Positions 1-64,000 of a stretch of 64,000 nucleotides of DNA are shown here, one piece after another. The first letter of the stretch is position 1; each line of letters starts with the position of its first letter. Made by a program: the position numbers and the translations under genes. The notes beneath the pieces are model-generated. The model did not search any database and was not told the origin of the DNA. It saw only the letters and a program-made list of their open reading frames with translations. The stretch is from Longimicrobium sp. (GTDB taxonomy: Bacteria > Gemmatimonadota > Gemmatimonadetes > Longimicrobiales > Longimicrobiaceae): positions 1 through 64,000 of the forward strand of contig NZ_DATIND010000009.1 in assembly GCF_035474595.1 (NCBI RefSeq), written 5' to 3'.

Positions 1-25
1 TGAAGTCGCAGCAACAACTACGGGA

Positions 26-48
26 AGCCTCGCAAACTGCGCGAGGCT
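26..48. repeat. 8-bp hairpin near window start
   Basis: Arms agcctcgc (26-33) and gcgaggct (41-48) pair perfectly around a 7-nt loop. It lies downstream of the leftward gene that ends at 185, but no T-run follows on either strand, so a terminator role is only possible. At 128-146 the segment ctcaggatgacgtctctct repeats the right end of the inverted repeat at about 10 kb. I see no gene in 1-184. Confidence 0.4.
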
Positions 49-184
49 GATCCGCTCATTCTGTGGCATCAGCGCTCACGACCAATCTCCTTTCATCCGC
101 CGTGGTCGCGCGCAGCGCGGTGTTCGACTCAGGATGACGTCTCTCTGTGCGTTTGCAATGCACAGGTGATTGCCGGATCCGGCA

Positions 185-613
185 TTACCCGCAGACCAGC
201 GTCTCGCCTTTCCAGCGCGCCACGCCGGCCCAGGCGAAGGGTGTTCCGTCCGGACGCGCCGCCCGGACGCGGACGGAGACGGACGAGTCGCCCTGCAGCG
301 CGCCGAAGTCGGCGGTCGTGGGCATGGCGGAGCGGATCACGCTGCATCCGTCCGCGTCGCACCACTGCGCGTCCACGTCGGGATCGCCGGGGTCGCGCAC
401 CTCCACCCGCCGTCCGGTGACCTCGCCCAGCGGGCGGGAGAGCCGCAGCCGGAACCGCGGCTGCTCCGGCGCGGCGGCGAGCACCTCCAGCAGCACCGCG
501 GCCGCGTCGTTCGGCGCGCAGACCGGCCGCAGCGTGGCCGTGGCCGATCCGGCGTGCGTGCAGCCGAGCAGGGGCAGGGCGGCGATCACGACGAGGGTCC
601 CGCGCCGCACCAC
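185..613 (-). CDS. Small secreted lipoprotein, unknown function
   Basis: The reading frame begins at either of two adjacent GTG codons (613 or 610); an ATG-started version would have to run far back through upstream genes. The N-terminus is basic (VVRRG), then hydrophobic, and ends in a lipobox PLLGC with the lipidated Cys at about residue 18. The mature part is about 125 residues, with Cys residues in DAQWCDADGCS and a C-terminal TLVCG that could form disulfides. It resembles a small beta-rich periplasmic protein, but I do not recognise the family. It lies 44 bp downstream of the 658-1005 gene and probably shares the SDH operon transcript. The lipoprotein call is firm; function is unknown. 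Confidence 0.7.
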   Translation of the reverse strand: MVRRGTLVVIAALPLLGCTHAGSATATLRPVCAPNDAAAVLLEVLAAAPEQPRFRLRLSRPLGEVTGRRVEVRDPGDPDVDAQWCDADGCSVIRSAMPTTADFGALQGDSSVSVRVRAARPDGTPFAWAGVARWKGETLVCG

Positions 614-657
614 TCTCTCGTACAGGCTCCCGCCGGCCGAGCCGCCGGGCGTGCGCT

Positions 658-1005
658 TCAGAAGTCGTAGACGCCGCTCAGGTACGCCGCCAGCCGGCCG
701 GTCTGCTCGCCCACCTCCGCCTCGTTCACGGCGGGCGACGACATCCGGTTGCCGAAATCCACCTGCACCGAGGCCCGCACGGTCAACGGGTGGTCGCGGA
801 TGATCTCGACCACCGCGCGCGTGGGCAGGACCTCCAGGTCCCAGCTGACCAGCGCGCGCAGGAAGCCCCCCCGGCGAAACGTCCAGCGCACGGGGCCGCG
901 CTCGGTGCAGGAGAAGCCGGACCACTTCGCCCACTCCGTCATCCGCGCCGCCAGGCGCTCGACCGGCGCGTCCAGCTCCAGGACGCGTTCGACGCGCGTG
1001 TCCAT
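658..1005 (-). CDS. Conserved hypothetical protein, 115 aa, in SDH operon
   Basis: Soluble protein with no signal peptide or membrane segment, starting MDTRVERVLELDAP. It is rich in Arg, Trp and acidic residues, with short beta-like stretches (FLRALVSWDLEVL, VRASVQVDFG). I do not recognise a family. It begins 15 bp after the stop of sdhA, in the place where sdhB would usually sit, but it has no Cys clusters and cannot be the iron-sulfur subunit. Position suggests co-expression with succinate dehydrogenase; an accessory role would be pure inference. Confidence 0.65.
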   Translation of the reverse strand: MDTRVERVLELDAPVERLAARMTEWAKWSGFSCTERGPVRWTFRRGGFLRALVSWDLEVLPTRAVVEIIRDHPLTVRASVQVDFGNRMSSPAVNEAEVGEQTGRLAAYLSGVYDF

Positions 1006-1020
1006 CCGCCGCCCTCCGGT

Positions 1021-2838
1021 TCATCCCGCCATCTCCTCCACGATCGCCTGCAGCTCGGGCGGGAGCGGGGGGATGGGGACGTGCTCCATCGCCATCGACC
1101 CGTCTTCCGCGCGGCGGACGGCGATGTTGTACTTCGCGGCGGCGGGGTCCTTGTCCGGGTAGTCCTCGCGGAAGTGGCCGCCGCGGCTTTCCTTGCGGTC
1201 GATGGCCGAGCGGACCACCGCCTCGCTCACCGTCATCAGGTTGTGCAGGTCCAGCGCGGTGTGCCATCCCGGGTTGTACTCGCGGTTCCCGGGGACGCCG
1301 ACCGTCTCCGCGCGCTCGCGCAGCGCCTGCACCCGGGCCAGTGCCTCGCGCAGGTCGCCCTCGTTGCGGACGATCCCCGCCAGGTCCTGCATGCTCTCCT
1401 GCAGGTCGTGCTGCACCTGGTACGCGCCCTCGCCGCTCCCCGGGCGGTCGAACGGCGCCAGCGCCCGCCGCGCCGCCGCGTCCACCTGTGCCGCGTCGAC
1501 CGACGTCGCGCCATTCGAGCTCGCGAAGGCCGCGGCGTGCTCGCCCGCGCGCTTGCCGAAGACCAGGAGGTCGCTGAGCGAGTTGCCGCCCAGCCGGTTG
1601 GCGCCGTGCAGCCCCGCCGCGCACTCGCCGCAGGCGAACAGGCCGGGAACGGTGGACATCTGGGTGTCGCCGTCCACCCGGATGCCGCCCATCACGTAGT
1701 GCGTGGTGGGCCCGATCTCCATCGGCTCGCGGGTGATGTCGATGTCGGCCAATTGCTTGAACTGGTGGTACATCGACGGGAGCTTCTTCCTGATCCGCTC
1801 TTCGCTGTCCGGCAGCTTCGTCCTGATCCACGAGATGTCGAGGAACACGCCGCCGTGCGGGCTCCCGCGCCCCTCGCGCACCTCGCGCACGATGCAGCGC
1901 GCCACGTGGTCGCGCGTGAGCAGCTCGGGCGGGCGGCGGGCGGCCTTGTCGCCCTGCGTGTAGCGCCACCCCTCTTCCTCGTTGTCGGCCGTCTGCGCGC
2001 GGTAGTTCTCGGGGATGTCGTCGAACATGAAGCGCCGCCCGTCGCGGTTCTTCAGCACGCCGCCCTCGCCGCGCACGCCCTCGGTGACCAGGATGCCGCG
2101 CACGCTGGGCGGCCAGATCATCCCCGTGGGGTGGAACTGCACGAACTCCATGTCGATCAGGTCCGCGCCGGCGTGGTAGGCCAGGGCGTGCCCATCTCCC
2201 GTGTACTCCCAGCTGTTGCTCGTGATCTTGTACGCGCGCCCGATCCCCCCCGTGGCCAGGACGACGGCCTTCGCGCGGAAGACGCGGAAGCGCCCGCGCT
2301 CGCGGTCGTACGCGAAGGCGCCGGCCACCCGCCCGCCGTCCATCAGCAGCGTGGTGACGCTGGTCTCCATGTACACCTGCATCCCCGCGTGCACCCCGCG
2401 GTCCTGCAGCACGCGGATCATCTCCAGCCCCGTGCGGTCGCCCACGTGGGCCAGGCGCGGATAGCGGTGCCCGCCGAAGTTGCGCTGCAGGATGCGCCCG
2501 TCGGCCGTGCGGTCGAAGAGCGCGCCCCACGCCTCCAGCTCGCGGACCCGCTCCGGCGCCTCCCTGGCGTGCAGCTCGGCCATCCGCCAGTTGTTCACGT
2601 ACTGCCCGCCGCGCATGGTGTCGGCGAAGTGCACGCGCCAGCTGTCGCGGTCGTCCACGTTGGACAGCGCCGCCGCCACGCCGCCCTCGGCCATCACCGT
2701 GTGGGCCTTGCCGAGGAGGCTCTTGCAGACCAGGCCCACGTCCGCGCCGCGGGCACTGGCCTCGATGGCCGCGCGCAACCCCGCCCCGCCCGCGCCGATC
2801 ACCAGAACGTCGTGCTCGTGTTCGAGATGCGATGCCAT
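1021..2838 (-). CDS. sdhA: Succinate dehydrogenase / fumarate reductase flavoprotein subunit
   Basis: Catalytic flavoprotein of complex II, oxidising succinate to fumarate and passing electrons from FAD to the iron-sulfur subunit. The 605-aa protein opens with an FAD-binding Rossmann motif, VLVIGAGGAGLRAA (about 11-24). The GKAHTVMAEGG segment contains the His (about 46) that carries covalent FAD in this family. QFHPTG and HGANRLGGNSLSDLLVFG are the substrate-site and FAD-site signatures. The C-terminal domain ends with EDYPDKDP, typical of the soluble SdhA/FrdA group. It lies 4 bp downstream of the membrane-subunit gene, so the two are co-transcribed. No sdhB follows within the window. Confidence 0.95.
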   Translation of the reverse strand: MASHLEHEHDVLVIGAGGAGLRAAIEASARGADVGLVCKSLLGKAHTVMAEGGVAAALSNVDDRDSWRVHFADTMRGGQYVNNWRMAELHAREAPERVRELEAWGALFDRTADGRILQRNFGGHRYPRLAHVGDRTGLEMIRVLQDRGVHAGMQVYMETSVTTLLMDGGRVAGAFAYDRERGRFRVFRAKAVVLATGGIGRAYKITSNSWEYTGDGHALAYHAGADLIDMEFVQFHPTGMIWPPSVRGILVTEGVRGEGGVLKNRDGRRFMFDDIPENYRAQTADNEEEGWRYTQGDKAARRPPELLTRDHVARCIVREVREGRGSPHGGVFLDISWIRTKLPDSEERIRKKLPSMYHQFKQLADIDITREPMEIGPTTHYVMGGIRVDGDTQMSTVPGLFACGECAAGLHGANRLGGNSLSDLLVFGKRAGEHAAAFASSNGATSVDAAQVDAAARRALAPFDRPGSGEGAYQVQHDLQESMQDLAGIVRNEGDLREALARVQALRERAETVGVPGNREYNPGWHTALDLHNLMTVSEAVVRSAIDRKESRGGHFREDYPDKDPAAAKYNIAVRRAEDGSMAMEHVPIPPLPPELQAIVEEMAG

Positions 2839-2842
2839 GGGG

Positions 2843-3640
2843 TCAGAACACGAGGTGGGGGTCGTGGATCACGCCCATCGAGCACAGGCGCACGTAGATG
2901 TCGGCGATGCAGACGAAGACCAGGCTCGCCCACGCCCAGTTGCCGTGCAGGGCGTTGAACCAGCTGGACTTCTTCCACGCGGAGTGCCGCGCCTGCCCGA
3001 AGCGGCTGCAGCTGGTGCAGTCCACGCTCCCGCCGATCAGGTGGCGGAAGGAGTGGCAGCCGAGGAGATATCCGCTCAGCAGCACGGCGTTGACGACGAG
3101 GAGGATGCTGCCCAGGCCGACGCCGAAGCGCCCGCCGAAGTCGAACGCCTTGGCCGTGTCGAACCACAGGAAGGCCAGGACGACCAGGGCCAGGTACAGG
3201 AAGTAGCGGTGGAAGTTCTGCAGGACGAGCGGAAAGAAGGTCTCGCCGCGGTACCCCTTTCCCCACGGCTCGCCCACGGCGCAGGCGGGCGGGTCGAAGA
3301 AGAGCGAGCGGTAGTACGTCTTGCGATAGTAGTAGCAGGTGGTGCGGAAGCCGAACACCACGATCATCACCAGGATGGCCGGGCTGAGGCCGAAGGTGGG
3401 AATGCTGGCGATGCGGAACTCGTCGGGGCAGCTCGCCCCCAGGCAGGGCGAGTAGAAGGGCGACAGGTACGGCGGCGACCAGTTGTGCGTGCCGAAGACG
3501 ATGGCCCAGGTGGCGTAGCCGCCGGCGCCCAGCAGCGTGGCCGCGGCGATCAGGGGCGAGGTCCACCACCGGTCGCGGCGCAGCGTTTCGCCGAAGCGCG
3601 CGGGCGCGGGGGATTGGACCACGGGAAGGGACGTCGCCAT
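2843..3640 (-). CDS. Succinate dehydrogenase membrane (cytochrome b-type) subunit
   Basis: Polytopic membrane protein of 265 aa with about five hydrophobic helices (around residues 28-48, 85-103, 135-157, 172-192 and 235-255). The position directly before sdhA, together with conserved His residues (NFHRYFLYL, LGCHSFRHLIGG, ALHGNWAWASL) able to ligate heme, supports a membrane anchor that reduces quinone. It is longer than a proteobacterial SdhC and probably represents the single-subunit anchor type seen in deeply branching phyla. The Cys pairs CLGASC and CTSC are unusual. The ATG at 3640 follows an agacaggc stretch. Confidence 0.75.
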   Translation of the reverse strand: MATSLPVVQSPAPARFGETLRRDRWWTSPLIAAATLLGAGGYATWAIVFGTHNWSPPYLSPFYSPCLGASCPDEFRIASIPTFGLSPAILVMIVVFGFRTTCYYYRKTYYRSLFFDPPACAVGEPWGKGYRGETFFPLVLQNFHRYFLYLALVVLAFLWFDTAKAFDFGGRFGVGLGSILLVVNAVLLSGYLLGCHSFRHLIGGSVDCTSCSRFGQARHSAWKKSSWFNALHGNWAWASLVFVCIADIYVRLCSMGVIHDPHLVF

Positions 3641-4112
3641 CGCTGCCTGTCTCCCGGTGGAGCGGGGAACTGGGTGGCGGCCGGAGCCGGGCTCGTGCCC
3701 GCGCGGCGGCCGCGCCTGCGTACGGCTGGTTGTCGGCGCGCGCGAGCCCGGCGGGGAAGGGAACCGGTCCCTCTCCCGGGACGGTGCTCGCGCGTGTGGG
3801 GATGAAGCGACAGGAAAGGATGATTACCGAGGGTGCGAAGGGCAAGAGCCTCGCGTCACGCGGCTTCTCCGGCCCCGGCGGCGCGGGCGGCGAACCGGCC
3901 CGGCACCTCGCCCGCAATCGCGCGATTTGCAAACATCTGATTCACGCCGGATTTCCCCCGTACCCCTCGTGATCGGCTGTTCTTCTGGATGCTAGCGGGA
4001 TTCCGCGCGGCGGTGGCAGGCTCCCCTCCGTGGCGCGAGAATTGAAAAATCCAGCGGCTCCACGCTGTCCCTTCCGCTCCAGGCGGTATCATCGAACCAC
4101 GAAGGACCATCC
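3641..4112. other. Divergent intergenic region, SDH operon / lipoprotein
   Basis: A 472-bp gap between leftward sdhC and a rightward lipoprotein gene, so it must contain promoters in both directions. I could not find a convincing -35/-10 pair on either strand: a TATCAT lies 20 bp before the 4113 start, but the only TTGAAA is too far away. No credible gene; the small open frames here look like composition shadows. Confidence 0.5.
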
Positions 4113-4640
4113 ATGCGAATCCCCCTGAAGGGCATCCTGGGCGCGGCCCTGCTCGCGGCCGGCGCCGCCTGCGGCAGCGCGACCGGCTCCGACGCGCCCC
4201 GCGCTCCCGCGTTCGTCTCGAGCTCGCTCGTCGGGAAGTGGCACCTGACCTACAGCGACACCCAGACCTGCCCGAACTCGAACCTTACCACGACCACCGC
4301 GTTCACGGTCGACGCGACGCTGGGTACGCCGACCTCCCGCGATTCGGACGCATGGGGCAAGGAGTACGACTACCCGATCAACGATGCCACCGGCACGGGC
4401 AGGATCGGCTACTGCGACGGCTCCGCGACGGCGCTGGTGCAGCCGTCCACCACCGCGCAGGTGATCATGGTGGGCGATTCCGCCTGGGTGCACGTGGCGG
4501 TTCACCTGCACGGCCGGACCTCGTCGCGCGGCGAATACGACTACGGTGACGTGATGTTCAACATGTACACCCACGAGGCGGCCCCCACGAACATCAGCCT
4601 GCAGCAGGGCGGCTACACCGTCTCGATGGTGAAGCAGTAG
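4113..4640 (+). CDS. Secreted lipoprotein, 175 aa, unknown function
   Basis: Starts MRIPLKGILGAALLAAGAACG with a lipobox and lipid-modified Cys at residue 20. The ATG at 4113 has a good Shine-Dalgarno (aagga, 8 nt upstream). The mature part contains LVGKWHLTYSDTQTCPNS, reminiscent of small beta-barrel lipocalin-like lipoproteins with a GxW start, and a single Cys pair (TCP, YCDG). It is low in charge and rich in Thr, Ser and Tyr. No enzymatic motif is visible. It is a single-gene unit ending at a strong bidirectional hairpin. The lipoprotein call is firm; a lipocalin-type fold is only a suggestion. Confidence 0.75.
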   Translation: MRIPLKGILGAALLAAGAACGSATGSDAPRAPAFVSSSLVGKWHLTYSDTQTCPNSNLTTTTAFTVDATLGTPTSRDSDAWGKEYDYPINDATGTGRIGYCDGSATALVQPSTTAQVIMVGDSAWVHVAVHLHGRTSSRGEYDYGDVMFNMYTHEAAPTNISLQQGGYTVSMVKQ

Positions 4641-4664
4641 ACGGAATCGCGGGACGGATGCCGG

Positions 4665-4696
4665 AGGCCGGGGCGAGCCATGTGCCGCCCCGGCCT
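4665..4696. terminator. Bidirectional hairpin between convergent genes
   Basis: Perfect 11-bp stem (aggccggggcg at 4665-4675, cgccccggcct at 4686-4696) with a 10-nt loop. It sits between the stop of the rightward lipoprotein gene (4640) and the stop of the leftward methyltransferase (4720). There is no long T-run on either side, so it may be a weak or Rho-assisted terminator. Confidence 0.65.
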
Positions 4697-4719
4697 TCGC
4701 CGTTCCGGGAAGTGGAACG

Positions 4720-5556
4720 TCAGCCCGGTTTCACCGCCTCCACGCAGCCGTAGGGGATGGTGAGCGACAGCTCCCCCTCGCGCCGCGCGGCCTCGTCCAG
4801 CGCGGCGACGAGGCGGCGATACACGTCGCCCCGCTTCTCCGCGGGAACCACGTCGCGCCAGCCGGGCTTGAATCCCAGCCGGATGAAGTAGTGCCGCATC
4901 AGCGCCGCGCCGTCCGCGAACCGCATGCGGAACTCGCGCTCCGTCGTCCCCGTGACGCGCCACCCCGCGCGCTCCAGCCGGGCGGAGAGCTCCCCGGGCG
5001 TAGTGCGGTGGGCGACGTGGGCCTCCAGCGCGCCGAGCGCTTCCGGCGCCGCCTCGCGCAGCACACCGGCGAAGACGCGGTAGAACTCGTCCATGTGGCC
5101 GCGGTAGTTGCTGGTCGTCAACAACCGCGCGCCGGGCTTCGCGACGCGCAGGCACTCGCGCAGCGCCGCGTTCGCATCCGCGAAGTTGTTGATGCCGAGG
5201 TTGGAGACGACGAGGTCGAACGACGCGTCGCCGAACGGCATCGCCGCGGCGTCGCCCTCGGCCAGGTGGACGTGGCCGGCGCCGTACCACGCCAGCTTCT
5301 CCCGCGCGCGCTCCAGTGCCGGCCGCCACGGGTCGATGCCGTGGACGGTGGACGACGGCCCCAGCCGCTGCGCCAGCTCCAGCAGCGGAAACCCCGTCCC
5401 GCAGCCGACGTCGAGGACGCTCATCCCCGGCGCCAGCGGCACCCGCTCCAGCAGCAGCATCCCGAACGGTGCGGACCACAGCGGCAGCTCGTCGTACGCC
5501 GCCACCACGCGCGGGTCGTCGAAGTCGATCCCATCCTCCGCCCAATCCTCCGTCAT
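4720..5556 (-). CDS. Class I SAM-dependent methyltransferase
   Basis: Rossmann-type methyltransferase of 278 aa. Motif I, MSVLDVGCGTGFPLLELA, binds S-adenosylmethionine; VHGIDPW is motif II, and EGDAAAMPFGDASFDLVVSNLGINNFAD covers the ubiE-like post-motif region. The C-terminal half (residues about 150-278) would form the substrate cap. The substrate cannot be read from sequence. I chose the ATG at 5556 (MTEDWAEDG) because a ggag lies 8 nt upstream; the frame stays open further but that extension runs through a palindromic repeat. Transcribed alone, away from the blaI operon. Confidence 0.85.
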   Translation of the reverse strand: MTEDWAEDGIDFDDPRVVAAYDELPLWSAPFGMLLLERVPLAPGMSVLDVGCGTGFPLLELAQRLGPSSTVHGIDPWRPALERAREKLAWYGAGHVHLAEGDAAAMPFGDASFDLVVSNLGINNFADANAALRECLRVAKPGARLLTTSNYRGHMDEFYRVFAGVLREAAPEALGALEAHVAHRTTPGELSARLERAGWRVTGTTEREFRMRFADGAALMRHYFIRLGFKPGWRDVVPAEKRGDVYRRLVAALDEAARREGELSLTIPYGCVEAVKPG

Positions 5557-5674
5557 CCCCCATCTCCAGTCTTCGGGTGGTCCGTCAACCAGCCACGTCA
5601 TTCCAAGCGGCGCCCGAGGAATCCAACGCCGCGGCATGAGCGGCGGCTGCCTCGCGCCGGGGCGGCATGGCAGC

Positions 5675-5724
5675 AGTCCCGCAGGGACTTCGTGCCGTTG
5701 TTGCCCGCGAATTCCATTCGCGGG
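5675..5724 (+). repeat. Two-hairpin gtgccgttgt repeat, copy 1
   Basis: Hairpin 1 is agtccc-gca-gggact (5675-5689). The conserved core cgtgccgttgttgcc follows, then hairpin 2 with arms cccgcgaa and ttcgcggg (5704-5724, loop ttcca). Copies with the same order lie at 42027-42074 (same strand) and 44678-44726 (opposite strand). It occupies the gap upstream of the methyltransferase start. Confidence 0.75.
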
Positions 5725-5831
5725 AGACAGCCGGGCTCGCGCATCTCCGCCTCCGACTGCGCCAGTATCCTGCGCCGCAACGACTTGCATCTTTCCAGAA
5801 ATCCCGCTTCGTCCCGCGGAAATCAAGATCG

Positions 5832-5860
5832 TTGACACCCTCCGTACCCGCTGCTAGAAT
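5832..5860 (+). promoter_or_regulatory. Sigma70-type promoter for the blaI-M56 operon
   Basis: A perfect TTGACA (5832-5837), a 17-nt spacer and TAGAAT (5855-5860) form a near-consensus promoter. Transcription would start near 5867, giving a leader of about 85 nt before blaI. The -10 box lies inside the first of two palindromic operators, as expected for autorepression. Confidence 0.8.
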
Positions 5861-5886
5861 TCCAGCACGGTGCTAGATTTCCAGCA
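5852..5886. promoter_or_regulatory. Tandem palindromic operators for the BlaI-type repressor
   Basis: Two near-identical 16-mers, tgctagaattccagca (5852-5867) and tgctagatttccagca (5871-5886), each an imperfect palindrome with arms tgct/agca. Their centres are 19 bp apart, about two helical turns, so two dimers could bind one face of DNA. They overlap the -10 box and start site. Adjacency to blaI makes autoregulation the natural inference; binding is not shown. Confidence 0.7.
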
Positions 5887-5954
5887 ACCTCCCCATCGCA
5901 CCGCGGACACCGCCCGGGCAGGGCGGCCCCACCCGAACCCGCAGGAGACCCCGC

Positions 5955-6344
5955 ATGGGTCCCGAGCTCACCTCCGGCCTCAGCCGGCGCGAACGCCAGA
6001 TCATGGACGTTCTCTACGCGCTGGGGCAGGCCACCGTAAGCGAAGTCCTAGAGCGCATCCCCGATCCCCCCAGCTACAGCGCCGTGCGGGCCACCATGCG
6101 CGTGCTGGAGGAGAAGGGCGAGATCGTCCATCTCCAGGACGGCCCGCGCTACCTGTACAAGCCCGTGACGCCGCAGGACAGCGCGCGGACGGCGGCTTTG
6201 CGCCACCTGGTGCGCACCTTCTTCGGCGGCAGCGCCGAAGCGGCCGCCGCCGCGCTCCTGCGCCTGAACGAGACCCGCCTGCCCGAAAGCGACCTCCAGC
6301 GCCTGGCCGCCAGGGTAGAATCCGCCCGCGACGAGGGGAGATAG
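5955..6344 (+). CDS. BlaI/MecI/CopY-family transcriptional repressor
   Basis: 129-aa winged-helix repressor. LSRRERQIMDVLYALGQATVSEVLERI followed by YSAVRATMRVLEEKGEIVH is the classic BlaI recognition helix and wing (residues about 8-65), and the C-terminal third (about 85-129) would form the dimer arm. In characterised relatives an M56 sensor peptidase cleaves the repressor near its N-DNA-binding/dimer boundary to relieve repression. Here the M56 gene follows 3 bp downstream. A ggag lies 10 nt before the ATG at 5955. The upstream operator pair supports autoregulation. Confidence 0.92.
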   Translation: MGPELTSGLSRRERQIMDVLYALGQATVSEVLERIPDPPSYSAVRATMRVLEEKGEIVHLQDGPRYLYKPVTPQDSARTAALRHLVRTFFGGSAEAAAAALLRLNETRLPESDLQRLAARVESARDEGR

Positions 6345-6347
6345 ACG

Positions 6348-8948
6348 ATGCCCGCTGCTCTTGCGCACTTCCCGGGCGCCGACGCGCGCCTGCTGCTGGA
6401 GCTGTTCCTGAAGGCCACGCTGGTGCTGGCCGCCGCGGGCGCGCTGGCGCTTTCGCTACGCCGCGCCCCCGCCGCCGCCCGCCACCTGGTCTGGGCGGTG
6501 GCCGTCGCCGGCGTGGTGGCGCTGCCGTTCTGCTCGCTCCTCCCGCTCCGCTTCGGCATCCTCCCCGCCTTCTTCCGCGCGGACGCCCCGGCGGCGCGGA
6601 CGTGGACGGCTGACGCCGTGCCCGCTCCGCTGGCGCCGCCCGCGGACGCCGCCGTGACGCCCGCCTTCGCTCCCGCCGCGCCCGCGCCGGACTCTCCCAT
6701 GCAGCCGGCGGTCGCGTCCGAGGCGCCACCGGCCGCACCGGCGATGTCGTGGCACGTCGTGTCGGACTTCGGGTGGCCCAATCTGCTCGTCGCGCTCTGG
6801 CTCGCCGGCGCGGCGCTGCTGGTCGCCCGCCTGCTGGTGGGGATGGCGACGGTGTGGTGGCTGGCGCGCACGGGCGAGCCGGTGACGGATGAGGAGTGGA
6901 TGTCGCTCGCTTCACGCCTCTCGCGCGACTTCTGGCTGCGGAGCGGCGTGCGCCTGATCCGCACCCGGTGGACGGAGATGCCGATGACGTGGGGCGTGCT
7001 GCGTCCCATCGTCCTCCTCCCCCACGGCGCGGACGAGTGGCCGCGGGAGCGCCGCGAGCTGGTGCTGACGCACGAGCTGGCGCACGTGGTCCGGCGCGAC
7101 GTGCTCACGCTGGCCGTCGCCCAGGTCGCCGTCGCCCTGCACTGGTTCAACCCGCTGAGCTGGATCGCGCTGCGCCAGCTGCGGGCGGAGGCCGAGCGCT
7201 GCTGCGACGACTACGTGCTGCGCGCCGGCACCCGCGCCTCCACCTACGCCGGGCACCTGCTGGACATGGTGCGCTCCGTCGGCCGGGCGCGCGTGCCGGC
7301 CGCGCTGGCGCTGCCGATGGCGCAGCGCTCCACCTTCGAGGGGCGGCTGCTGGCCATCCTTGAGCCCGGCGTGGACCGCGGCCTCCTGCGCCGCGGGCAG
7401 GCCGCGCTCACCGCGCTCGGCCTCGCCGGGCTGGTCGTCGTGCTCGGCGCCATGCGACCGGCGCCGGCGCCCGCTGCGGTTGCCGCCGCGGGCGGGGACT
7501 GGCTGGAGGTACCGGAGATGGCGAACGAAACCGCGCCGCCGATGCCCGCCGTGGTCGCGGGGGAGACGGGCCGCGCGCCCGCGGTCGTTTCGAAGGAGGA
7601 AGTCTCCGCGGCGACGCGCGAGGCGCTGGCGAAGGCCGCGCCCGAAGCCGCCGCCGCGGTCGCCGCGCTGGCGCCGCCTGCGGACGCGACCGTCCGCTCC
7701 GTCGTGGTGCAGCGGGTGAGCCAGCACACCGTCGAGCACACGGCCGAGCGCACGGTGGCGGTGACGCAGCTTTCGGCGTCGATCCACGATTCCAGCGTGG
7801 AGGTCCGCGTCGCCTCGGCGCGGGCGCTGGGGATGCTGGAGGACCCGCGCGGGGTGGCGGCGCTGATCGAGGCGCTGCGGACGGACCAGGACGAGACGGT
7901 GCGCGTGACCGCCGCCTGGGCGCTGGGGCAGCTGGAGGCGCGCGCGGCCGTTCCCGCGCTGCTGCAGGCGCTGTCGGCCGACCGCTCGCTCGCCGTGCGC
8001 CGCAACTCCGCGTGGGCGCTGGGGCAGATCGAAGATCCCGCCGCGGTGGACGGGCTGGTGCGCGCCATTCGCGACGCGGATGCGGAGATTCGCTCCACCG
8101 CCGTCTGGGCGCTGGGACAGATCGAGGACCGCCGCGCCGTCCCCGGCCTTTCCGCCGCGCTGCGCGAGGGCGACCCGGGGATCCGGCGGCAGGCCGCGTG
8201 GGCGCTGGGCCAGATCGAGGACCGTGGCTCGGCTTCCGCGCTGGTGGCGGCGCTGCGCGACAGCGATGCCGAGGTGCGCGGGACGGCGGTGTGGGCGCTG
8301 GGGCAGATCGAATCTCCCGAGGCCGTGCCCGCGCTGGCCGGACTGCTGCGCGACGGAAACGCCACCGTGCGCAAGGAAGCCGTTTGGGCCCTCGGGCAGA
8401 TCGAGTCCGAGTCCGCCGTGCAGCCGCTGGGTGCCGTCCTGCAGGGCGACGCGGACGCGGACGTGCGCCAGACCGCCGCGTGGGCGCTGGGGCAGATCGG
8501 GAAGGAGTCTTCCCTCGCCATCCTCTCCGCCGCGCTGCACGACCGCTCGCCGAAGGTGCGCGCGCAGTCCGCGTGGGCCATCGGCCAGGTGAGCCCGGAC
8601 CGCGCGCCGCCCGCGATCCTGGCCGCGCTCCGCGACGACGACCTGGCGGTGCGCCGCACCGCCGCGTGGGCGCTGGGGCAGATCGACGACGATCCGTCCA
8701 CCGTCACCGCGCTCCGCGCCGCGCTGCGCGACGCCGACCCGGAGGTGAAGCGGCAGGCGCTGCGCGCGCTGGCCCGCACCGGCGACGAGGCCGCGGCCGC
8801 CGCCATCGCCGAGATGCTGCACGACCCCGATCCGCAGCTGCGCGCCGCGGCCGCGGCGGCCATGAGCGGCCGCGGCGGGTTCGTGGAGCCGCGCCCGCAA
8901 CCCCGGCCACGGCCCCGTCCGCAGCCGCGCCCCCGCCCCCTCAACTGA
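6348..8948 (+). CDS. M56 (BlaR1-like) membrane metallopeptidase with C-terminal HEAT repeats
   Basis: 866-aa fusion. The N-terminal part has about four membrane helices (about 24-40, 48-66, 140-165, 265-275) and the zinc motif HELAH at residues 242-246, followed by the WFNPLSW helix typical of BlaR1/MecR1. Beyond a final helix near residue 360, a Pro/Ala-rich linker leads to about 12 HEAT/PBS-lyase-type repeats (about 475-850), many containing WALGQIE. The tail is Pro-Arg-rich. The usual penicillin-binding sensor domain is absent, so the signal is probably not a beta-lactam bound covalently; the HEAT array may be the sensor or a docking surface. Coupled to blaI, with ggggag before the ATG. 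Confidence 0.88.
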   Translation: MPAALAHFPGADARLLLELFLKATLVLAAAGALALSLRRAPAAARHLVWAVAVAGVVALPFCSLLPLRFGILPAFFRADAPAARTWTADAVPAPLAPPADAAVTPAFAPAAPAPDSPMQPAVASEAPPAAPAMSWHVVSDFGWPNLLVALWLAGAALLVARLLVGMATVWWLARTGEPVTDEEWMSLASRLSRDFWLRSGVRLIRTRWTEMPMTWGVLRPIVLLPHGADEWPRERRELVLTHELAHVVRRDVLTLAVAQVAVALHWFNPLSWIALRQLRAEAERCCDDYVLRAGTRASTYAGHLLDMVRSVGRARVPAALALPMAQRSTFEGRLLAILEPGVDRGLLRRGQAALTALGLAGLVVVLGAMRPAPAPAAVAAAGGDWLEVPEMANETAPPMPAVVAGETGRAPAVVSKEEVSAATREALAKAAPEAAAAVAALAPPADATVRSVVVQRVSQHTVEHTAERTVAVTQLSASIHDSSVEVRVASARALGMLEDPRGVAALIEALRTDQDETVRVTAAWALGQLEARAAVPALLQALSADRSLAVRRNSAWALGQIEDPAAVDGLVRAIRDADAEIRSTAVWALGQIEDRRAVPGLSAALREGDPGIRRQAAWALGQIEDRGSASALVAALRDSDAEVRGTAVWALGQIESPEAVPALAGLLRDGNATVRKEAVWALGQIESESAVQPLGAVLQGDADADVRQTAAWALGQIGKESSLAILSAALHDRSPKVRAQSAWAIGQVSPDRAPPAILAALRDDDLAVRRTAAWALGQIDDDPSTVTALRAALRDADPEVKRQALRALARTGDEAAAAAIAEMLHDPDPQLRAAAAAAMSGRGGFVEPRPQPRPRPRPQPRPRPLN
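7770..8860 (+). repeat. Coding tandem array of about 93-bp HEAT units
   Basis: The DNA repeats the phrase gcgtgggcgctggggcaga and close variants at intervals of about 93 bp, encoding WALGQIE in successive HEAT units (for example near 7915, 8010, 8105, 8200, 8290, 8385, 8480 and 8670). Near-identity at the DNA level suggests recent unit duplication or gene conversion. Confidence 0.8.
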
Positions 8949-8962
8949 CGGCGGAGGGAGCC

Positions 8963-9790
8963 ATGACCCGAATCGAACGCTTCGCGCGGCGCCACCCTGC
9001 GGGGACCGCCGCGATGGCCGGGCTCGCCCTTCTGGCGCTCCCCGCCACCCTCCTCCCGCGCCCGGTGCGCCATCCTGCGGGAGATGGAGATCGAGTCCGC
9101 GCCGCCGCCAGCGTGTCCGCGGCGGCACAGGACGGGAGCGGCGCCCGCGCGCTGGTCACCGCCGTCCGCGGCGCGAACCCGGTGCTGTGCGACCTGGTCT
9201 CCGCCTCGGTCGGCAACGGCTGGGGATGGGGATCGGGCGACGACGAGGACGCGCCGTCGCTGGCCCGCCGCGGCGAGCCGTCGCACGCCGCGCTGGACTG
9301 GCTGTCGCGCGACGTGAGCTCGCCCGCGGAGGTGGCCGTGCTGCGCGAGGGGCTGGCGGACGCGGACGCCTGCGTGCGCCGCGTCTCGGCGCGGCTGCTG
9401 GGGCGGGGGCGGACGCAGGCGGGAACGGACGCGCTACTGGACGCCCTCCGCTCCGGTGACGCCACCCGCCGCGACGCCGCCATCTTCGGCATCGCCTTCA
9501 CCGACGACGCGCGTGCCGTGGCCCCGCTGGTGTCGATGCTCGACGACGGGGACGCGGAGGTGCGCGGCGGCGCGGCCTGGGCGCTGGGGCACCTGGAGAA
9601 GAAGGAGGCCACGCCCGCGCTCGCCCGCGTCCTCCGCGACCGCGAGGCGCGCGTGCGCCGCGCCGCCGCCCGCGCGCTGGGGCGGCTGGAGGACCCCGCC
9701 GCCGTCCCCGCGCTCGCGCAGCTCCTCGGCGGCGACCCCGACCCCACCGTCCGCCGCGCCGCCGCCTGGGCGCTGGGAAAGATCGAGTAG
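8963..9790 (+). CDS. HEAT-repeat protein with N-terminal signal/anchor
   Basis: 275-aa protein starting MTRIERFARRHPAGTAAMAGLALLALPATLLPRPVR, a basic N-terminus plus one hydrophobic segment that could be a signal peptide or anchor. From about residue 115 it carries five or so HEAT repeats with WALGHLE, RALGRLE and WALGKIE, closely related to those of the upstream M56 protein. A gcggaggga Shine-Dalgarno sits 7 nt before the ATG. It lies 14 bp after the M56 gene in the same operon. A likely role is a partner that stacks with the M56 HEAT array; this is inference. Confidence 0.82.
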   Translation: MTRIERFARRHPAGTAAMAGLALLALPATLLPRPVRHPAGDGDRVRAAASVSAAAQDGSGARALVTAVRGANPVLCDLVSASVGNGWGWGSGDDEDAPSLARRGEPSHAALDWLSRDVSSPAEVAVLREGLADADACVRRVSARLLGRGRTQAGTDALLDALRSGDATRRDAAIFGIAFTDDARAVAPLVSMLDDGDAEVRGGAAWALGHLEKKEATPALARVLRDREARVRRAAARALGRLEDPAAVPALAQLLGGDPDPTVRRAAAWALGKIE

Positions 9791-9826
9791 TTCGGGGGAA
9801 AAGACGGGGATCGAGCAGGGGGCGCA

Positions 9827-9858
9827 GAGGCCGCAGAGGAAGATTCCTCCGCGGCCTC
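9827..9858 (+). terminator. Hairpin terminator of the blaI-M56-HEAT operon
   Basis: Arms gaggccgcagagga (9827-9840) and tcctccgcggcctc (9845-9858) pair in 13 of 14 positions around agat, followed by gtgtttgg. It lies 37 bp after the last stop codon. The same hairpin core recurs at 10215-10249 in opposite use. Confidence 0.7.
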
Positions 9859-9923
9859 CGTGTTTGGTGCGTGCCGCCAGAGAGACACCCCCGAGAGACG
9901 ACCGCATGGCGCCCTTTCACCCG

Positions 9924-10155
9924 GACGTCATCCTGAGGCCGGCCACTCCGTAAACGGAATCCGCACAGGTGGTTGCAGGCCGAAGGATCTTATAGCGTTC
10001 CAGCACGTCCGTCGGAAATACGCGCGAAGACCTTCCCCGGATCCGGGAGGTGCTGCGCGATGCGGAGCGCACGTGCGGGACCGGCTATGGATCCTTCGGC
10101 CTGCAACCTTTCGTGAGTGCCCGGATTTTGTCGTGACCGGCCTCAGGATGACGTC
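9924..10155. repeat. Intergenic 230-bp inverted-repeat element
   Basis: Outer arms gacgtcatcctgaggccgg (9924-9942) and its complement ending at 10155 match over 19 bp. An inner pair, ttgcaggccgaaggatc near 9972 and its complement near 10089, matches over 17 bp. The arms total about 74 bp each, separated by a non-palindromic centre. No open frame fits. The right end also occurs alone at 128-146. Looks like a mobile or REP-type element. Confidence 0.75.
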
Positions 10156-10214
10156 TCTCTGCGTGTCGACGAGTGTGCGGGAGATTGGCGTATGCTGTTT
10201 CATCACATAAGCGT

Positions 10215-10249
10215 AGAGGCCGCGGAGGAACCAATCCTCAGCGGCCTCT
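10215..10249 (-). terminator. Hairpin terminator of the VOC gene
   Basis: Arms agaggccgcggagga (10215-10229) and tcctcagcggcctct (10235-10249) pair in 14 of 15 positions around accaa. It lies 31 bp beyond the stop of the leftward VOC gene. Confidence 0.7.
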
Positions 10250-10279
10250 CTCCCCTGTGCGTGAAAACTTCCCCGCCGG

Positions 10280-11083
10280 TCAGCTCGACGAGCCGGGCAT
10301 CTCGAAGCGGATGATGTAGAACATCGCGCCCTGCGGGTCCTGCAGCAGCGCGAACCGCCCGATGGTGGGAATGTCGTCCGGCTCCATGTGGATGGTCGCG
10401 CCGAGCGAGCGGGCCTTCTCCGCGGCCGCGTCGGTGTCGCTCACCACGAAGTACGGCAGCCAGCACGGCGGCATTCCCGCCATCTCCGGCCGCAGCGCGT
10501 ACATCCCGCCCACCATCCCCGAAGGGCCGCTGAACACGGTGTACTCCTGATCCCCCATCTGCGTGGTCTGCGGCTCCCATCCGAACAGGCCGCGGTAGAA
10601 CGCCTGCGCCTGCGCGGTGTCGGGCGTGGCCAGCTCGTTCCACCCCAGCGAGCCGGGCTCGCCGCGCACGCCGATCCCCGCGTGCTTGCGCGCCTCCCAG
10701 AGCGCGAGCGTGGCGCCGCCGGGGTCCCGCACCATCGCCATCCGCCCCACGTCCATCACGTCCAACGGCCCGCCCAGCACGGTCCCGCCGAGATCCCGCA
10801 CCCGGGCCGCCGCGTCGTCCACCTTCTCCACCGCCACGTACGACATCCAGCTCGACGGCGCTCCGGGCACCGGATGCTCCGCCTGCATCGCGTACGACGC
10901 ACCGACGTCCTGCCCGTCCAGCCGGTAGATCGTGTAGATGTCGTTCTCGCCCGGCCCGAACCTGGTGTCGAACGCCGTCCACCCGAACATCTCCGTGTAG
11001 AAGCGCCGGGCCGCGGCCGGGTCGTGCGCGGCCAGCTCCAGCCAGCAGAAGGTTCCCGGCGCGATCGCCGTGAGCGTGGGCAT
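10280..11083 (-). CDS. VOC (glyoxalase/bleomycin-resistance fold) two-domain protein
   Basis: 267 aa made of two vicinal-oxygen-chelate modules, about 8-125 and 140-260. Each has the paired beta-alpha-beta-beta-beta units: FCWLELAAHDPAAARRFYTEMFGW opens the first and LGWNELATPDTAQAQAFYRGLFGWEPQ opens the second. RDPGGATLALWEAR and QDPQGAMFYIIRFE are the terminal strands. Such proteins include antibiotic-binding proteins and small-molecule isomerases or dioxygenases; the substrate is unknown. The ATG at 11083 has gaggaa 5-10 nt upstream and its own promoter at 11132-11160. Cytosolic, single-gene unit. Confidence 0.88.
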   Translation of the reverse strand: MPTLTAIAPGTFCWLELAAHDPAAARRFYTEMFGWTAFDTRFGPGENDIYTIYRLDGQDVGASYAMQAEHPVPGAPSSWMSYVAVEKVDDAAARVRDLGGTVLGGPLDVMDVGRMAMVRDPGGATLALWEARKHAGIGVRGEPGSLGWNELATPDTAQAQAFYRGLFGWEPQTTQMGDQEYTVFSGPSGMVGGMYALRPEMAGMPPCWLPYFVVSDTDAAAEKARSLGATIHMEPDDIPTIGRFALLQDPQGAMFYIIRFEMPGSSS

Positions 11084-11131
11084 GTCGTTCCTCGCGGGGT
11101 GGAGGTGAGCGGAGGCGGGGAGGGAGAGGAC

Positions 11132-11160
11132 AATCTAAACATAAACAAACGGAGCGTCCA
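11132..11160 (-). promoter_or_regulatory. Promoter for the VOC gene
   Basis: On the minus strand TGGACG (11160-11155), a 17-nt spacer and TAGATT (11137-11132) form a good sigma70-like promoter, with an AT-rich spacer unusual for this genome. The start site would be about 45 nt before the VOC ATG. Confidence 0.65.
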
Positions 11161-11176
11161 GAAGATCGGAAGCGAA

Positions 11177-11228
11177 AACGTCCGCGCGGGCGGCGGGATC
11201 GGCGTCCCCTCCCGCCCGCGCGGACGTT
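11177..11228 (-). terminator. Terminator of the cupredoxin gene
   Basis: A perfect 17-bp GC-rich stem (11177-11193 with 11212-11228) around an 18-nt loop. On the minus strand the descending arm runs into ttttcgcttcc, giving an intrinsic-terminator shape 12 bp after the cupredoxin stop. Confidence 0.8.
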
Positions 11229-11240
11229 GTGCGATGCCGT

Positions 11241-11762
11241 TCAGCGGACGGTGACGGTCTGCCGCATCCAGGGGTGGATGCAGCACTGGTACTTCTCCGT
11301 CCCCGACTCGTCGAAGGTGTGCTGCATGGTCTGCCCGGAAGCCACGGTGGAACTGGCGAACTCGCCGTTGTCTAGGCACTCGGGCGCCGGCGTGGGGTTG
11401 CCGGAGGCCTGGTTCAGCGCGGGCACCACGCCGCCCCCGAACTCCTCCACCTCGGTGTAGGTGTGCGTCTCGCCTCCGAGGTTCACCACCGGCAGCACGG
11501 TGCCTTCACTCACCGTGAGCGTGGGCGGCACGATTCGCCAGGCCGCCACTTTCCCGCTGGCCTGCAGCTCCGCGTTGAAGCTGGTGAGCGTCGTGCCGGC
11601 CGTGGTCGTGCTGTGCAGGCAGGTTCCCGCCCCGAGCGCGGCGTTGAACGAGGCCGGATCGCAGTCGTCCCGCAGGGAGATGGTTCCCGGCGTGCCGCTG
11701 GAGTCCGAGCATGCCGCGGCCAGCACCAGCGCGGGCGCCAGGGAAAGGATGAAGCGTCGCAT
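11241..11762 (-). CDS. Cupredoxin-like secreted lipoprotein
   Basis: 173 aa. MRRFILSLAPALVLAAACS is a lipoprotein signal with Cys18. The C-terminal domain contains GGETHTYTEVEEFGGG and ends HTFDESGTEKYQCCIHPWMRQTVTVR. A His about 70 residues before a C-x2-H-x2-M type cluster matches the type 1 copper site of plastocyanin-like domains, so electron transfer at the cell envelope is plausible. There are two adjacent Cys (QCC), so which one binds copper is unclear. The ATG at 11762 has ggagg about 7-12 nt upstream. Monocistronic, with a strong terminator. Confidence 0.82.
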   Translation of the reverse strand: MRRFILSLAPALVLAAACSDSSGTPGTISLRDDCDPASFNAALGAGTCLHSTTTAGTTLTSFNAELQASGKVAAWRIVPPTLTVSEGTVLPVVNLGGETHTYTEVEEFGGGVVPALNQASGNPTPAPECLDNGEFASSTVASGQTMQHTFDESGTEKYQCCIHPWMRQTVTVR

Positions 11763-11982
11763 GTTCCACCTCCGCACGGGTTCGAAGATCGGGCCATACC
11801 GGCCCGCCTCCGCGGCGGAGGGTGGGCGCCCCCGCGGATGCGGCAACCGCCTTCACTCCCCGTACCCGTCCGAACTCCTGTATCGGCGCGGATTTGCGCT
11901 CCCCGGCGCGTATCGCCGCGAGACACCTGCTCGTCCCCGCGACACTCGCGCGGCCACGAATCTCGCCGGTCTCACGCGGAGA

Positions 11983-12028
11983 CGCGGAGACGCGGAGGTG
12001 CATGCCGAGCCACCTCCGCGTCTCCGCG
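11983..12028. repeat. 18-bp perfect hairpin built from cgcggaga units
   Basis: Arms 11983-12000 and 12011-12028 pair perfectly over 18 bp around a 10-nt loop. The arms are made of the words cgcggagacgcggaggtg, and the same words appear unpaired at 16811-16845. Located between the kinase stop and the cupredoxin gene. Confidence 0.75.
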
Positions 12029-12047
12029 TAAGATCCAGCGATCCTGG

Positions 12048-12088
12048 AGAAACCGAGAAAACGGAGGGATCGCGATGTTCCCTCCGTT
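12048..12088 (-). terminator. Terminator of the PqqD-B2-kinase operon
   Basis: On the minus strand aacggaggga (12088-12079) and tccctccgtt (12069-12060) form a 10-bp stem with a 9-nt loop, directly followed by ttctcggtttctcc. It lies 35 bp after the kinase stop. Confidence 0.75.
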
Positions 12089-12122
12089 CCCTCCGTGTGA
12101 TCCTTCTTCGATCAGCCCGAGC

Positions 12123-13097
12123 TCACGGCCATGATTCGGACGAGAGCGGCCGCAGCACCTCCAGCAGGCGGTCGGTGTCGCGGTAGGTGTCCAGCCCCAG
12201 GCGCAGCGTGTACGCGGGGCGCTCGCAGGCGGAGCGGAGGAACGCGAGGACCTCGGCGGCGCAGGCGCGGTCGGCCAGCAGCCAGGGCGACTGCCGCATC
12301 AGCCCCGCCAGCGCCTCCGCCGCGGGGAGCGGCGACAGCACGGTCGGGAGATTCGCATCCACGCGCGGGAAGAGGAGGCCGGCGAGCGGGGCGGTCCGCT
12401 GCCAGCGCCCGGGCCAGCGCCGGTGCGGATCGACCTCGCCGCGGCGGTGCAGGGGACTGCCGCCGGCCCACCCCTCGTCCAGGTGGAAGCGCCGCGGCCA
12501 GCCTTCGACCCGGATCCCCCCATCCTCATCCCGAAACAAAACCACATGGTCGTCGCTGACGAAGCGCCACCCGGCCTCGATCAGGTTCACCGACGTGGTC
12601 GACTTCCCTGCGTGCGTATCGCCCGCCAGCAGCCATGCGCCGCCGCCGGGCGCCACCACGGCGGCCGCGTGGGCCAGCGCCCGGTGCATCCGCCCCAGCA
12701 GCAGCGCGCAGGCGATGGTGCACATCGAGTACACGTCCCAGGCCACCGCCTCCCGCGTCTCCTCGCCGAACGCGGCGGGAACGAGCCCGGCGGTCCCGCG
12801 CGCCAGGTCCGTCCATCCCCCCGAGCCCGCGGTGCAGCGGAAGACGGCGCGTCCCGCGGCCGCGTCCACCCACGCGTCCGCCGCGCCCAGCCGCAGCGCC
12901 GGCGCCCCGCCGGTCGCCTCGGCCGCCGCGGGATCGCCCGAGGCGAGGCGGATCACCGCGCCGCCGCCGGACGGAGCCGGATCGTCGTAGGGAAGAAGCG
13001 GGAGCCAGCGCTCCAGGAGCACAGCGAGCGCGGGCTCCGCTTCCACGCGGAGCCCGCCGTCGGCCAGCAGGGGAAAGATCGATGGAGAGGGGCTCAA
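12123..13097 (-). CDS. HPr-kinase-like protein, RiPP tailoring kinase candidate (kinase 1)
   Basis: 324 aa from a TTG start at 13097 that overlaps the B2 stop (ttga). Residues 159-167, GDTHAGKST, are the P-loop; FVSDDHVVLF follows about 25 residues later and corresponds to the metal/catalytic Asp region of the HprK C-terminal domain. The N-terminal 120 residues have no recognisable fold. HprK homologues in some lasso-peptide clusters (PadeK/ThcoK type) phosphorylate the C-terminal Ser of the precursor; that and the neighbouring PqqD and B2 genes suggest a peptide kinase. Its paralogue at 26448-27422 has exactly the same length and the same SDDHVVL and EGWPRRF blocks. Confidence 0.82.
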   Translation of the reverse strand: MSPSPSIFPLLADGGLRVEAEPALAVLLERWLPLLPYDDPAPSGGGAVIRLASGDPAAAEATGGAPALRLGAADAWVDAAAGRAVFRCTAGSGGWTDLARGTAGLVPAAFGEETREAVAWDVYSMCTIACALLLGRMHRALAHAAAVVAPGGGAWLLAGDTHAGKSTTSVNLIEAGWRFVSDDHVVLFRDEDGGIRVEGWPRRFHLDEGWAGGSPLHRRGEVDPHRRWPGRWQRTAPLAGLLFPRVDANLPTVLSPLPAAEALAGLMRQSPWLLADRACAAEVLAFLRSACERPAYTLRLGLDTYRDTDRLLEVLRPLSSESWP

Positions 13098-13480
13098 GCG
13101 CGCAGCACCAGCGGCTCGTGGCCGTCGCCGGAGTCCTGCCGCTCGCGGTCGGCGCGGACCACCCAGGCGTGCGCCTCGATGTCGCCCTCGCCGCTCTTCA
13201 CCCCGATCTTCACGATGGCGGGGATGCCGTAGCGGCGCAGCACCAGGCACTCGGCCACGCTGCGGTACAGGCAGGTGTTCCGCCAGCGCCGGCCGGGAAC
13301 GCGCGCCAGCAGCCGCAGCAGCCGCATGGCCGAGCCCGTCGCGCCGCGGGGAACGCGGGTCTCCGCACGCGAGCGCGCGGGGGGCCGCAGCAGCTCGGTG
13401 AGCCGCGGCCCCTCGATCCAGCGCGGCGCCGCCAGCGCGGCCCGCGCGCCCGCCAGCACCGCCCCCGCCGTGCGGATCAC
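13094..13480 (-). CDS. Lasso-peptide B2-type leader protease (transglutaminase-like)
   Basis: 128 aa from a GTG at 13480 that overlaps the PqqD stop (gtga). The diagnostic C-terminal half reads RRWRNTCLYRSVAECLVLRRYGIP (Cys70) and DIEAHAWVV (His104), matching the Cys-His pair of B2 proteases that cut the leader after the conserved Thr-x of lasso precursors. The N-terminal 60 residues are a helical region, as in the family. Usual B2 length is about 120-150. The operon order PqqD-B2 equals the split B1-B2 arrangement. It should act in the cytoplasm with the PqqD protein delivering the leader. Confidence 0.88.
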   Translation of the reverse strand: MIRTAGAVLAGARAALAAPRWIEGPRLTELLRPPARSRAETRVPRGATGSAMRLLRLLARVPGRRWRNTCLYRSVAECLVLRRYGIPAIVKIGVKSGEGDIEAHAWVVRADRERQDSGDGHEPLVLRA

Positions 13481-13752
13481 GCCGCCGCCACGATCAGCCG
13501 GCGCCGCTCCAGCTCCTCCAGCAGCCGGTCCAGCTCGCCGGCGGCCTCGTGCGGCTCCACCTCGAAGTTCGCGCACAGCTCGTCCACCAGCCCCTGCCGG
13601 TCCATCCCCCGCTCCAGTCCCTTCCACACGCACGCCGCGGTGGCGTTCAGGCGGAAGTAGTCCTTGGTGTCCATGTTCAGGAGCACCGCCTCGCCCTCCA
13701 GGTGCGCCGCCAGCACGTCGGCGGGCACGCTGTACCTCGCGTTCTCGTTCAT
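13477..13752 (-). CDS. PqqD-family RiPP recognition element (B1-like)
   Basis: 91-aa PqqD-like protein. EGEAVLLNMDTKDYFRLN forms the three-strand beta sheet that clamps leader peptides in RRE domains, followed by ATAACVWKGLERG and the helical bundle to residue 90. In RiPP systems such proteins present the precursor to the B2 protease and tailoring enzymes. I use the ATG at 13752; a GTG at 13767 overlapping the upstream stop (gtga) is also possible and would add five residues. Translational overlaps on both sides tie it to an upstream beta-propeller lipoprotein and the downstream protease. Confidence 0.88.
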   Translation of the reverse strand: MNENARYSVPADVLAAHLEGEAVLLNMDTKDYFRLNATAACVWKGLERGMDRQGLVDELCANFEVEPHEAAGELDRLLEELERRRLIVAAA

Positions 13753-13763
13753 GCGCTCTTTCG

Positions 13764-14900
13764 TCACGGCGCCGCGGCCACCGCGGGGTGCCCCACGGTG
13801 CCGGTGCCGGTATCGATCAGGGTGCTGGCTGCCGGCGTGGCCGGGTCGGTCCAGCGCAGGTGCGTAACGCCGCCCGCGGTCTCCAGGTACACCAGCCGTC
13901 CGTCCGGCGTCCACGCCGGCTGCGACTTGCTTCCCGCGCCCGAGGTCAGCTGCTGTACCGCGCCGCCGGAGATGGTGAGGAGGAAGATCTCCACCGAGCC
14001 GGTGCGGTTGGATACGAAGGCCAGCGTCTTCCCGTCGGGGCTGAAGGCGGGCTCCACCTCGGCGGTGTTCCCCCCCGCCAGCAGCGACGGGGCCGCGTTG
14101 CCCACCTGCTCGAAGATGTCGGCGGTGCCGTTGGCGGTGGCCACGAAGGCCAGCGTGCTCGACGGCGCCCACGACGGGTACGTCTCGATGGAGCCGTCGA
14201 AGCCGAAGGCGGGGGCGGCGCGCTGGGGGTTCGAGGCGTTCGCGCCGGCCACGTACACCTTGGTGACGTCGCTCTCCAGGTAGGCGTACGCCAGCCGCTG
14301 CCCGTCGGCCGAAAGCGCCGGCGTGGTCTCGTCGCGCGGGGTGGTGGTCAGGCGCGTGTTGGCGCCGCCCGCGAGCGGCACGCTCCACAGGTCGCCGTTG
14401 CCGCTGCGGTAGCTCACGAACACCACGTTCGACCCTGCCACCGTGGGGTCCTGGTCGTCGCCCGGGTCGGTGGTCAGCGCCGTCAGGTTCTGCCCGTCCA
14501 GGTCCACCCGCCAGATGTCGCGGTTGCCCGCCACCACCCGCTCGAACACCACCACCGGCGGCGCGGCCACCGTCAGCTCCGCCGTCCCCACCTTCTTCGG
14601 CGCGCTGGCGGTGATGGAGACGGCGCCGGCGCGCAGCAGCTTCACCGTGGCGTTGTCCACCACCTGCGCGGCGTCGGCCGGGCGCACCGTGAGCGTGTAG
14701 TCCCCCGGCGCCAGCGGCTGCCCCGCGGAGGTGACGCTGAGGGTGATGGTGGAGCCGCGCTCCAGCCGCCCCGAGGTGGTCACCGCCAGCGGCGACGCGA
14801 TGTCGGTGGGCCCGCCGCCGCCGTCGCAGGCGGCAAGGAGCAGCGACGCGGTAGCCAGTGCGGCCAGGGCGCGGGTGGGGCGGAAGCGGAGAGTGGACAT
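13764..14900 (-). CDS. TolB/WD40-like beta-propeller lipoprotein
   Basis: 378 aa. MSTLRFRPTRALAALATASLLLAAC gives a lipobox with Cys25. Residues about 35-125 form an Ig/Big-like beta domain. From about 130 come five or six TolB-type blades, each with D-x-W/F and P-x-(W/F)SPDG-like phrases (GNRDIWRVDLDG, PALSADGQRLAYA, PAFSPDGKTLAFVSNRTG, PAWTPDGRLVYLE). Such propellers bind proteins or peptides in the periplasm. The last base of its stop overlaps a possible GTG start of the PqqD gene, so it is in the RiPP operon, which is unexpected for a surface protein. Closely related to the propeller of the 15200-16603 gene. Confidence 0.85.
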   Translation of the reverse strand: MSTLRFRPTRALAALATASLLLAACDGGGGPTDIASPLAVTTSGRLERGSTITLSVTSAGQPLAPGDYTLTVRPADAAQVVDNATVKLLRAGAVSITASAPKKVGTAELTVAAPPVVVFERVVAGNRDIWRVDLDGQNLTALTTDPGDDQDPTVAGSNVVFVSYRSGNGDLWSVPLAGGANTRLTTTPRDETTPALSADGQRLAYAYLESDVTKVYVAGANASNPQRAAPAFGFDGSIETYPSWAPSSTLAFVATANGTADIFEQVGNAAPSLLAGGNTAEVEPAFSPDGKTLAFVSNRTGSVEIFLLTISGGAVQQLTSGAGSKSQPAWTPDGRLVYLETAGGVTHLRWTDPATPAASTLIDTGTGTVGHPAVAAAP

Positions 14901-14999
14901 GCGAGCCCTGCCGGCGGGGGTCGGGAGAAGGAGTCCGGGAAGATCACACCGAACACTGAAAATTTGGGGGGATGAGGCGATTTGCACCAGTCCCGCGAG

Positions 15000-15197
15000 G
15001 AAGTGCGGAAGTGCGTGAGTCGTAGGCGCGCGCTCGGCCGGTGATCCCGCCAACACGCACGGAGGTCACGAAGCTGTCGGCTTGCGCCGGTGCTCTCCGT
15101 GACCTCCGAGCATTCGTGAGGCCTCGTCCCGAACGCGAAAGTGCGCCGGATCACAGGGATCCGGCGCACTTCCGCATTCACGCACTTCCGCACTTCG
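15000..15197. repeat. Intergenic palindromes, including gtgcgtgag family
   Basis: Between two propeller genes. A forward arm gaagtgcggaagtgcgtgag lies near 15000-15020 and reversed words cgcacttccgcattcacgca near 15166-15185. An 11-bp pair cggaggtcacg/cgtgacctccg sits at 15060-15070 and 15098-15108. The terminator at 15139-15171 lies within. No gene. Confidence 0.7.
15139..15171 (-). terminator. Terminator of the 15200-16603 lipoprotein gene
   Basis: Perfect 14-bp stem, aagtgcgccggatc (15139-15152) with its complement at 15158-15171, loop acagg. It lies 29 bp after the stop codon on the minus strand and belongs to the gtgcg hairpin family. Confidence 0.65.
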
Positions 15198-15199
15198 GT

Positions 15200-16603
15200 C
15201 TAGAACCGCACCCCCGACGCGTGGTCGGCCGCGAACGGCGTGGTGATCGACTTCACCGTCGCCGGGCTGTCCGGGTCCAGCATGCACAGGTGGAACACCC
15301 CGCCCTGCACGCAGGTGTACACGATCAGGGCCCTGGAGCGGCTGGAGCCGTCGTACACCCACGTCGGCGCGCCGTCGCTGCCGGTGCGCGTGGTCAGCCG
15401 CGTGACCGTGCCGGTGCCCACCGTCAGCATGTACAGCTCGGTGTCGCCCGAGCGGTTGGAGGCGAACACCACCCGCGTGCGGTCCGGGCTCCACGCCGCC
15501 TCCACGTCGGCGGAGGTGCCGCCGGTCAGCAGCGAGGCCGTCCCGCCGGTCTTCAGCGGGAAGATCCCGCTCACCGAGTAGATGTCCGCCGACCCGCCGG
15601 CCGCCGAGGTGAACGCCAGCCGCGACGAGTCCGCCCAGTTGGGGCTGGCCTCGATGGCGTCGCCCGAGCCCGGGTTGGCCGCGGCCGCGCTGTCGGCGGT
15701 GGGGCGGCCGTACCAGATCTTGGTGACCCCGCCGGGCGCCCCCTGCGCCCAGGCCAGGCGCCTGCCGTCGGGCGAGAGCGCCGGGCTGGTCTCGTTCAGC
15801 CCCGTCGTCGCCGTCAGCCGGGTCTCCGTCCCACCCTTCAGGGGCACGGAGTACAGCTCGGCGTTCCCGTCGCGGTAGCTGGTGAACACCACCGTCCCCT
15901 GCGCCACCGTGGGGTTCGCGTCGGTCAGCGCGCTGGTGCTCAGCTTCTTCAGGTCGTTGCCGTCCACGCCCATCCGGTAGATGTCGCGGTTCCCGCCCGG
16001 CGCCATCTCGAAGACGATGGTGGGAACGATCGGGGTGGAGACGTACACGGTGAAGGCGAACGAGACCACCGAGGGCGGCATCTTCCACTTCCAGCGCTGC
16101 GGCGGCGTCACCGAGTCCGGCGCCAGCGTGCCCGGGTAGAAGAAGAAGGGCTGCCCCGAGGCGCTGAACGTTCCCACGTCGCCGCCCGCCATCTCCACGA
16201 AGCCCGTGCCCGCCGTAACGTTGGGCCCGGTGGCGAAGAACACCGAGATGCCGCTGACCGTGGTGCCGTCGGAGCCCATCCGCTGCGTGAGCAGGTTCTG
16301 CACGGTCACGTCGGCCGAAAAGATCGAGTCGGCGCCGTACGCCACGTTGCTGGACTGCACGAACACGTACTGCCGCTGTCCGCCGATGATGCGGTCGCCG
16401 CGCAACCCCCCGGGCGCCGCGTCGGCGCAGGAGAGCCGCTTCGACCGCACGTCCGCGTTGCAGGAGATGGCCGCCACGGTGTTGGGCGGCGTGATCGCGG
16501 GCGGATCGGCGGGGGTGATCCCGCCGCCGTTCTCCGAGCACGCGGCGAGGGCCAGGATCGCGAAAGCCGCCGCCTGTGCGCGGCGGATGCGGAGCTTCGT
16601 CAT
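15200..16603 (-). CDS. Lipoprotein: shared N-terminal beta domain plus TolB-like propeller
   Basis: 467 aa. MTKLRIRRAQAAAFAILALAACS is a lipoprotein signal (Cys22). Residues about 38-185 are a beta domain also found in the 18143-19513 protein: both have an N-terminal Cys...SC pair, a VQNLL/IRNLIPQ strand, PNVTAGTG or PTVTAGTG, DGVGTF or DVGTFSASGQPF, and a W-containing strand before PSVV/PSTV. Residues about 195-460 form a TolB-like propeller (GNRDIYRMGVDG, PALSPDGRRLAWA, AAWSPDRTRVVFASNRSG). A surface or periplasmic binding role is likely. The ATG at 16603 follows a weak ggaa. A promoter candidate lies at 16694-16721. Confidence 0.85.
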   Translation of the reverse strand: MTKLRIRRAQAAAFAILALAACSENGGGITPADPPAITPPNTVAAISCNADVRSKRLSCADAAPGGLRGDRIIGGQRQYVFVQSSNVAYGADSIFSADVTVQNLLTQRMGSDGTTVSGISVFFATGPNVTAGTGFVEMAGGDVGTFSASGQPFFFYPGTLAPDSVTPPQRWKWKMPPSVVSFAFTVYVSTPIVPTIVFEMAPGGNRDIYRMGVDGNDLKKLSTSALTDANPTVAQGTVVFTSYRDGNAELYSVPLKGGTETRLTATTGLNETSPALSPDGRRLAWAQGAPGGVTKIWYGRPTADSAAAANPGSGDAIEASPNWADSSRLAFTSAAGGSADIYSVSGIFPLKTGGTASLLTGGTSADVEAAWSPDRTRVVFASNRSGDTELYMLTVGTGTVTRLTTRTGSDGAPTWVYDGSSRSRALIVYTCVQGGVFHLCMLDPDSPATVKSITTPFAADHASGVRF

Positions 16604-16693
16604 CGATGTGTTCCGGAAGAGGGCGCGAACCGCGGAAAGGCAGAGGGCGGCTGCTACGCTCCGGCGCCTCAGAACGGCGACGGGGCCGCATGG

Positions 16694-16721
16694 AAAATAC
16701 TCAGAAATGATGAAATGGGAA
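16694..16721 (-). promoter_or_regulatory. Candidate promoter for the 15200-16603 gene
   Basis: On the minus strand TTCCCA (16721-16716), a 16-nt spacer and TATTTT (16699-16694), in an AT-rich patch (tttcatcatttctgag) that stands out locally. The start would be about 85 nt before the ATG. Spacing and -35 are imperfect. Confidence 0.4.
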
Positions 16722-16898
16722 GGGGATAGCCCACTTCGCCCCTTCCACGCCCCTTTCGTTTTCCCGCTCCCCTGATCCGGGTCCGGGGGGACAGCGGGCG
16801 TCGTTGGATTCACCGCCGCGTCTCCGCGTCTCCGCGTGGAGATCCCGCGAAGCCCGTCGCGTGCGAGAAAAGCATAGGGAATGGGGAGAAAAGAAGAC

Positions 16899-16922
16899 GG
16901 GGAGCAGCCGAAGCCGCTCCCC
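16899..16922 (-). terminator. Terminator of the precursor B-rSAM-lipoprotein-fibre unit
   Basis: Arms ggggagc (16899-16905) and gctcccc (16916-16922) around a 10-nt loop. On the minus strand the stem is followed by gtcttcttttctcccc, a T-rich tail. It lies 26 bp after the stop of the fibre gene. Confidence 0.65.
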
Positions 16923-16947
16923 GCCAGTCCAGCGTCGGCGATCGCGG

Positions 16948-18078
16948 TCAGTTCGACGGCTTCGCCGCCAGCGCCGCCTCGATCCGCGCGAGCCGCGCCT
17001 CAAGGTCGGAGATGCGCCGGTCGCGCTCGGCCACCTGCCGCTGCAGCTCGGCCGTCCGGTTCTCCAGCGCCTTCACCGCCGCGAAGTTCACCCCGTCGAT
17101 GTCGAGAAGGCCGATGGCCTTGTCGTCGGTGCCCAGGCCGAATGCCGCGCGGAAGTCCTCGGCGAAGGGCCCCATGTGCCGCACCTGCGCCCCCTCGGAG
17201 ATGTAGCTCCAGGTCGACACCGGCACGCCGCGCAGCCGCGCCAGCAGCTCCTCGCCGTCCACGCTGCCGAAGTGGTCCTTCAGGGTGCGGCTCGACGAGC
17301 AGCTGAACACGCCCGAGCCGGCGGGCAGGTTGCACCCGGTGGTCAGCGTGGCGTTGGTGCGGAAGCGGAAGCCGCCCGCGTAGCGCGCCGCGAACTCGTT
17401 GTTGGCCACCGCCTCGATCGAGTCGGTGGTGCTCTCGTCACCCGCCACGAACACGCCGTCGTGCCCGTTGGCGCTGGCCCGGTGCCCCAGCGCCACCGCG
17501 TAGTCGGCGTCGGCGGTCACGCGGTAGCCGATGGCCACGGCGCCCTGCCCGTTGCCGGCCAGGCAGTTCCCCGAAGCGTCGATGGAGCCGGTGGTGTTGG
17601 TGAAGCCGATGGCCACCGAGCCGAAGCCGCAGGCGTTGTTGCTGGCGCCCGCCGAGAACCCGGCCGTCCCGCCCACCTCGTTGCTCCCGCCGAAGGCGGC
17701 GCCGTCCACGCCCGTGACCTTGGTCTGGTCGCCGAAGGCGAAGGTCCCGAACGCGGTCGCCATCGAGCTCTCGCCGCCGGCCCACGAGTAGAAGCCGATG
17801 TTGGCGTCGTCCCACTCCGTGCCGTTGGCGTGCCCCAGCCGGAAGGCGGCCTTGAAGGGGTAGTACATCATCCGGTATCCCGCGCCGGTGGCGGGGATGA
17901 TGCCGATTCCCAGGTTGGTCACGGCCACCACCCCGCCCGCGCTGTCCACGCGGAAGCGGTCGCCCGGGGGCGAGCCGGAGCGCAGGCGCAGCAGGATGTC
18001 GGACTGCGCGGGGGCCTGCGAAACGGCCGCGAGCGTCGCCAGGGCCGCGAGAGCGAGGGTTCTCATCCGATGCATCAT
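16948..18078 (-). CDS. YadA-head-like fibre protein with S74 chaperone domain (fibre 1)
   Basis: 376 aa with a Sec signal (MMHRMRTLALAALATLAAVSQAPA). After a conserved QSDILLRLRSGSPPGDRFRVDS block, residues about 90-250 are YadA-head-type repeats (AVAIGYRVTADADYAVALGHRASANGHDG) that normally build a trimeric left-handed beta roll. SSRTLKDHFGSVDGEELLARLRGV starts an S74 intramolecular-chaperone domain with the Ser-Lys pair, and the C-terminus is a coiled coil (ALENRTAELQRQVAERDRRISDLEARLARIEAAL). Such proteins form trimeric surface fibres. It carries an extra Cys-containing insert (NNACGFG, GNCLAG, TTGCNL, FSCSS) absent from its two paralogues. It follows the lipoprotein gene by 64 bp. Confidence 0.87.
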   Translation of the reverse strand: MMHRMRTLALAALATLAAVSQAPAQSDILLRLRSGSPPGDRFRVDSAGGVVAVTNLGIGIIPATGAGYRMMYYPFKAAFRLGHANGTEWDDANIGFYSWAGGESSMATAFGTFAFGDQTKVTGVDGAAFGGSNEVGGTAGFSAGASNNACGFGSVAIGFTNTTGSIDASGNCLAGNGQGAVAIGYRVTADADYAVALGHRASANGHDGVFVAGDESTTDSIEAVANNEFAARYAGGFRFRTNATLTTGCNLPAGSGVFSCSSSRTLKDHFGSVDGEELLARLRGVPVSTWSYISEGAQVRHMGPFAEDFRAAFGLGTDDKAIGLLDIDGVNFAAVKALENRTAELQRQVAERDRRISDLEARLARIEAALAAKPSN

Positions 18079-18142
18079 CTTTCAGTCTCCTTGTCTGGCG
18101 CCGCGGCGGCCGTGCCGCGCGGCGCTGGCGGTGGCCGTGGCG

Positions 18143-19513
18143 TCAGAACGACTGCGCCTGGATGCGGAACGAGGTGTTGGTGAGCCGGCCCAGGTCCACC
18201 CTGAGCGGCGCGCGCACCGTGAGGTTGCCGATCAGCGAATAGGTGCCGGAGACCCTCAGGAACGGAACCGTTCCCGCCACCGTGCGCGCGATCCCCGACA
18301 GCTCCAGCACACCCACGGTGTTGGTGATCGAGGCCGAGTTGGTGGTCAGCACGTCGCCCGAGGCGTTCAGGTTGAAGGCGCCCAGGTGCACCGTGGGCAC
18401 CACCCCGCCCGGCGTAAGGTCCAGCACCTCCAGCCCCGCCACGGCCTCGTTCGCGGTGAGGTTCGGGAAGTTCGTGGCCGAGGTGGTGTCGGGAACCAGC
18501 GCCGTGTCCTGCGGCACCGGGGCGATGCTGTCGGGAAGCCAGTTGCTCCCCGTTTCCCACACGTTGCTGGTGGCGCCCGTCCAGGTGCGGCGGATGGGCT
18601 GCACGTTCAGGGTGATCGAGCCGCCCACCGCCACGGTGGCGCCCGAGATGTTCACCCGGTTGGCGGTGACGCTCATCACCGGCGCGCCGAAGCGGTAGCC
18701 GTGCACCACGGCCTGGTCGCCGGTCTCGGAGATGTAGTCGGCGAGCAGCGCGTCGGCCGGGGTCACGGTCCAGTCGATCGCGGTGGCCAGCGAGTCGATG
18801 TTGCCCACGGGGCTGCGCACCACGGCCGTCAGCGTGCGCAGCGTGCCCTCGCGGATGTTGGGGTTCGCCTGCACGTCGATGTAGCCGTTCTCGTACTTCA
18901 CCGGCGCGGCCACGTACAGCAGGAAGCTGAACGTGGTCACGGTGCTGGGCATGTTCAGCTGCCAGGTCTTGGGCGCCGACACCTGGAATTGCTGCAGCAC
19001 CGTGCTGTACTGGTAGAACGGCTCGCCGGCGGCCAGGAAGGTGCCCACCCCGTCGCCCACCACCGAGATGGTGCCCGTTCCCGCCGTCACGGTGGGCCCG
19101 CTGTAGAAGAAGATCCGCACCCCGTTGGGGTCGGGCGTCACGCCGTCGGTGGTGCCCAGCGCCTGCGGGATCAGGTTGCGGATGGTCACGTCGAAGGTGA
19201 AGGCCTGCGTCCCCGCGTTGTAGCTTGCGTTGGTCGAGGTCAGCTTCACGTACACGTTCTGGCTTCCCACGATCAGGCCGCGGATCCGGTCGTTGGCCTG
19301 GGTGGCGGGGCCGCAGCTCACGGTGCGCTGCGCCACGTTGCCCGTGCACTCCAGCGCTGCGATGGGGATGGGGTTACCCGGCGTGGTGGGGGTGCCGGGG
19401 CCGGATGGCGGGGTGGGGGTTACCGGGTTCGCCCGGTCCGTGCATGCCGCGGCTACGACCAGCACTGCCAGCGCCGCGGCCAGCCGGCCTGGGTAACGCC
19501 TGGGGAGTTGCAT
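18143..19513 (-). CDS. Secreted lipoprotein with modular beta domains
   Basis: 456 aa. MQLPRRYPGRLAAALAVLVVAAACT gives a lipobox (Cys24), then a Pro/Thr-rich linker. Residues about 42-190 match the N-terminal domain of the 15200-16603 protein. Residues about 285-456 match the C-terminus of the 24254-26035 protein: TWTGATSNVWETGSNWLPDS, GAFNLNASGDV, SGIARTVAGTVPFLRVSGTYSL, ending FRIQAQSF. The second part resembles the parallel beta-helix modules that begin with a W-x-(G/N)-x-W patch. It starts 23 bp after the radical SAM gene, so it belongs to the precursor B transcript. Role unknown; surface display is inferred. Confidence 0.83.
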   Translation of the reverse strand: MQLPRRYPGRLAAALAVLVVAAACTDRANPVTPTPPSGPGTPTTPGNPIPIAALECTGNVAQRTVSCGPATQANDRIRGLIVGSQNVYVKLTSTNASYNAGTQAFTFDVTIRNLIPQALGTTDGVTPDPNGVRIFFYSGPTVTAGTGTISVVGDGVGTFLAAGEPFYQYSTVLQQFQVSAPKTWQLNMPSTVTTFSFLLYVAAPVKYENGYIDVQANPNIREGTLRTLTAVVRSPVGNIDSLATAIDWTVTPADALLADYISETGDQAVVHGYRFGAPVMSVTANRVNISGATVAVGGSITLNVQPIRRTWTGATSNVWETGSNWLPDSIAPVPQDTALVPDTTSATNFPNLTANEAVAGLEVLDLTPGGVVPTVHLGAFNLNASGDVLTTNSASITNTVGVLELSGIARTVAGTVPFLRVSGTYSLIGNLTVRAPLRVDLGRLTNTSFRIQAQSF

Positions 19514-19536
19514 GGTGAACCTCGGATCAAGCGGGG

Positions 19537-20574
19537 TTATGGGACGCGCCCGGCGTAGGTGAGCGCGACGAGGCGTCGCGGCGCCGCGGGGCCGTGGGGC
19601 CCGGCCGCACCGTGCCATGGACTGCCTGGGAACTCGCGGATCCACTCCATCTTCCCCAGCGCCCGCGCGCAGCGGATGCAGGGAAAGCGGTCCAGCTCGC
19701 CGCCGCCGGCCGCCAGCCGCGCGCTCGCCTGCCGCAGCGCCGCCAGCCGCCCGGTGTACCGCTCCCACGCCGCGGTGAACGAGCCGCGGGTCAGGTCGGC
19801 CACCACGTCGGCCTCGTTGTCGCCGTACTCCGAAAGCTGGCAGCACAGCGACAGCCGCCCGCGCGCGTCCACGTAGACGCGGCGGTGCTCGAAGGTGTCG
19901 CAGGCGGGCTCGGGGCCGTCGAAGGGCGCGCCGTAGTCAAGGTACACCCCGGTGCGGCGTCCCTCGGTGCCCAGCGCCAGGATCTCGTCCCGCGCGCCGT
20001 ACCACTCGCGCGGGGCCAGGTCGCTGTCGCGCCCGGCGCTCCCGGGAACCGGCTGCGCCAGCGCGAAGTGCAGGCTCACCGCCCCCAGCGCCTCGGCCAG
20101 GTCGGCCGCCTGCCGCAGCTGGTGCCGGTCGCGGCGGTCCACCACGAACCCCAGCGAGGTGGGGACCTGCCGGCTGGTGAGCAGCGCCACCGCCAGCAGC
20201 ACGCGCCGGAACGAGCCGCGCCCGCGCTCGGCGTCGTGCACCGCCTCGTCCGCGCCCGACAGCGAGAGCCGCACGGCTGTGGGAGGATGGCGGTCCAGCC
20301 CCGGCATCAGCCGGCGCATGTGCCACCCGTTGGTCACGAAGCGGTAGCTCACCCCGCGCTCGTGCAGCGAGGCGATGATGCGCTCCCACTGCGGGTGGAT
20401 GGTGGGCTCGCCGCCGGTCATGCTCACGCCCACCTCGCCGAACAGGGCCCGGGCCTCGTCCACGGTGCGGGCGATGAGGCCGGGGTCCAGGTTGCGAACC
20501 GTGGTCACGTCGTCGCGGATGCAGTGCGGACAACGCAGGTTGCAGTGTTCGGTGATGGCGAAGCCGAGAAGCAT
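19537..20574 (-). CDS. Radical SAM protein with SPASM-like C-terminal Cys cluster
   Basis: 345 aa. TEHCNLRCPHC (Cys11, 15, 18) binds the [4Fe-4S] cluster that cleaves S-adenosylmethionine; VSMTGGEPTIHP is the GGE motif and RLSLSGADEAVHDAERG the strand that follows. The C-terminal region has CDTFEHRRVYVDARGRLSLCC and FPCIRCAR, a Cys set like SPASM/Twitch auxiliary clusters of peptide-modifying enzymes. The gene begins 25 bp after a 57-aa precursor-like peptide gene, the usual placement for a RiPP maturase. The modification cannot be predicted; the peptide has Gly/Pro-rich and Thr/Ser residues as possible targets. Confidence 0.87.
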   Translation of the reverse strand: MLLGFAITEHCNLRCPHCIRDDVTTVRNLDPGLIARTVDEARALFGEVGVSMTGGEPTIHPQWERIIASLHERGVSYRFVTNGWHMRRLMPGLDRHPPTAVRLSLSGADEAVHDAERGRGSFRRVLLAVALLTSRQVPTSLGFVVDRRDRHQLRQAADLAEALGAVSLHFALAQPVPGSAGRDSDLAPREWYGARDEILALGTEGRRTGVYLDYGAPFDGPEPACDTFEHRRVYVDARGRLSLCCQLSEYGDNEADVVADLTRGSFTAAWERYTGRLAALRQASARLAAGGGELDRFPCIRCARALGKMEWIREFPGSPWHGAAGPHGPAAPRRLVALTYAGRVP

Positions 20575-20599
20575 GCGGGTGTTTGCCTTGCGCTGAATT

Positions 20600-20773
20600 T
20601 CAGGGAACGACGGTGCTGCCGCCGCCGCCGGGGCCGCCGCCGCCGGGAATGGCGGGGCCGGTGGCCAGCGTGAGCTCGGTCAGGCGCGGCAGGTCGGCCA
20701 CCGCGGGGGCGATCCAGGGACGGCGTGCGGCGGGCGGAGCCGCCCGTGCCGCGGACGATGGACGTGTGCCCAT
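20600..20773 (-). CDS. RiPP-like precursor peptide B, 57 aa
   Basis: ATG at 20773 preceded by ggagg 6-10 nt upstream. The first 18 residues are Ala/Arg/Pro-rich. Residues 20-36, WIAPAVADLPRLTELTL, match the lasso leader pattern YxxPxLxxxGxxxxxT with W for Y, V for L and P for G; the spacing is exactly conserved with peptide A at 26158-26298. If a B2 protease cuts two residues after the leader start of the Thr35-Leu36 pair, the core is residues 37-57: ATGPAIP, then GGGGPGGGG and STVVP. It contains no Asp or Glu, so a lasso macrolactam is not possible by the known chemistry. Directly upstream of a radical SAM gene. Confidence 0.72.
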   Translation of the reverse strand: MGTRPSSAARAAPPAARRPWIAPAVADLPRLTELTLATGPAIPGGGGPGGGGSTVVP

Positions 20774-21567
20774 GTCGGTCCTCCGGTAGGAGAGGAAAAC
20801 AGGCCGAGGCGGGGCGGCCAGGGCCGTCCGCTCGGGCGGGAACTCGGTGGAAACTCGTTCAAGCGCCGCGAGACTGCCGCGGCAGCGGCTGCCGGCCCCG
20901 AACGGGCGGCGGTAGTGCTCGGGTCGCGCCGGAGGTCTGGCGCGTGATTGAAGCTTCGGCGTGGGCGCGGCTCCGGCCCTCACGGGAACGCACGGCGGGA
21001 ATCATCCCGGCCGGCGCCGCTGGGAAAATGATAGCCGCCCCTGCCGGAGGGCGCAACGACATTGGAGTTTCGGACGTGAACAGCTGGCGATGAGGCCACC
21101 CTGTGTTTCCCGAAAAGAGCCCGCTCTCGCCCGGTGGCCGCCAGGCCGCCGTCCAGCGCCCCGAGCGAGGACTGCTCCATCGCCACGGAGCAGAGCCGAC
21201 AAATCGCCGACCTCCCGCTTCCAATCAGACATTCGTAGGGAGAAAACCGTCACATCGGACTCCTCCCCGCCGGCTTCCGGAGTCGCTGCACATCGATGTC
21301 TCGCGACTTCAAAGCGTCGGAAACGGATGGGGAGGAGACTCCTCTCACCACGACGGGTTGCGTACCGCCCGGCAACGGGGAGAACGGAGTAGATAGGCCG
21401 GACCGTCCAGAATGGGACAGCCGTGTCCCACCTGCTGAATCTCCCGCAGCTCGCCCGAAGCGGAGATGCCTCACCAGGCATCGGAGACGGGGGGACGAAA
21501 GCGACCGTCGCTCCCGAGGCTCCGTTCCTCGGCGCGCGCGGGATCGCGTCTCGCCATGAAACGAGCA
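20774..21567. other. Long leader/intergenic region upstream of precursor B
   Basis: About 800 bp with no credible gene; overlapping short frames on both strands lack ribosome sites and protein-like composition. GC is visibly lower than in flanking genes. It contains the promoter candidate at 21028-21056, leaving a 250-nt leader before the precursor. The region 21240-21500 has no structure I can interpret. Confidence 0.55.
21028..21056 (-). promoter_or_regulatory. Candidate promoter for the precursor B operon
   Basis: On the minus strand TTGCGC (21056-21051), a 17-nt spacer and TATCAT (21033-21028). This is the best sigma70-like match between the fibre/lipoprotein unit and precursor B. A start near 21020 would give a leader of about 250 nt. 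Confidence 0.5.
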
Positions 21568-21568
21568 A

Positions 21569-21591
21569 CCCGGCCGCGTCGTGCGGCCGGG
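21569..21591 (-). terminator. Terminator of the precursor A-lipoprotein-fibre unit
   Basis: Perfect 9-bp GC stem, cccggccgc (21569-21577) and gcggccggg (21583-21591), loop gtcgt. On the minus strand it continues ttgctcgtttcat. It lies 36 bp after the stop of the 21627 gene. Confidence 0.7.
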
Positions 21592-21626
21592 CTGCTGTCC
21601 GGGACGGGTTGGCGTGATCCGGAGCG

Positions 21627-22037
21627 TTACTGGGGACCGCCTCGTGCGCGCTTGCAGGCGGCCTCGAGAACCGGCCGCACCTGCGCATCGCCGGCCTTCG
21701 CCTTCTGCATGCAGCTGGCGTAGCTCTCCATCGACCCGAGCCGCTGGTTGTAGTCCTTCGCCAGCGCGATGGAGTCGTCGCGCGCGATGCGGATCGAGTC
21801 TTCCACCGTCATCGGGGCCGCCGGGGCGGGGGCCGCGGCCGGCTGGGCCGGGTCCGAGCCCGCGTCCACCGGTGCCGGGCTCGCCGCCGCCGCGGGCGGG
21901 GCCTGCGCATCGTCGTCCTCGTCGCCGTTGCCGCGGCAGGCGCCCAGGAGCGCGCCGGCCAGCAGTGGCAGAACGGCCAGCCGCCGCGCGCCGCGAAGAG
22001 CGGGCGCGGCGGCCGCCAGGGTGTGCCCGAGCCTCAA
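21627..22037 (-). CDS. Small lipoprotein with acidic/Pro-Ala linker
   Basis: 136 aa from a TTG at 22037 that overlaps the stop of the upstream fibre gene (ttga) and is preceded by aggag 8 nt upstream. A long N-terminal region leads to LAVLPLLAGALLGAC, a lipobox with Cys34. RGNGDEDDDAQ and a Pro/Ala-rich linker follow, then a helical segment (MTVEDSIRIARDDSIALAKDYNQRLGSMESYASCMQKAKAG...VLEAACKRARGG) with two Cys. Possibly a small lipoprotein that anchors or caps the fibre encoded upstream; that is inferred only from translational coupling. I do not recognise a family. Confidence 0.7.
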   Translation of the reverse strand: MRLGHTLAAAAPALRGARRLAVLPLLAGALLGACRGNGDEDDDAQAPPAAAASPAPVDAGSDPAQPAAAPAPAAPMTVEDSIRIARDDSIALAKDYNQRLGSMESYASCMQKAKAGDAQVRPVLEAACKRARGGPQ

Positions 22038-23074
22038 TGCCGCTGCTCCTGCAGGCGGCGGACGGCGGCCTCGAGGTCGTCCAGGCGCTGGCGGGTGGCG
22101 TTCAGCTCGGAGCGCAGCTGCGCCACCTCGGCGGTGCGCGCCTGCAGCTCGGCGGTGCGGGTCTCCAGCGCCTTGATGGCCGCCAGGTTCACGCCGTCGA
22201 AGTCGCTCATGTTGATGGTGTGGTCGTCGCTCGTGAACCCGAAGGCGCGGTGCCAGTCCTGCGCCATGGGCCCGATGTGGAAGGTCGAGCGGTCGGCCTC
22301 GTCGCGGTAGCGCCAGGTAGTCACCGGCAGGAGCCGCAGCCGCGCCAGGATGTCCTCGCCGTCGACCGAAAGGAAGTCGTTCTTCCGGTTGCGGTCCGAG
22401 ATCACCGCCCACGAGCTGCCGCCGGCCGACACCTGCACGCCCGTGGTCATGGTGGCGTTGCTGAACAGGCGGATGCCGCCCGCCGCGCGCACCGTGAACT
22501 GGTTGTTCGCGCTGGCCTGCGTGCTGTCGGTGGTGGACCCGTCGGAGAACACGATGGCGCCGGCGTGGCCGTTGGTGGACGCGCGCTGCCCGATGGCCAC
22601 CGAGTAGTCGGCGTCGGCGGTGGTGCGGTAGCCGAGGGCCACCGCGCCGGTGCCGTCGGCGTTGGCGGTGTAGCCCAGCGCGTTGCTGTAGCTGCCCAGC
22701 GCCGTGCTCTGGTACCCCATGGCGAACGAAGCGAGGCCCAGGGCGATGGTGTTGTAGCCGCCCGCCCAGGTGTAGTAGCCCGTGTTGGGGTCGTCCCACT
22801 GCGTGCCCGCCGAGCCGATCGAGCCCGCGCGGAAAGCCGCCTTGTTGGGGTGCCACATCAGCCGCTCGCCCGCACCGGTGAACGGAATGATCCCGACCCC
22901 CAGCACGCCCTTGGCCACGAAGCCGCTGGCGCTGTCCACCCGGAAGCGGTCGCCCAGCGGCGAGCCGGAGCGCAGGCGCAGGAGGATGTCGGACTGCGCG
23001 GACGCGCTCGCCGGTGCGAGCACGGCGCCCACGAGGGCAGAGGCCAGGAGGGCCACTCCGATCTTCGCTTTCAT
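22034..23074 (-). CDS. YadA-head-like fibre protein with S74 chaperone domain (fibre 3)
   Basis: 346 aa from the ATG at 23074 (a GTG at 23080 is also in frame). MKAKIGVALLASALVGAVLAPASASA is a Sec signal. QSDILLRLRSGSPLGDRFRV opens the mature protein; head repeats (TALGSYSNALGYTANADGTGAVALGYRTTADADYSVAIGQRAST) cover about 105-215. SDRNRKNDFLSVDGEDILARLRLLPVTTWRYR is the S74 start with Ser and Lys, and the last 55 residues are a coiled coil (ETRTAELQARTAEVAQLRSELNATRQRLDDLEAAV). Very close paralogue of fibre 2, 62 bp upstream, so a recent tandem duplication is likely. Confidence 0.87.
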   Translation of the reverse strand: MKAKIGVALLASALVGAVLAPASASAQSDILLRLRSGSPLGDRFRVDSASGFVAKGVLGVGIIPFTGAGERLMWHPNKAAFRAGSIGSAGTQWDDPNTGYYTWAGGYNTIALGLASFAMGYQSTALGSYSNALGYTANADGTGAVALGYRTTADADYSVAIGQRASTNGHAGAIVFSDGSTTDSTQASANNQFTVRAAGGIRLFSNATMTTGVQVSAGGSSWAVISDRNRKNDFLSVDGEDILARLRLLPVTTWRYRDEADRSTFHIGPMAQDWHRAFGFTSDDHTINMSDFDGVNLAAIKALETRTAELQARTAEVAQLRSELNATRQRLDDLEAAVRRLQEQRH

Positions 23075-23135
23075 ATGCACACTCGTCCGGTGCGGGGAAT
23101 GCGCGGCACCCCGGGGGTGCCGCGGCGGGAAAGTC

Positions 23136-24194
23136 CTACCGCGGAGCGTGCGCGGCCTGCTCCAGCTGCCGCAGCCGCTCCTCGAAGCGCGCGTTCTGCT
23201 CGCGCAGCGCGGCCAGGTCGGCGCGCAGCGAGGCGTTCTCGGCCTGGAGCGCCTTCACCTGCTGGCCCTGCGCCGCGGTGCGGCGCTCCAGCGCCTGCAC
23301 GCCGGCCAGGTTCACGCCGTCCAGGTCGCTCATGTTGATGGTGCGGTCGTCGGCGGTGAAGCCGAAGGCGCGGTGCCAGTCCTGCGCCATGGGCCCGATG
23401 TGCAGGGTGGAGCGGTCGGCCTCTTCGCGGTAGCGCCAGGTGGTCACCGGCACGCCGCGCAGCCGCAGGAGCAGGTCCTCGCCGTTGATCGCGCGGAAGC
23501 CTTCCTTGCGGTTCACGTCCGAGATCACGTTCCACGAGCTGCCGCCGGCGTTCAGCGACACGCCCGTGGTCTTGGTGGCGTTGGTGTACAGCCGCACGCC
23601 GCCGGCCGCGCGCAGCGAGAACTGGTTGGCCGCGCTGGCCAGCACGCTGTCGGTGCTCGACTGGTCGGAGAGCACGATGGCGCCGTTGAAGCCGTTGGTG
23701 CTGGCGCGCTGCCCGATGGCCACCGAGTAGTTGCCGTTGGCGGTGCTCAGGTAGCCGAGCGCCACCGCGCCCACGCCGTCGGAGCGTGCGCTGTATCCCA
23801 GCCCCACGCCGTACGACTGCAGCGCCCACGAGCCGTAGCCGGCGGCGATCGAGTAGTTGCCCTGGGCGATGGTGTTGAAGCCCGAGGCCAGCGAGTAGAA
23901 TCCGAAGCTGCCGTCGTCCCACTGGGTGCCGTCCACGCCGCCGGTGCGGAACCCGGCCTTGAACGGGTGCCACATGGTGCGGTCGCCCGCGCCGGTGAAC
24001 GGGATGATGCCGATGCCGATGAAGCCCTTGGCCACGAAGCCGCTGGCGCTGTCCACGCGGAAGCGGTCGCCCAGCGGCGAGCCGGAGCGCAGGCGCAGGA
24101 GGATGTCGGACTGTGCGGCGGCCGGCGTGGCCTGGACCGCCGCGAGAAGGACGGCGCCGAGGGCCGCCATGCGAAGCTGGGTGAACGTCTTCAT
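23136..24194 (-). CDS. YadA-head-like fibre protein with S74 chaperone domain (fibre 2)
   Basis: 352 aa; Sec signal MKTFTQLRMAALGAVLLAAVQATPAAA. The same block order as the other two fibres: QSDILLRLRSGSPLGDRFRVDSASGFVAKG, head repeats (YGVGLGYSARSDGVGAVALGYLSTANGNYSVAIGQRASTNGFNG), SDVNRKEGFRAINGEDLLLRLRGVPVTTWRYREEADRSTLHIGPMAQDWHRAFG, and a long C-terminal coiled coil rich in Gln, Glu and Arg (residues about 295-352). It would assemble as a trimer, with the S74 domain guiding folding and possibly cleaving itself. Starts 60 bp after the 24254 lipoprotein gene. Confidence 0.87.
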   Translation of the reverse strand: MKTFTQLRMAALGAVLLAAVQATPAAAQSDILLRLRSGSPLGDRFRVDSASGFVAKGFIGIGIIPFTGAGDRTMWHPFKAGFRTGGVDGTQWDDGSFGFYSLASGFNTIAQGNYSIAAGYGSWALQSYGVGLGYSARSDGVGAVALGYLSTANGNYSVAIGQRASTNGFNGAIVLSDQSSTDSVLASAANQFSLRAAGGVRLYTNATKTTGVSLNAGGSSWNVISDVNRKEGFRAINGEDLLLRLRGVPVTTWRYREEADRSTLHIGPMAQDWHRAFGFTADDRTINMSDLDGVNLAGVQALERRTAAQGQQVKALQAENASLRADLAALREQNARFEERLRQLEQAAHAPR

Positions 24195-24253
24195 GGTCGC
24201 TGCGAGGGGAATGGGGGAGGCGCGCGGGCGGCGGGGCCCGCGCGCCGAAAGGT

Positions 24254-26035
24254 TCAGTTGGAGTCCGCCTGCAGGCGGAAGCCCGACACCGTCAGCCGTC
24301 CGGCATCCACCTGGATGGCGGCGCGCGCGTTCACGTTGCCGGTGAGCGAGTAGGTGCCCGTGACCCGCAGGGTGGGCACCTTCCCCTGCACCGTGCGCGC
24401 GACGCCGGACAGGAACAGCCGCCCCGAGGTGTTCGTGATCCCGCCGGTAAGCCCCGCGGTCACGTTGGCGCTGGCGTTCATGTCGAAGGCGTTCAGCGCG
24501 ATCAGGGCCCCGTCCTCCACCGTCACGCCGCCGATCTGCACGTTGGCCGCGAGCGACGGGTCCAGCGGCGCGGCCACCGGGATCACCACCGAGTCCAGCG
24601 ACATGGGCACCGCGGCCGGGCTCCAGTTGTTGTTGGTGAACCAGTCGGTGGTCCCCGCGCCGGCCGTCCAGGTGCGCGTGACGCCCGCCACGTCGATGAG
24701 CTGCGTGCCCGTCAGGCGGCGGCCCACGGCGCTCAGCGTGCTGCTGCCGTAGCCGGTGTAGGTGACCACCTGGTTGGCGCTCCCCGACACCAGCGCGGCC
24801 GCGGCGCCCAGGGTGGCCGGCGGGCCCAACTCGGTCAGGTGCACCGTGTCGGCCTGCGCGGTCTTCACGTTGCCGTAGCGGTCCATCGCCTTCACCGTCA
24901 CGGTGAAGGGCACGTTGGTGGCCGGGCGCCCCGGGGTGCCTCCGCGGAAGTACGCGGCGCAGGCGTCCACGGTCTCGCTCGGGCGCAGGATCATGAGCCC
25001 GGCGTACGCCCCCGGCGTCACGATGGTGCGGGTGGGCGACGCCGCGGTGCCGGCGATGCGCAGGCCGCAGATCTGCCGCTGCCCGGGGTAGTCGGGAACC
25101 GCCGCGTCCATCACCGGGCTCCCGTTCAGCACCGTGACCGTGGTGGCCCCCAGCGACGTGGCGCGGTCGCGCAGGCGGCGCACGGCGGCCGTGTCCTGGC
25201 CCTCCTCGATGCTCTCGGTCATCCGCGTCTCGGTGTCCTCGACGATCACCGCCTGGAACGAGAGCGTGAACACGTCGTTCGCGGCCACGGACTGCAGCGG
25301 AACGCGGAACGCCACCGTGAGCAGCCCGTCCCACTGGTTGGGGTCGGCGGCGGCCGACGGGAGGGTGCGGTTGGCGTTCGTGTTCTTGTTGCGGACCACG
25401 AAGCCGTACGGGAAGATGCTGGTGACCCCGGCGGGCGGGGCGATGGCGGCCACCTCGGCCTCGGTGAACGCCTGCAGCACGTCGGGATACGGCGCCAGCA
25501 TGGTCACGAAGTCGGTCCCCAGCGCCACCGCGCCCGAGGGCGCGATGAACGGCGCGATGGTGGGGTCGGCGTTGGTGTTGTCGAACTTGCGCAGCACCGA
25601 CACGGGGGTGCCGGCGATGGTTCCCGTGGTGCTGGCCATGATGAGGGTGAGGTTGTTCAGCGGCGCGGCGGTGCCGTTGCGCACCCGGAAAGTCGATACC
25701 AGGTAGCGCTGGCCGCCGCCGGTGCGGCTGCCGTCCGAGAACGAGCCCGTGTTCACCGACTCGAGGCCCACCCCCGAGGCCACCGGGTTCAGCGACGCCG
25801 AGATCGCGCCGGTTTCGCCCGGAAGGCGCATGGGCGTGGCCGTGGAGGTCATCTGGTCGGTGCCGATGCCGGTGATGGTGATCTCGTACACCCCCAGCAC
25901 GCGCGGCGTCTTGGGGCCGCCCGTGTCGGGAGGAGTGGTGCCCGTGAGCGTGCGGTCCTGCGTGCAGGCCGCCGCGGCGAACGCCACCAGGACGAACGCG
26001 GCACGGATCGAGGCGAAGCGCATGGGGTTTACCAT
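24254..26035 (-). CDS. Large secreted lipoprotein with beta modules
   Basis: 593 aa. MVNPMRFASIRAAFVLVAFAAAACTQ is a lipoprotein signal (Cys24); the ATG at 26023 is an alternative start. Residues about 45-290 form an N-terminal beta-rich domain (QRYLVSTFRVRNGTAAPLNNLTLIMAS). Residues about 300-425 have an Ig-like strand pattern with two Cys (ICGLRIAG, DACAAYF). Residues about 430-593 are homologous to the 18143-19513 protein C-terminus: TWTAGAGTTDWFTNNNWSPAA, NAFDMNASANV, SGVARTVQGKVPTLRVTGTYSLTGNV, ending FRLQADSN. Downstream of precursor A (122 bp) and upstream of two fibre genes. Likely cell-surface; function unknown. Confidence 0.83.
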   Translation of the reverse strand: MVNPMRFASIRAAFVLVAFAAAACTQDRTLTGTTPPDTGGPKTPRVLGVYEITITGIGTDQMTSTATPMRLPGETGAISASLNPVASGVGLESVNTGSFSDGSRTGGGQRYLVSTFRVRNGTAAPLNNLTLIMASTTGTIAGTPVSVLRKFDNTNADPTIAPFIAPSGAVALGTDFVTMLAPYPDVLQAFTEAEVAAIAPPAGVTSIFPYGFVVRNKNTNANRTLPSAAADPNQWDGLLTVAFRVPLQSVAANDVFTLSFQAVIVEDTETRMTESIEEGQDTAAVRRLRDRATSLGATTVTVLNGSPVMDAAVPDYPGQRQICGLRIAGTAASPTRTIVTPGAYAGLMILRPSETVDACAAYFRGGTPGRPATNVPFTVTVKAMDRYGNVKTAQADTVHLTELGPPATLGAAAALVSGSANQVVTYTGYGSSTLSAVGRRLTGTQLIDVAGVTRTWTAGAGTTDWFTNNNWSPAAVPMSLDSVVIPVAAPLDPSLAANVQIGGVTVEDGALIALNAFDMNASANVTAGLTGGITNTSGRLFLSGVARTVQGKVPTLRVTGTYSLTGNVNARAAIQVDAGRLTVSGFRLQADSN

Positions 26036-26157
26036 CGGTTGCGGGTGTGCTCTCCGAGCACCACGAGCGACAGCGCAGAAGCGCCGGTCAGAAGGAGAGA
26101 GGCGAGAACCAGAGGCGGGCGGCAGCGGCGTACGCTACCGCCCGCTGAAGCAGCGCG

Positions 26158-26298
26158 TCAGGGGCCGACCGGAACGCTTACGGTCAGCGTGACCAGCGTG
26201 AGGCCACCCAGGTCCTCGACCGAGGGCCGCACGAACGGCTTGCGAGCCTGCGCCGGGGCGCGCTGTACGACGGGTGCATGGGCGTGCTGTTCGGGCAT
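26158..26298 (-). CDS. RiPP-like precursor peptide A, 46 aa (below usual ORF cut-off)
   Basis: The frame runs from ATG at 26298 to TGA at 26158. The peptide starts MPEQHAHAPVVQ and continues with QARKPFVRPSVEDLGG and LTLVTLTVSVPVGP. Residues 22-37, from Phe22 to Thr37, fit the lasso leader pattern YxxPxLxxxGxxxxxT exactly in spacing, with Phe for Tyr and Val for Leu. Cleavage after Thr-Leu would leave a core of only eight residues, TVSVPVGP, with no Asp/Glu, Cys or Lys. Its own promoter lies at 26375-26403, and it sits between kinase 2 and the large lipoprotein. The ribosome site is weak (gagctgag). Homology to peptide B is visible by eye (R-P-[FW]-xx-P-x-V-x-D-L). Confidence 0.72.
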   Translation of the reverse strand: MPEQHAHAPVVQRAPAQARKPFVRPSVEDLGGLTLVTLTVSVPVGP

Positions 26299-26374
26299 CT
26301 CAGCTCACAACGAAGGAAGTGAATACTGTACTGCGCGAACGGAGTCCAACGGGCGGGGCACAAGTCCAACTCCA

Positions 26375-26403
26375 ACATTAGGAACAGATTGGGCCGCGGT
26401 CAA
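26375..26403 (-). promoter_or_regulatory. Promoter for precursor A and the lipoprotein-fibre unit
   Basis: On the minus strand TTGACC (26403-26398), exactly 17 nt, then TAATGT (26380-26375). It lies between the kinase 2 stop and precursor A, giving a leader of about 70 nt. The surrounding 100 bp is AT-richer than its neighbours. This implies the kinase-formyltransferase genes and the precursor are separate transcripts. Confidence 0.7.
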
Positions 26404-26447
26404 GCTCGGGTGCACCTGCGGGCGCCCCTTTGCGACTTCGCACGACG

Positions 26448-27422
26448 TCAGGAGACGCCGAACACCGGGGAAAGCGCCATCTGCAACGTTTTCACGTTGC
26501 AGTAGCTGTCGCGGCCGAGCCGCAGGTCGAACGCCGGGAGGCGTGCGGCGGCCTGGAGCAGGCCCAGCAGCGGACCCGCCGCGCCGGCGTCGGCGAGCAG
26601 CCAGGGCGTGTGCCGCAGGAGTTGGGCCAGCGCGGCGGCCGGGTGCAGCGGCTCGACCGCCGTGGGCAGATCCGCCTCGACCCGCGGGAAGATGAGCCCG
26701 GCCAGCGGGGCGGTGCGGCGCCACCGCCCCGGGCCGAACCCCTCCGGGTCCACCCGCGAGCGGACGCCGGCCGAGCTTCCCGCCGCGTATCCGTGGTCCA
26801 GGTTGAAGCGGCGCGGCCACCCCTCGGCGCGGAGGGCGCCGCCGGGGGCGTGCTGCAGCACCACGTGGTCGTCGGAGAGCCAGTCCCACCCGGCGCGGAT
26901 GAGGTTCACGCAGGTGGTGGTCTTGCCGCTGAAGCTCCCGCCGGCCAGCAGCCAGGCGCCGCCTCCCCGGGCGACCACCGCGGCGCCGTGCACCAGCGGG
27001 CGGCCCAGGCGCCCCAGCAGGAGCGCCGCAGCGATGGTCAGCGCGGAGGAAACCTCCACGATCGCCGGTGCCTCGCCGCGGGCATCGATGTGGAGGGTGG
27101 CGCGGCCGGCGGCGAGCTCCACGCGCCCCCCGATTCGCCCCTCCGCCCCGGCGATCACGACTTCGCCGTCCAGCACCCATCCCCCCACCCCCCACATCTC
27201 CATGTTGGGCTCGCCGCCGGGGCGGGCCACCTCCGGCTCTCCGGCCTCCACGCGGATCAGCGCGGCGGCGGAGGCGGCGGAGACGAGCGGGCGGTCCAGC
27301 CGCGGCATCCACGGCTCCGCCAGCTCGCGCAGGCCGGGATCGGCGACGATGGCGAGCGAGCCGTCTTCCAGCAGCGCCTGGGCCGCGGCGGGCGGAGCGT
27401 CGGGGGGGAGCGTGGCCGTCAT
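26448..27422 (-). CDS. HPr-kinase-like protein, RiPP tailoring kinase candidate (kinase 2)
   Basis: 324 aa, equal in length to kinase 1. ATG at 27422 overlaps the formyltransferase stop (atga). Residues 161-169, GGSFSGKTT, are the P-loop; WLSDDHVVLQ follows, then EGWPRRFNLDHGY. The C-terminus (DLRLGRDSYCNVKTLQMALSP) corresponds to LRLGLDTYRDTDRLLEVLRPL of kinase 1. The N-terminal 115 residues differ more. HprK-type domains with this layout phosphorylate peptide or protein Ser/Thr; the nearest candidate substrate is peptide A, with Thr and Ser in its core, encoded 149 bp downstream. Substrate assignment is inference. Confidence 0.8.
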   Translation of the reverse strand: MTATLPPDAPPAAAQALLEDGSLAIVADPGLRELAEPWMPRLDRPLVSAASAAALIRVEAGEPEVARPGGEPNMEMWGVGGWVLDGEVVIAGAEGRIGGRVELAAGRATLHIDARGEAPAIVEVSSALTIAAALLLGRLGRPLVHGAAVVARGGGAWLLAGGSFSGKTTTCVNLIRAGWDWLSDDHVVLQHAPGGALRAEGWPRRFNLDHGYAAGSSAGVRSRVDPEGFGPGRWRRTAPLAGLIFPRVEADLPTAVEPLHPAAALAQLLRHTPWLLADAGAAGPLLGLLQAAARLPAFDLRLGRDSYCNVKTLQMALSPVFGVS

Positions 27423-28246
27423 CGGGCTGGGGTGCCGGCGGGATGGAGATCGGTGGGCCCCGGCGCGAGGGCATCCGGAGCGAGGGAAAGGTCGCCGGGG
27501 TCGCAGCGCGCGGCCCACCGGTCGAAGACGATCTTCGGCGCGCCCGCGGCGGCGGCCGCTTCGGCGGCGGCGAGCGCGGCGGGGTCGGTCACCGCGCGGC
27601 AGAGCGGGTGCCGCTCGTGCTGGGGCGTTCCCGCGGGGAGGGGCCCCGCCGCCGCGGCCGCCGCGATCTCCGCCGCCATCTCCACCCACAGCGCGCCGGC
27701 CGCGCGGCGGAGGTCGCCCAGCGTCTCGCCGCCCGCGAGGCGGACCAGGCGGCGGGAGATGATGGGCCCGGTGTCGATCCCCGCATCCACCCGGTGCGCG
27801 GTGCAGCCGGGCGGCACCGCGCGGAGGACGGAGTTCTCCACCGGGCCGTTCCCGCGGATCCACGGGAGGAGCGCGGGATGGACGTTCACCGTTCCTTCAC
27901 GCGGAACCGCGAGGATCTCGTCGCCCACCACGCCGCAGCCGGCGAGGAGGAGGACGTCGGGCGCCAGGGAGCGGAGGTCGCGGACCATCCGCGCCCCGTT
28001 CAGCGGTCCGGTGACGGAAACCGTCGCGGCCCCCCGGAGCTCTCGCGCCGCGCGCCACGCCCGCAGCCGGCGGCGCGCCCACCGCAGCGCGCGGCGGATC
28101 GCGCCGGGTGCGCCCGTGCGCGCGGGCCCGTCCACGTAGACGAGCACGGCCGCGGGGCGGGCGCCGCGCGCGTCCAGCCGCGCCAGCATGCGCGCGACCT
28201 GCACGCCGCCGCGCGTGACGACCACGACCCGGCGCTTCATCGACAT
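27419..28246 (-). CDS. Formyltransferase-domain protein (Fmt/PurN fold)
   Basis: 275 aa. VNVHPALLPWIRGNGPVENSVL contains the Asn121-x-His123 pair, and GCTAHRVDAGIDTGPII contains Asp158; these are the three catalytic residues of 10-formyl-THF-dependent formyltransferases. MSMKRRVVVVTRGGVQVARML starts the Rossmann-like domain. It lacks the C-terminal OB domain of tRNA formyltransferase, so it is not Fmt itself; the tail (about 185-275) is Ala/Pro-rich. In clusters, such proteins formylate sugars, amines or peptide N-termini. Coupled to kinase 2 by atga overlap, so it may decorate the same molecule. The ATG at 28249-like alternative two codons later (MKRR) is possible. Confidence 0.82.
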   Translation of the reverse strand: MSMKRRVVVVTRGGVQVARMLARLDARGARPAAVLVYVDGPARTGAPGAIRRALRWARRRLRAWRAARELRGAATVSVTGPLNGARMVRDLRSLAPDVLLLAGCGVVGDEILAVPREGTVNVHPALLPWIRGNGPVENSVLRAVPPGCTAHRVDAGIDTGPIISRRLVRLAGGETLGDLRRAAGALWVEMAAEIAAAAAAGPLPAGTPQHERHPLCRAVTDPAALAAAEAAAAAGAPKIVFDRWAARCDPGDLSLAPDALAPGPTDLHPAGTPAR

Positions 28247-28321
28247 CTCGATCCAGGGGAGCGGAGAAGCCGGGACATGGGGATCGCGCGCGGGATCAAA
28301 GGGTGGGGGGCGGGTGCGCGG

Positions 28322-28350
28322 AATCTGGAAATGGCCGCGGACGACGTCAA
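28322..28350 (-). promoter_or_regulatory. Weak promoter candidate for formyltransferase-kinase 2
   Basis: TTGACG (28350-28345), 17 nt, then CAGATT (28327-28322) on the minus strand, between rlmN and the formyltransferase. The -35 is good but the -10 matches only three of six. Given for completeness. Confidence 0.3.
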
Positions 28351-28410
28351 CCGCGGCAGGCGGCGGGAGCGGGAGACGCGAAGCGCCGCCCGTCCACGCC
28401 CGCGGCGGCG

Positions 28411-29502
28411 TCAGATGGAGCCCATCTGCACCGGCTTGCGGCCCTCGGTGGCCTCGGCGCGGAGCTGGCCGCAGGCGGCGGCGATGTCACGGCCGCGGCT
28501 CTCGCGCACGGCGGCGGGAATGCCGCGCGCCTCCAGCACGTCGACGAACTCGGTCAGCCGCGCGCGCTTCGACGGCTGCCAGTCGGTCCCCGGGATGGGG
28601 TTGAAGGGGATCAGGTTCACGAACGCGTTGAACTCGCCGATGACGCCGGCCAGCTCCTCGGCCAGGCCGGGAAGGTCGGTGACGCCGTCGATCATCACGT
28701 ACTCGAAGGTGATCCGCTTCCCCCCCGCCTCGTCGAACTTGCGCAGCGCGTCGAGCAGGACCGGGAGCGGATACTTCTTCTCCAGGGGGATCAGCTTCTG
28801 GCGCAGCTCGTGGTTGGGCGCGTGGAGGCTGACGGCCAGCCGGTACTGCTCCGGCATCTCCGCCATCTGCAGGATGCCGGGGACCACGCCCACGGTGGAG
28901 ACGGTGATGCGGCGCGCGCCCACTCCGTAGCCGCGGTTCAGGATGGCCAGCGTGGGAAAGAGCGACTTCGGGTTCATGAGCGGCTCGCCCATCCCCATGA
29001 ACACGATGTTGCTGATCTCGCCGTAGCCGTTCTCGCGCGCCCAGCGGCGGGCGCCGCGGTACTGGCTCACGATCTCGCCCGCGCCGAGCTGGCGGCGGTA
29101 CCCGGCCCACCCGGTGGCGCAGAACGAGCACGCCATGGCACACCCCGCCTGCGACGAGATGCAGAGCGTCAGCCGCGAAGGGGTGGGGATGAGGACCGAT
29201 TCGATCAGCTCGCCGTCCTTCAGCCGCCACAGGTGCTTGGCGGTGCCGTCCACCGAGCGCGAGAGCTTGGCCACGGCGGGCGAGGAGAGCTCGAACTTCT
29301 CCTTCAGCGCCTCGCGCTCGGCCGCGGGAAGGTCCGTCATCTCGTCGAAGCCGGACGCCAGCCGCTCGTACAGCCACTTCGCGACCTGCCCGGCCCGGTA
29401 TTTGGCCTGGCCGCGCTCGGCGAAGTGCTGCTTCAGCATGGCCTCGGCGTCTTCGGGAAGAAGGCCGGCGAGGTCGGGCTTGATCGTGGCGGTGACGGTC
29501 AT
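28411..29502 (-). CDS. rlmN: 23S rRNA/tRNA adenine-C2 methyltransferase RlmN
   Basis: 363-aa radical SAM enzyme that methylates C2 of A2503 in 23S rRNA and A37 in some tRNAs. ISSQAGCAMACSFCATG carries the Cys121-x3-Cys125-x2-Cys128 cluster; SNIVFMGMGEPLMN is the next core motif; RLAVSLHAPNHELRQKLIP and FEYVMIDGVTD follow, and VRESRGRDIAAACGQLR holds the C-terminal methyl-carrying Cys. The N-terminal ~80 residues are the HhH-like RNA domain (RAGQVAKWLYERLASGFDEMTDLP). I use ATG 29502 (MTVTATIKPD); upstream frame enters repeat DNA. Length is normal for RlmN. Confidence 0.95.
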   Translation of the reverse strand: MTVTATIKPDLAGLLPEDAEAMLKQHFAERGQAKYRAGQVAKWLYERLASGFDEMTDLPAAEREALKEKFELSSPAVAKLSRSVDGTAKHLWRLKDGELIESVLIPTPSRLTLCISSQAGCAMACSFCATGWAGYRRQLGAGEIVSQYRGARRWARENGYGEISNIVFMGMGEPLMNPKSLFPTLAILNRGYGVGARRITVSTVGVVPGILQMAEMPEQYRLAVSLHAPNHELRQKLIPLEKKYPLPVLLDALRKFDEAGGKRITFEYVMIDGVTDLPGLAEELAGVIGEFNAFVNLIPFNPIPGTDWQPSKRARLTEFVDVLEARGIPAAVRESRGRDIAAACGQLRAEATEGRKPVQMGSI

Positions 29503-29512
29503 CGACGAAAGA

Positions 29513-29618
29513 AGTCCTAAGTCCTGAGTCCCAAGTCCCAAGTGATGCCGGCCGAGTGCCGCGAGACAAATCTATCACAGGCGAACGCACTCACGCACTT
29601 CCGCACTCACGCACTTCG
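29513..29618. repeat. Two intergenic word repeats: aagtccta/gagtccca and gtgcgtgag arm
   Basis: At 29513-29543 the words aagtcctaagtcctgagtcc and cccaagtcccaagt occur in tandem. At 29586-29618 a single arm cgcactcacgcacttccgca and continuation belongs to the gtgcgtgag family seen at seven other loci. They fill the gap between divergent rlmN and the PTS gene. No complementary second arm is seen here. Confidence 0.65.
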
Positions 29619-29766
29619 TTTCCCCTGATTCCCCGCGGGGGCGAAACGGTTCCGGGCGTGCTTGATGCGGCACCGGGCGGGCGTTAGGTTTGCAAGGTCC
29701 GCACCGGCCACGCTCCCAGGCGTGGCCGGACCGTTTCCGGCATCCACCACGCCGCCGAACCGAAGA

Positions 29767-30225
29767 GTGCTGCTGACGGAGCTGCTGACCCCCGAGCGCG
29801 TGAAGGTGCCCCTTGCCGCACGGACCAAGGACGCCGTGCTGGAGGAGCTGGTGGGGGTGCTGGCGGCCGCGGGCGTGGTGGCCGACCCGGCCGCGGTGCT
29901 CCGCGCCGTGCACAGGCGCGAGGACGAGCTGACCACCGCGATCGGCGGCGGCGTGGCCATTCCCCACGGGAAGGTCGACGGCGTGGGCGAGCTGGTGGTG
30001 GCCGCCGGCGTGGCATCGGCGCCGATCGACTTCGCGGCGCTGGACGGGCAGCCGGTGCGCCTCTTCTTCCTGCTCGTCGGCCCCGAGAGCGCCGCGGGGG
30101 CGCACGTGAAGGCGCTGTCGCGCATCTCCCGGCTGGTGCGGCGCGACGACCTGCGCGAGCGGCTGAACGCGGCGGCCACGGCGGACGAGTTCATGGCCGT
30201 GGTGGCCGAGTCGGAGAGCGCGTGA
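29767..30225 (+). CDS. PTS IIA (fructose/nitrogen-type) domain protein
   Basis: 152 aa from a GTG at 29767 (an ATG-started frame from 29662 is open but adds an unrelated Arg/Ala/Pro-rich stretch). LLTPERVKVPLAARTKDAVLEELVGVL is the start of the EIIA-Man/Fru fold and GGGVAIPHGKVDGV contains the phosphoacceptor His67. RLFFLLVGPESAAGAHVKALSRISRLVRRDDLRERL is the conserved C-terminal part. No membrane PTS components are nearby, so a regulatory role (PtsN-like) is more likely than sugar uptake. The next gene starts at the overlapping gtga. Confidence 0.82.
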   Translation: MLLTELLTPERVKVPLAARTKDAVLEELVGVLAAAGVVADPAAVLRAVHRREDELTTAIGGGVAIPHGKVDGVGELVVAAGVASAPIDFAALDGQPVRLFFLLVGPESAAGAHVKALSRISRLVRRDDLRERLNAAATADEFMAVVAESESA

Positions 30226-30620
30226 AACGCATCGCCGCGCGCTGGCTTCCCGCGGCCCTGTGGGCCGCGCTGATCTTCTTCCTCTCGTCCCGGCAGACGC
30301 TGCCCGAGCCGCCGGGGCCGCTGGGGTGGGACAAGCTGCAGCACGCGCTGGGGTACGCCGCGGGCGGCTTCCTGCTCGCGCGGGCGGCGGGGGTGCGCGG
30401 GCGGGGGATGTGGATCGCCATCGCCCTGGGCCTTCTGTACGGCGCGAGCGACGAGGTGCACCAGGTGTTCGTTCCCGGCCGCAACAGCGACGTGCACGAC
30501 TGGCTCGCCGACGCCACGGGCGTGCTGGCGGGCGTCTTCATCCAACGATTCTTCACTCTGCGGCGCGGCCGCGGCGGCAACGGCGCCGCGCACCGGACGG
30601 CGGAGGCTTCGGCGACATGA
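30222..30620 (+). CDS. VanZ-family membrane protein
   Basis: 132 aa, GTG start overlapping the PTS stop. Four hydrophobic segments with the family signature: RWLPAALWAALIFFLSSRQTLPEP, WDKLQHALGYAAGGFLLARA, IALGLLYGASDEVHQVFVPGRNSDVHDWLADATGVLAG. The conserved D-K-x-x-H and E-x-H-Q-x-F-x-P-x-R residues are all present. VanZ proteins occur beside glycopeptide resistance genes but are widespread; the biochemical role is unknown. It overlaps aspS by atga, so it is part of the ptsN-vanZ-aspS operon. Confidence 0.88.
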   Translation: MKRIAARWLPAALWAALIFFLSSRQTLPEPPGPLGWDKLQHALGYAAGGFLLARAAGVRGRGMWIAIALGLLYGASDEVHQVFVPGRNSDVHDWLADATGVLAGVFIQRFFTLRRGRGGNGAAHRTAEASAT

Positions 30621-32542
30621 GCTTCGAGAACCCGACTTCGTACCGATCGTCCCTGGCCGGCTCGCTGCGCGCGGGCGACGCGGGAAACGCCGTGACGCTG
30701 GCCGGCTGGGTGCACCGCCGCCGCGACCTGGGCGGCCTGTGCTTCGTGGACCTGCGCGACCGAGAGGGGCTGGCGCAGGTGTCGTTCGACCCCGCGTGGA
30801 CGCCGCCCGAGGTGCTGGAGGAGGCGCGCCGCCTGGGGCCCGAGGACGTGATCCAGGTGGAGGGGACCGTCTTCCCCCGCATCGCCGGGCAGCACAACGA
30901 GGACCTGCCCACGGGCGACGTGGAGGTGCGTGCGACGGGGCTGACGGTGCTGACGCGCGCCGAGCCGCTGCCGATCCAGGTGTTCTACGGCGCGAAGGAC
31001 GAGCTTCCGTCGGAGGATCTCCGTCTCCGCTACCGCTCGCTGGACCTGCGGCGCCCGGAGCTGCAGCACGCCATCCGCATCCGCCACCAGGCGGCGGCGG
31101 CCGCGCGGCAGTTCCTGAACGCGCAGGGGTTCCTGGAGATCGAGACGCCGCTGCTGACCAAGCCCACGCCCGAGGGCGCGCGCGACTTCCTGGTCCCCAG
31201 CCGCAACTGGCCCGGCGAGTTCTACGCGCTGCCGCAGAGCCCGCAGCTGTACAAGCAGCTGCTGATGGTGAGCGGGTTCGACCGGTACTACCAGATCGCC
31301 CGCTGCCTCCGCGACGAGGACCTGCGCGCCGACCGCCAGCCCGAGTTCACGCAGATCGACATGGAGATGGCCTTCGCCGACGCGGAGGACGTGTTCCGCG
31401 TGGGCGAGGAGCTGATGGCGGCCGTCCTGCGCGAGGTGGGGGGGATCGAGATCCCCACGCCCTTCCCGCGGCTGACCTACGCCCAGGCGATGGCGCGCTA
31501 CGGGAGCGACAAGCCCGACCTGCGCTTCGACCTGCCCATCGTGGACGTGACGGCTGTCTTGCAGGGGGCGGACTTCCGCCTCTTCCAGGCCACGCAGGGC
31601 ACCGCGCAGCGCATCCGCGGGATCCGCGTGCCCGGCGGCGCGCGGCTGTCGCGCAAGGAGCTGGACGAGCTGCAGGAGGTGGCGAAGCGCGGGGGGGCGG
31701 CCGGCGCGCTGTGGGTGAAGCGCGGCGAGGACGGCCTCGGCGGCCAGTTCGCCAGGGCGCTGGACGACTCCGCGCGCGACGCGTTCTACTCTGCCGTGGG
31801 GATGGAGAGCGGCGACCTGTTCGTCGCGGTCGTCGGCGAGTTCCGCGTCGGTGACCCGGAGGCGGTGGGACCCGTCGTAGGTTCTACGGGCGGGAGCGCG
31901 CCGGTGGTGGAGGAGACGCACGAGGTGCGCGCGGGGCTGGAGCCGGCGCTGGACGAGCTGCGCCGCCACCTGGCCCGCAAGCTCGACCTGGTCGACACGA
32001 CCAGGCAGGCGTGGCTGTGGGTGACGGAGTTCCCGCTCTTCGGGTGGGACGCGGACGCGAACCGGCTGGTGTCCGAGCACCATCCCTTCACCCGCCCGCA
32101 CCCCGACGACATCCCGCTGATCCTGGAGGCGGCGCGGGAGGGGACGCCGTCGGCCGAGGCGGCGCGGGCTCTGTACCGGCGGCCGGTGCGGTCGCTGGCG
32201 TACGACGCGGTGTGGAACGGGATGGAGATGTCCAGCGGCTCGGTGCGCATCCACGAGCCGGAGCTGCAGGGGGCCATCTTCCGCACGCTGGGGATCGGGG
32301 CCGAGGAGGCGCAGACCAAGTTCGGCTTCCTGCTCGAGGCCTTCCGCTACGGCGCGCCGCCGCACGCGGGGGTGGCCTTCGGGTTCGACCGGCTGGTGAT
32401 GCTGCTGGCCGGCGGGCAGAGCCTGCGCGACGTGATCGCGTTCCCCAAGACGGCCAGCGCGCGGGCGCTGTTCGAGAACGCGCCCACGCCGGTGGCCGAC
32501 GAGCAGCTCCGCGAGGTGAACATTCGCAGCGCTGCGACGTAA
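30617..32542 (+). CDS. aspS: Aspartyl-tRNA synthetase
   Basis: 641-aa class II synthetase charging tRNA-Asp (or tRNA-Asx) with aspartate. N-terminal OB-fold anticodon domain (AGWVHRRRDLGGLCFVDLRDREG), motif 1-like region HQAAAAARQFLNAQGFLEIETPLLTKPTPEGARDFLVPSR, motif 2 RYYQIARCLRDEDLRADRQPEFTQIDMEM, an inserted GAD domain (about 290-420) typical of bacterial enzymes, and motif 3 GVAFGFDRLVMLLAGGQSLRDVIAFPK. The ATG at 30617 overlaps the vanZ stop. Length is slightly above the usual 590. Confident call. Confidence 0.97.
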   Translation: MSFENPTSYRSSLAGSLRAGDAGNAVTLAGWVHRRRDLGGLCFVDLRDREGLAQVSFDPAWTPPEVLEEARRLGPEDVIQVEGTVFPRIAGQHNEDLPTGDVEVRATGLTVLTRAEPLPIQVFYGAKDELPSEDLRLRYRSLDLRRPELQHAIRIRHQAAAAARQFLNAQGFLEIETPLLTKPTPEGARDFLVPSRNWPGEFYALPQSPQLYKQLLMVSGFDRYYQIARCLRDEDLRADRQPEFTQIDMEMAFADAEDVFRVGEELMAAVLREVGGIEIPTPFPRLTYAQAMARYGSDKPDLRFDLPIVDVTAVLQGADFRLFQATQGTAQRIRGIRVPGGARLSRKELDELQEVAKRGGAAGALWVKRGEDGLGGQFARALDDSARDAFYSAVGMESGDLFVAVVGEFRVGDPEAVGPVVGSTGGSAPVVEETHEVRAGLEPALDELRRHLARKLDLVDTTRQAWLWVTEFPLFGWDADANRLVSEHHPFTRPHPDDIPLILEAAREGTPSAEAARALYRRPVRSLAYDAVWNGMEMSSGSVRIHEPELQGAIFRTLGIGAEEAQTKFGFLLEAFRYGAPPHAGVAFGFDRLVMLLAGGQSLRDVIAFPKTASARALFENAPTPVADEQLREVNIRSAAT

Positions 32543-32965
32543 CAATTCCTGCGACTCCGGCGAAGCAACCGAAGCGGGCGGGGCACCGGCGCAGGGCCGG
32601 GCCTCGCCCCGTGGCTTTTGGCACGGTGCTGGCCTGAGGGCAGGGTAGAGGGGACAGGGGACAGGGAAGGGCGGAGGCGAGGGCTTCGGCGCGCCGGTCC
32701 GGCATCGCGCCCTCTCCGGCCGGCTCAGGCCGTCCACCTCTCCCGTACCGGGAGAGGTAGCTGGGCGGGCATTCCGGCACGCCGGAGCCATCTTCGTGAG
32801 CCATGCTCCGCAGGGCGCGTGGATGCTGAGGGAGCACCCCCTCGCCCGGAACGGGAGAGGGCGAGCGCTCCAAGGCGCGGGGAGAGGGCAGGTGCGGGCG
32901 CGCACCGCCGTAAGTCTCCCTGCTTTGTTGATTGGTGAATCGGCTAGAACGAGGACTTGAGATAG
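32543..32965. repeat. Repeat-filled gap between aspS and phoH
   Basis: Holds a ggggacagg arm near 32636-32669 (agaggggacaggggacaggg), a perfect 10-bp hairpin acctctcccg/cgggagaggt at 32736-32758, and a related ccctcgcccggaacgggaga palindrome near 32840-32870. All three belong to families seen elsewhere in the window. No coding evidence. Confidence 0.7.
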
Positions 32966-33952
32966 ATGCCTGACCAGGCCGTGCAGCACCGGATTCCCGT
33001 GGAGGGCGCCGATCCGCTGGCGCTCAGCGGGGTGAACGACCAGAACCTGACGGAGCTCGGCCGCCTGGCCGGCCTCCGCGTTTTCCTGCGCGACGACCAC
33101 CTCCTGCTCAGCGGGCCGCTGGAGGGGGTGGAGCGCGCCGTGCCCGTGGCGCAGCACATGATCGAGCTGGCGCGCCGCGGCGTGCCCGTGGGCACCGACG
33201 ACGTCCACCGCCTGTTCGACACCGCCCGGCAGGACGGCGGCGGCGGGCTGGAGCGCCTGGCCGACGCCGGCCGCGTGGTCGTTCCCGGGCCCAAGAAGAC
33301 CATCAGCGCCAAGAGCGAGGGGCAGGCGAAGTACCTCGCGGCCATCGAGGACAACGACATCGTGGTCGGCATCGGCCCCGCGGGGACGGGGAAGACGTAT
33401 CTCGCCGTCGCCATGGCGGTGGACGCGCTGTTCAAGAAGCGGGTGAAGCGCATCATCCTGGCGCGTCCCGCGGTGGAGGCCGGCGAGAACCTGGGCTTCC
33501 TCCCGGGCGACCTGCAGGAGAAGATCGACCCCTATCTCCGCCCGCTGTACGACGCCCTGGAGGACATGATCCCCCACGACCGGCTGCGGAGAGCGATGGA
33601 GAGCCGGGCGATCGAGATCGCCCCGCTGGCCTACATGCGCGGGCGCACGCTGCAGGACGCGTTCGTGATCCTGGACGAGGCGCAGAACGCCACCAACGCG
33701 CAGATGAAGATGTTCCTCACGCGCCTGGGGCTGAACAGCAAGGCGGTGATCACGGGCGACAAGACGCAGATCGACCTGCCGCGCCGCGAGGACAGCGGGC
33801 TGCTGGAGATCGAGCAGGTGCTGAAGGGGATCCCCGGGATCGCGTTCGCCTACATGAAGGGCACCGACGTGATCCGGCACCGGCTGGTGAAGGAGATCAT
33901 CAAGGCGTACGCGGCCCACAGCGGCCACGAGCCGGAGGCCGGCGAGGCCTGA
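32966..33952 (+). CDS. PhoH-family ATPase
   Basis: 328 aa. DIVVGIGPAGTGKTYLAVAMAVDAL is the Walker A region, FVILDEAQNATNAQMKMFLTRLG the Walker B, and SKAVITGDKTQIDLP the sensor; the N-terminal 100 residues are a KH-like/PIN-less region common in PhoH. The family is linked to RNA metabolism and in many phyla sits with a 7TM-HD protein and YbeY, exactly as here. The stop overlaps the next start (tgatg). Cytoplasmic. Assigned by motifs and synteny; substrate unknown. Confidence 0.93.
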   Translation: MPDQAVQHRIPVEGADPLALSGVNDQNLTELGRLAGLRVFLRDDHLLLSGPLEGVERAVPVAQHMIELARRGVPVGTDDVHRLFDTARQDGGGGLERLADAGRVVVPGPKKTISAKSEGQAKYLAAIEDNDIVVGIGPAGTGKTYLAVAMAVDALFKKRVKRIILARPAVEAGENLGFLPGDLQEKIDPYLRPLYDALEDMIPHDRLRRAMESRAIEIAPLAYMRGRTLQDAFVILDEAQNATNAQMKMFLTRLGLNSKAVITGDKTQIDLPRREDSGLLEIEQVLKGIPGIAFAYMKGTDVIRHRLVKEIIKAYAAHSGHEPEAGEA

Positions 33953-36243
33953 TGCCCACCGGCGAACGGCCGCCCGTAGACCGCCGCGCGGTGCCGCGCG
34001 ACCCGGGGGAGCCCCACCACCCCCGGCGCCGCCGCACGCGCCTGCTGCACCACGCCACCCGCGCCGCCATCTTCCTGGCCGCGGCGGCCGCCATCTACCT
34101 GCTCTTTCCCTCGGGCGCCTCGCCGGGGCCCGTGGTCCTCGAGCGCGGCGTGGTCGCCCCGGCCGACGTCATCGCCCGCATCCCCTTCCAGATCCCCAAG
34201 ACCGAGGAAGAGCTGCGCCACGAGCAGGACGAGGCGGCGCGCGGCGTTCCCCCCGTGTACGACTACGCGGCGCAGGCGGCGGACAGTCTGGCCGGCGCGA
34301 TCCGCGGCTTCTTCGCGGCCGCGGCGCAGGCGGCGGCGCTGCCGGTTCCCGAGCGCGACGCGGCGGTGCGGGCGGTGCTCGCGCGCAGCGGGGTGCCCAC
34401 CACGCTGGGGGGGATCGAGGTGCTCTCCGACTCGGCGCGGCGGACGGCGCTGCAGGTGGCGACGGAGCGGGCGGTGCGCGAGCAGCTTCCGCGCGGGATC
34501 GCGGCGGGGTCGCCGGGGCGGAGCGGGATCAGCGCGGTGCGGGTGCGCGGGATCGCCGGCGGCGAGCGGCTGCTGCCGGCCGACTCGCTGGTGACGGCGG
34601 ACGAGTTCTTCCGCGCCGCGCAGACCTATCTCCCCGCCGACGCGGGGGCGGACGCGGCGGAATTGCAGCGGCTGCTGCTGGTGCGCTGGTTCCAGCCGTC
34701 GCTGGCGGTGAACCAGGGGGCCACCGAGGCGGCGCGGGCGCGGGCGCGCTCGGCGGTGGACCGGGTGAAGTCGCGCGTGCTGGCGGGGGAGAAGATCGTG
34801 GGCGCGCGCGAGCAGGTGGGCGAGCGCGAGGAGGAGCGGCTGCGCGCCTACCAGGCCGCGCTCTCGGCGAGCGGCGGCGGCGAGCGGGCGCGGCCCACGC
34901 CGGCGCGCGCGGCGGGATCCATCCTCTACAACCTGCTGCTGCTCTCCATCGTGGCGCTGCTGCTGCGCTACTCGCGCCTGCACCTGTACCGCGACCTGCG
35001 CTCCGTCGCCTTCGTGGCCCTGCTGGTGGTGGTCGTGGCCGCGCTGGCGGCGACGATCGCGCGGCTGGACCTGCCGCCGGAGCTCATCCCCGTCCCCTTC
35101 GCGGCGATGCTGATCGCGGTGCTGTGGGGCGGGCGGCTGGCGCTTCCCGTGGCCCTGGTGCTGGCGCTGCTGCTGGGCGGGCAGGCGCCGTTCCTGGGGG
35201 TGGCGGTGCCCTTCACGGCGGCGATCGGCGGCGCGGCGGCGGCGTTCGGGGTGCGCGTGGCCCAGCGCCGGGTGCAGACCTGGATCGTGGTGGGGATGAT
35301 CGCCACGGCGTTCGCGGCGGCCGCGCTCTCCGTCGGCCTGCTGCGGGGGTGGACGCTGCACGAGATCGGCTGGTCGGCGCTCTGGGGCGCGGTGAACGCG
35401 ACCGGCTCGTCGCTGCTGGCCGTGGGCTTCCTTCCCGTGGCCGAGTGGTTCACGCGGGTGACCACCAACCAGACGCTGCAGGAGCTGGCCGACCCCAAGC
35501 ACCCGCTGCTGCAGCGGCTGCAGATGGAGGCGCCGGGGACGTACGCGCACACCATCTCCGTCGCGAACCTGGCCGAGGCGGTGTGCACGGCGATCGGCGC
35601 CAACGCGCTGCTGGCCCGCGTGGGCGTGTACTACCACGACATCGGCAAGGTGGTGAAGCCGCAGTACTTCATCGAGAACCAGCCGCGCGGCCGCAACCCG
35701 CACGACAAGCTGAAGCCGGCGATGAGCGCGGCCATCGTGCGCAGCCACGTGGTGGAGGGGATGAAGCTGGCCGAGCAGCACAAGCTGCCGGACGCGGTGA
35801 AGGCGTTCATCGCGCAGCACCACGGGACGCAGCCGATCTCCTTCTTCCTCCAGCAGGCGAAGGAGAGCGACCCCAACTGCCGTGTGGAGGCGCGCGACTT
35901 CGCGTACGGGGGCCCCAAGCCGCAGACGCGCGAGACGGCGGTGGTGATGATCGCCGACTCGGTGGAGAGCGCCGCGCGGGCGATGCAGGACCCGTCGCCC
36001 GAGCGGATCCGCGAGCTGGTGGAGCGGATCGTGAACGCCAAGATCGCGGCCGGGCAGCTGGACCAGAGCCCGCTGACGCTGAAGGAGATCGCGACGGCGA
36101 AGGAGGTGCTCGCCCGCGCGCTCGGCAGCATGTACCACCACCGCGTGGACTACCCCGCGGAGAAGAACGGCGGCGGCGATTCCGCTCCGCCCGCGCCGCC
36201 GGCTCCGTCCGCCGCGAGCGAGCCCGCCGCATCCGCGCGGTGA
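33952..36243 (+). CDS. 7TM receptor-HD phosphohydrolase (PgpH-like)
   Basis: 763 aa. One N-terminal membrane helix (about 33-50), an extracytoplasmic region (about 60-315, including IPFQIPKTEEELRHEQDEAARGVPPVYDY), then about seven helices (320-510) and a cytoplasmic HD domain with HTISVANLAEAVCTAIGANALLARVGVYYHDIGKV. The HD pair is intact. Relatives degrade cyclic di-AMP. The tail is Pro/Ala-rich and likely disordered. Overlaps phoH by one base, matching the phoH-pgpH-ybeY order common in bacteria. Confidence 0.9.
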   Translation: MPTGERPPVDRRAVPRDPGEPHHPRRRRTRLLHHATRAAIFLAAAAAIYLLFPSGASPGPVVLERGVVAPADVIARIPFQIPKTEEELRHEQDEAARGVPPVYDYAAQAADSLAGAIRGFFAAAAQAAALPVPERDAAVRAVLARSGVPTTLGGIEVLSDSARRTALQVATERAVREQLPRGIAAGSPGRSGISAVRVRGIAGGERLLPADSLVTADEFFRAAQTYLPADAGADAAELQRLLLVRWFQPSLAVNQGATEAARARARSAVDRVKSRVLAGEKIVGAREQVGEREEERLRAYQAALSASGGGERARPTPARAAGSILYNLLLLSIVALLLRYSRLHLYRDLRSVAFVALLVVVVAALAATIARLDLPPELIPVPFAAMLIAVLWGGRLALPVALVLALLLGGQAPFLGVAVPFTAAIGGAAAAFGVRVAQRRVQTWIVVGMIATAFAAAALSVGLLRGWTLHEIGWSALWGAVNATGSSLLAVGFLPVAEWFTRVTTNQTLQELADPKHPLLQRLQMEAPGTYAHTISVANLAEAVCTAIGANALLARVGVYYHDIGKVVKPQYFIENQPRGRNPHDKLKPAMSAAIVRSHVVEGMKLAEQHKLPDAVKAFIAQHHGTQPISFFLQQAKESDPNCRVEARDFAYGGPKPQTRETAVVMIADSVESAARAMQDPSPERIRELVERIVNAKIAAGQLDQSPLTLKEIATAKEVLARALGSMYHHRVDYPAEKNGGGDSAPPAPPAPSAASEPAASAR

Positions 36244-36257
36244 GCGGAGCCACGTCG

Positions 36258-36600
36258 GGTCTGCCCGGGTGCTTCCCGCATCGGTGCATGCCGGACCGTT
36301 CTCAACTGCGTCATCGGATGAGCGCGGTGCATGCCGAACCATCGTCCGTGGCCGTGGCCGCCGCGGCGACATTGGAGATTCGAGCGCATCGCGACCGCGA
36401 GCGTGAGCTAGGGATGCCGTTGCGAGATCGACACGTCGGAAATTTCCGACATGTCGAATCGGATCGCCGGGAGGGGGCGACTCCACTCCCGGGGCAGCGA
36501 TCACGTCGGAGAGCACCAGCGCCGTGCCAGGACGACCACTCTCCTGATGACGCAGTTGGCGATCTTGCGGTCTCCTCGGAACCCGGGTTCGCGCGAAAAA
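36258..36600. repeat. MITE-like palindromic element, copy a
   Basis: Terminal words aactgcgtcatc (36306) and gatgacgcagtt (ending 36557) are exact complements, 252 bp apart. A central perfect palindrome gtcggaaatttccgac lies at 36436-36451. Lies between the 7TM-HD gene and ybeY. No frame of its own. Flanks outside the terminal words are less similar to the other copies. Confidence 0.78.
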
Positions 36601-36706
36601 GTGGTCGCGCGGTGTGATCGTCGCGACGGATCGGCTGGAAATCACCCCCGGGAGTGACCCGGAACTCCCGGGCGGGAAACTTCCGCGACTGCTGTACGGA
36701 TACGCG

Positions 36707-37156
36707 ATGAACGAGATCGAGGTGGAGGTCAGCGTCGGGGAAGGGGTGACGCCGCCGGTGCAGCCGGAGCGCGTGGGGGCCGCCGTGCGTCACGTGCTGG
36801 CCGCAGAAGGCCTCGCGGCGGCGGAGATCTCGGTCGCGCTGGTGGGGGACGAGGAGATCGCGACGCTGAACCAGGACTACCTGCAGCACGAGGGGCCCAC
36901 GGACGTCATCTCCTTCGCGCTGCACGAGGATGGCGATCCGCCGCTGGGCGATGTCTACGTCGGCGTGGACCAGGCGGTGCGGCAGGCGGCCGAGTTCGGC
37001 GCCACTCCGGCGGAGGAGGTGCTGCGGCTGGCCATCCACGGCACGCTCCACGTCCTCGGCTACGACCATCCGATCGATGCGGGGCGCACGGAGAGCGAGA
37101 TGTTCGCGCGCCAGGAGGAGCTGCTGCGCGCGTTCCTCGACGGGGCGAGGGAGTAG
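36707..37156 (+). CDS. ybeY: Endoribonuclease YbeY
   Basis: 149-aa metal-dependent endoribonuclease for rRNA maturation and ribosome quality control. HGTLHVLGYDHP is the H3xH5xH zinc motif; VALVGDEEIATLNQDYLQHEGPTDVISF is the conserved strand-loop that precedes it. I chose the ATG at 36707 (MNEIEVEVSV); the longer frame begins inside the MITE-like repeat. In the phoH-pgpH-ybeY neighbourhood, though the repeat separates it from them. Ends at a strong hairpin. Confidence 0.93.
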   Translation: MNEIEVEVSVGEGVTPPVQPERVGAAVRHVLAAEGLAAAEISVALVGDEEIATLNQDYLQHEGPTDVISFALHEDGDPPLGDVYVGVDQAVRQAAEFGATPAEEVLRLAIHGTLHVLGYDHPIDAGRTESEMFARQEELLRAFLDGARE

Positions 37157-37196
37157 GCGGGCGCATCTTCATCCCCGCGATCCGATTGCATCCATC

Positions 37197-37226
37197 GAAG
37201 GCGAGACGTAGGGTTGTCTCGCCTTC
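37197..37226 (+). terminator. Terminator after ybeY
   Basis: Perfect 11-bp stem gaaggcgagac (37197-37207) and gtctcgccttc (37216-37226), loop gtagggtt, 41 bp after the ybeY stop. Little T-tail. Confidence 0.65.
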
Positions 37227-37284
37227 AGCCGTAAAGGCCCGGCCGATCTCCATCTCCATCCATCTCCCGTTCCCGTAGACCCCG

Positions 37285-38658
37285 ATGGCGGACGCACAGG
37301 ACGAGCGCGCGGCGCTGGAGCCGATCCGCGCGCTCCTTGAGCGCGGCGACGAGGCCCGCGCGCACGAGCTGCTGACGGCGCTGCACCCCAGCGACCTGGC
37401 GGACCTGCTGGAGGGGCTGGACGACGACGAGCGGATGCGCGTGCTCGTGTCGCTGGCCGACCGGCCGGCGCTGGCGGCCGAGGCGCTGGCCGAGATGGAG
37501 CCCGACGAGCACCCCGAGGACTCGCTGGCCGCGCTCGGCAGCGAGCAGATGGCCGACATCATCGCCGAGCTGGCCGACGACGACGCGGCCGACATCATCG
37601 GCGACATGGACCCGGACGACCAGGTCCGCGCGCTGGCCGCGCTCCCCCGCGCCGAGGCCGGCGAGATCCGGGAGCTGATGGGGTACGACGAGGAGTCGGC
37701 GGGCGGCATCATGACCACCGAGCTGGTGGCGGTGCCCAACTCGCTGACCGCGGCGCAGACCATCGACGAGGTGCGGCGGCAGGCGCAGGAGGTGTCGGAG
37801 ATCTACGTGGTCTTCGTGGTGGACCGCACCGGGCTGCTCGAAGGCTATCTTCCGCTCCAGACGCTGGTTACCGCGCCGCCCGACGCGCCCGTCGACGAGC
37901 TGGTGCTCCCGCCCGTGGCCACGGTCCTCCCCGACATCGATCAGGGCGAGGTGGCGCGTATCCTCTCGCGCTACAACCTCTCCGTCGTGCCGGTGGTGGA
38001 CGAGCGGGGGCGGCTGCTGGGCGGCGTTACGTTCGACGACGTGATCGACGTGGTGGAGGCCGAGGCCACGCGCGACATCCTGGCGCTCGGCGGCACGTCG
38101 GAAGATGAGGAGCTGCGCGGCGGCTGGTGGGGCGCGGTGCGCACGCGCTTTCCCTGGCTGCTGCTGAACCTGGGGACGGCGTTCCTGGCCGCGGCCGTCT
38201 ACACGCCGTTCCGCAACACGCTGGAGAAGCTGCCGCTGATCGCCGCGTGGACCACGATCGTGGCCGGGATGGGCGGCAACGGGGCCTCGCAGGCGCTCGC
38301 GGTCACCGTGCGGCGCCTGGCGCTGCAGGGCGCCGCCGCGGGCGGGCGGCGGGGGATCGTGAGCAAGGAGCTGCTGGTGGGCCTGGCGAACGGGCTGGGC
38401 AACGGGATCGTCGCCGGCACCATCGCCGCGCTGTTCGCCACGTACTGGATGCACGCCGGCCCCATGCTGGGCGTGGTAGTGATGGCGGCGATGTGGGGAA
38501 ACCTGGTGATCGCGGGTGTTGCCGGCGGCCTCGTCCCCCTCGTGCTGGAGCGGATGGGCGTCGACCCGGCGATCAGCTCGTCCGTGGTGGTGACGACGTT
38601 CACCGACATGGGCGGCTTCTTCCTTACGCTGTACCTGGCGACGGTGATGCTGCTGTGA
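37285..38658 (+). CDS. mgtE: Magnesium transporter MgtE
   Basis: 457 aa. N-terminal MgtE_N domain (LHPSDLADLLEGLDDDERMRVLVSL...), two CBS domains (about 135-265, MTTELVAVPNSLTAAQTIDEVRR and YNLSVVPVVDERGRLLGGVTFDDVIDVVEAEATRDI), then five membrane helices (about 285-455) with GGNGASQALAVTVRRLALQG and the MgtE pore Asp-containing loop (PAISSSVVVTTFTDMGGFFLTLYL). The family is an Mg2+-gated Mg2+/Co2+ channel; the cytosolic domain closes it when Mg2+ is high. Full length, single gene. Confidence 0.95.
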   Translation: MADAQDERAALEPIRALLERGDEARAHELLTALHPSDLADLLEGLDDDERMRVLVSLADRPALAAEALAEMEPDEHPEDSLAALGSEQMADIIAELADDDAADIIGDMDPDDQVRALAALPRAEAGEIRELMGYDEESAGGIMTTELVAVPNSLTAAQTIDEVRRQAQEVSEIYVVFVVDRTGLLEGYLPLQTLVTAPPDAPVDELVLPPVATVLPDIDQGEVARILSRYNLSVVPVVDERGRLLGGVTFDDVIDVVEAEATRDILALGGTSEDEELRGGWWGAVRTRFPWLLLNLGTAFLAAAVYTPFRNTLEKLPLIAAWTTIVAGMGGNGASQALAVTVRRLALQGAAAGGRRGIVSKELLVGLANGLGNGIVAGTIAALFATYWMHAGPMLGVVVMAAMWGNLVIAGVAGGLVPLVLERMGVDPAISSSVVVTTFTDMGGFFLTLYLATVMLL

Positions 38659-38701
38659 CGGCGGGGCGGGCCTCCAGATCCAAACCAACTTCAACTTTGC
38701 G

Positions 38702-39259
38702 ATGACGACCGGCGCGACGGACTTTCGCGATCTCTCATTCCGCGAGCTCACGAGCGGCGGCATGGCGGTGGACCTGCCGCTGCGCTTCCGCGTGCCCGCC
38801 GGCTTCGTCGCGGTCGAGAGTGGCGCGGCACGGACGTGGTGGATGAGCGACGAGGATCGTGTGGCGGTGGAGGCGGACGACTCGCTCGCGCCGCGCGATG
38901 GCTTCTTCTCGGTGACGCTGAGCATGAACGTGGGGTACGACCGCGCCCGCGATCTGTTCTTCGGCGGCGGCGCGGGCGATGGCGACGAGACCACGATGGC
39001 GGCGGATTTCGCGAGAGCGGGCGCCGAGGACGTCTCCGTGGAGCGGTATGACGTGAGCGGCATCCCCACCCTGTTCGTCGAAGGCCGGCAGGGCGAGCGC
39101 CGCATCGCGATGTGCTACCTCGCCACGCTCATCGACACGAACGTGGTCTTCATCTTCTACTCGCACCCCACGCCGTTCCGCGACATCGATGGTCGGCGCT
39201 GGATGGAGATGAAGCAACGAATTCTATCATCCGGCCAGGTTGTCCGCGTGACGCGCTGA
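38702..39259 (+). CDS. Conserved hypothetical cytoplasmic protein, 185 aa
   Basis: Begins MTTGATDFRDLSFRELTSGG, no signal or helix. Alternating beta strands: LPLRFRVPAGFVAVES, TWWMSDEDRVAVEA, FSVTLSMNVGYDRA, TLFVEGRQGERRIAMCYLATLIDTNVVFIFYSHP. The pattern (short strands, amphipathic, terminal helix WMEMKQRIL) looks like a small alpha/beta stress or lipid-binding-type protein, but I do not recognise the family. The start codon follows mgtE by 43 bp with no clear ribosome site. Confidence 0.7.
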   Translation: MTTGATDFRDLSFRELTSGGMAVDLPLRFRVPAGFVAVESGAARTWWMSDEDRVAVEADDSLAPRDGFFSVTLSMNVGYDRARDLFFGGGAGDGDETTMAADFARAGAEDVSVERYDVSGIPTLFVEGRQGERRIAMCYLATLIDTNVVFIFYSHPTPFRDIDGRRWMEMKQRILSSGQVVRVTR

Positions 39260-39441
39260 CGAACCGGCGACGTGGGCAGGGTGCAGCCCCGCCGCGCTGA
39301 TGGCGTCTAGGTATGGACGGCCTAAGCCGGCCGGAGAGGGCGAGATGCCGGGGTTCCTCGCCAAAATCTCCCGATCGCCACAACACCGCCACCTTCGCCA
39401 CTTTCGCGCGGTCGTCCTCACCCCCTATCGTTTCCGAATCC

Positions 39442-39470
39442 TTCCAAATCTCCGTAATCTTCGGTATACT
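39442..39470 (+). promoter_or_regulatory. Promoter for a probably leaderless recN mRNA
   Basis: TTCCAA (39442-39447), 17 nt, TATACT (39465-39470); the recN ATG begins at 39478, seven bases after the -10. Transcription would start at or next to the A of ATG. No Shine-Dalgarno is present. No LexA-like palindrome is visible. Confidence 0.65.
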
Positions 39471-39477
39471 TTCGCCC

Positions 39478-41151
39478 ATGCTGTCCGAGCTGCGCATCCG
39501 CAACTTCGCGCTGATCGATCGGCTCTCCGTCCGCCTCGGCCCGGGCCTGAACGTGCTCACGGGCGAGACCGGGGCGGGGAAGTCGATCATCGTGGGCGCC
39601 CTTTCGCTGCTGCTGGGCGAGCGGGCGTCCAGCGAGGTCGTGCGCAGCGGCGAGGACCGCGCGTCCATCGAGGGCGTGTTCGAGGTGGACGGGCGCGAGG
39701 ACCTGGCGCGGCTCCTGGACGAGCGCGGGATCGACGCCGACGACGGCGTGATCGTGCTGAAGCGCGAGGTGGCCGCCGAGGGGCGCAGCCGCGCGTGGGT
39801 GAACGGCTCGCCGGCGACGGCGTCGCTGCTGGGCGAGATCGGGCGGATGCTGGTGGACCTGCACGGCCAGCACGAGCACCAGACGCTGCTGCGCCGCGAC
39901 GAGCAGCGCGCCATTCTCGACGCGTACGCAGGCACCGGCGACCTGGTCGCCCGCGTCCGCGCGGCGCACGGCGCGCTGGCGGACCTGCGGCGCGAGGTGG
40001 CCGACCTGGAGCGCCGCCGCCGCGAGGCGCTGCAGCGCGCCGACTTCCTGCGCTTCCAGGCCGACGAGATCGAGAAGGCGGCGCTGAAGCCGGGCGAGGA
40101 AGACGCGCTGGAAGACGAGGCGCGCCGCCTGTCGCACTCCGAGGAGCTCACCTCGCTCTCCGCGCAGCTCTACGACGCCGTCACCGGCTCCGACCGCTCC
40201 ATCCTGGGCGAGCTGGGGCACCTGAGCCGCGCGGTCGACCACCTGATCCGCATCGACCCGGCGCAGGAGGGGGTGCGCGAGCTGTACGACACCGCGTACT
40301 ACACCCTCCAGGAGCTGGGCGAGCGGATGGAGCGCTACGCGCAGACGGTGGAGCACGACCCGCGGCGGCTGGACGAGATCCGCCGCCGGCAGGACGTGAT
40401 CTTCCGCCTGCGCACCAAGTACGGCGGCACGGTCGACGAGGTGCTGCAGATCGGCGCGGCGGCGCGGCAGGAGCTGGACCTGGCCGACGGCGCCGACTTC
40501 GAGCTGGGCGCGCTGCAGAAGCGGATGGGCCACGCCGCCGACGAGCTGGCGCGCCTGGCCGCCGAGCTGACGGAGCGGCGCACGGAAGCCGCCGCGCGGC
40601 TGGCGGAGGAGGTGAGCGCCGTCCTCCCCGATCTGGGGATGACGGGCGGGCGCTTCGAGGTCGCGCGCCTCCCGCTGGCCGAGCCGTCGGCCTTCGGCGC
40701 GGAGGAGATCGAGTTCCGCGTCTCGCTGAACCGCGGCTTCGAGCCGCGCGCGCTCTCGTTCGTGGCCTCGGGCGGCGAGATGTCGCGCATCATGCTGGCG
40801 CTGAAGACCATCCTGGCGCGGCTCGACGCCATCCCCACGCTGGTGTTCGACGAGGTGGACGCGGGGATCGGCGGGCGCGTGGCGCTGCAGGTGGGCGACA
40901 AGATGCGCGAGGTGGCGGCCGGCCATCAGGTCTTCGCCATCACCCACCTCCCGCAGATCGCGTCGCGCGCCACCACGCACCTGCTGGTCAGCAAGCATGA
41001 GCGCGACGGCCGCACCGCCACCGAGGTGGCCATGCTGGAGGACCACGGCCGCGTCCGCGAGATCGCCCGGATGCTGGGCGGCGACCCGGAGAGCGCCGTG
41101 TCGCTGGAGCACGCGCGCGAGCTGCTGGAGCGCGGCGTCGCCGTCAGCTGA
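39478..41151 (+). CDS. recN: DNA repair protein RecN
   Basis: 557-aa SMC-like ATPase in double-strand-break repair. MLSELRIRNFALIDRLSVRLGPGLNVLTGETGAGKSIIVGALSLLLGERAS contains the Walker A (GETGAGKS), VDLHGQHEHQTLL the conserved early helix, a coiled-coil arm spans about 160-360, and RALSFVASGGEMSRIMLALKTILA (signature) with LVFDEVDAGIGG (Walker B) end the head. Normal length. The ATG at 39478 has no ribosome site and a -10 box only seven bases upstream. Single gene after the 38702 gene. Confidence 0.95.
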   Translation: MLSELRIRNFALIDRLSVRLGPGLNVLTGETGAGKSIIVGALSLLLGERASSEVVRSGEDRASIEGVFEVDGREDLARLLDERGIDADDGVIVLKREVAAEGRSRAWVNGSPATASLLGEIGRMLVDLHGQHEHQTLLRRDEQRAILDAYAGTGDLVARVRAAHGALADLRREVADLERRRREALQRADFLRFQADEIEKAALKPGEEDALEDEARRLSHSEELTSLSAQLYDAVTGSDRSILGELGHLSRAVDHLIRIDPAQEGVRELYDTAYYTLQELGERMERYAQTVEHDPRRLDEIRRRQDVIFRLRTKYGGTVDEVLQIGAAARQELDLADGADFELGALQKRMGHAADELARLAAELTERRTEAAARLAEEVSAVLPDLGMTGGRFEVARLPLAEPSAFGAEEIEFRVSLNRGFEPRALSFVASGGEMSRIMLALKTILARLDAIPTLVFDEVDAGIGGRVALQVGDKMREVAAGHQVFAITHLPQIASRATTHLLVSKHERDGRTATEVAMLEDHGRVREIARMLGGDPESAVSLEHARELLERGVAVS

Positions 41152-41342
41152 CATCGCGATCCGTGTCGGGAACCGGCATGGCCGCCCTCTTCCGCCGGAG
41201 GAGGGCGGCCGCGTTTCGTCGCACGCGGGTGGTCGTTCCGACGAGCATCCGCAAACACTTGCGGACGGGCGGACGAACGTTTACGGTAGGCGGCAGCGGA
41301 GGCCCCTCCAGCCTCCGGCAGGTCCCTCACGTGGGGGTTCGC

Positions 41343-41597
41343 ATGCGCTTCACCGGCATCCTCGCCGCCGCCGTCCTCGCCCTTCCCCTCGTCCTTGCCT
41401 GCGGGCCGAACGCGCCCGCCACCGACCAGGCACCCGTCGTAACCGCGTTCCAGGAGGGCACCAGCCCGGGAGCGCAGGCCCGCCACGCGCAGGAGCAGAA
41501 GGCGCGCGCCGACCTGGAGCAGTGCCGCAAGCTCCGCGAGCAGGGCGTCTACGCCCGCGAGCGCCGGTTCCCGTGCGAGGGCTTCCTCGGCGAGTAA
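41343..41597 (+). CDS. Small lipoprotein, 84 aa
   Basis: MRFTGILAAAVLALPLVLACG is a lipoprotein signal with Cys20. The mature 64 residues are helical and charged (GAQARHAQEQKARADLEQCRKLREQGVYARERRFPCEGFLGE) with two Cys that could pair. No family recognised. The ATG at 41343 is preceded by gtgggggttcgc. Followed closely by a hairpin repeat that probably terminates it. Conserved small envelope protein is the most I can say. Confidence 0.7.
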   Translation: MRFTGILAAAVLALPLVLACGPNAPATDQAPVVTAFQEGTSPGAQARHAQEQKARADLEQCRKLREQGVYARERRFPCEGFLGE

Positions 41598-41602
41598 GTA
41601 CC

Positions 41603-41684
41603 GAAGTGCGTGAGTGCGGAAGTGCGGGAGTGCGTGGGTCCCACGAGAATCCGACGCACTTTCGCACTCACGCACTTCCGCACT
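41603..41684. repeat. gtgcgtgag hairpin, likely terminator
   Basis: The 5' arm (41603-41643, gaagtgcgtgagtgcggaag and so on) and 3' arm (41655-41684, cgcactttcgcactcacgca...) are complementary over more than 20 bp, with the stem followed by gcttttcc. It begins 5 bp after the stop of the small lipoprotein gene. Confidence 0.8.
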
Positions 41685-41912
41685 GCTTTTCCTGGGCGTG
41701 TTGGGCGCTGAGGCGCCCAAACGGGCTGCGCGCGCGGTAGGGCACGATACGACTGTGCCCAACCGCGCCGGGCCCCCGCCGCGCCTCGACTCGATGCGAA
41801 TCCGCCGCATCCGTGCGCGCGCGGCGGTGTCCCGGCCCTCCGGGCGCGCATCCCTCACGCAATCGTGACGATTCGCCGCTGATTTGGGGCTCGGCATCGC
41901 GGGGCCCTCACC

Positions 41913-41969
41913 CGAAAAAACGAGCAGGGGCGAGACAAAACTGCCGTCTCGCCCCTGCTCGTTTTTTCG
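41913..41969. terminator. 24-bp perfect hairpin with A/T flanks, bidirectional terminator
   Basis: Arms 41913-41936 and 41946-41969 pair perfectly for 24 bp around a 9-nt loop; each arm contains six A or T in a row at its base, so the structure reads as an intrinsic terminator on both strands. A second hairpin, cctctccca/tgggagagg (41971-41996), follows at once. It lies between convergent-facing transcription units (small lipoprotein right, secreted protein left). Confidence 0.85.
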
Positions 41970-42026
41970 ACCTCTCCCAAAACAACCTGGGAGAGGTAAA
42001 CACACCGCAATCTCCCTCGCACCGGA

Positions 42027-42074
42027 AGTCCGCGAAGGCGGACTGCGTGCCGTTGTAGCCGCGAGTTCACTCGC
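42027..42074 (+). repeat. Two-hairpin gtgccgttgt repeat, copy 3
   Basis: Hairpin 1 agtccgc-gaag-gcggact (42027-42044), core gcgtgccgttgtagcc (42045-42060), hairpin 2 gcgag-ttca-ctcgc (42061-42074). Same order as at 5675 and 44678, with different arm sequences but pairing preserved, which argues for selection on structure. The words gcgaaaa/gcgaata continue to about 42110. Confidence 0.75.
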
Positions 42075-42159
42075 ATTTTCGCGAAAATACTCGCATTCTC
42101 GCGAATAGTCTTCCTCCGCGCGAGAGCTTTCTCCGTGTTGGCCGCCCTCTGGTTCCGCG

Positions 42160-43902
42160 TCACTCCGGCGGCGGCACGCTGGTCGGCGGCGGCGCGGGTG
42201 GCGGCGGCGGGACCGGGCGCGGCTGCGGCTGGGGGTGCGCCGGCCGCGTGGTCGGCTCCGCCGGCGGCGCGGAGGTCGGCGGCGCGGGCGGCGCGGCGGG
42301 CGGACGCACAGTGGGCTGCGGCTCGCCGGGCGCGGTGACGGCGGGGCGCTCGCCGGGCGGCGTGACCGCCGGCGGGGCCGTGGGCGGCGCGGGGAGCGCG
42401 CGGGCGCTGTCCGTGGCCGCCGAGTCCGCCCGCGGCCGGCGCGGGCGCCCGACCAGCTGGTACAGGATGCGCCCGCCCGCCTCGATCGTCCCCGAATGCG
42501 CCGCGAACCCGCTTCCCGCGAACGAGTTGCGGTAGAGGATCGAGAACTCCACCGGGAACGGCGTGCGCCCCTGCAGGTTCGCCTCGATGGTGCTGTAGCT
42601 GGCGCCCACCCCGAACGAGTGCGACGTCCACGCCGCCGTCTGCTCCACCGGCCCCAGCACCACATCGCCCAGCTCGTCGGACGCGGTGTAGGTCGTCGCG
42701 CCGCCGTGCTCGAACTGGTAGGCGGCGGCCACGCTCCACTCGCGCGTCAGCCGGTAGCGCGGCATCACCGCCGCGCGGATGCGCGAGCCGGGGTGGCTGC
42801 TCACGCTGCGGAACACCGCCGTGTCGCTGGGGAACGGCCGGTCCACCGTGAACGGGCGCCGCAGCACGCTGGCCGCGAACGTCTGCGTGTACCCGGCCGA
42901 CGCCGTCACCCAGTACTTCCGCGCCAGGAAGAAGTCGTTGTACAGGTCCGCCGAGAACCCGAAGTGCCCGGCGTTCCGCGGGATCACCAGCAGGAACAGC
43001 GTGTCGGCGCGCGGTGCCGTGGGCAGGCGCACGCTCACCGCCAGCGTGGAGCGGATCCCCCTGCGGTCGGCGGAGTCGGCGAAGGGGTAGCCGCGGATCC
43101 CGTTCACCAGCTGGATGCGCGCGCCCACCTCCACGTCGCCCAGCTGGAACCCGGTGGCGGCCGATGCCTGCGTGAGCGCCGCCGTCTCCTCCTCGTTCAG
43201 CAGCGCGGCCAGCGGCGGGCTGGCCAGCAGGTCGTTCAGGTTGATCGGACGAGTGGGGAGCTTCAGCGTGTCGCCGGCCAGCGCCAGGGCGCGCCGCTGC
43301 AGCTCCACCGCCGCCGGCGTCCCCGTCACCGGGAGGAGCGCGCCGCCGCCCAGCGCGGCGTACGCGGGGTCGATCTTCGCCAGGATGGCGGCGTTGGTCG
43401 TGGCCTCGGTGTTGGGGCCCACGTCGCCGCCGCGCAGCAGGAGCGAGGTGACCGCCGTGCCGTTGCGCTCGAAGGGCACCGTCACCCCCACCATGATGCG
43501 CCGGGTGAGGCCGTACGAGAGCGTGAACGGCGCCCGCCGGAAGTCGCCCGCCAGCCGCGCCTGCACCGCGCCGCCGGTAATGGCCGCGGGGGTCACGGGG
43601 TTGGTCACCTGCGCCGCCGTGCCGGTGAAGAAGCTCGTGAGCCCGGTCTGCAGCGGGGGGAGGATGGGGTCCAGCAGGCGCTCGGCCAGCGGCTGCAGCT
43701 GGGTGGAGAAGAGCGCGCCCAGCGGCTCCTCGCCCCCGCCGCCGAAGCGCGAGTTGAACTGCGTGTAGATGCCCCCGCCGCGCAGCTCCACCCATCCGCG
43801 CGGGAGCACGCGCGCGTCCTCGATCACCTGGGCGCGGACGGGCGCGGGAAGGGCGGCGGCCAGGAGCAGGAACGCACCGGCGGCAGTGCGGAATCGCGTC
43901 AT
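42160..43902 (-). CDS. Secreted, probable outer-membrane beta-barrel protein with Pro-rich tail
   Basis: 580 aa with a Sec signal (MTRFRTAAGAFLLLAAALPAPVRA). Residues about 25-480 are beta-rich with many short alternating strands (RGWVELRGGGIYTQFNS, FTLSYGLTRRIMVGVTVPFERNGTA, YWVTASAGYTQTF, EWSVAAAYQFEHGGATTYTA, HSFGVGASYSTIEANLQGRTPFPVEFSILYRNSF), the pattern of an outer-membrane barrel of the MetA-pathway/DUF type. Residues about 485-580 are almost only Pro, Ala and Thr, likely disordered. I do not recognise the family. Leftward, downstream end facing the 41.9-kb terminators. Confidence 0.75.
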   Translation of the reverse strand: MTRFRTAAGAFLLLAAALPAPVRAQVIEDARVLPRGWVELRGGGIYTQFNSRFGGGGEEPLGALFSTQLQPLAERLLDPILPPLQTGLTSFFTGTAAQVTNPVTPAAITGGAVQARLAGDFRRAPFTLSYGLTRRIMVGVTVPFERNGTAVTSLLLRGGDVGPNTEATTNAAILAKIDPAYAALGGGALLPVTGTPAAVELQRRALALAGDTLKLPTRPINLNDLLASPPLAALLNEEETAALTQASAATGFQLGDVEVGARIQLVNGIRGYPFADSADRRGIRSTLAVSVRLPTAPRADTLFLLVIPRNAGHFGFSADLYNDFFLARKYWVTASAGYTQTFAASVLRRPFTVDRPFPSDTAVFRSVSSHPGSRIRAAVMPRYRLTREWSVAAAYQFEHGGATTYTASDELGDVVLGPVEQTAAWTSHSFGVGASYSTIEANLQGRTPFPVEFSILYRNSFAGSGFAAHSGTIEAGGRILYQLVGRPRRPRADSAATDSARALPAPPTAPPAVTPPGERPAVTAPGEPQPTVRPPAAPPAPPTSAPPAEPTTRPAHPQPQPRPVPPPPPAPPPTSVPPPE

Positions 43903-44045
43903 CAACGAATGCGGAAAGCGCGGAGGTGCGGGCCCGCCTGCGCGGGCGCGTGAGAGCGGGACGCTAGCGCGGCGCCGGGGCCGTGTCAACGCGGCGGAGC
44001 GCGGCTCACGGCTCGCTAATCCTGCGATCTGCGGGGCGCCGGGGG

Positions 44046-44074
44046 TTGACCGTGGTTGGGAGCGCGGATACATT
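44046..44074 (+). promoter_or_regulatory. Promoter of tRNA-Gly
   Basis: TTGACC (44046-44051), 17-nt spacer, TACATT (44069-44074). The tRNA starts 15 bp later at 44089. Confidence 0.8.
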
Positions 44075-44088
44075 TGGGGCTCTGAAAC

Positions 44089-44161
44089 GCGGGCATAGCT
44101 CAGTTGGTAGAGCGCAACCTTGCCAAGGTTGAGGTCGCCGGTTCGAGCCCGGTTGCCCGCT
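44089..44161 (+). tRNA. tRNA-Gly (GCC)
   Basis: 73 nt. Acceptor gcgggca (44089-44095) pairs with tgcccgc (44154-44160). D arm gctcagttggtagagc, anticodon stem-loop caacc-ttgccaa-ggttg with anticodon GCC, T arm ggttcgagcc. No CCA encoded. First of four tRNAs in a 500-bp cluster. Confidence 0.95.
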
Positions 44162-44192
44162 CTGTAGCGCCCGCTGCCCTGCGCAGCATCCC

Positions 44193-44263
44193 GGCGCCGT
44201 AGCCAAGTGGTAAGGCAGAGGACTGCAAATCCTCCACCCCCGGTTCGAATCCGGGCGGCGCCT
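44193..44263 (+). tRNA. tRNA-Cys (GCA)
   Basis: 71 nt. Acceptor ggcgccg pairs with cggcgcc (44256-44262). Anticodon stem-loop gagga-ctgcaaa-tcctc gives GCA. T loop ggttcgaatcc. CCA not encoded. 31 bp after tRNA-Gly, probably the same transcript. Confidence 0.95.
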
Positions 44264-44306
44264 CTCGCCGGGAGTGCCCGAAGCGCCGGAAAAGGGCGGC
44301 CACGGG

Positions 44307-44335
44307 TTGACGGATCGAGCAAATGCCGGTAAATT
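44307..44335 (+). promoter_or_regulatory. Promoter of tRNA-Glu, overlapping a 16-bp palindrome
   Basis: TTGACG (44307-44312), 17 nt, TAAATT (44330-44335). The -10 lies in the perfect palindrome ccggtaaatttaccgg (44326-44341), which could be an operator or simply a hairpin at the start. The tRNA begins at 44357. Confidence 0.8.
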
Positions 44336-44356
44336 TACCGGTTGTTGGAGTGCCAC

Positions 44357-44429
44357 GCCCCGTTCGTCTAGTGGCCTAGGACAACGCCCTCTCACGGCGT
44401 AAACAGGGGTTCGATTCCCCTACGGGGTA
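44357..44429 (+). tRNA. tRNA-Glu (CTC)
   Basis: 73 nt. Acceptor gccccgt pairs with acggggt (first pair G-U). Anticodon stem-loop acgcc-ctctcac-ggcgt gives CTC. T arm ggggttcgattcccc. Discriminator A. CCA not encoded. Confidence 0.95.
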
Positions 44430-44519
44430 CTTGAGAGAACTGGGGGAAAAAGGGTCAGGGCCCCGCAGGCAGCAGCCCACCCCCTGGCGCGGGCGCGGTG
44501 CAAGCCGGCCCGCGATAAC

Positions 44520-44593
44520 GGTCGATTAGCTCAGCTGGTTAGAGCGCTCGCCTCACATGCGAGAGGTCCGGGGTTCGAGTCCCTGATCGACCA
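44520..44593 (+). tRNA. tRNA-Val (CAC)
   Basis: 74 nt. Acceptor ggtcgat (44520-44526) pairs with atcgacc (44586-44592). Anticodon stem-loop ctcgc-ctcacat-gcgag gives CAC. D arm gctcagctggttagagc. Ends at a strong terminator. Confidence 0.95.
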
Positions 44594-44601
44594 CTTCCAC
44601 G

Positions 44602-44637
44602 AAGCCCCGCCGCGACACTTGTCGCGGCGGGGCTTTT
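44602..44637 (+). terminator. Terminator of the tRNA cluster
   Basis: Perfect 15-bp stem, aagccccgccgcgac (44602-44616) and its complement (44621-44635), loop actt, then ttcgcg. Eight bases after tRNA-Val. Confidence 0.85.
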
Positions 44638-44677
44638 CGCGTCCGATCGCTCACCATCACGGCGGGCCCTCGCAGGA

Positions 44678-44726
44678 CCCCGAATGGAATTCGGGGGCAA
44701 CAACGGCACCAAGTCCCTGCGGGACT
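44678..44726 (-). repeat. Two-hairpin gtgccgttgt repeat, copy 2
   Basis: Opposite orientation to copies 1 and 3. Read on the minus strand: hairpin agtccc-gca-gggact (44726-44712), core ggtgccgttgttgcc, hairpin ccccgaa/ttcgggg around ttcca. Upstream of the SET-domain gene. Confidence 0.75.
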
Positions 44727-44824
44727 GCGAGGCGGCTCCCGATTGCAGAGCGGAGACCTGGGGGAGGGAGGGCGGCGGCGGCCCGGGGATCGGGGGGCGG
44801 ATGCGAGGCGCGTTCGCCTCCGCC

Positions 44825-44853
44825 TTTCTCGCGGGGGCCGGGGTGGGTAGAAT
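44825..44853 (+). promoter_or_regulatory. Promoter for a probably leaderless SET-gene mRNA
   Basis: TTTCTC (44825-44830), 17 nt, TAGAAT (44848-44853); the ATG follows five bases after the -10. The -35 is weak but the -10 is good. No ribosome-binding site precedes the ATG. Confidence 0.5.
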
Positions 44854-44858
44854 GCGGG

Positions 44859-45326
44859 ATGGCGAGAAAAAGCTTCGGGGTGCGGCAGCGCCTGGCGGTG
44901 CGGAGGTCGGGCGTGCACGGCAAGGGCGTCTTCGCGCGGGAGTTCATTCCCGCGGGCACGCGGCTGATCGAGTACACGGGCGAGCGGATCACGCAGGCCG
45001 AGAGCGACGAGCGGTATCCGTGGGACGCGGAGGCCCCCTCGTACACGCTGCTCTTCACCGTGGACGACGATCTGGTCGTGGACGGCGGCGTCGGGGGCAA
45101 CCTGTCGCGCTTCATCAACCATTCGTGCGACCCCAACTGCGCGTCGGTGATCGAGGACCGCCGCATCTACATCGACGCGATCCGCGACATCCAGCCGGGG
45201 GAGGAGCTCAGCTTCGACTATCACCTGATCGTGGCCGGGCGGCACACGCCGGCGGTTAAGCGGAGCCACGCCTGCCACTGCGGCGCCGCGAACTGCCGCG
45301 GCACCATGCTGGCCCGGAAGCGCTGA
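44859..45326 (+). CDS. SET-domain protein lysine methyltransferase with post-SET Cys motif
   Basis: 155 aa. VRRSGVHGKGVFAREFIPAGTRLIEYTGERI is the SET-N, DGGVGGNLSRFINHSCDPNC contains the catalytic NHSCxPN core, and IRDIQPGEELSFDYH the FDY motif with the catalytic Tyr. The end, CHCGAANCRGTM, is a post-SET zinc motif (CxCx4C) seen in eukaryotic histone methyltransferases and a minority of bacterial SET proteins. Substrate unknown: ribosomal or chromatin-like protein. ATG 44859 with a -10 five bases upstream. Single gene after the tRNA cluster. Confidence 0.9.
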   Translation: MARKSFGVRQRLAVRRSGVHGKGVFAREFIPAGTRLIEYTGERITQAESDERYPWDAEAPSYTLLFTVDDDLVVDGGVGGNLSRFINHSCDPNCASVIEDRRIYIDAIRDIQPGEELSFDYHLIVAGRHTPAVKRSHACHCGAANCRGTMLARKR

Positions 45327-45341
45327 CGAGCCCCGTCATGG

Positions 45342-45370
45342 TTGGCGCAAGCGCTTTCGCGCGTTAGCTT
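45342..45370 (+). promoter_or_regulatory. Promoter of the L,D-transpeptidase gene
   Basis: TTGGCG (45342-45347), 17-nt spacer, TAGCTT (45365-45370), giving a leader of about 58 nt before the TTG start. It overlaps the region just after the SET gene stop. Confidence 0.6.
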
Positions 45371-45434
45371 TCCGGGGCGCCGCGGTCCCGCGGCCGAACG
45401 GTCCGGCACGAATCCCCCTCTGCCATTCAATCCG

Positions 45435-46259
45435 TTGAAGATCCGCACTCTCGCCGCCGCGCTCTCGCTCGCGGCGGCGCTCGCGCCGGGCGCGCGGGCC
45501 CAGACGCTCGCGCAGGACACGGCCATGGCGCCGGCGTCGCCGCTGCGCATCGACATCAACATCCCCGAAAACCGGCTGTGGCTGTACGACGGCGACAGCC
45601 TGGTGAAGGTGTACCGCATCTCGGTGGGGATGACCGGGCACGACACGCCCGACGGGCAGTTCACCATAGACCACGCGGAGTGGAACCCGTGGTGGCGGCC
45701 GCCACCGGGGCGCGCGTGGGCCCGTGACGACCACGTCACACCGCCAGGGCCCAACAACCCGATGGGCCGCGTGAAGCTGTTTTTCGCGCCGCTGTACTAC
45801 ATCCACGGCTCGCCGCACGTGCGGCAGATCGGCACGCCGGCGTCGCACGGGTGCATCCGCATGATGAACCCCGACGTCATCGAGCTGGCGCGCATCCTCC
45901 ACGAGCACAACGGCGGGTCGCTGAGCCAGCAGCAGATCACCCGGCTGCTGGCGCGCCCGAGCCAGACCACCGGTTCGCGCATGGCCGTGCCCGTGCCGGT
46001 GACCATCCGCTACGACCCGATCGTGGTGCGCGACGGCGAGTTGCGCATCTACCGCGACGTGTACGACCGCGGCCGCATCCACGCCGAGGGCGTGTTCCAG
46101 GCGCTGATCGCCGCCGGCTACGACGCATCGAGCATCGACCGCGCGTCGGTGCGCCAGGTGCTGCAGCGCGCGTCGTCCAGCCGCACCACGTACACGGTGA
46201 AGCTGAGCGAGGTGTTCGCCGGGCTGCGTCCTGCCGGGCAGAGCGTCGCCGGACGGTAA
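45435..46259 (+). CDS. L,D-transpeptidase (YkuD domain), secreted
   Basis: 274 aa from a TTG at 45435; the Met-started frame from 45342 adds a non-signal Arg-rich stretch. LKIRTLAAALSLAAALAPGARA is a Sec signal. PENRLWLYDGDSLVKVYRISVGMTGHDTPDGQFTI opens the YkuD fold and HGSPHVRQIGTPASHGCIRM carries the catalytic His138 and Cys140. It makes 3-3 cross-links in peptidoglycan or attaches proteins to it. A YxIxxG substrate loop is present. The C-terminal ~85 residues (about 190-274) are an extra domain of unknown fold. Regulated by the promoter at 45342. Confidence 0.88.
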   Translation: MKIRTLAAALSLAAALAPGARAQTLAQDTAMAPASPLRIDINIPENRLWLYDGDSLVKVYRISVGMTGHDTPDGQFTIDHAEWNPWWRPPPGRAWARDDHVTPPGPNNPMGRVKLFFAPLYYIHGSPHVRQIGTPASHGCIRMMNPDVIELARILHEHNGGSLSQQQITRLLARPSQTTGSRMAVPVPVTIRYDPIVVRDGELRIYRDVYDRGRIHAEGVFQALIAAGYDASSIDRASVRQVLQRASSSRTTYTVKLSEVFAGLRPAGQSVAGR

Positions 46260-46284
46260 CGGCTTCGGGAGATGGTGATTCCGC

Positions 46285-46675
46285 CGCGGGGCGGGCCTTC
46301 GGGTCCGCCCCGCGTCTGCGTTCGGCAAACCGATGGCGAACGTGCGGCCGAGACATCGTCAACTGCGTCATCGGAAGATGGTTGGGCGCGAACGGGCGTT
46401 CGTGCCGCCCGCTGCCCTCCTTCCCACGTCGCGGCGAACCCACGGCGGAACCGCGGCCGGAAGATCGTTAACTGCGTCATCGGATGATGGTCGTGCATGG
46501 ACAGGCGTTCGTGCCCGTCCGCCGGCATCTCCGACCTCGCCGGGCGATAAGTCCTCCATCATCCGCATCTCACCTTCGACGCGGACACGCACCGATGGCT
46601 CGCGCAGCACCGGAACACCCGATGACGCACTTGAGGGCGTGTCGGCCGGCGCCGGAGCTGCGGAGATGTGCGGAA
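46285..46675. repeat. MITE-like palindromic element, degenerate copy b
   Basis: Left terminal word aactgcgtcatc occurs twice, at 46361-46372 and 46470-46481, and the right word gatgacgcactt at 46621-46632. The sequence before the first copy (gggccttcgggtccgccccg) matches copies c and d. The central gtcggaaatttccgac palindrome is missing, so this looks like a rearranged or partially duplicated element. Confidence 0.65.
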
Positions 46676-46775
46676 GCATCCCTCGCCCAGACAGCGCCGG
46701 AACGACGTTTGCCCGCTCTGTGTCTTCAGGTCAGAACGAAGGATCGAGTCTGAACAGCCAGAGACGGATCGGGGG

Positions 46776-47594
46776 ATGACGGAAAGCGGGCCGGGCGGGA
46801 TCGATCGACGGTTGATGCATCTCCTTGCGCCGCGCGAGCATGCTTCGGCGATGGAACTGGTGCGCCGCATCCGGATCGGGGTGCCGGCGGAGCTCTGGCG
46901 CGCGTTCCTGTTCGGGTCGCGGGCGCGGGGGGAAGGACGCCCGGATTCGGATCTTGACGTCCTGCTCGTCTTCCACGCGCTGCCGCCGGACCGCGAGCCG
47001 CAGGCGGGGATCGCGGAGTGGATCGCCGACGAGGTGGCGGAGGACACGGGCGTGCCCGTCACCGTCTGGTCGGTGTCGAGGATCGACCTGGAGCGCGGCA
47101 ACCGCACGCCGATGCTGGTGGATTCGCTGGACGACGGCGTCCCCCTCTGGCCGCCGGACGCGCCGCCCGTCGCGATCGACTACACGCCCGACGACGCGCT
47201 CTTCTGCGCCGCCGCGCTGCTGGACCGGGTGGAGGAGGGAAGCGCCGAGGTGGAGGAGGCGTGGGACGCCGGAGAGCCGCAGGTGGCCGCCCGCCGCATC
47301 CGCGACGACCTGGTGCGGATGTGCACGGCGATGCTGCTTCTGGACGGCATCACGCGCCCCCGCCGCTCCGAGGCCGTCGCCGCCTTCGCCGCGCGCCACG
47401 CGCCGCCGCGGGAGATGGCGCCGGTGCTGCGCTGGGCCGCCGCCTCGTTCGGCCCCGGCGGCCGCGACGGCGACGGACCCGTCCCCCCGCCCCCCGGCGG
47501 CCTCGCCGCCGCCGCATCGGCGGTCGAGGCGCTGCGCTGGCGGGTCGCCGCGCGCGGACGGGAGCTTCGGGAGGCGCTGGATCTCCAGCGCTGA
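46776..47594 (+). CDS. MNT-type nucleotidyltransferase with C-terminal HEPN-like region
   Basis: 272 aa. FLFGSRARGEGRPDSDLDVLLVF is the nucleotidyltransferase signature with Gly-Ser at 47-48 and Asp59/Asp61 for metal. AIDYTPDDALFCAAALLDRVEEGSAEVEEAW to the C-terminus is helical and resembles the HEPN partner found fused or adjacent to MNT proteins. Such pairs act as toxin-antitoxin or antibiotic-modifying systems. The HEPN RxxxxxH motif is not clear, so function is uncertain. ATG at 46776 with ggggg 5 nt upstream. Confidence 0.8.
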   Translation: MTESGPGGIDRRLMHLLAPREHASAMELVRRIRIGVPAELWRAFLFGSRARGEGRPDSDLDVLLVFHALPPDREPQAGIAEWIADEVAEDTGVPVTVWSVSRIDLERGNRTPMLVDSLDDGVPLWPPDAPPVAIDYTPDDALFCAAALLDRVEEGSAEVEEAWDAGEPQVAARRIRDDLVRMCTAMLLLDGITRPRRSEAVAAFAARHAPPREMAPVLRWAAASFGPGGRDGDGPVPPPPGGLAAAASAVEALRWRVAARGRELREALDLQR

Positions 47595-47635
47595 TGTCGA
47601 GTTGCGGCGAACGTAGTGAGTCTCGCGGAGCCCAG

Positions 47636-47669
47636 CGCACTTCCGCACTCACGCACTTCCGCACTCCGT
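47636..47669. repeat. gtgcgtgag arm
   Basis: cgcacttccgcactcacgca and continuation; a single arm of the family, right after the MNT gene. The complementary arm is not obvious nearby. Confidence 0.6.
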
Positions 47670-47749
47670 GAAGGGCGCGAGACTTGCACCTCCGTGGTCC
47701 GTCCCACGTCCGCGTTACCCGAGCATCCGGCGACTTCGCCGCTACGAGA

Positions 47750-49672
47750 ATGAAGCTCTTCCAGACCGACCGGCGGCAGCGCCGGATGCACGTGCTCACG
47801 TTCGCCATCACCTTCGTGATGTCGGTGCTGCTGACCGCGTTCTTCGCCACGCAGGTGGTGGCCGGCCACACCTACGAGGCCAAGGCGCGCGAGAACCGCC
47901 TGCGCCCGGTGGTGATCCCCGCCCCGCGCGGGACCATCCTGGACCGCAACGGCGAGGTGGTGGCCACCAGCATCACCTCGTACACCATGCAGCTCCTCCC
48001 CGGCGACAGCATGACCGTGCTGCAGACGCTGCGGGACCTGGGGCCGTTCATCGGGCTGGCCCAGAGCGACGTGGACCGGCTGATGGCCGCGCGCAACCGC
48101 CGCCCGCACGACCTGCTGGAGGTGACCGACCGGGCCACCTACTCGCAGGCCGCGGCCATCGAGGAGCGCCGCGCCGCGTTCCCCAACCTGATGGTGGTGG
48201 AGCGCCCGATGCGCTACTACCCGGCGGGCGCGGCCATCGGCCACATCGCCGGATACGTGACCGAGATCACCCGCGAGCAGCTGAACCAGCCGCGCTTCAA
48301 GAACAACGGCTACAAGCAGGGGCAGCTGGTCGGCCAGTTCGGCATCGAGAAGGCGTACGAGGACATCCTGCGCGGCCGCGACGGCGCGCGGTACGTGGAG
48401 GTGGACGCCAAGGGGCGCGTGGTGAACCCGCGCGCCTCCGTTCCCGCGCTCGACCCGCAGCCGGGGAAGCCGCTGCGGCTGACCATCGACGTGCGGCTGC
48501 AGGAGTACATCCACAGCATCTTCCCCGACACCATGAAGGGGGCCGTGGTGGCGATGGCGCCGTCGACCGGCGAGATCCTGGCGATGTACAGCCATCCCAC
48601 CTTCGACCCCAACGCCTTCGTGGGGCGCATTCCGCCGGACCTGTGGCGGGCGCTGAACACCGACCCCAACAAGCCGCTGCTGAACCGCACCATCACGGCG
48701 CAGTATCCCCCCGCCTCGACCTTCAAGGTGGCCACGGCGGTGATGGGGGTGCGGCTGGGGCTGGTGACCAAGGACTCGCACATGCCCATCCCCTGCACGG
48801 GGGGGATGGCGTACGCGGGGCGCTACGCCAAGTGCTGGTGGCACGCGGGGCACGGCTCGCTGGACCTGGCGCACGCCATCGAGAAGTCGTGCAACGTGTA
48901 CTTCTACCAGCTGGGGATCCGCATCGGGCTGGACAACCTGGCCAAGCTGGCCACCCGCATCGGCTTCGGGCACCGCACGGGGGTGGACCTCCCGGGCGAG
49001 ATCAGCCCGGTGTTCCCGGCCAGCCAGGCGTGGTACAAGCCGCACTTCGGCGTCCCGGCGCAGCCGTCGGACGTGATGTCGCTGGCCATCGGGCAGGGGC
49101 CCAACTCGCAGACGGTGCTGAACATGGCCAGCTTCTACGCGGCCATCGCCGGCAATGGCTCGGGGGTTCCGCCGCACCTGGTGGACCTGGACTCGCTGAA
49201 GAACCGCACCCCCAACATCGCCACGGGGCTGAACCCGCAGCAGCTCACCAACATCTGGGCGGGGCTGCAGTTGGTGACGGAGGAGGACGGGACGGCGGTG
49301 CAGTCGTCGCTCGCCCGCTACAAGCTGTACGGGAAGACGGGGACCGCGCAGAACCCGCAGGGCCCCGACCACGGGTGGTTCGTGGGCTTCGCCGGGGTGC
49401 CGAACGGGACGCCGGAGATCGTGGTGGCGGTGATCGTGGAGCACGGCCTTCACGGCGACGCCGCGGCGCCGCTGGGATCGAAGATCGTGAACTTCTACCT
49501 GGACCGCGTGCACCACCACCCGTTCGACCCGATCCCCACCTGGGGCGAGCGGATGCGCGCCGGCAAGGTGCAGGGCTTCGACCCGGCGGGCCGCATCCTG
49601 GTCCCCGCGGGAATCCGCAACGCGTCGGCGGCCGAGCCGCAGCGCCAGGAGCGCCCGGGCGCCAAGAGCTGA
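47750..49672 (+). CDS. mrdA: Penicillin-binding protein 2 (elongation transpeptidase)
   Basis: 640 aa. One N-terminal membrane anchor (about 18-40), a dimerisation domain (about 55-210, with RGTILDRNGEVVATS), and a transpeptidase domain: QYPPASTFKVA with Ser323 and Lys326, EKSCN with Ser380, and YGKTGTAQ with Lys529. Acts with RodA in side-wall peptidoglycan synthesis; no rodA or mre genes are adjacent. The ATG at 47750 is chosen because the anchor starts soon after; ribosome site weak. Good full-length match. Confidence 0.95.
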   Translation: MKLFQTDRRQRRMHVLTFAITFVMSVLLTAFFATQVVAGHTYEAKARENRLRPVVIPAPRGTILDRNGEVVATSITSYTMQLLPGDSMTVLQTLRDLGPFIGLAQSDVDRLMAARNRRPHDLLEVTDRATYSQAAAIEERRAAFPNLMVVERPMRYYPAGAAIGHIAGYVTEITREQLNQPRFKNNGYKQGQLVGQFGIEKAYEDILRGRDGARYVEVDAKGRVVNPRASVPALDPQPGKPLRLTIDVRLQEYIHSIFPDTMKGAVVAMAPSTGEILAMYSHPTFDPNAFVGRIPPDLWRALNTDPNKPLLNRTITAQYPPASTFKVATAVMGVRLGLVTKDSHMPIPCTGGMAYAGRYAKCWWHAGHGSLDLAHAIEKSCNVYFYQLGIRIGLDNLAKLATRIGFGHRTGVDLPGEISPVFPASQAWYKPHFGVPAQPSDVMSLAIGQGPNSQTVLNMASFYAAIAGNGSGVPPHLVDLDSLKNRTPNIATGLNPQQLTNIWAGLQLVTEEDGTAVQSSLARYKLYGKTGTAQNPQGPDHGWFVGFAGVPNGTPEIVVAVIVEHGLHGDAAAPLGSKIVNFYLDRVHHHPFDPIPTWGERMRAGKVQGFDPAGRILVPAGIRNASAAEPQRQERPGAKS

Positions 49673-49677
49673 GGAAG

Positions 49678-49803
49678 AACAGGGGACAGGTTACAGGGGA
49701 TATGGGGACAGGGACGACCGGCGGATGTGCGCTGCCGTCTCTGTCCCCGCCGTTGTTCTGGTTCTTGCCGCCCCTGTACCCTGTTCCCTGTCCCCTATCC
49801 CTG
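49678..49803. repeat. ggggacagg inverted arms between mrdA and pdhA
   Basis: The left arm is about 49678-49712 (aggggacaggttacagggga...) and the right arm about 49779-49803 (tgtaccctgttccctgtccc). They are complementary over most of 25 bp and would close a 65-bp loop. Families at 32636 and 52003 share the words. Confidence 0.7.
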
Positions 49804-49893
49804 CTTGACGCGTCCGGCGCGGAAACCCAAGTTGTCACGCTTCCACCCGCCCGGGCAGGACGCCCGCGCGGGCCACGCGAATTCGGCGGACGA

Positions 49894-50970
49894 ATGGCGA
49901 ACCGGACACCCACGAAGCGCGCCGCGGCCATCCCCCACGGGCTGGACCGCGAGCAGCTTCTGGACATGTACAGGCTGGTGCGGCTCACCCGCGCGCTCGA
50001 GGAGAAGCTGGAGCTTCTCTTCAAGCAGTCCAAGGTGATCGGCGGCCTTTTCCGCTCCCTGGGGCAGGAGGGCGAGTCGGTGGCCAGCGCCTACGCGCTG
50101 CGCCGGCGAGACGACGGGACGGGCGACGTGCTCTCGCCGCTGATCCGCAACCTGGGCTCCATGCTCACCGTTGGCGCGCGCCCCGACGAGGTGGTGCGGC
50201 AGTACATGGCCAAGGGCGACAGCCCCGCGCGCGGCAAGGAGCTGAACATCCACTTCACCGACTACCAGCGCGGCTTCATCGGGCAGATCAGCCCGCTGGG
50301 CGACCTGGTGCCGGTGATGGCGGGGGTCACGCTGACGTTCAAGCAGCGCGGCGAGGACCGCGTGGGAATGGTGTACATCGGCGACGGGGCCACCAGCACC
50401 GGCGCCTTCCACGAGGGGATCAACCTCGCCGCGGTGCAGAAGTGCCCGCTCGTCGTCATCGTCGAGAACAACGGCTGGGCCTACTCCACGCCCACGCGGA
50501 TGCAGACGGCCGCGAAGAGCTTCACCGACAAGGCGGCGGGGTACGGCGTCGCGGCCGACCGCGTGGACGGCAACGACATGCTGGCCGTGTACGGCGCCGC
50601 GAAGGCCGCGGTCGACCGGGCGCGGCAGGGCGGCGGCGTCACCCTCATCCAGGTGGACACCTACCGCCGCAAGGGCCACGCGCAGCACGACGCGCACGGC
50701 TACATGGACCCGGCCGAGATCGATCGCTGGGCCACCTCGAACGACCCGATCGACCGCTACGTCGCGACGTTGACCGAGAACGGCTGGGCGCAGGCGAAGG
50801 AGCTGGCGACCATCGACGCCCGCATCGACCGCGAGCTGGACGAGATGATCGCCGGGGTGGAGCCCTCGCCGCTGCCCGACGCGGAGGAGGCGCGCACCGA
50901 CGTGGTCTCCGGCGGCCCCGTGGCCGCGCCCTGGTACCGCCTATCCCCACCCGACCCCACGAAGGCCTGA
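49894..50970 (+). CDS. 2-oxoacid dehydrogenase E1 alpha subunit
   Basis: 358 aa. VGMVYIGDGATSTGAFHEGINLAAVQKCPLVVIVENNGWAYSTP is the ThDP-binding motif (GDG to NN). TLIQVDTYRRKGHAQHDA and the phosphorylation-loop-like region follow. It decarboxylates pyruvate or a branched-chain 2-oxoacid with E1beta and passes the acyl group to the lipoyl domain of E2 (52123). Substrate cannot be fixed by sequence alone. Starts ATG 49894; stop overlaps the next start by one base. Confidence 0.92.
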   Translation: MANRTPTKRAAAIPHGLDREQLLDMYRLVRLTRALEEKLELLFKQSKVIGGLFRSLGQEGESVASAYALRRRDDGTGDVLSPLIRNLGSMLTVGARPDEVVRQYMAKGDSPARGKELNIHFTDYQRGFIGQISPLGDLVPVMAGVTLTFKQRGEDRVGMVYIGDGATSTGAFHEGINLAAVQKCPLVVIVENNGWAYSTPTRMQTAAKSFTDKAAGYGVAADRVDGNDMLAVYGAAKAAVDRARQGGGVTLIQVDTYRRKGHAQHDAHGYMDPAEIDRWATSNDPIDRYVATLTENGWAQAKELATIDARIDRELDEMIAGVEPSPLPDAEEARTDVVSGGPVAAPWYRLSPPDPTKA

Positions 50971-52004
50971 TGGCGACCGCGACCCGAAGCAAGCCCGAGC
51001 ACGTGAGCCTCACCACGCAGCGCAAGCCCGTCACCCTGCTGGAGGCCATCCGCGAGGGGCTGTGGGAGGAGATGGAGCGCGACCCCAGCGTGTTCCTGAT
51101 GGGCGAGGACATCGGCGCGTACGGCGGCGCCTTCAAGGTCACCGAGGGGATGCTGGACGCCTTCGGCAGCTTGCGCGTGGTGGACACGCCGATCAGCGAG
51201 ATCGGCTTCACCGGCGCGGCGGCGGGGGCGGCGCACATGGGGATGCGTCCGGTGGTGGAGATGCAGTTCATCGACTTCATCGCCTGCGCCTACGACATGA
51301 TCACCAACTACGTGGCTACCAGCCGTTACCGCGGCAGCGGCGCGGTGCCGATGGTGATCCGCGGCCCCAGCGGCGGCTACGTGCGCGGCGGGCCCTTCCA
51401 CTCGCAGAACCCCGAGGCGGCGTTCTTCCACACGCCCGGCCTCAAGATCGTCTATCCGGCCACCGCGTACGACGCCAAGGGGCTGATCAAGGCGGCCATC
51501 CGCGACGACGACCCGGTGCTCTTCTTCGAGCACAAGTGGCTGTACCGCCGCCCGCAGCTGCGCGAGGTGCTGCCGGAGGAGGACTACGTGGTTCCCATCG
51601 GCAAGGCCCGGACGCACCGCGAGGGTACGGACCTGACGATCGTGACCTACGCGGCGCTGGTGCACAAGAGCGCCGAGGCGGCCGAGGTGCTGGAGAAGGA
51701 GGACGGGCTCTCGGTGGAGATCATCGACCTGCGCACCCTCCTGCCGCTGGACGACGAGGCCATCGTGGCGTCGGTGAAGAAGACGAACCGGCTGCTGATC
51801 GTGCACGAGGACACGCGCACCGGCGGGATCGCGGGCGAGATCGCCATGCGCGTGAGCGAGAAGGCGTTCGAGTGGCTGGACGCGCCGATCCAGCGGGTGA
51901 CCGCGATCGACGCGCCGATCCCCTACTCGCCGCCGCTGGAGGACTACTTCCTGCCGCAGACCGACGACATCGTGAAGGCGGCGCGCTGGCTGGCGAACTA
52001 CTAG
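50970..52004 (+). CDS. 2-oxoacid dehydrogenase E1 beta subunit
   Basis: 344 aa. ATG at 50970 overlaps the E1alpha stop (tgatg). KPVTLLEAIREGLWEEMERDPSVFLMGEDIGAYGGAFKVTEGML, EIGFTGAAAGAAHMGMRPVVEMQFIDF and GPSGGYVRGGPFHSQNPEAAFFHTPGLKIVYPATAYDAKGLIKAAIRDDDPVLFFEHK are classic transketolase-type E1beta blocks. The C-terminal domain (about 220-344) is the usual transketolase_C. Co-translated with E1alpha. Confidence 0.93.
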   Translation: MATATRSKPEHVSLTTQRKPVTLLEAIREGLWEEMERDPSVFLMGEDIGAYGGAFKVTEGMLDAFGSLRVVDTPISEIGFTGAAAGAAHMGMRPVVEMQFIDFIACAYDMITNYVATSRYRGSGAVPMVIRGPSGGYVRGGPFHSQNPEAAFFHTPGLKIVYPATAYDAKGLIKAAIRDDDPVLFFEHKWLYRRPQLREVLPEEDYVVPIGKARTHREGTDLTIVTYAALVHKSAEAAEVLEKEDGLSVEIIDLRTLLPLDDEAIVASVKKTNRLLIVHEDTRTGGIAGEIAMRVSEKAFEWLDAPIQRVTAIDAPIPYSPPLEDYFLPQTDDIVKAARWLANY

Positions 52005-52112
52005 GGGACAGGGGACAGGGTACAGGGGACAGGGACGAAGACTCGTCCATCTCCTGATCCTCGTCTCCGATCGGGTTTTCTTGCTGTACCCTGTCCCCTG
52101 TACCCTGTAACC
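52003..52112. repeat. ggggacagg hairpin inside the pdh operon
   Basis: The left arm, about 52003-52036 (ggggacaggggacagggtac...), and the right arm, about 52084-52112 (tgtaccctgtcccctgtacc...), are nearly complementary for 28 bp. The hairpin lies between E1beta and E2, in the only gap of the operon, and could tune E2 expression or mRNA stability. Confidence 0.7.
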
Positions 52113-52122
52113 TGGTTCTATC

Positions 52123-53586
52123 ATGGCCCGAGTCGAAGTCCCGATGCCCCAGATGGGCGAGTCGATCGCCGAGGGGACCGTCTCCGTCTGGCGCAAGAAG
52201 GTGGGCGACCGCGTGGAGCGCGACGAGCCGATCATGGAGATCTCCACCGACAAGGTGGACGCCGAGATCCCGTCGCCCGTAGCCGGCGTGCTGGCCGAGA
52301 TCGTGGTGAGCGAGGGGCAGACCGTGGAGGTCGGCACCGTGGTCGCCTTCATCGAGACCGAGGCCGGCGCGATGGCCACGGTTTCCGCCGCGGCGCCGTC
52401 GGATCCCGCCGCCGGCGTTCCCGGCGAGCAGCCCACCACGCTTCCCGAGGCCGCCGCCGGGCAGCCGGAGGCGCGCGAGGTGGCGAACGCCGGTGGTGCG
52501 CCGGCGCAGGCCGTGACCGCATCCAAGCAGGCGCAGGCGGGCGGCGCGTCGAGCAACGGCGGGCCGCAGACGGCCGAGGAGCGCCTGCGCACGCGCTCCA
52601 CGCCGCTGGTCCGCAAGATCGCCGCGGAGCACGGGGTCGAAGTCGCGGCGGTGCAGGGGACCGGGCGCGCCGGGCGGGTGACCAAGGAAGACATCCTCAA
52701 GTACGTGGAGGAGCAGAAGGCCGCGCCCGCCGCCGCTCCGACCACCGCCGGGGCCTCCGCGGGGACGGGGGCTCCGCCCGCGCAGCGCCCCGCCGCGCCC
52801 GCCAAGGCGCCGTCGGGCGACGAGGGGCCGTTCGACTGGGACGAGTTCTACTCGCACGTCCATCACCCCGAGGTGAAGGCGGGGCCGAACGACCGCGTCG
52901 AATCGGCCGACCGCATCACCCAGATCATCGCGCAGAACATGGTGCTGTCGCGGCGCATCTCGCCGCACGTGCACTCGTATTTCGAGGTCGACTACACGCG
53001 CATCGACGGGGTGCGGAAGAAGAACAAGCGGATGTGGGACGAGCAGGGGGTGAAGGTCACCTACACGCACTTCATCGCGTGGGCGGTGGCGCGGGCGCTG
53101 CGCGAGCACCCCAAGCTGAACGCCAGCTTCGGCAACAACGAGATCATCTACCGCGCCGACGTGAACCTGGGCATCGCGGTGGCCATCGACAACGGGCTGA
53201 TCGTGCCGGTGGTGAAGGGCGCCGACGAGCTTTCGCTGGTGGGGCTGGCCAAGCGGGTGAACGACGTGGGGACCCGTGCGCGCAACCGGCAGCTGAAGCC
53301 CGACGACATCCAGGGCGGAACCTTCACCATCACCAACCCGGGGATCTTCGGGACGACGATCGGCTTCCCCATCATCTCCCAGCCGCAGGTGGCCATCCTG
53401 GGCGTGGGCGGGGTGGAGATGCGGCCGGCGGTGATCAGCGACGAGTACGGCAACCACGCCATCGTCCCCCGCAAGCGCGGGTACATCTCGCTGGGCTACG
53501 ACCACCGCCTGGTGAACGGCGCCGACGGCGACCAGTTCCTGGCCCGGGTGAAGCAGCTGATGGAGACCTTCCCCGAGACGGCGTGA
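52123..53586 (+). CDS. Dihydrolipoamide acyltransferase E2 component
   Basis: 487 aa. One N-terminal lipoyl domain (about 3-78, EISTDKVDAEIPSP, lipoyl-Lys44), an Ala/Pro-rich linker, a peripheral-subunit-binding domain (about 160-195, TPLVRKIAAEHGVEVAAVQGTGRAGRVTKEDIL), another linker, then the catalytic core (about 255-485). The core active-site motif is YDHRLVNGADGDQFL: His461 is present but the usual Asp of HxxxDG is Asn465. Core signature NPGIFGTTIGFPIISQPQVAILGVG is intact. No E3 gene in the window. Start at 52123 after a hairpin. Confidence 0.92.
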   Translation: MARVEVPMPQMGESIAEGTVSVWRKKVGDRVERDEPIMEISTDKVDAEIPSPVAGVLAEIVVSEGQTVEVGTVVAFIETEAGAMATVSAAAPSDPAAGVPGEQPTTLPEAAAGQPEAREVANAGGAPAQAVTASKQAQAGGASSNGGPQTAEERLRTRSTPLVRKIAAEHGVEVAAVQGTGRAGRVTKEDILKYVEEQKAAPAAAPTTAGASAGTGAPPAQRPAAPAKAPSGDEGPFDWDEFYSHVHHPEVKAGPNDRVESADRITQIIAQNMVLSRRISPHVHSYFEVDYTRIDGVRKKNKRMWDEQGVKVTYTHFIAWAVARALREHPKLNASFGNNEIIYRADVNLGIAVAIDNGLIVPVVKGADELSLVGLAKRVNDVGTRARNRQLKPDDIQGGTFTITNPGIFGTTIGFPIISQPQVAILGVGGVEMRPAVISDEYGNHAIVPRKRGYISLGYDHRLVNGADGDQFLARVKQLMETFPETA

Positions 53587-53587
53587 C

Positions 53588-53648
53588 GAAGTGCGGAAGT
53601 GCGTGAGTGCGTGAGTGCGCCGGGTCCGGAGCGGATCCGGCGCACTTC
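53588..53648. repeat. gtgcgtgag hairpin after E2
   Basis: An arm of gaagtgcggaagtgcgtgag units leads into agtgcgccgggtcc (53614-53627) paired with ggatccggcgcact (53633-53646), loop ggagc, and then tcgttcttc. Starts directly after the E2 stop; probably its terminator. Confidence 0.75.
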
Positions 53649-53765
53649 GTTCTTCACCGCAACGGCATGAGGCTCGATGAGGAGGTGTCTCTGCTTCTCG
53701 CTCCTCCGCATGACCGTTTGTAAGGTGTGGGGGATTGGGGGATGATGGCGATGCGGCGCCGTCGC

Positions 53766-53794
53766 TTGCGTTTACCGCGTGGCTCGTTTATGCT
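53766..53794 (+). promoter_or_regulatory. Promoter of the BI-1 gene
   Basis: TTGCGT (53766-53771), 17-nt spacer, TATGCT (53789-53794). Gives a leader of about 55 nt. Good match and correct distance. Confidence 0.7.
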
Positions 53795-53857
53795 CCCGGC
53801 GTGTAATACCTCTCCATCAAGGCTCCTTCGCCCTTCTCCCCATCCAGAGACGAATCC

Positions 53858-54562
53858 ATGTACGAGCAGCAGCAGGCCTACGGCTACGCCGGCCCGCGGC
53901 CGGTCATCGAGATCGACAGCGCACGGCGGGCGCAGTTCGTCACGCGCACCTACCAGCACCTGTTCTTCGCGATCCTGGGCTTCGTGCTGGTGGAGATGGC
54001 GATCTTCAAGAGCGGGATCGCGTACCCCATGGCGCAGGCGATGCTCGGCACCAGCTGGCTGCTGGTGCTGGGCGGCTTCATGGTCGCGGGTTGGCTGTTC
54101 AGCGGGATCGCCGCGCGGGCGCAGGGGAAGGGCGCGCAGTACGGCGCGCTGGCGGGGTACGTGCTGGCCGAGGCCGTGATCTTCGTCCCCATCCTGGTGA
54201 TCGCCGAGATCCAGGCGCCGGGCGCCATCGCCAGCGCGGGGCTGCTGACGCTGGTGGGCTTCGGCGGGCTGACCGGGATCGCGATGAGCACGGGGAAGGA
54301 CTTCACCTTCATGGGCGCCATGCTGCGGTGGATCGGCGTGGCGGCGCTGATGCTGATCACCGGCAGCGTGCTCTTCGGCTTCCAGCTGGGAATGCTGTTC
54401 TCGTTCGCGATGGTGGTGTTCGCGGGCGCCACGATCCTCTTCACCACCAGCCGCATCCTGCGCACCTACCCGGAAGACCGCTACGTCTCCGCGGCGCTGG
54501 AGCTGTTCGCGTCGGTGGCGCTGATGTTCTGGTACATCCTGCGCATCTTCTCGCGCCGGTAG
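53858..54562 (+). CDS. Bax inhibitor-1/YccA-family membrane protein
   Basis: 234 aa with about seven membrane helices (about 34-52, 57-80, 100-118, 127-144, 152-170, 176-196, 208-228). FVTRTYQHLFFAILGFVLVEMAIF and the DxxxLYxxF-like ending (ILRTYPEDRYVSAALELFASVALMFWYILRIFSR) are typical of BI-1/YccA. Such proteins are Ca2+ channels or modulators of FtsH-type proteases; the function here is unknown. Own promoter at 53766; ends at a gtgcgtgag repeat. Confidence 0.92.
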   Translation: MYEQQQAYGYAGPRPVIEIDSARRAQFVTRTYQHLFFAILGFVLVEMAIFKSGIAYPMAQAMLGTSWLLVLGGFMVAGWLFSGIAARAQGKGAQYGALAGYVLAEAVIFVPILVIAEIQAPGAIASAGLLTLVGFGGLTGIAMSTGKDFTFMGAMLRWIGVAALMLITGSVLFGFQLGMLFSFAMVVFAGATILFTTSRILRTYPEDRYVSAALELFASVALMFWYILRIFSRR

Positions 54563-54566
54563 GAAG

Positions 54567-54633
54567 AAAGTGCGGAAGTGCGGGAGTGCGGAAGTGCGCT
54601 AGGCTCGCGCGGATCCAGGCACTCGCGCACTTT
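54567..54633. repeat. gtgcgtgag hairpin after BI-1 gene
   Basis: gaaagtgcggaagtgcggga and so on, with the complementary cactcgcgcactttc near 54620-54633. Starts 5 bp after the BI-1 stop. Confidence 0.65.
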
Positions 54634-54654
54634 CCGTATCGTCGCGCGAAACCG

Positions 54655-54700
54655 AAGAGCGGGACCCGGGGTTGCGCCCGGGGCCCGCTCTTTCTTCATT
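54655..54700 (+). terminator. GC-rich hairpin with T-rich tail before lipB
   Basis: aagagcggg (54655-54663) pairs with cccgctctt (54684-54692), and cccggg (54665-54670) with cccggg (54677-54682), one mismatch, loop gttgcg. Tail tcttcatttc. Terminator of the BI-1 gene; lipB starts only 8 bp later, so an attenuator role is possible. Confidence 0.75.
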
Positions 54701-54707
54701 TCACCGC

Positions 54708-55391
54708 ATGAGCACAGTCATCACTGAACCCGCTGCCCCGCCGCGCGCGCTGGACGTGCGCCGGCTGGGGCTGATCTCGTACGCCGACGCCCTGGCGCTG
54801 CAGGCCGACCTCGTCGCCCAGCGCCGCGCGGGCGAGATCCCCGACACGCTGCTGCTGCTGGAGCACCCGCACGTCATCACCCTGGGGAGCGGCGCGCACG
54901 ACGAGAACGTGCTGGTGTCGCCCGAGGAGCGGGCGGCGCGCGGGATCGAGCTGTTCGAGACCGGCCGCGGCGGCGACGTGACCTACCACGGCCCCGGCCA
55001 GCTCGTCGGCTACCCGATCCTGGACCTGAAGCCCGACCGCCAGGACCTGCACCGCTACCTCCGCGACCTGGAGGAGATGCTGATCGGCGTGCTGGGCGAG
55101 TTCGGGCTCGTGGGCGGGCGGAAGGAGGGGCTGACGGGCGCGTGGGTGGGCGACCGGAAGGTGGCCGCGATCGGCGTGCGCGTGTCGAGCGGGTGGATCA
55201 CCAGCCACGGCTTTGCGCTGAACGTGAGCACCGACCTGAGCTTCTTCGGCGCGATCGTGCCCTGCGGCATCCGCGACCACGGCGTCGGCTCCATCTCCGA
55301 GGAGATTGGCCGCCCCGTCACCCTCGCCGAGGCCGAGGCCGCCGTCGTTCGCCAGATGGGGCGCATCTTCGGCCACGTGCCGATCGGCTGA
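54708..55391 (+). CDS. lipB: Octanoyltransferase LipB
   Basis: 227 aa, transfers octanoyl from ACP to lipoyl domains, the first step of lipoate assembly. LLLEHPHVITLGSGAHDENVL, FETGRGGDVTYHGPGQLVGYPILDL and AIGVRVSSGWITSHGFALNVSTDLSFFGAIVPCGIRDHGVGSI contain the family motifs with the catalytic Cys in PCGI and Lys in DRKVAAIGV. ATG at 54708 (a longer frame starts earlier but lacks homology). One gene away from the E2 gene that needs lipoylation. LipA is not in the window. Confidence 0.95.
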   Translation: MSTVITEPAAPPRALDVRRLGLISYADALALQADLVAQRRAGEIPDTLLLLEHPHVITLGSGAHDENVLVSPEERAARGIELFETGRGGDVTYHGPGQLVGYPILDLKPDRQDLHRYLRDLEEMLIGVLGEFGLVGGRKEGLTGAWVGDRKVAAIGVRVSSGWITSHGFALNVSTDLSFFGAIVPCGIRDHGVGSISEEIGRPVTLAEAEAAVVRQMGRIFGHVPIG

Positions 55392-55424
55392 CGAGGCGCA
55401 TCCACGCCACGAGCGTCTGTGCGG

Positions 55425-55815
55425 GGTTGGGCCTCCGGGTCCGCCCCGCGTCCGCTTCCGGGCGAGCCCACGGCATCCGCGCAGCCGCGAGATCCCAAAC
55501 TGCGTCATCGGAAGATGGTGTCGCGCTGGACGGGCTTCCGCGTCCACCCGCCGCCATCGTGCCGCGGACGGGTTGAGTCTGCCCTCTCTCCTGAATCGCG
55601 AAGTGATATGTCGGGAATTTCCGACATATCGATCCGCATACCCGCATCGATGTCTTCGTCGCGCGGGAACGCATCTCATCTTACGCAGTCGCCGGCCTCA
55701 GGCGCGGTTACGCACGGATGGTTGGAGGAGCACCAACCATCATTCTGATGACGCAGTTGACGGTGCTGCAGCCCGCGCCGGAGCGGCGGTGACGCGCGAG
55801 ATCGGACCCATCTTC
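55425..55815. repeat. MITE-like palindromic element, copy c
   Basis: Terminal words aactgcgtcatc (55498) and gatgacgcagtt (ending 55758), 261 bp apart, extend to aactgcgtcatcggaagatg against accatcattctgatgacgca. The central 26-bp palindrome 55605-55630 contains atttccgacata. Outer flanks (gggcctccgggtccgccccg) match copies b and d. Between convergent lipB and the sensor kinase. No gene. Confidence 0.8.
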
Positions 55816-55836
55816 GGCCACATCGCGAAAACGAAC

Positions 55837-55918
55837 AGTGCGTGAGTGTGTTGGGTCCACGCGGGTCCAACGCACTCACGCACTTCCGCACTTCCGCACT
55901 CACGCACTTCCGCACTTC
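55837..55918. repeat. gtgcgtgag hairpin between lipB and hybrid kinase
   Basis: agtgcgtgagtgtgttgg (from 55837) pairs with ccaacgcactcacgcact (to 55884) with one mismatch, followed by more cgcacttccgcactcacgca words to 55918. Ends 8 bp before the leftward kinase stop. Confidence 0.78.
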
Positions 55919-55925
55919 TCGTCCG

Positions 55926-58900
55926 TCAGTCCTTCCCATTCCCCAGCGCACTGGCGACCGCGCCGAGGAGCTGCTCGGCGGTGAAGGGCTTGCCCAGGAA
56001 GCCGGTGCCGGGGTCCAGCACGCCGTGGCGCTGCACCGCCTCCTCGGTGTAGCCGGACATGTAGATCACGGGGACGCCCGCGCGCGCCTCGCGGAGGCGC
56101 GAGGCCAGCAGCCGCCCGCCGAGGCGCGGCATCACCACGTCCGTCACCAGCACGTCGATGCGGCCCGAATGAGCGGAGGCGACGCGCAGCGCCTCCTCGC
56201 CGTCGGCGGCCTCGAGCACGGTATAGCCGGCACGGCTCAGGACGCGCACCGCCAGCCGCCGCACCGTCACCTCGTCCTCGGCCAGCAGCACCGTCCCCGC
56301 CCCCCGCGCGGCCAGGGCGGGCGCCGCCGCCTCCGCCGTCAAAGTGGCGGGCTCGGCCACGGGGGGGAGGTAGATGCGGATGGTGGTGCCGCGCCCCAGC
56401 TCCGAGTCGATCCAGATGAAGCCGCCGCTCTGCTTCACGATCCCGTAGACGGTGGAGAGCCCCAGCCCCGTGCCGCGCCCCGCCGGCTTGGTGGTGAAGA
56501 AGGGCTCGAAGGCGCGCTCCCGTGTCTCGGCGTCCATTCCCTGCCCGGTGTCGCTCACCGCCAGCAGCACGTACGGGCCGGGGACCACGTAGGGATAGGC
56601 GCGCTTCAGGTCCTCGCCCAGCTCCTCGTTGCGCGTCTCCACCGTCAGCCGCCCGCCGGCGGGCATGGCGTCGCGCCCGTTCACGGCCAGGTTCAGGATC
56701 ACCTGCTCCACCTGCCCGGGGTCGGCGCGCACCTGCCCCAGCTCGGGGTCCAGCCGCGTGGCCAGCTCCACGTCCTCGCCGATCAGGCGGCGCAGCATGC
56801 GCTCCATCTCGCGCACCACGCCGTTCAGCCCCAGCACCCGCGGCTGCAGCACCTGGCGCCGGCTGAAGGCCAGCAGCTGCCGCGTGAGCGTGGCCGCGCG
56901 GTCCGATGCCTTGCGGATCTCCTCCACGTCCTCGCGCCGCGGGTCGCCCGGGGGGATGTCGAAGAGGAGGAGCTCGGCGTTGCCGCGGATGGCGGTGAGC
57001 AGGTTGTTGAAGTCGTGCGCCACGCCCCCGGCCAGCCGCCCCACCGCGTCCATCTTCTGCGCCTGCAGCAGCTGCTGCTGCGAGGCCAGGAGCGCCTCCT
57101 CGGCCTCGCGCCGCTCGGTCACGTCGCGCGAGTTCACCACGATCCCCGTGACCGCCGGGTCGTGCAGCAGCGAGGTGCCGATCGACTCCAGCGTGCGGTA
57201 CGAGCCGTCGGCCGCGCGCATGCGGAACTCCAGCCACTGCGGCTCGCCCGGCGCGCGGATGGCGCGGTCGAACACCTCCAGCACCGCGGGCACGTCGTCG
57301 GGGTGCACCAGCTCGAACAGGTACGTTCCCGCCAGCTCCTGGCGGTCGTACCCCAGCGTGCGCTCTACCGACGGGCTGGCGAAGCGCACGTCGCCGTCGC
57401 CTTCCAGCACGGTGATGATGTCGTGCGCGTTCTCGATGAGCGAGCGGAAGTGGCGCTCGCGGCGGCGCAGCGCCTCCTCGCTCTCGCGGCGCGCGGTGAC
57501 GTCGCGGGTGTTGTAGACGATGCCGTTGACCGAGGCGTCGTTCAGCAGGTTGCGGGCGACCACCTCGACCACGCAGTAGCGCCCGTTGCGGTGGCGCATG
57601 CGGAACTCGGCTTCCGCCGTGCTCCCCGGCTCGCGCACCAGCCGCCCGAAGCGCTCGCGCACCCCGGCCAGGTCGTCGGGGTGCACGGTCTCCAGCGCCT
57701 GCATCCGCATCCACTCGCGCGGCGCGTACCCCGTGACCCGCTCCACCGCGGGCGACACGTAGCGCAGGGTCCCGTCCGCGTTGCCGACCGCCACCACCTC
57801 GCCCGAGGTTTCGATGAGCGCGCGGAAGTAGTCGCCGCTGCGGCGCAGCGCCGCCTCGGCCAGCCGGCGCTGGGTGACGTCGGTGATGAACCCCTCGAGC
57901 ACCGTGGGGCGCCCCGGCTCGCAGACGGCCACGCCCGTCTCGGCCACCCAGCGCTCCTCGCCGCCCCGCGTGGTGATGCGGTACTCCAGCTCGAACGGGC
58001 GCCCGGCGGCCACCGCGGCCTGCACCCGGTTCCATACCAGCTGCCGGTCGGCGGGAACGATCAGGTCGCCGAAGGCCACGCCCGCGCTTCCCACCAGCTC
58101 GCCGGGGGTGTAGCCGGTGAGCGCGGTGCTGCCCTCGCTGACGAACTCCAGCGTCCAGCGGCGCTCGTTGCGGCAGCGGTAGGCCACGCCGGGAAGGTTG
58201 CCCAGCAGCGTGGACAGCTCGCGCCGGCTCTCGCGCAGCCGCGCGGCGATGCGCTCGCGCTCCACCACCAGCCCCAGCTGCGTTCCCACGTTGGTCAGCA
58301 GCCCCACCATCTCCGGGTCGGCGCGCTCCGGGCGCTCGGAGAAGAACTCCACCACCGCCGCCACCTGCCCTTCCGCGCGGACGGGAACGGCCACGGCGCC
58401 GCGGATGTGCGCGGTGCCGTGCCGCGCGAACCAGGGCGCATCGGCCACGTCTTCCACCCACACCGGCGCACCGGCCTGCACCGCGCGCCCGGGGAGCCCC
58501 TCGCCGCGCTCCAGGCGCAGCGCGCGGGTGGCCTCGCGCAACGCCGCGTAGCGCTTCCCCGCGCGCCAGATGCCGCTGGACACGAACGCGCCGTCGTCGG
58601 CGCGCACCCACACGTGGCCGGCGGCCCAGCCGGCGTGCGCGCAGATGAGCCCCAGCACCTGGCGCAGCACGTCGTCGAGCGTGGCGGCGCGGTTGGCGGC
58701 GGTGGCCACGCCGCGCAGCAGCTCCAGCGCCGCGGCCCGGCGGCGCTCGGCCTCGGCGGCGGCGCGGCGGTCGGTGACGTCGTCCACCATCGCCAGCGCG
58801 AACACGGGCTGGCCGCCGCGCCGCCGCACGCTCAGCCCCACGCGCACCCACGCCTCGCGGCCGCCGCGCCCCACCAGCCGCACCTCGCCGTCGCGACCGG

Positions 58901-59576
58901 CCACGCACCCTTCGTTCAGCGCGATGCGGAGGGCGGCGGCATCGTCGTCCTCATCGGGGATGAAGTCGGCGAGCGGGCGGCCGGAGAGCCGCGTGGGGCG
59001 CACGCCCAGCATCCGCGCCAGCGCCCGGTTCGCGCGCAGGATGCGGCCGCCCAGGTCCAGCACCGCCATCCCCGACGCCGAGCTCTCGAACATCGCGCGG
59101 AAGACGGCGTAGCCCGGGCGCGCGGACTCGCGCTCGGGTTTCGCGTCGGCCGCTGGTTCGACGATGGGAGATGCATCCTCCGCCGTGGGGACGAGCGCCG
59201 CGGCGTCGTCCAGCGCGGCGCGGTCCGCGGGCGTCCACTGCCGCGCGCGCGTGGCGGCCACGCCGATGCAGCCGCCGGGCAGCGGGACGGCGGCGATCGC
59301 TTTCAGCGGGCCTGCACCGTCTTCCTTCGGCAGATCGGCGACGCAGACGGGGCCGCCCGCCCGGGTGACGCGCGTGCAGAAACGGGCGAGAACGGCGCGC
59401 GCGCCCTCGCCGATCCGCTTGCCGCCGGCGTCCAGGTGAAGCGTGCCGTGGTCGTACGCAAAGGAGACGGGAACCGCGAGGGCGCGCGCGGCCAGCCGGG
59501 CCGCGGAGCGCGCGCGGCCAGCGGGGTCGTCGTGTGACGGTGCCGCTTGTGGAGTGGAGGTGCCCTGTTCAACCAT
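55926..59576 (-). CDS. Hybrid sensor histidine kinase with PAS/GAF array and receiver
   Basis: 1216 aa, ATG 59576; a longer frame to 59633 has no better start. The first ~165 residues are GAF-like. PAS domains lie near 166-290, 455-580, 582-705 and 707-830 (YRTLESIGTSLL, VVNSRDVTERREAEEALLASQQ), with a GAF domain near 300-445. The HisKA motif VGRLAGGVAHDFNNLLTAIRG puts the phosphoacceptor His at 854; HATPase_c spans about 955-1075 (NLAVNGRDAMP, DTGQGMD, GTGLGLSTVYGI). A receiver (about 1100-1213) has the phospho-Asp1146 in VTDVVMPRLGG. Soluble, no membrane helix; senses cytoplasmic signals. Single gene, no adjacent regulator. Confidence 0.93.
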   Translation of the reverse strand: MVEQGTSTPQAAPSHDDPAGRARSAARLAARALAVPVSFAYDHGTLHLDAGGKRIGEGARAVLARFCTRVTRAGGPVCVADLPKEDGAGPLKAIAAVPLPGGCIGVAATRARQWTPADRAALDDAAALVPTAEDASPIVEPAADAKPERESARPGYAVFRAMFESSASGMAVLDLGGRILRANRALARMLGVRPTRLSGRPLADFIPDEDDDAAALRIALNEGCVAGRDGEVRLVGRGGREAWVRVGLSVRRRGGQPVFALAMVDDVTDRRAAAEAERRRAAALELLRGVATAANRAATLDDVLRQVLGLICAHAGWAAGHVWVRADDGAFVSSGIWRAGKRYAALREATRALRLERGEGLPGRAVQAGAPVWVEDVADAPWFARHGTAHIRGAVAVPVRAEGQVAAVVEFFSERPERADPEMVGLLTNVGTQLGLVVERERIAARLRESRRELSTLLGNLPGVAYRCRNERRWTLEFVSEGSTALTGYTPGELVGSAGVAFGDLIVPADRQLVWNRVQAAVAAGRPFELEYRITTRGGEERWVAETGVAVCEPGRPTVLEGFITDVTQRRLAEAALRRSGDYFRALIETSGEVVAVGNADGTLRYVSPAVERVTGYAPREWMRMQALETVHPDDLAGVRERFGRLVREPGSTAEAEFRMRHRNGRYCVVEVVARNLLNDASVNGIVYNTRDVTARRESEEALRRRERHFRSLIENAHDIITVLEGDGDVRFASPSVERTLGYDRQELAGTYLFELVHPDDVPAVLEVFDRAIRAPGEPQWLEFRMRAADGSYRTLESIGTSLLHDPAVTGIVVNSRDVTERREAEEALLASQQQLLQAQKMDAVGRLAGGVAHDFNNLLTAIRGNAELLLFDIPPGDPRREDVEEIRKASDRAATLTRQLLAFSRRQVLQPRVLGLNGVVREMERMLRRLIGEDVELATRLDPELGQVRADPGQVEQVILNLAVNGRDAMPAGGRLTVETRNEELGEDLKRAYPYVVPGPYVLLAVSDTGQGMDAETRERAFEPFFTTKPAGRGTGLGLSTVYGIVKQSGGFIWIDSELGRGTTIRIYLPPVAEPATLTAEAAAPALAARGAGTVLLAEDEVTVRRLAVRVLSRAGYTVLEAADGEEALRVASAHSGRIDVLVTDVVMPRLGGRLLASRLREARAGVPVIYMSGYTEEAVQRHGVLDPGTGFLGKPFTAEQLLGAVASALGNGKD

Positions 59577-59831
59577 CAATGAACCGCCGGCCCGACGTAC
59601 GCCCACCGGACAACACGAGGGCGCGTACGGCACGCGCCTGCCCGCCTGTCCAGCCCCCGCGGATCACGGAAGGGCCATGCCACGACCCTCGGGATGCGCG
59701 GAACCGGGCGTCATCAATCTGCCGTAAAATAACTCCGTTATGACGAAATCTCAATTTGTCCAATCGATGCCTGCTGCGAGCGACGGGAGACCAACTGAAA
59801 CGAATTGCTCACACGGAAGGCATCCGGACGG

Positions 59832-60220
59832 GCCTTTGGGTCCGCCCGCGTCCGCTCCCGGGCGAACCCATCGCGTCAGCGCAGCCGAGATATCCCAAAC
59901 TGCGTCATCGGTAGATGGTATCGCGCTGGATAAGCTTCCGTGTCCGCCCGCCGATGATCGTGCTGTGGACGGGCCTCGGGTTTGTCCTTCTCTGCCGAGT
60001 CGAAATGATATGTCGGAAATTTCCGACATATTGATCCGCGGCCGCACCCACATCCTCGCCGTGCGGGAACCGCAACTCACGGAGCCGCGGCTCAAGTGCG
60101 GCTATGCACGGATGGTTAGCAGTGCGCCGAACCATCATCTTGATGACGTAGTTGACGGCGTTGTAGCCCACGTCGAAGCGGCGGGCGCGCCAGATGGGCC
60201 CGTCGTAGGCCAGATCGCCA
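59832..60220. repeat. MITE-like palindromic element, copy d
   Basis: Terminal words aactgcgtcatc (59898) and gatgacgtagtt (ending 60153), 256 bp apart. Central perfect 24-bp palindrome at 60008-60031 with core gtcggaaatttccgac. Outer flanks match c. Between the hybrid kinase start and the holin-BrkB stop, so 3' to a gene as in the other copies. The stretch 59577-59831 before it has no gene either. Confidence 0.8.
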
Positions 60221-60230
60221 CGACGGAAAG

Positions 60231-60309
60231 TGCGTGAGTTCGGAAATGCACGAGTGCGCTGGATCCACGCAGGACCAGCGCACTCACGCACTTCCGCACT
60301 TCCGCACTT
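60231..60309. repeat. gtgcgtgag hairpin, terminator of holin-BrkB gene
   Basis: gaaagtgcgtgagttcggaa to the centre gcgctggatccacgcaggac and back to cgcactcacgcacttccgca. The two halves pair over about 30 bp with a few mismatches. It ends 7 bp before the leftward gene stop at 60317. Confidence 0.75.
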
Positions 60310-60316
60310 CAGTTAG

Positions 60317-61705
60317 TCAGCCCCTACGCTCCATCTCCGACGCGAACTCGCCGCCGAGGAGGATGACGGTGGAGGTGTAGTACATCCACAGCAGCAGGAC
60401 GATGATGCCGCCCAGCACGCCGTACGTCTTGCTGTACGAGCCGAAGTTCGCGGCGTACAGGCGGAACCCGAGCGTCGCCAGCACCCACAGCCCCGCGGCG
60501 ATGGCGGACGCCTTCAGCAGCACCAGCTTGCACCCGCGCTGATCCACGTTCGGCAGCACGTAGTACACGATCCAGAACGCGCCGACCACCAGCGCGAAGC
60601 CGAGCGGCCACTGCACCACCGTCCACACGACCCCCAGCCCGAACCCCTTCGCCAGCGCGGGCCCGGCAACGAGGACGACGCTCCCCGCGAGGAAGAGGAT
60701 GCCGACGCCCAGCAGCGTGCCCAGCGCGACGGCGCGGCGCTTCACGAAGCCGCGCGCACAGTCCACGTGCCAGGCGGCGTTCAGCGTATCCTCCAGCGCC
60801 ATGAACACGGCGGCGCCGGACCACATGGCCAGCAGCAGGCCCAGCGAGAGCAGGCCGGGATGGTTCTTGTGCACGACGTCGTTCACGAACCCGTTCACCA
60901 GCGCGCCCGCCTCGGCCGGCAGGTTCTGGCGGAGACTGCCCGTCAGCCAGTCCGCCGTGTCCTGCCCGCCGAACACGCCCGCGAGCCCGAACCCCGCCAT
61001 CAGCAGCGGCGGGAGCGACATGAAGAAGTAGTAGGCGACCTTGGCCGCCTGGTTGGGGATGTCGTCGTTCTTGTACTTCGTCCACACGCGCTTCCACAGC
61101 GGCCACGCGAGCGGCGGCTCGGCGGCCGAGCGCACCGGGCTTCCCGCGCCGTGCGTCCCCGGCACCGGCGTGGACGCGTCGTCGGCGTCGCGGCGGGGAT
61201 ATCCCCCGCGCATGGAGGGCGGCGGCGGGAGCGGGGCGGGGGAGAGCGCGCGGGGAGCGCCGGCATCGGCGGCAAGGGCGGAGCGGAGCTCGGCGGCCTC
61301 GTCCTTCGCCCAGTCCCCCGTCTCGCGCAGCGTGCCGAGCGCTACCTCGGGCGCAAGGGGACGCGACCGGGCGTGCTTCAGCGCGGCGAGCAGGAGGATG
61401 ACGCCGATGGTGACGAGGAGAACGCCGACGATCAGCGCGGAGAGCCAGTAGCGGCGCCCCAGCAGGTCGCCGACGCCAAAGACCAGCGCCTCGAGCAGGA
61501 CCAGCGCGCCGACGGCCGCGATCGCCGCGCCCGCGGCCGCTTTCCCCGCGTCGGAGGCGAGCGAGCGGAGGTTCTGGCGCAGCTCCAGCTTCGCCAGCGC
61601 GACCTCGTGGCGGACCAGCGCCGACGCGTCCGCGCCGAGGCGCCGGAACAGCTCGCCCAGCGAGCGCTCGCCCGTGGCATCGGGGCCGGGGGTCGGATCG
61701 GTCAT
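60317..61705 (-). CDS. Phage-holin-like / BrkB(YihY) fusion membrane protein
   Basis: 462 aa. N-terminal ~125 residues: RLGADASALVRHEVALAKLELRQNLRS, then two helices (about 58-77, 88-108), the pattern of the putative actinobacterial holin-X/phage_holin_3 family. A Pro/Arg-rich linker (about 150-195) follows. Residues about 205-460 are a YihY/BrkB domain with five or six helices: NDDIPNQAAKVAYYFFMSLPPLLMAGFGLAGVFGG, MWSGAAVFMALEDTLNAAW, YGVLGGIIVLLLWMYYTSTVILLGGEFASEMERR. YihY is a putative transporter/virulence factor with unclear role. A fusion of these two is uncommon. Single gene. Confidence 0.85.
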   Translation of the reverse strand: MTDPTPGPDATGERSLGELFRRLGADASALVRHEVALAKLELRQNLRSLASDAGKAAAGAAIAAVGALVLLEALVFGVGDLLGRRYWLSALIVGVLLVTIGVILLLAALKHARSRPLAPEVALGTLRETGDWAKDEAAELRSALAADAGAPRALSPAPLPPPPSMRGGYPRRDADDASTPVPGTHGAGSPVRSAAEPPLAWPLWKRVWTKYKNDDIPNQAAKVAYYFFMSLPPLLMAGFGLAGVFGGQDTADWLTGSLRQNLPAEAGALVNGFVNDVVHKNHPGLLSLGLLLAMWSGAAVFMALEDTLNAAWHVDCARGFVKRRAVALGTLLGVGILFLAGSVVLVAGPALAKGFGLGVVWTVVQWPLGFALVVGAFWIVYYVLPNVDQRGCKLVLLKASAIAAGLWVLATLGFRLYAANFGSYSKTYGVLGGIIVLLLWMYYTSTVILLGGEFASEMERRG

Positions 61706-61842
61706 CTTTCCGGAGGGGGATTGGACAGACGTTGGTCGGAAAAAGCGGCACGGCGCAAAAGAGATGCCCGTTGCCTGACCATGGTTTTCGTAGCAGATTG
61801 GCGCAGGTTTTTTCGTCCTCTTGCTGCCCGCCCGGAGATTGG

Positions 61843-62361
61843 ATGAGGAGGGTTTCGCAGACAGCCGCGGGGATCGTCCTTTTCCACCTGGTGGAAGGCG
61901 AGCGTCGCTACCTGCTGGTGCGGTCGGCGCTCACGCGGCGGCCCATCTGGGAATTCCCCAAGGGCGGGGTGGAGGCGGGCGAGACCGACGAGATCGCCGC
62001 CGAGCGCGAACTGCAGGAAGAGGCGGGGATGCGGGTGGGCGACTACCGCGTGCTCACCGGCTTCCGCGAGGAGGAGCGCTACGTGTTCACGCAGGGGAAG
62101 GGCGAGGCGCGCACGCTGATCGTGAAGCGCGTGGTGTACTTCCTGGCCGAGTCCAACACCGACGCCGTCACCATCAGCCACGAGGCCGAGGCGTACCGCT
62201 GGGCCGCGTACGACGACGCCTACCGCCTCCTCCGCTTCCCCGGCAAGCGCGCCGTCCTCGAGCGCGCCGAGGCCTTCCTGAACCGGATCGCGGCGCCGTC
62301 CGGCTCGGCCCCGACCGGCGCGGCATCGACCGGGTCAGCACCTTCCAGCGCGTCCTCGTAG
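61843..62361 (+). CDS. NUDIX hydrolase
   Basis: 172 aa. PKGGVEAGETDEIAAERELQEEAGM is the Nudix box (Gx5Ex7REUxEExGU) and sits at about 39-61. N-terminal SQTAAGIVLFHLVEGERRYLLVRS and C-terminal EAEAYRWAAYDDAYRLL fit the diadenosine-polyphosphate/RppH-like group. The last ~30 residues are Ala/Ser-rich. ATG at 61843 with ggag 7 nt upstream; the frame from 61732 is longer but lacks homology. Divergent from the holin-BrkB gene. Ends at an intrinsic terminator. Confidence 0.9.
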   Translation: MRRVSQTAAGIVLFHLVEGERRYLLVRSALTRRPIWEFPKGGVEAGETDEIAAERELQEEAGMRVGDYRVLTGFREEERYVFTQGKGEARTLIVKRVVYFLAESNTDAVTISHEAEAYRWAAYDDAYRLLRFPGKRAVLERAEAFLNRIAAPSGSAPTGAASTGSAPSSASS

Positions 62362-62367
62362 CTCGTT

Positions 62368-62394
62368 ATCTCGATCGGTATCTCGAGATTTTTT
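62368..62394 (+). terminator. Intrinsic terminator of NUDIX gene
   Basis: atctcga (62368-62374), loop tcggtatc, tcgagat (62383-62389), then ttttt. Classic stem plus U-run just after the stop. Confidence 0.85.
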
Positions 62395-62757
62395 GAACGG
62401 CTTTTCTATCTGTCTTTGGATCGAATTTCCAACTGCGAACTGATGGTGCGGGCGTAGCATCTCCGCGCGGGTCCGGCGCCCGTGGAGCCCTCTCCCCGCG
62501 ACTTAGAGCGCGTACCCCCTCCCGATAACGGGAGGGGGTAACTTCTTGTGGGGCGCGCAGATGGCGGGGCATGCGTCGCTTTTCGCGTGATGCGTGACCC
62601 TGTCCAGCTTGTCGGTTGGGGAGGCTTGGTCATGATGAGTTCTCCCCTCCCCCGCGGAGCGGGCGGAGGGGCTGGGGGAGGGGGCCAGCGAGGCGGGCAA
62701 GATGCTTCCCTAAAGCGCGAACCCTCTCCTCCCGATGAGGTCTCCCTCTTCCTCCCC
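62395..62757. repeat. Intergenic palindromes between convergent genes
   Basis: A perfect 12-bp hairpin taccccctcccg-ataa-cgggagggggta at 62513-62540, of the ctctccc/gggagag family seen at 32736 and 41971. Another G-rich stretch (gcggagggg, ctggggg) follows near 62655-62700. No gene. Confidence 0.7.
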
Positions 62758-64000
62758 CTACGCCTCTCCCTCCATCGCCGGGAGGCGCACGGTGAAGGTG
62801 CTGCCGCGGCCGGGCCGGCTCGCGGCGGTGATGGTGCCGCCGTGCTGCTCCGCGATCATCCGCGCGATGGCCAGGCCCAGCCCGGTGCCGCCGCTGCGCT
62901 CGCGCGCCGCGTCGGCGCGGTAGAAGCGGTCGAACACGCGCGGCAGGGCGTCGGCCGCGATCCCCGTTCCCGTGTCCGTCACCGTCACCTCCACCGTGCG
63001 CTTCGCCGGGGGGATGGGGAGCGGCGGCTGGATCTCGTCCACCGGCGGCGGCGGGGGCGGCTCGTCCACCCTCCGCGCGGCGATGGCCACGGTGCCGCGC
63101 TCGGTGAACTTCACCGCGTTGGAGACCAGGTTCAGGAAGAGGCGGCGGAGCGGCCCGGCCGAGCCCATCACCGCCAGGTCCTCCGGCGTCTCCAGCGTCA
63201 CCTCCACCTCCTTTCCCATCGCCAGCGCCTCGCCCACGTCCTGCACGTCGCGCAGCACCGCGGCCAGGTCGATGCGCTCCAGCGCGGGCGCCACCGCCTG
63301 GTCGCCGCGCGCGAGCGTCAGCAGGTCCTCCACCAGCGCCAGCATCTGCTGCGTCTCGTCCATCACCTCGCCCAGCGTTTCGCGCAGCTCGTCGCTGGTG
63401 CGCTCGCGGGCCAGCGCCACCTCCGCCGTCCCCCGGATGGCGGTCAGCGGCGTGCGCAGCTCGTGGCTGGCGTCGGCGGTGAAGCTGCGCAGCGTTTCCA
63501 CCGCCCGCTGCAGGCGCGCCAGCATCTCGTTGAACGAGCGCGACAGCTCGCGCAGCTCGGTGGGGTGCTCGGGCTCTTCCACCCGCCGCCCCAGCCCCGC
63601 GATCCCGATCTCCCGCGTCGCCCCCACCAGCCGGTTCAGCGGCTGCAGGATGCGGTTGGCGATGGTGTAGCCCACGCCCGCGCCCGCCAGCGCCGTGACA
63701 GGGATCAGGATCAGCGCGATGAAGGCGAACGACTTCAGCGCCCGCTTCTCCACGTCGCCGCTGCGGGCCACGAAGATCTGGATCACGTCGCCCGTGGCCA
63801 GGCGGCTGCGGCGGCGCAGCGCCTCCACCTCGCCCGGCGCGGGGGGCAGCCGCGTCTCCTCGACCGCGGTGCGGGGGATGTTGGGGGGAAGGATGAGCTG
63901 CTCGGCCGCGGCCGCCGTCTCGCGCAGCGACTGCGTGCCCGCGCGGGCGAGCGACTGCCGCAGGATCAGGTACGTCGCCACTCCGAACACGGCGAGCGCG
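62758..64000 (-). CDS. Sensor histidine kinase, N-terminus cut by window edge
   Basis: At least 410 aa visible and open past 64000. An N-terminal membrane helix (ALAVFGVATYLILRQSL), periplasmic region (about 30-70), second helix (FAFIALILIPVTALAGAGVGYTI), HAMP (about 105-160, NRLVGATREIGIAGLGRRVEEP), HisKA with ASHELRTPLTAIRGTAEVAL, and HATPase (about 260-405, SNAVKF, DTGTGIA, GGTGLGLAIARMI). A Pro-rich loop PPPPPPVDEIQPPLPIPP is inserted in the ATP domain. Likely membrane-bound with its response regulator upstream, beyond the window. 3' end complete. Confidence 0.88.
   Translation of the reverse strand, partial: ALAVFGVATYLILRQSLARAGTQSLRETAAAAEQLILPPNIPRTAVEETRLPPAPGEVEALRRRSRLATGDVIQIFVARSGDVEKRALKSFAFIALILIPVTALAGAGVGYTIANRILQPLNRLVGATREIGIAGLGRRVEEPEHPTELRELSRSFNEMLARLQRAVETLRSFTADASHELRTPLTAIRGTAEVALARERTSDELRETLGEVMDETQQMLALVEDLLTLARGDQAVAPALERIDLAAVLRDVQDVGEALAMGKEVEVTLETPEDLAVMGSAGPLRRLFLNLVSNAVKFTERGTVAIAARRVDEPPPPPPVDEIQPPLPIPPAKRTVEVTVTDTGTGIAADALPRVFDRFYRADAARERSGGTGLGLAIARMIAEQHGGTITAASRPGRGSTFTVRLPAMEGEA

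Follow-up and report, generated by a model that had tools for sequence, protein, structure and literature searches.

The window, that is the whole stretch of 64,000 nucleotides from Longimicrobium sp. that was analysed, encodes on its minus strand a short peptide, here called peptide B, together with a radical SAM enzyme, several secreted proteins and processing enzymes of lasso type. A second short peptide with the same type of leader, peptide A, lies in the same window. The features are as follows.

20600..20773, minus strand: precursor peptide B gene, 57 amino acids plus stop (translation, ribosome-binding site, paralog on contig C46 of the same genome, relatives)
20666..20716, minus strand: leader recognition block WIAPAVADLPRLTELTL, with W(-17), P(-14), V(-12) and T(-2) relative to the predicted cleavage site
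20603..20665, minus strand: predicted core ATGPAIPGGGGPGGGGSTVVP, placed by the lasso-type T(-2) rule and conserved core positions
19537..20574, minus strand: radical SAM peptide maturase, 345 amino acids, SPASM/twitch-like C-terminal domain (PF04055 2e-20)
18143..19513, minus strand: secreted lipoprotein-like neighbour (family c0 in most neighbourhoods of family peptides)
16948..18078, minus strand: secreted protein with YadA-head repeat and Peptidase_S74 intramolecular chaperone (Pfam; recurrent neighbour)
13764-14900 and 15200-16603, minus strand: two secreted TolB-like (PD40) proteins between the S74 protein and PqqD (Pfam; recurrent)
13477..13752, minus strand: PqqD-family recognition element, lasso B1 type (PF05402 1.1e-16; lasso_PqqD 3.3e-14, below cut-off)
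13094..13480, minus strand: leader peptidase, lasso B2 type, transglutaminase-like, conserved Cys and His (NF033537 49.8 bits, cut-off 33)
12123..13097, minus strand: HprK-related kinase, Walker A GDTHAGKS, SDD motif
26158..26298, minus strand: peptide A, same leader type, predicted core TVSVPVGP (no radical SAM gene adjoining; homologue in genome G132)
26448..27422, minus strand: HprK-like protein beside peptide A, Walker A GGSFSGKT
27419..28246, minus strand: formyltransferase-family protein upstream of peptide A (PF00551 2e-16)

The translation of peptide B is MGTRPSSAARAAPPAARRPWIAPAVADLPRLTELTLATGPAIPGGGGPGGGGSTVVP (ORF 20773-20600, minus strand). Immediately 5' of its ATG lies CCGGAGGACCGAC, a good ribosome-binding site, and the Shine-Dalgarno-like CCGGAGGA is found close upstream of the start. 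Over the last 31 codons, a stretch that covers the core and the greater part of the leader block, the paralog on C46 differs from peptide B by six synonymous and no nonsynonymous changes (p ~0.001). Relatives of the peptide are present in 18 of 154 genomes of the order. Because the paralog differs synonymously only, and because of these relatives, we conclude that peptide B is a real gene. The C46 paralog itself is an orphan (L178:3674-8931, G000:C46) with a core identical to that of peptide B. It is flanked by a GntR-domain regulator on one side and by KaiB, KaiC and a PAS/GAF histidine kinase on the other, and this gene order is repeated in L175 (G132:C21).

The initial annotation had described a motif R-P-(F/W)-xx-P-x-V-x-D-L shared by peptides A and B. 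The common leader motif is indeed there, with a correction at its beginning: peptide A reads R-K-P-F, so the shared form is (K/R)-P-(F/W). When the six-frame ORFs of the window (about 118,000 residues) are searched with [RK]P[FW]..P.V.DL, there are exactly two matches, peptides A and B, and the Smith-Waterman score of the two peptides (65) was unmatched in 20,000 shuffles. Peptide A has a homologue in G132 (L051:13891-14031) and a similar locus in G134 (L177). Loci of this type (window:26158-28246, L051:13891-15996, L177:8217-9451) contain an HprK-like protein, a short-core peptide without adjoining radical SAM gene, a secreted protein and S74 proteins. In the window and in G132 a formyltransferase-like gene and the Walker A motif GGxFSGKT are found additionally.

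A gap-free block of 17 residues, W/F-x-x-P-x-V/I/L-x-x-L-P/G-x-L-x-x-L-T-L, is common to all 36 distinct peptides of the family, the genes in relatives having been called with a simple in-house script. Several leader columns were fixed by the regex with which the peptides were gathered, hence column counts are descriptive. T(-2) and L(-1) occur in 36/36 peptides, though the regex permitted other residues there, and W occurs in 35 of 36. Lasso precursors carry YxxPxL at -17 to -12 and Thr at -2 (PMC10368454). When the predicted cut is placed after LTL, W comes to stand at -17, P at -14, V at -12 and T at -2, which is the lasso register, and in the peptide family W or F replaces Y.

Among the 15 of these 36 peptides that we assigned to the cis class by hand, using neighbourhood tables, position 2 of the predicted core is T/S in 14, position 3 is G in 12 and position 6 is I/V in 12, and a [S/T]-[V/T/C/I] tail is present in all 15. 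Cys is found in 4 of these cores, an aromatic residue in 8 and Asp/Glu at positions 7-9 in 3; the core of peptide B has no Cys, no aromatic residue and no Asp/Glu at 7-9. Two Cys each are present in the cores of G130, G131, G133 and G134 and in that of a paralog on contig C65 of the own genome. The Gly-rich core had initially been taken as a sign of radical cross-linking, a reading that the sequences do not support. Gly-rich cores built in the same way are found at orphan loci lacking the radical SAM enzyme and in G128 and G136, and the mean Gly fraction is 0.36 in the cis cores and likewise 0.36 in the other cores, from loci without the enzyme. Since such cores are also found at loci without the enzyme, Gly-richness alone does not indicate this enzyme, and perhaps Gly-rich cores also exist in genomes lacking it. 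Judged from these sequences, the core is not specific to the radical SAM step, a point against the pathway favoured below.

The radical SAM ORF starts at 20574, 25 bp downstream of peptide B as annotated. In relatives a family peptide stands directly 5' of the enzyme gene in 13 of 16 loci. These are 11 of the 13 enzyme places from the order search and, in addition, L079 and L081; the gaps range from -4 to 81 bp. At L078 the peptide lies two genes upstream of the enzyme gene, G123 has a lasso-leader-like peptide 5' of HprK, and in G078 peptide and radical SAM gene are on different contigs. Because of the direct adjacency in 13/16 loci, the enzyme is not a gene that always stands beside unrelated neighbours, and the proposed coupling of a RiPP precursor, with a leader common to peptide A, to an adjacent radical SAM enzyme is supported. 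In the draft assemblies of G128 and G136, which have typical peptides together with PqqD, B2 and HprK, we did not find a close homologue of the enzyme; the G136 peptide lies at a contig end and the G128 PqqD near one, so that this absence may be apparent.

The enzyme belongs to the radical SAM superfamily, as it contains CX3CX2C and matches PF04055 (2e-20). It is present in 12 of 154 genomes of the order, with 49-89% identity to the window copy, except in G123 (37%). Eight Cys are kept across 25 homologues, namely those of CX3CX2C (scored in 24/24, one of the 25 sequences being truncated) followed by C225, C244, C245, C299 and C302, in the invariant pattern C225-X13-G-X4-C244-C245 ... C299-X2-C302. 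The SPASM consensus reads CX9-15GX4C ... CX2CX5CX3C ... C. Its first half and one CX2C are present in the enzyme and the remaining Cys are absent, so that the domain looks twitch-like. The description of the Cys as SPASM-like is partly right, as the second half of the motif is missing. An AlphaFold2 model (pLDDT 84.9, pTM 0.84) matched, among others, SuiB (Z 24.3), SkfB (22.8), BlsE (22.4), anSME (22.0), PqqE (21.1), ChlB (20.5) and EpeE (17.9). In a profile comparison with solved structures PqqE and SkfB lead, PqqE being the best sequence match. The predicted fold thus speaks for a peptide maturase that carries a SPASM/twitch-like domain, without pointing to any one reaction. A presumed extra Cys, conserved, adjoins a presumed cluster ligand, as judged by counting and a rough HMM alignment with SkfB rather than by geometry. 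A sequence alignment of the window enzyme with the C-terminal Cys of EpeE was not achieved.

The genes around peptide and enzyme recur in the order peptide, radical SAM, secreted lipoprotein, S74/YadA-head, TolB-like, PqqD, B2, HprK, with losses and insertions, in G135, G138, G134 and G133. PqqD, B2 and HprK are all present in the peptide cluster of G000 (the own genome), G133, G134, G135 and G138; L081 has PqqD and HprK, and B2 was not called there. Cys and His of B2 and the GK[ST] and DD motifs of the kinase are kept in nearly all copies checked. A scan of genome contigs revealed homologues of the enzyme in Brocadia, Jettenia, Byssovorax and Acidobacteria. In these distant relatives HprK and PqqD, often with B2 or NTP_transf_5, stand beside the radical SAM gene, and several have a peptide with lasso-like leader and a core that is not Gly-rich. 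Secreted proteins with YadA-head/S74, TolB-like or Ig-like parts (window:13764-19513, 22034-26035) recur beside family peptides, also at loci without radical SAM gene. In G137 (L167:3139-6996), genes for PqqD, B2, HprK and two ABC-2 type transporter proteins accompany a related peptide, and there is no radical SAM gene.

We consider it probable that peptide B is the precursor of a modified ribosomal peptide with a lasso-type front end and without lasso cyclase, which is matured by the PqqD protein, the radical SAM enzyme, B2 and the HprK-type kinase. The PqqD protein would present the peptide, bound through the W(-17)xxPxV block of its leader, and the adjacent radical SAM enzyme would modify the core via hydrogen abstraction, most likely at a conserved beta-branched residue, either Ile/Val6 or Thr/Val of the tail. 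B2 would then cut after LTL, with Thr at -2. Kinases in lasso clusters phosphorylate Ser of the precursor, PadeK the C-terminal Ser and BsfK Ser3 (PMC9266682, PMC10368454). By analogy with these two enzymes, the HprK-type kinase probably phosphorylates a conserved Ser/Thr at position 2 or in the tail.

The exact lasso leader register, the kinase and the presence of a B1 protein (PqqD-type RRE, PF05402 1.1e-16) and a B2 leader peptidase above the NF033537 cut-off could also speak for a true lasso peptide with its cyclase gene at another place in the genome. Indeed, PF00733 proteins exist in the own genome, all on contigs other than that of peptide B, and a separate lasso-like locus on contig C26 (L182:7625-9976, G000:C26) encodes an Asn synthase together with PqqD and a peptide whose leader contains the motif SYQAPAL; the cyclase type hence exists in the organism, outside the peptide B cluster. 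However, the cyclase on C26 is accompanied by a PqqD and a peptide of its own, and an HMM built from three Asn synthases of the own genome found no Asn-synthase-like cyclase in 33 neighbourhoods. Since, in addition, ring-forming Asp/Glu at 7-9 is missing from peptide B and from all but 3 of the 15 cis cores, the initial view that peptide B is not a lasso product is supported, and we regard a cyclase acting from another locus as extremely improbable. Only slightly less remote is the idea that the peptide, instead of being secreted, is a scaffold on which a small redox cofactor is built, comparable to PqqA for PQQ. PqqE as best sequence match among solved structures, the presence of PqqD and the lack of a recognised transporter in the window cluster would suit such a scaffold, but the core has no Glu-Tyr pair, there are multiple precursor copies per genome, and secreted proteins recur beside the peptide. 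The alternative that deserves more weight concerns the enzyme itself: leader removal and phosphorylation by PqqD, B2 and the HprK kinase may be the primary maturation, with the radical SAM step as optional tailoring in some lineages and the Gly-rich core serving another purpose. We consider this less likely than not. The same core design is found at loci without the enzyme and peptide A loci lack it as well; G136 has peptide, PqqD, B2 and HprK with no radical SAM gene between them and no close homologue in the genome, and G137 has the arrangement described above. On the other hand, G128 and G136 are draft genomes with contig ends at or near the relevant genes, and in 13/16 of the loci that do have the enzyme the linkage is tight.

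For the radical step within the favoured pathway, thioether links of the sactipeptide or ranthipeptide type appear very improbable. The two Cys each in the cores of G130, G131, G133, G134 and the C65 paralog, the SkfB-like fold and a StsB match among the NCBIfam models, far below cut-off, would be in line with them, yet 11 of 15 cis cores are Cys-free, and the enzymes beside the Cys cores of G131, G133 and G134 are 76-82% identical over the compared stretch to the window copy, which faces a Cys-free core. Among enzymes that share at least 70% identity, some act beside cores that contain Cys and aromatics and others beside cores that lack them. Since the cores of closely related enzymes often have neither, thioether and aromatic cyclophane linkages are disfavoured, and these sequences make a common reaction that depends on Cys or on aromatics unlikely. 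C-C or C-X cross-linking by the enzyme is possible. Our leading guess is epimerisation, put forward tentatively, and cross-linking without Cys comes close behind it, equally tentative. Epimerisation of Val/Ile by EpeE depends on a critical Cys (PMC8326336), and the beta-branched residues together with the extra conserved Cys near the presumed cluster ligand would fit a similar reaction here. Against this stands the structural match of the model to EpeE (Z 17.9), which is weaker than that to SuiB or SkfB. To some other reaction we give the same tentative standing as to epimerisation.

Among known systems, the paeninodin/Bsf lasso systems with discrete B1, B2 and HprK-type kinase are similar in the register (aromatic -17, P -14, aliphatic -12, T -2), in the PqqD-type B1, transglutaminase-like B2 and kinase, and in the NTP_transf_5 genes of some relatives. 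They differ in that, at the peptide B locus, there is no Asn-synthetase-like cyclase and no ring-forming Asp/Glu in the peptide, and a radical SAM gene adjoins the precursor. The RRE-Finder study of 2020 counted about 300 lasso-type discrete RREs co-occurring with radical SAM enzymes (PMC7470986). In outline this is the same gene combination; in the part of the study that we cite they were counted as lasso-model false positives, with no product named and without a precursor family, core design or protease/kinase set. The SynChlorMet cassette (NCBIfam ScmC/D/E/F) likewise combines HprK-like, PqqD-like and radical SAM/SPASM proteins, and ScmF is the best NCBIfam match. Membership was rejected, all scores being far below the cut-offs (ScmF 74.5 vs 400, ScmD 24.6 vs 100, ScmC 25.4 vs 125). 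Epipeptides (EpeE/YydG) and proteusin epimerases would be comparable in having a radical SAM enzyme that acts on Val/Ile with a critical Cys (PMC8326336), but are without lasso-type leader machinery and show a weaker fold match. SuiB and SkfB, the best structural matches among peptide maturases, are only 12-15% identical and carry a fused RRE, whereas the peptide B system uses a separate PqqD protein. For peptide B, membership in the sactipeptides/ranthipeptides and in the cyclophanes/triceptides is likewise disfavoured, as its core lacks the donor Cys of the former and the aromatic residue of the latter.

A description of the peptide family was not found in the part of the literature searched, on SynChlorMet, Longimicrobium RiPPs and Gemmatimonadota radical SAM precursors. 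The lasso-type leader, the radical SAM partner and the lasso-type processing genes without a ring-closing enzyme make this look like an undescribed family of modified peptides. It is conceivable, as a bolder and still tentative reading, that it forms a RiPP class of its own. In such a class a twitch-like radical SAM enzyme would stand in for the lasso cyclase, acting on lasso-type precursors whose cores are Gly-rich and free of Cys, and one enzyme would serve several precursors at scattered loci, one of them beside kaiB/kaiC. If so, lasso-type leader recognition and cleavage would be a module common to a second, radical-based peptide class, and the roughly 300 recognition proteins that RRE-Finder, as far as cited here, dismissed as false lasso matches would be given a likely group of products. 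Radical SAM chemistry on a core free of Cys and poor in aromatics would be unusual, and readily testable on a 57-residue substrate, and multiple precursors for one enzyme in one genome would constitute a natural library.

Other small peptides were noted in the same material. Runs with a conserved 'L.VESFxT...GTVxGH' leader and Cys-rich tails (L180:5570-6332, 10593-11056; L006 on contig C109) are apparently another RiPP precursor family. Furthermore, a small peptide with GTGCMACCSGGVDP beside a protein of about 300 amino acids (L065:4828-5004, G128:C208) is possibly a further precursor.
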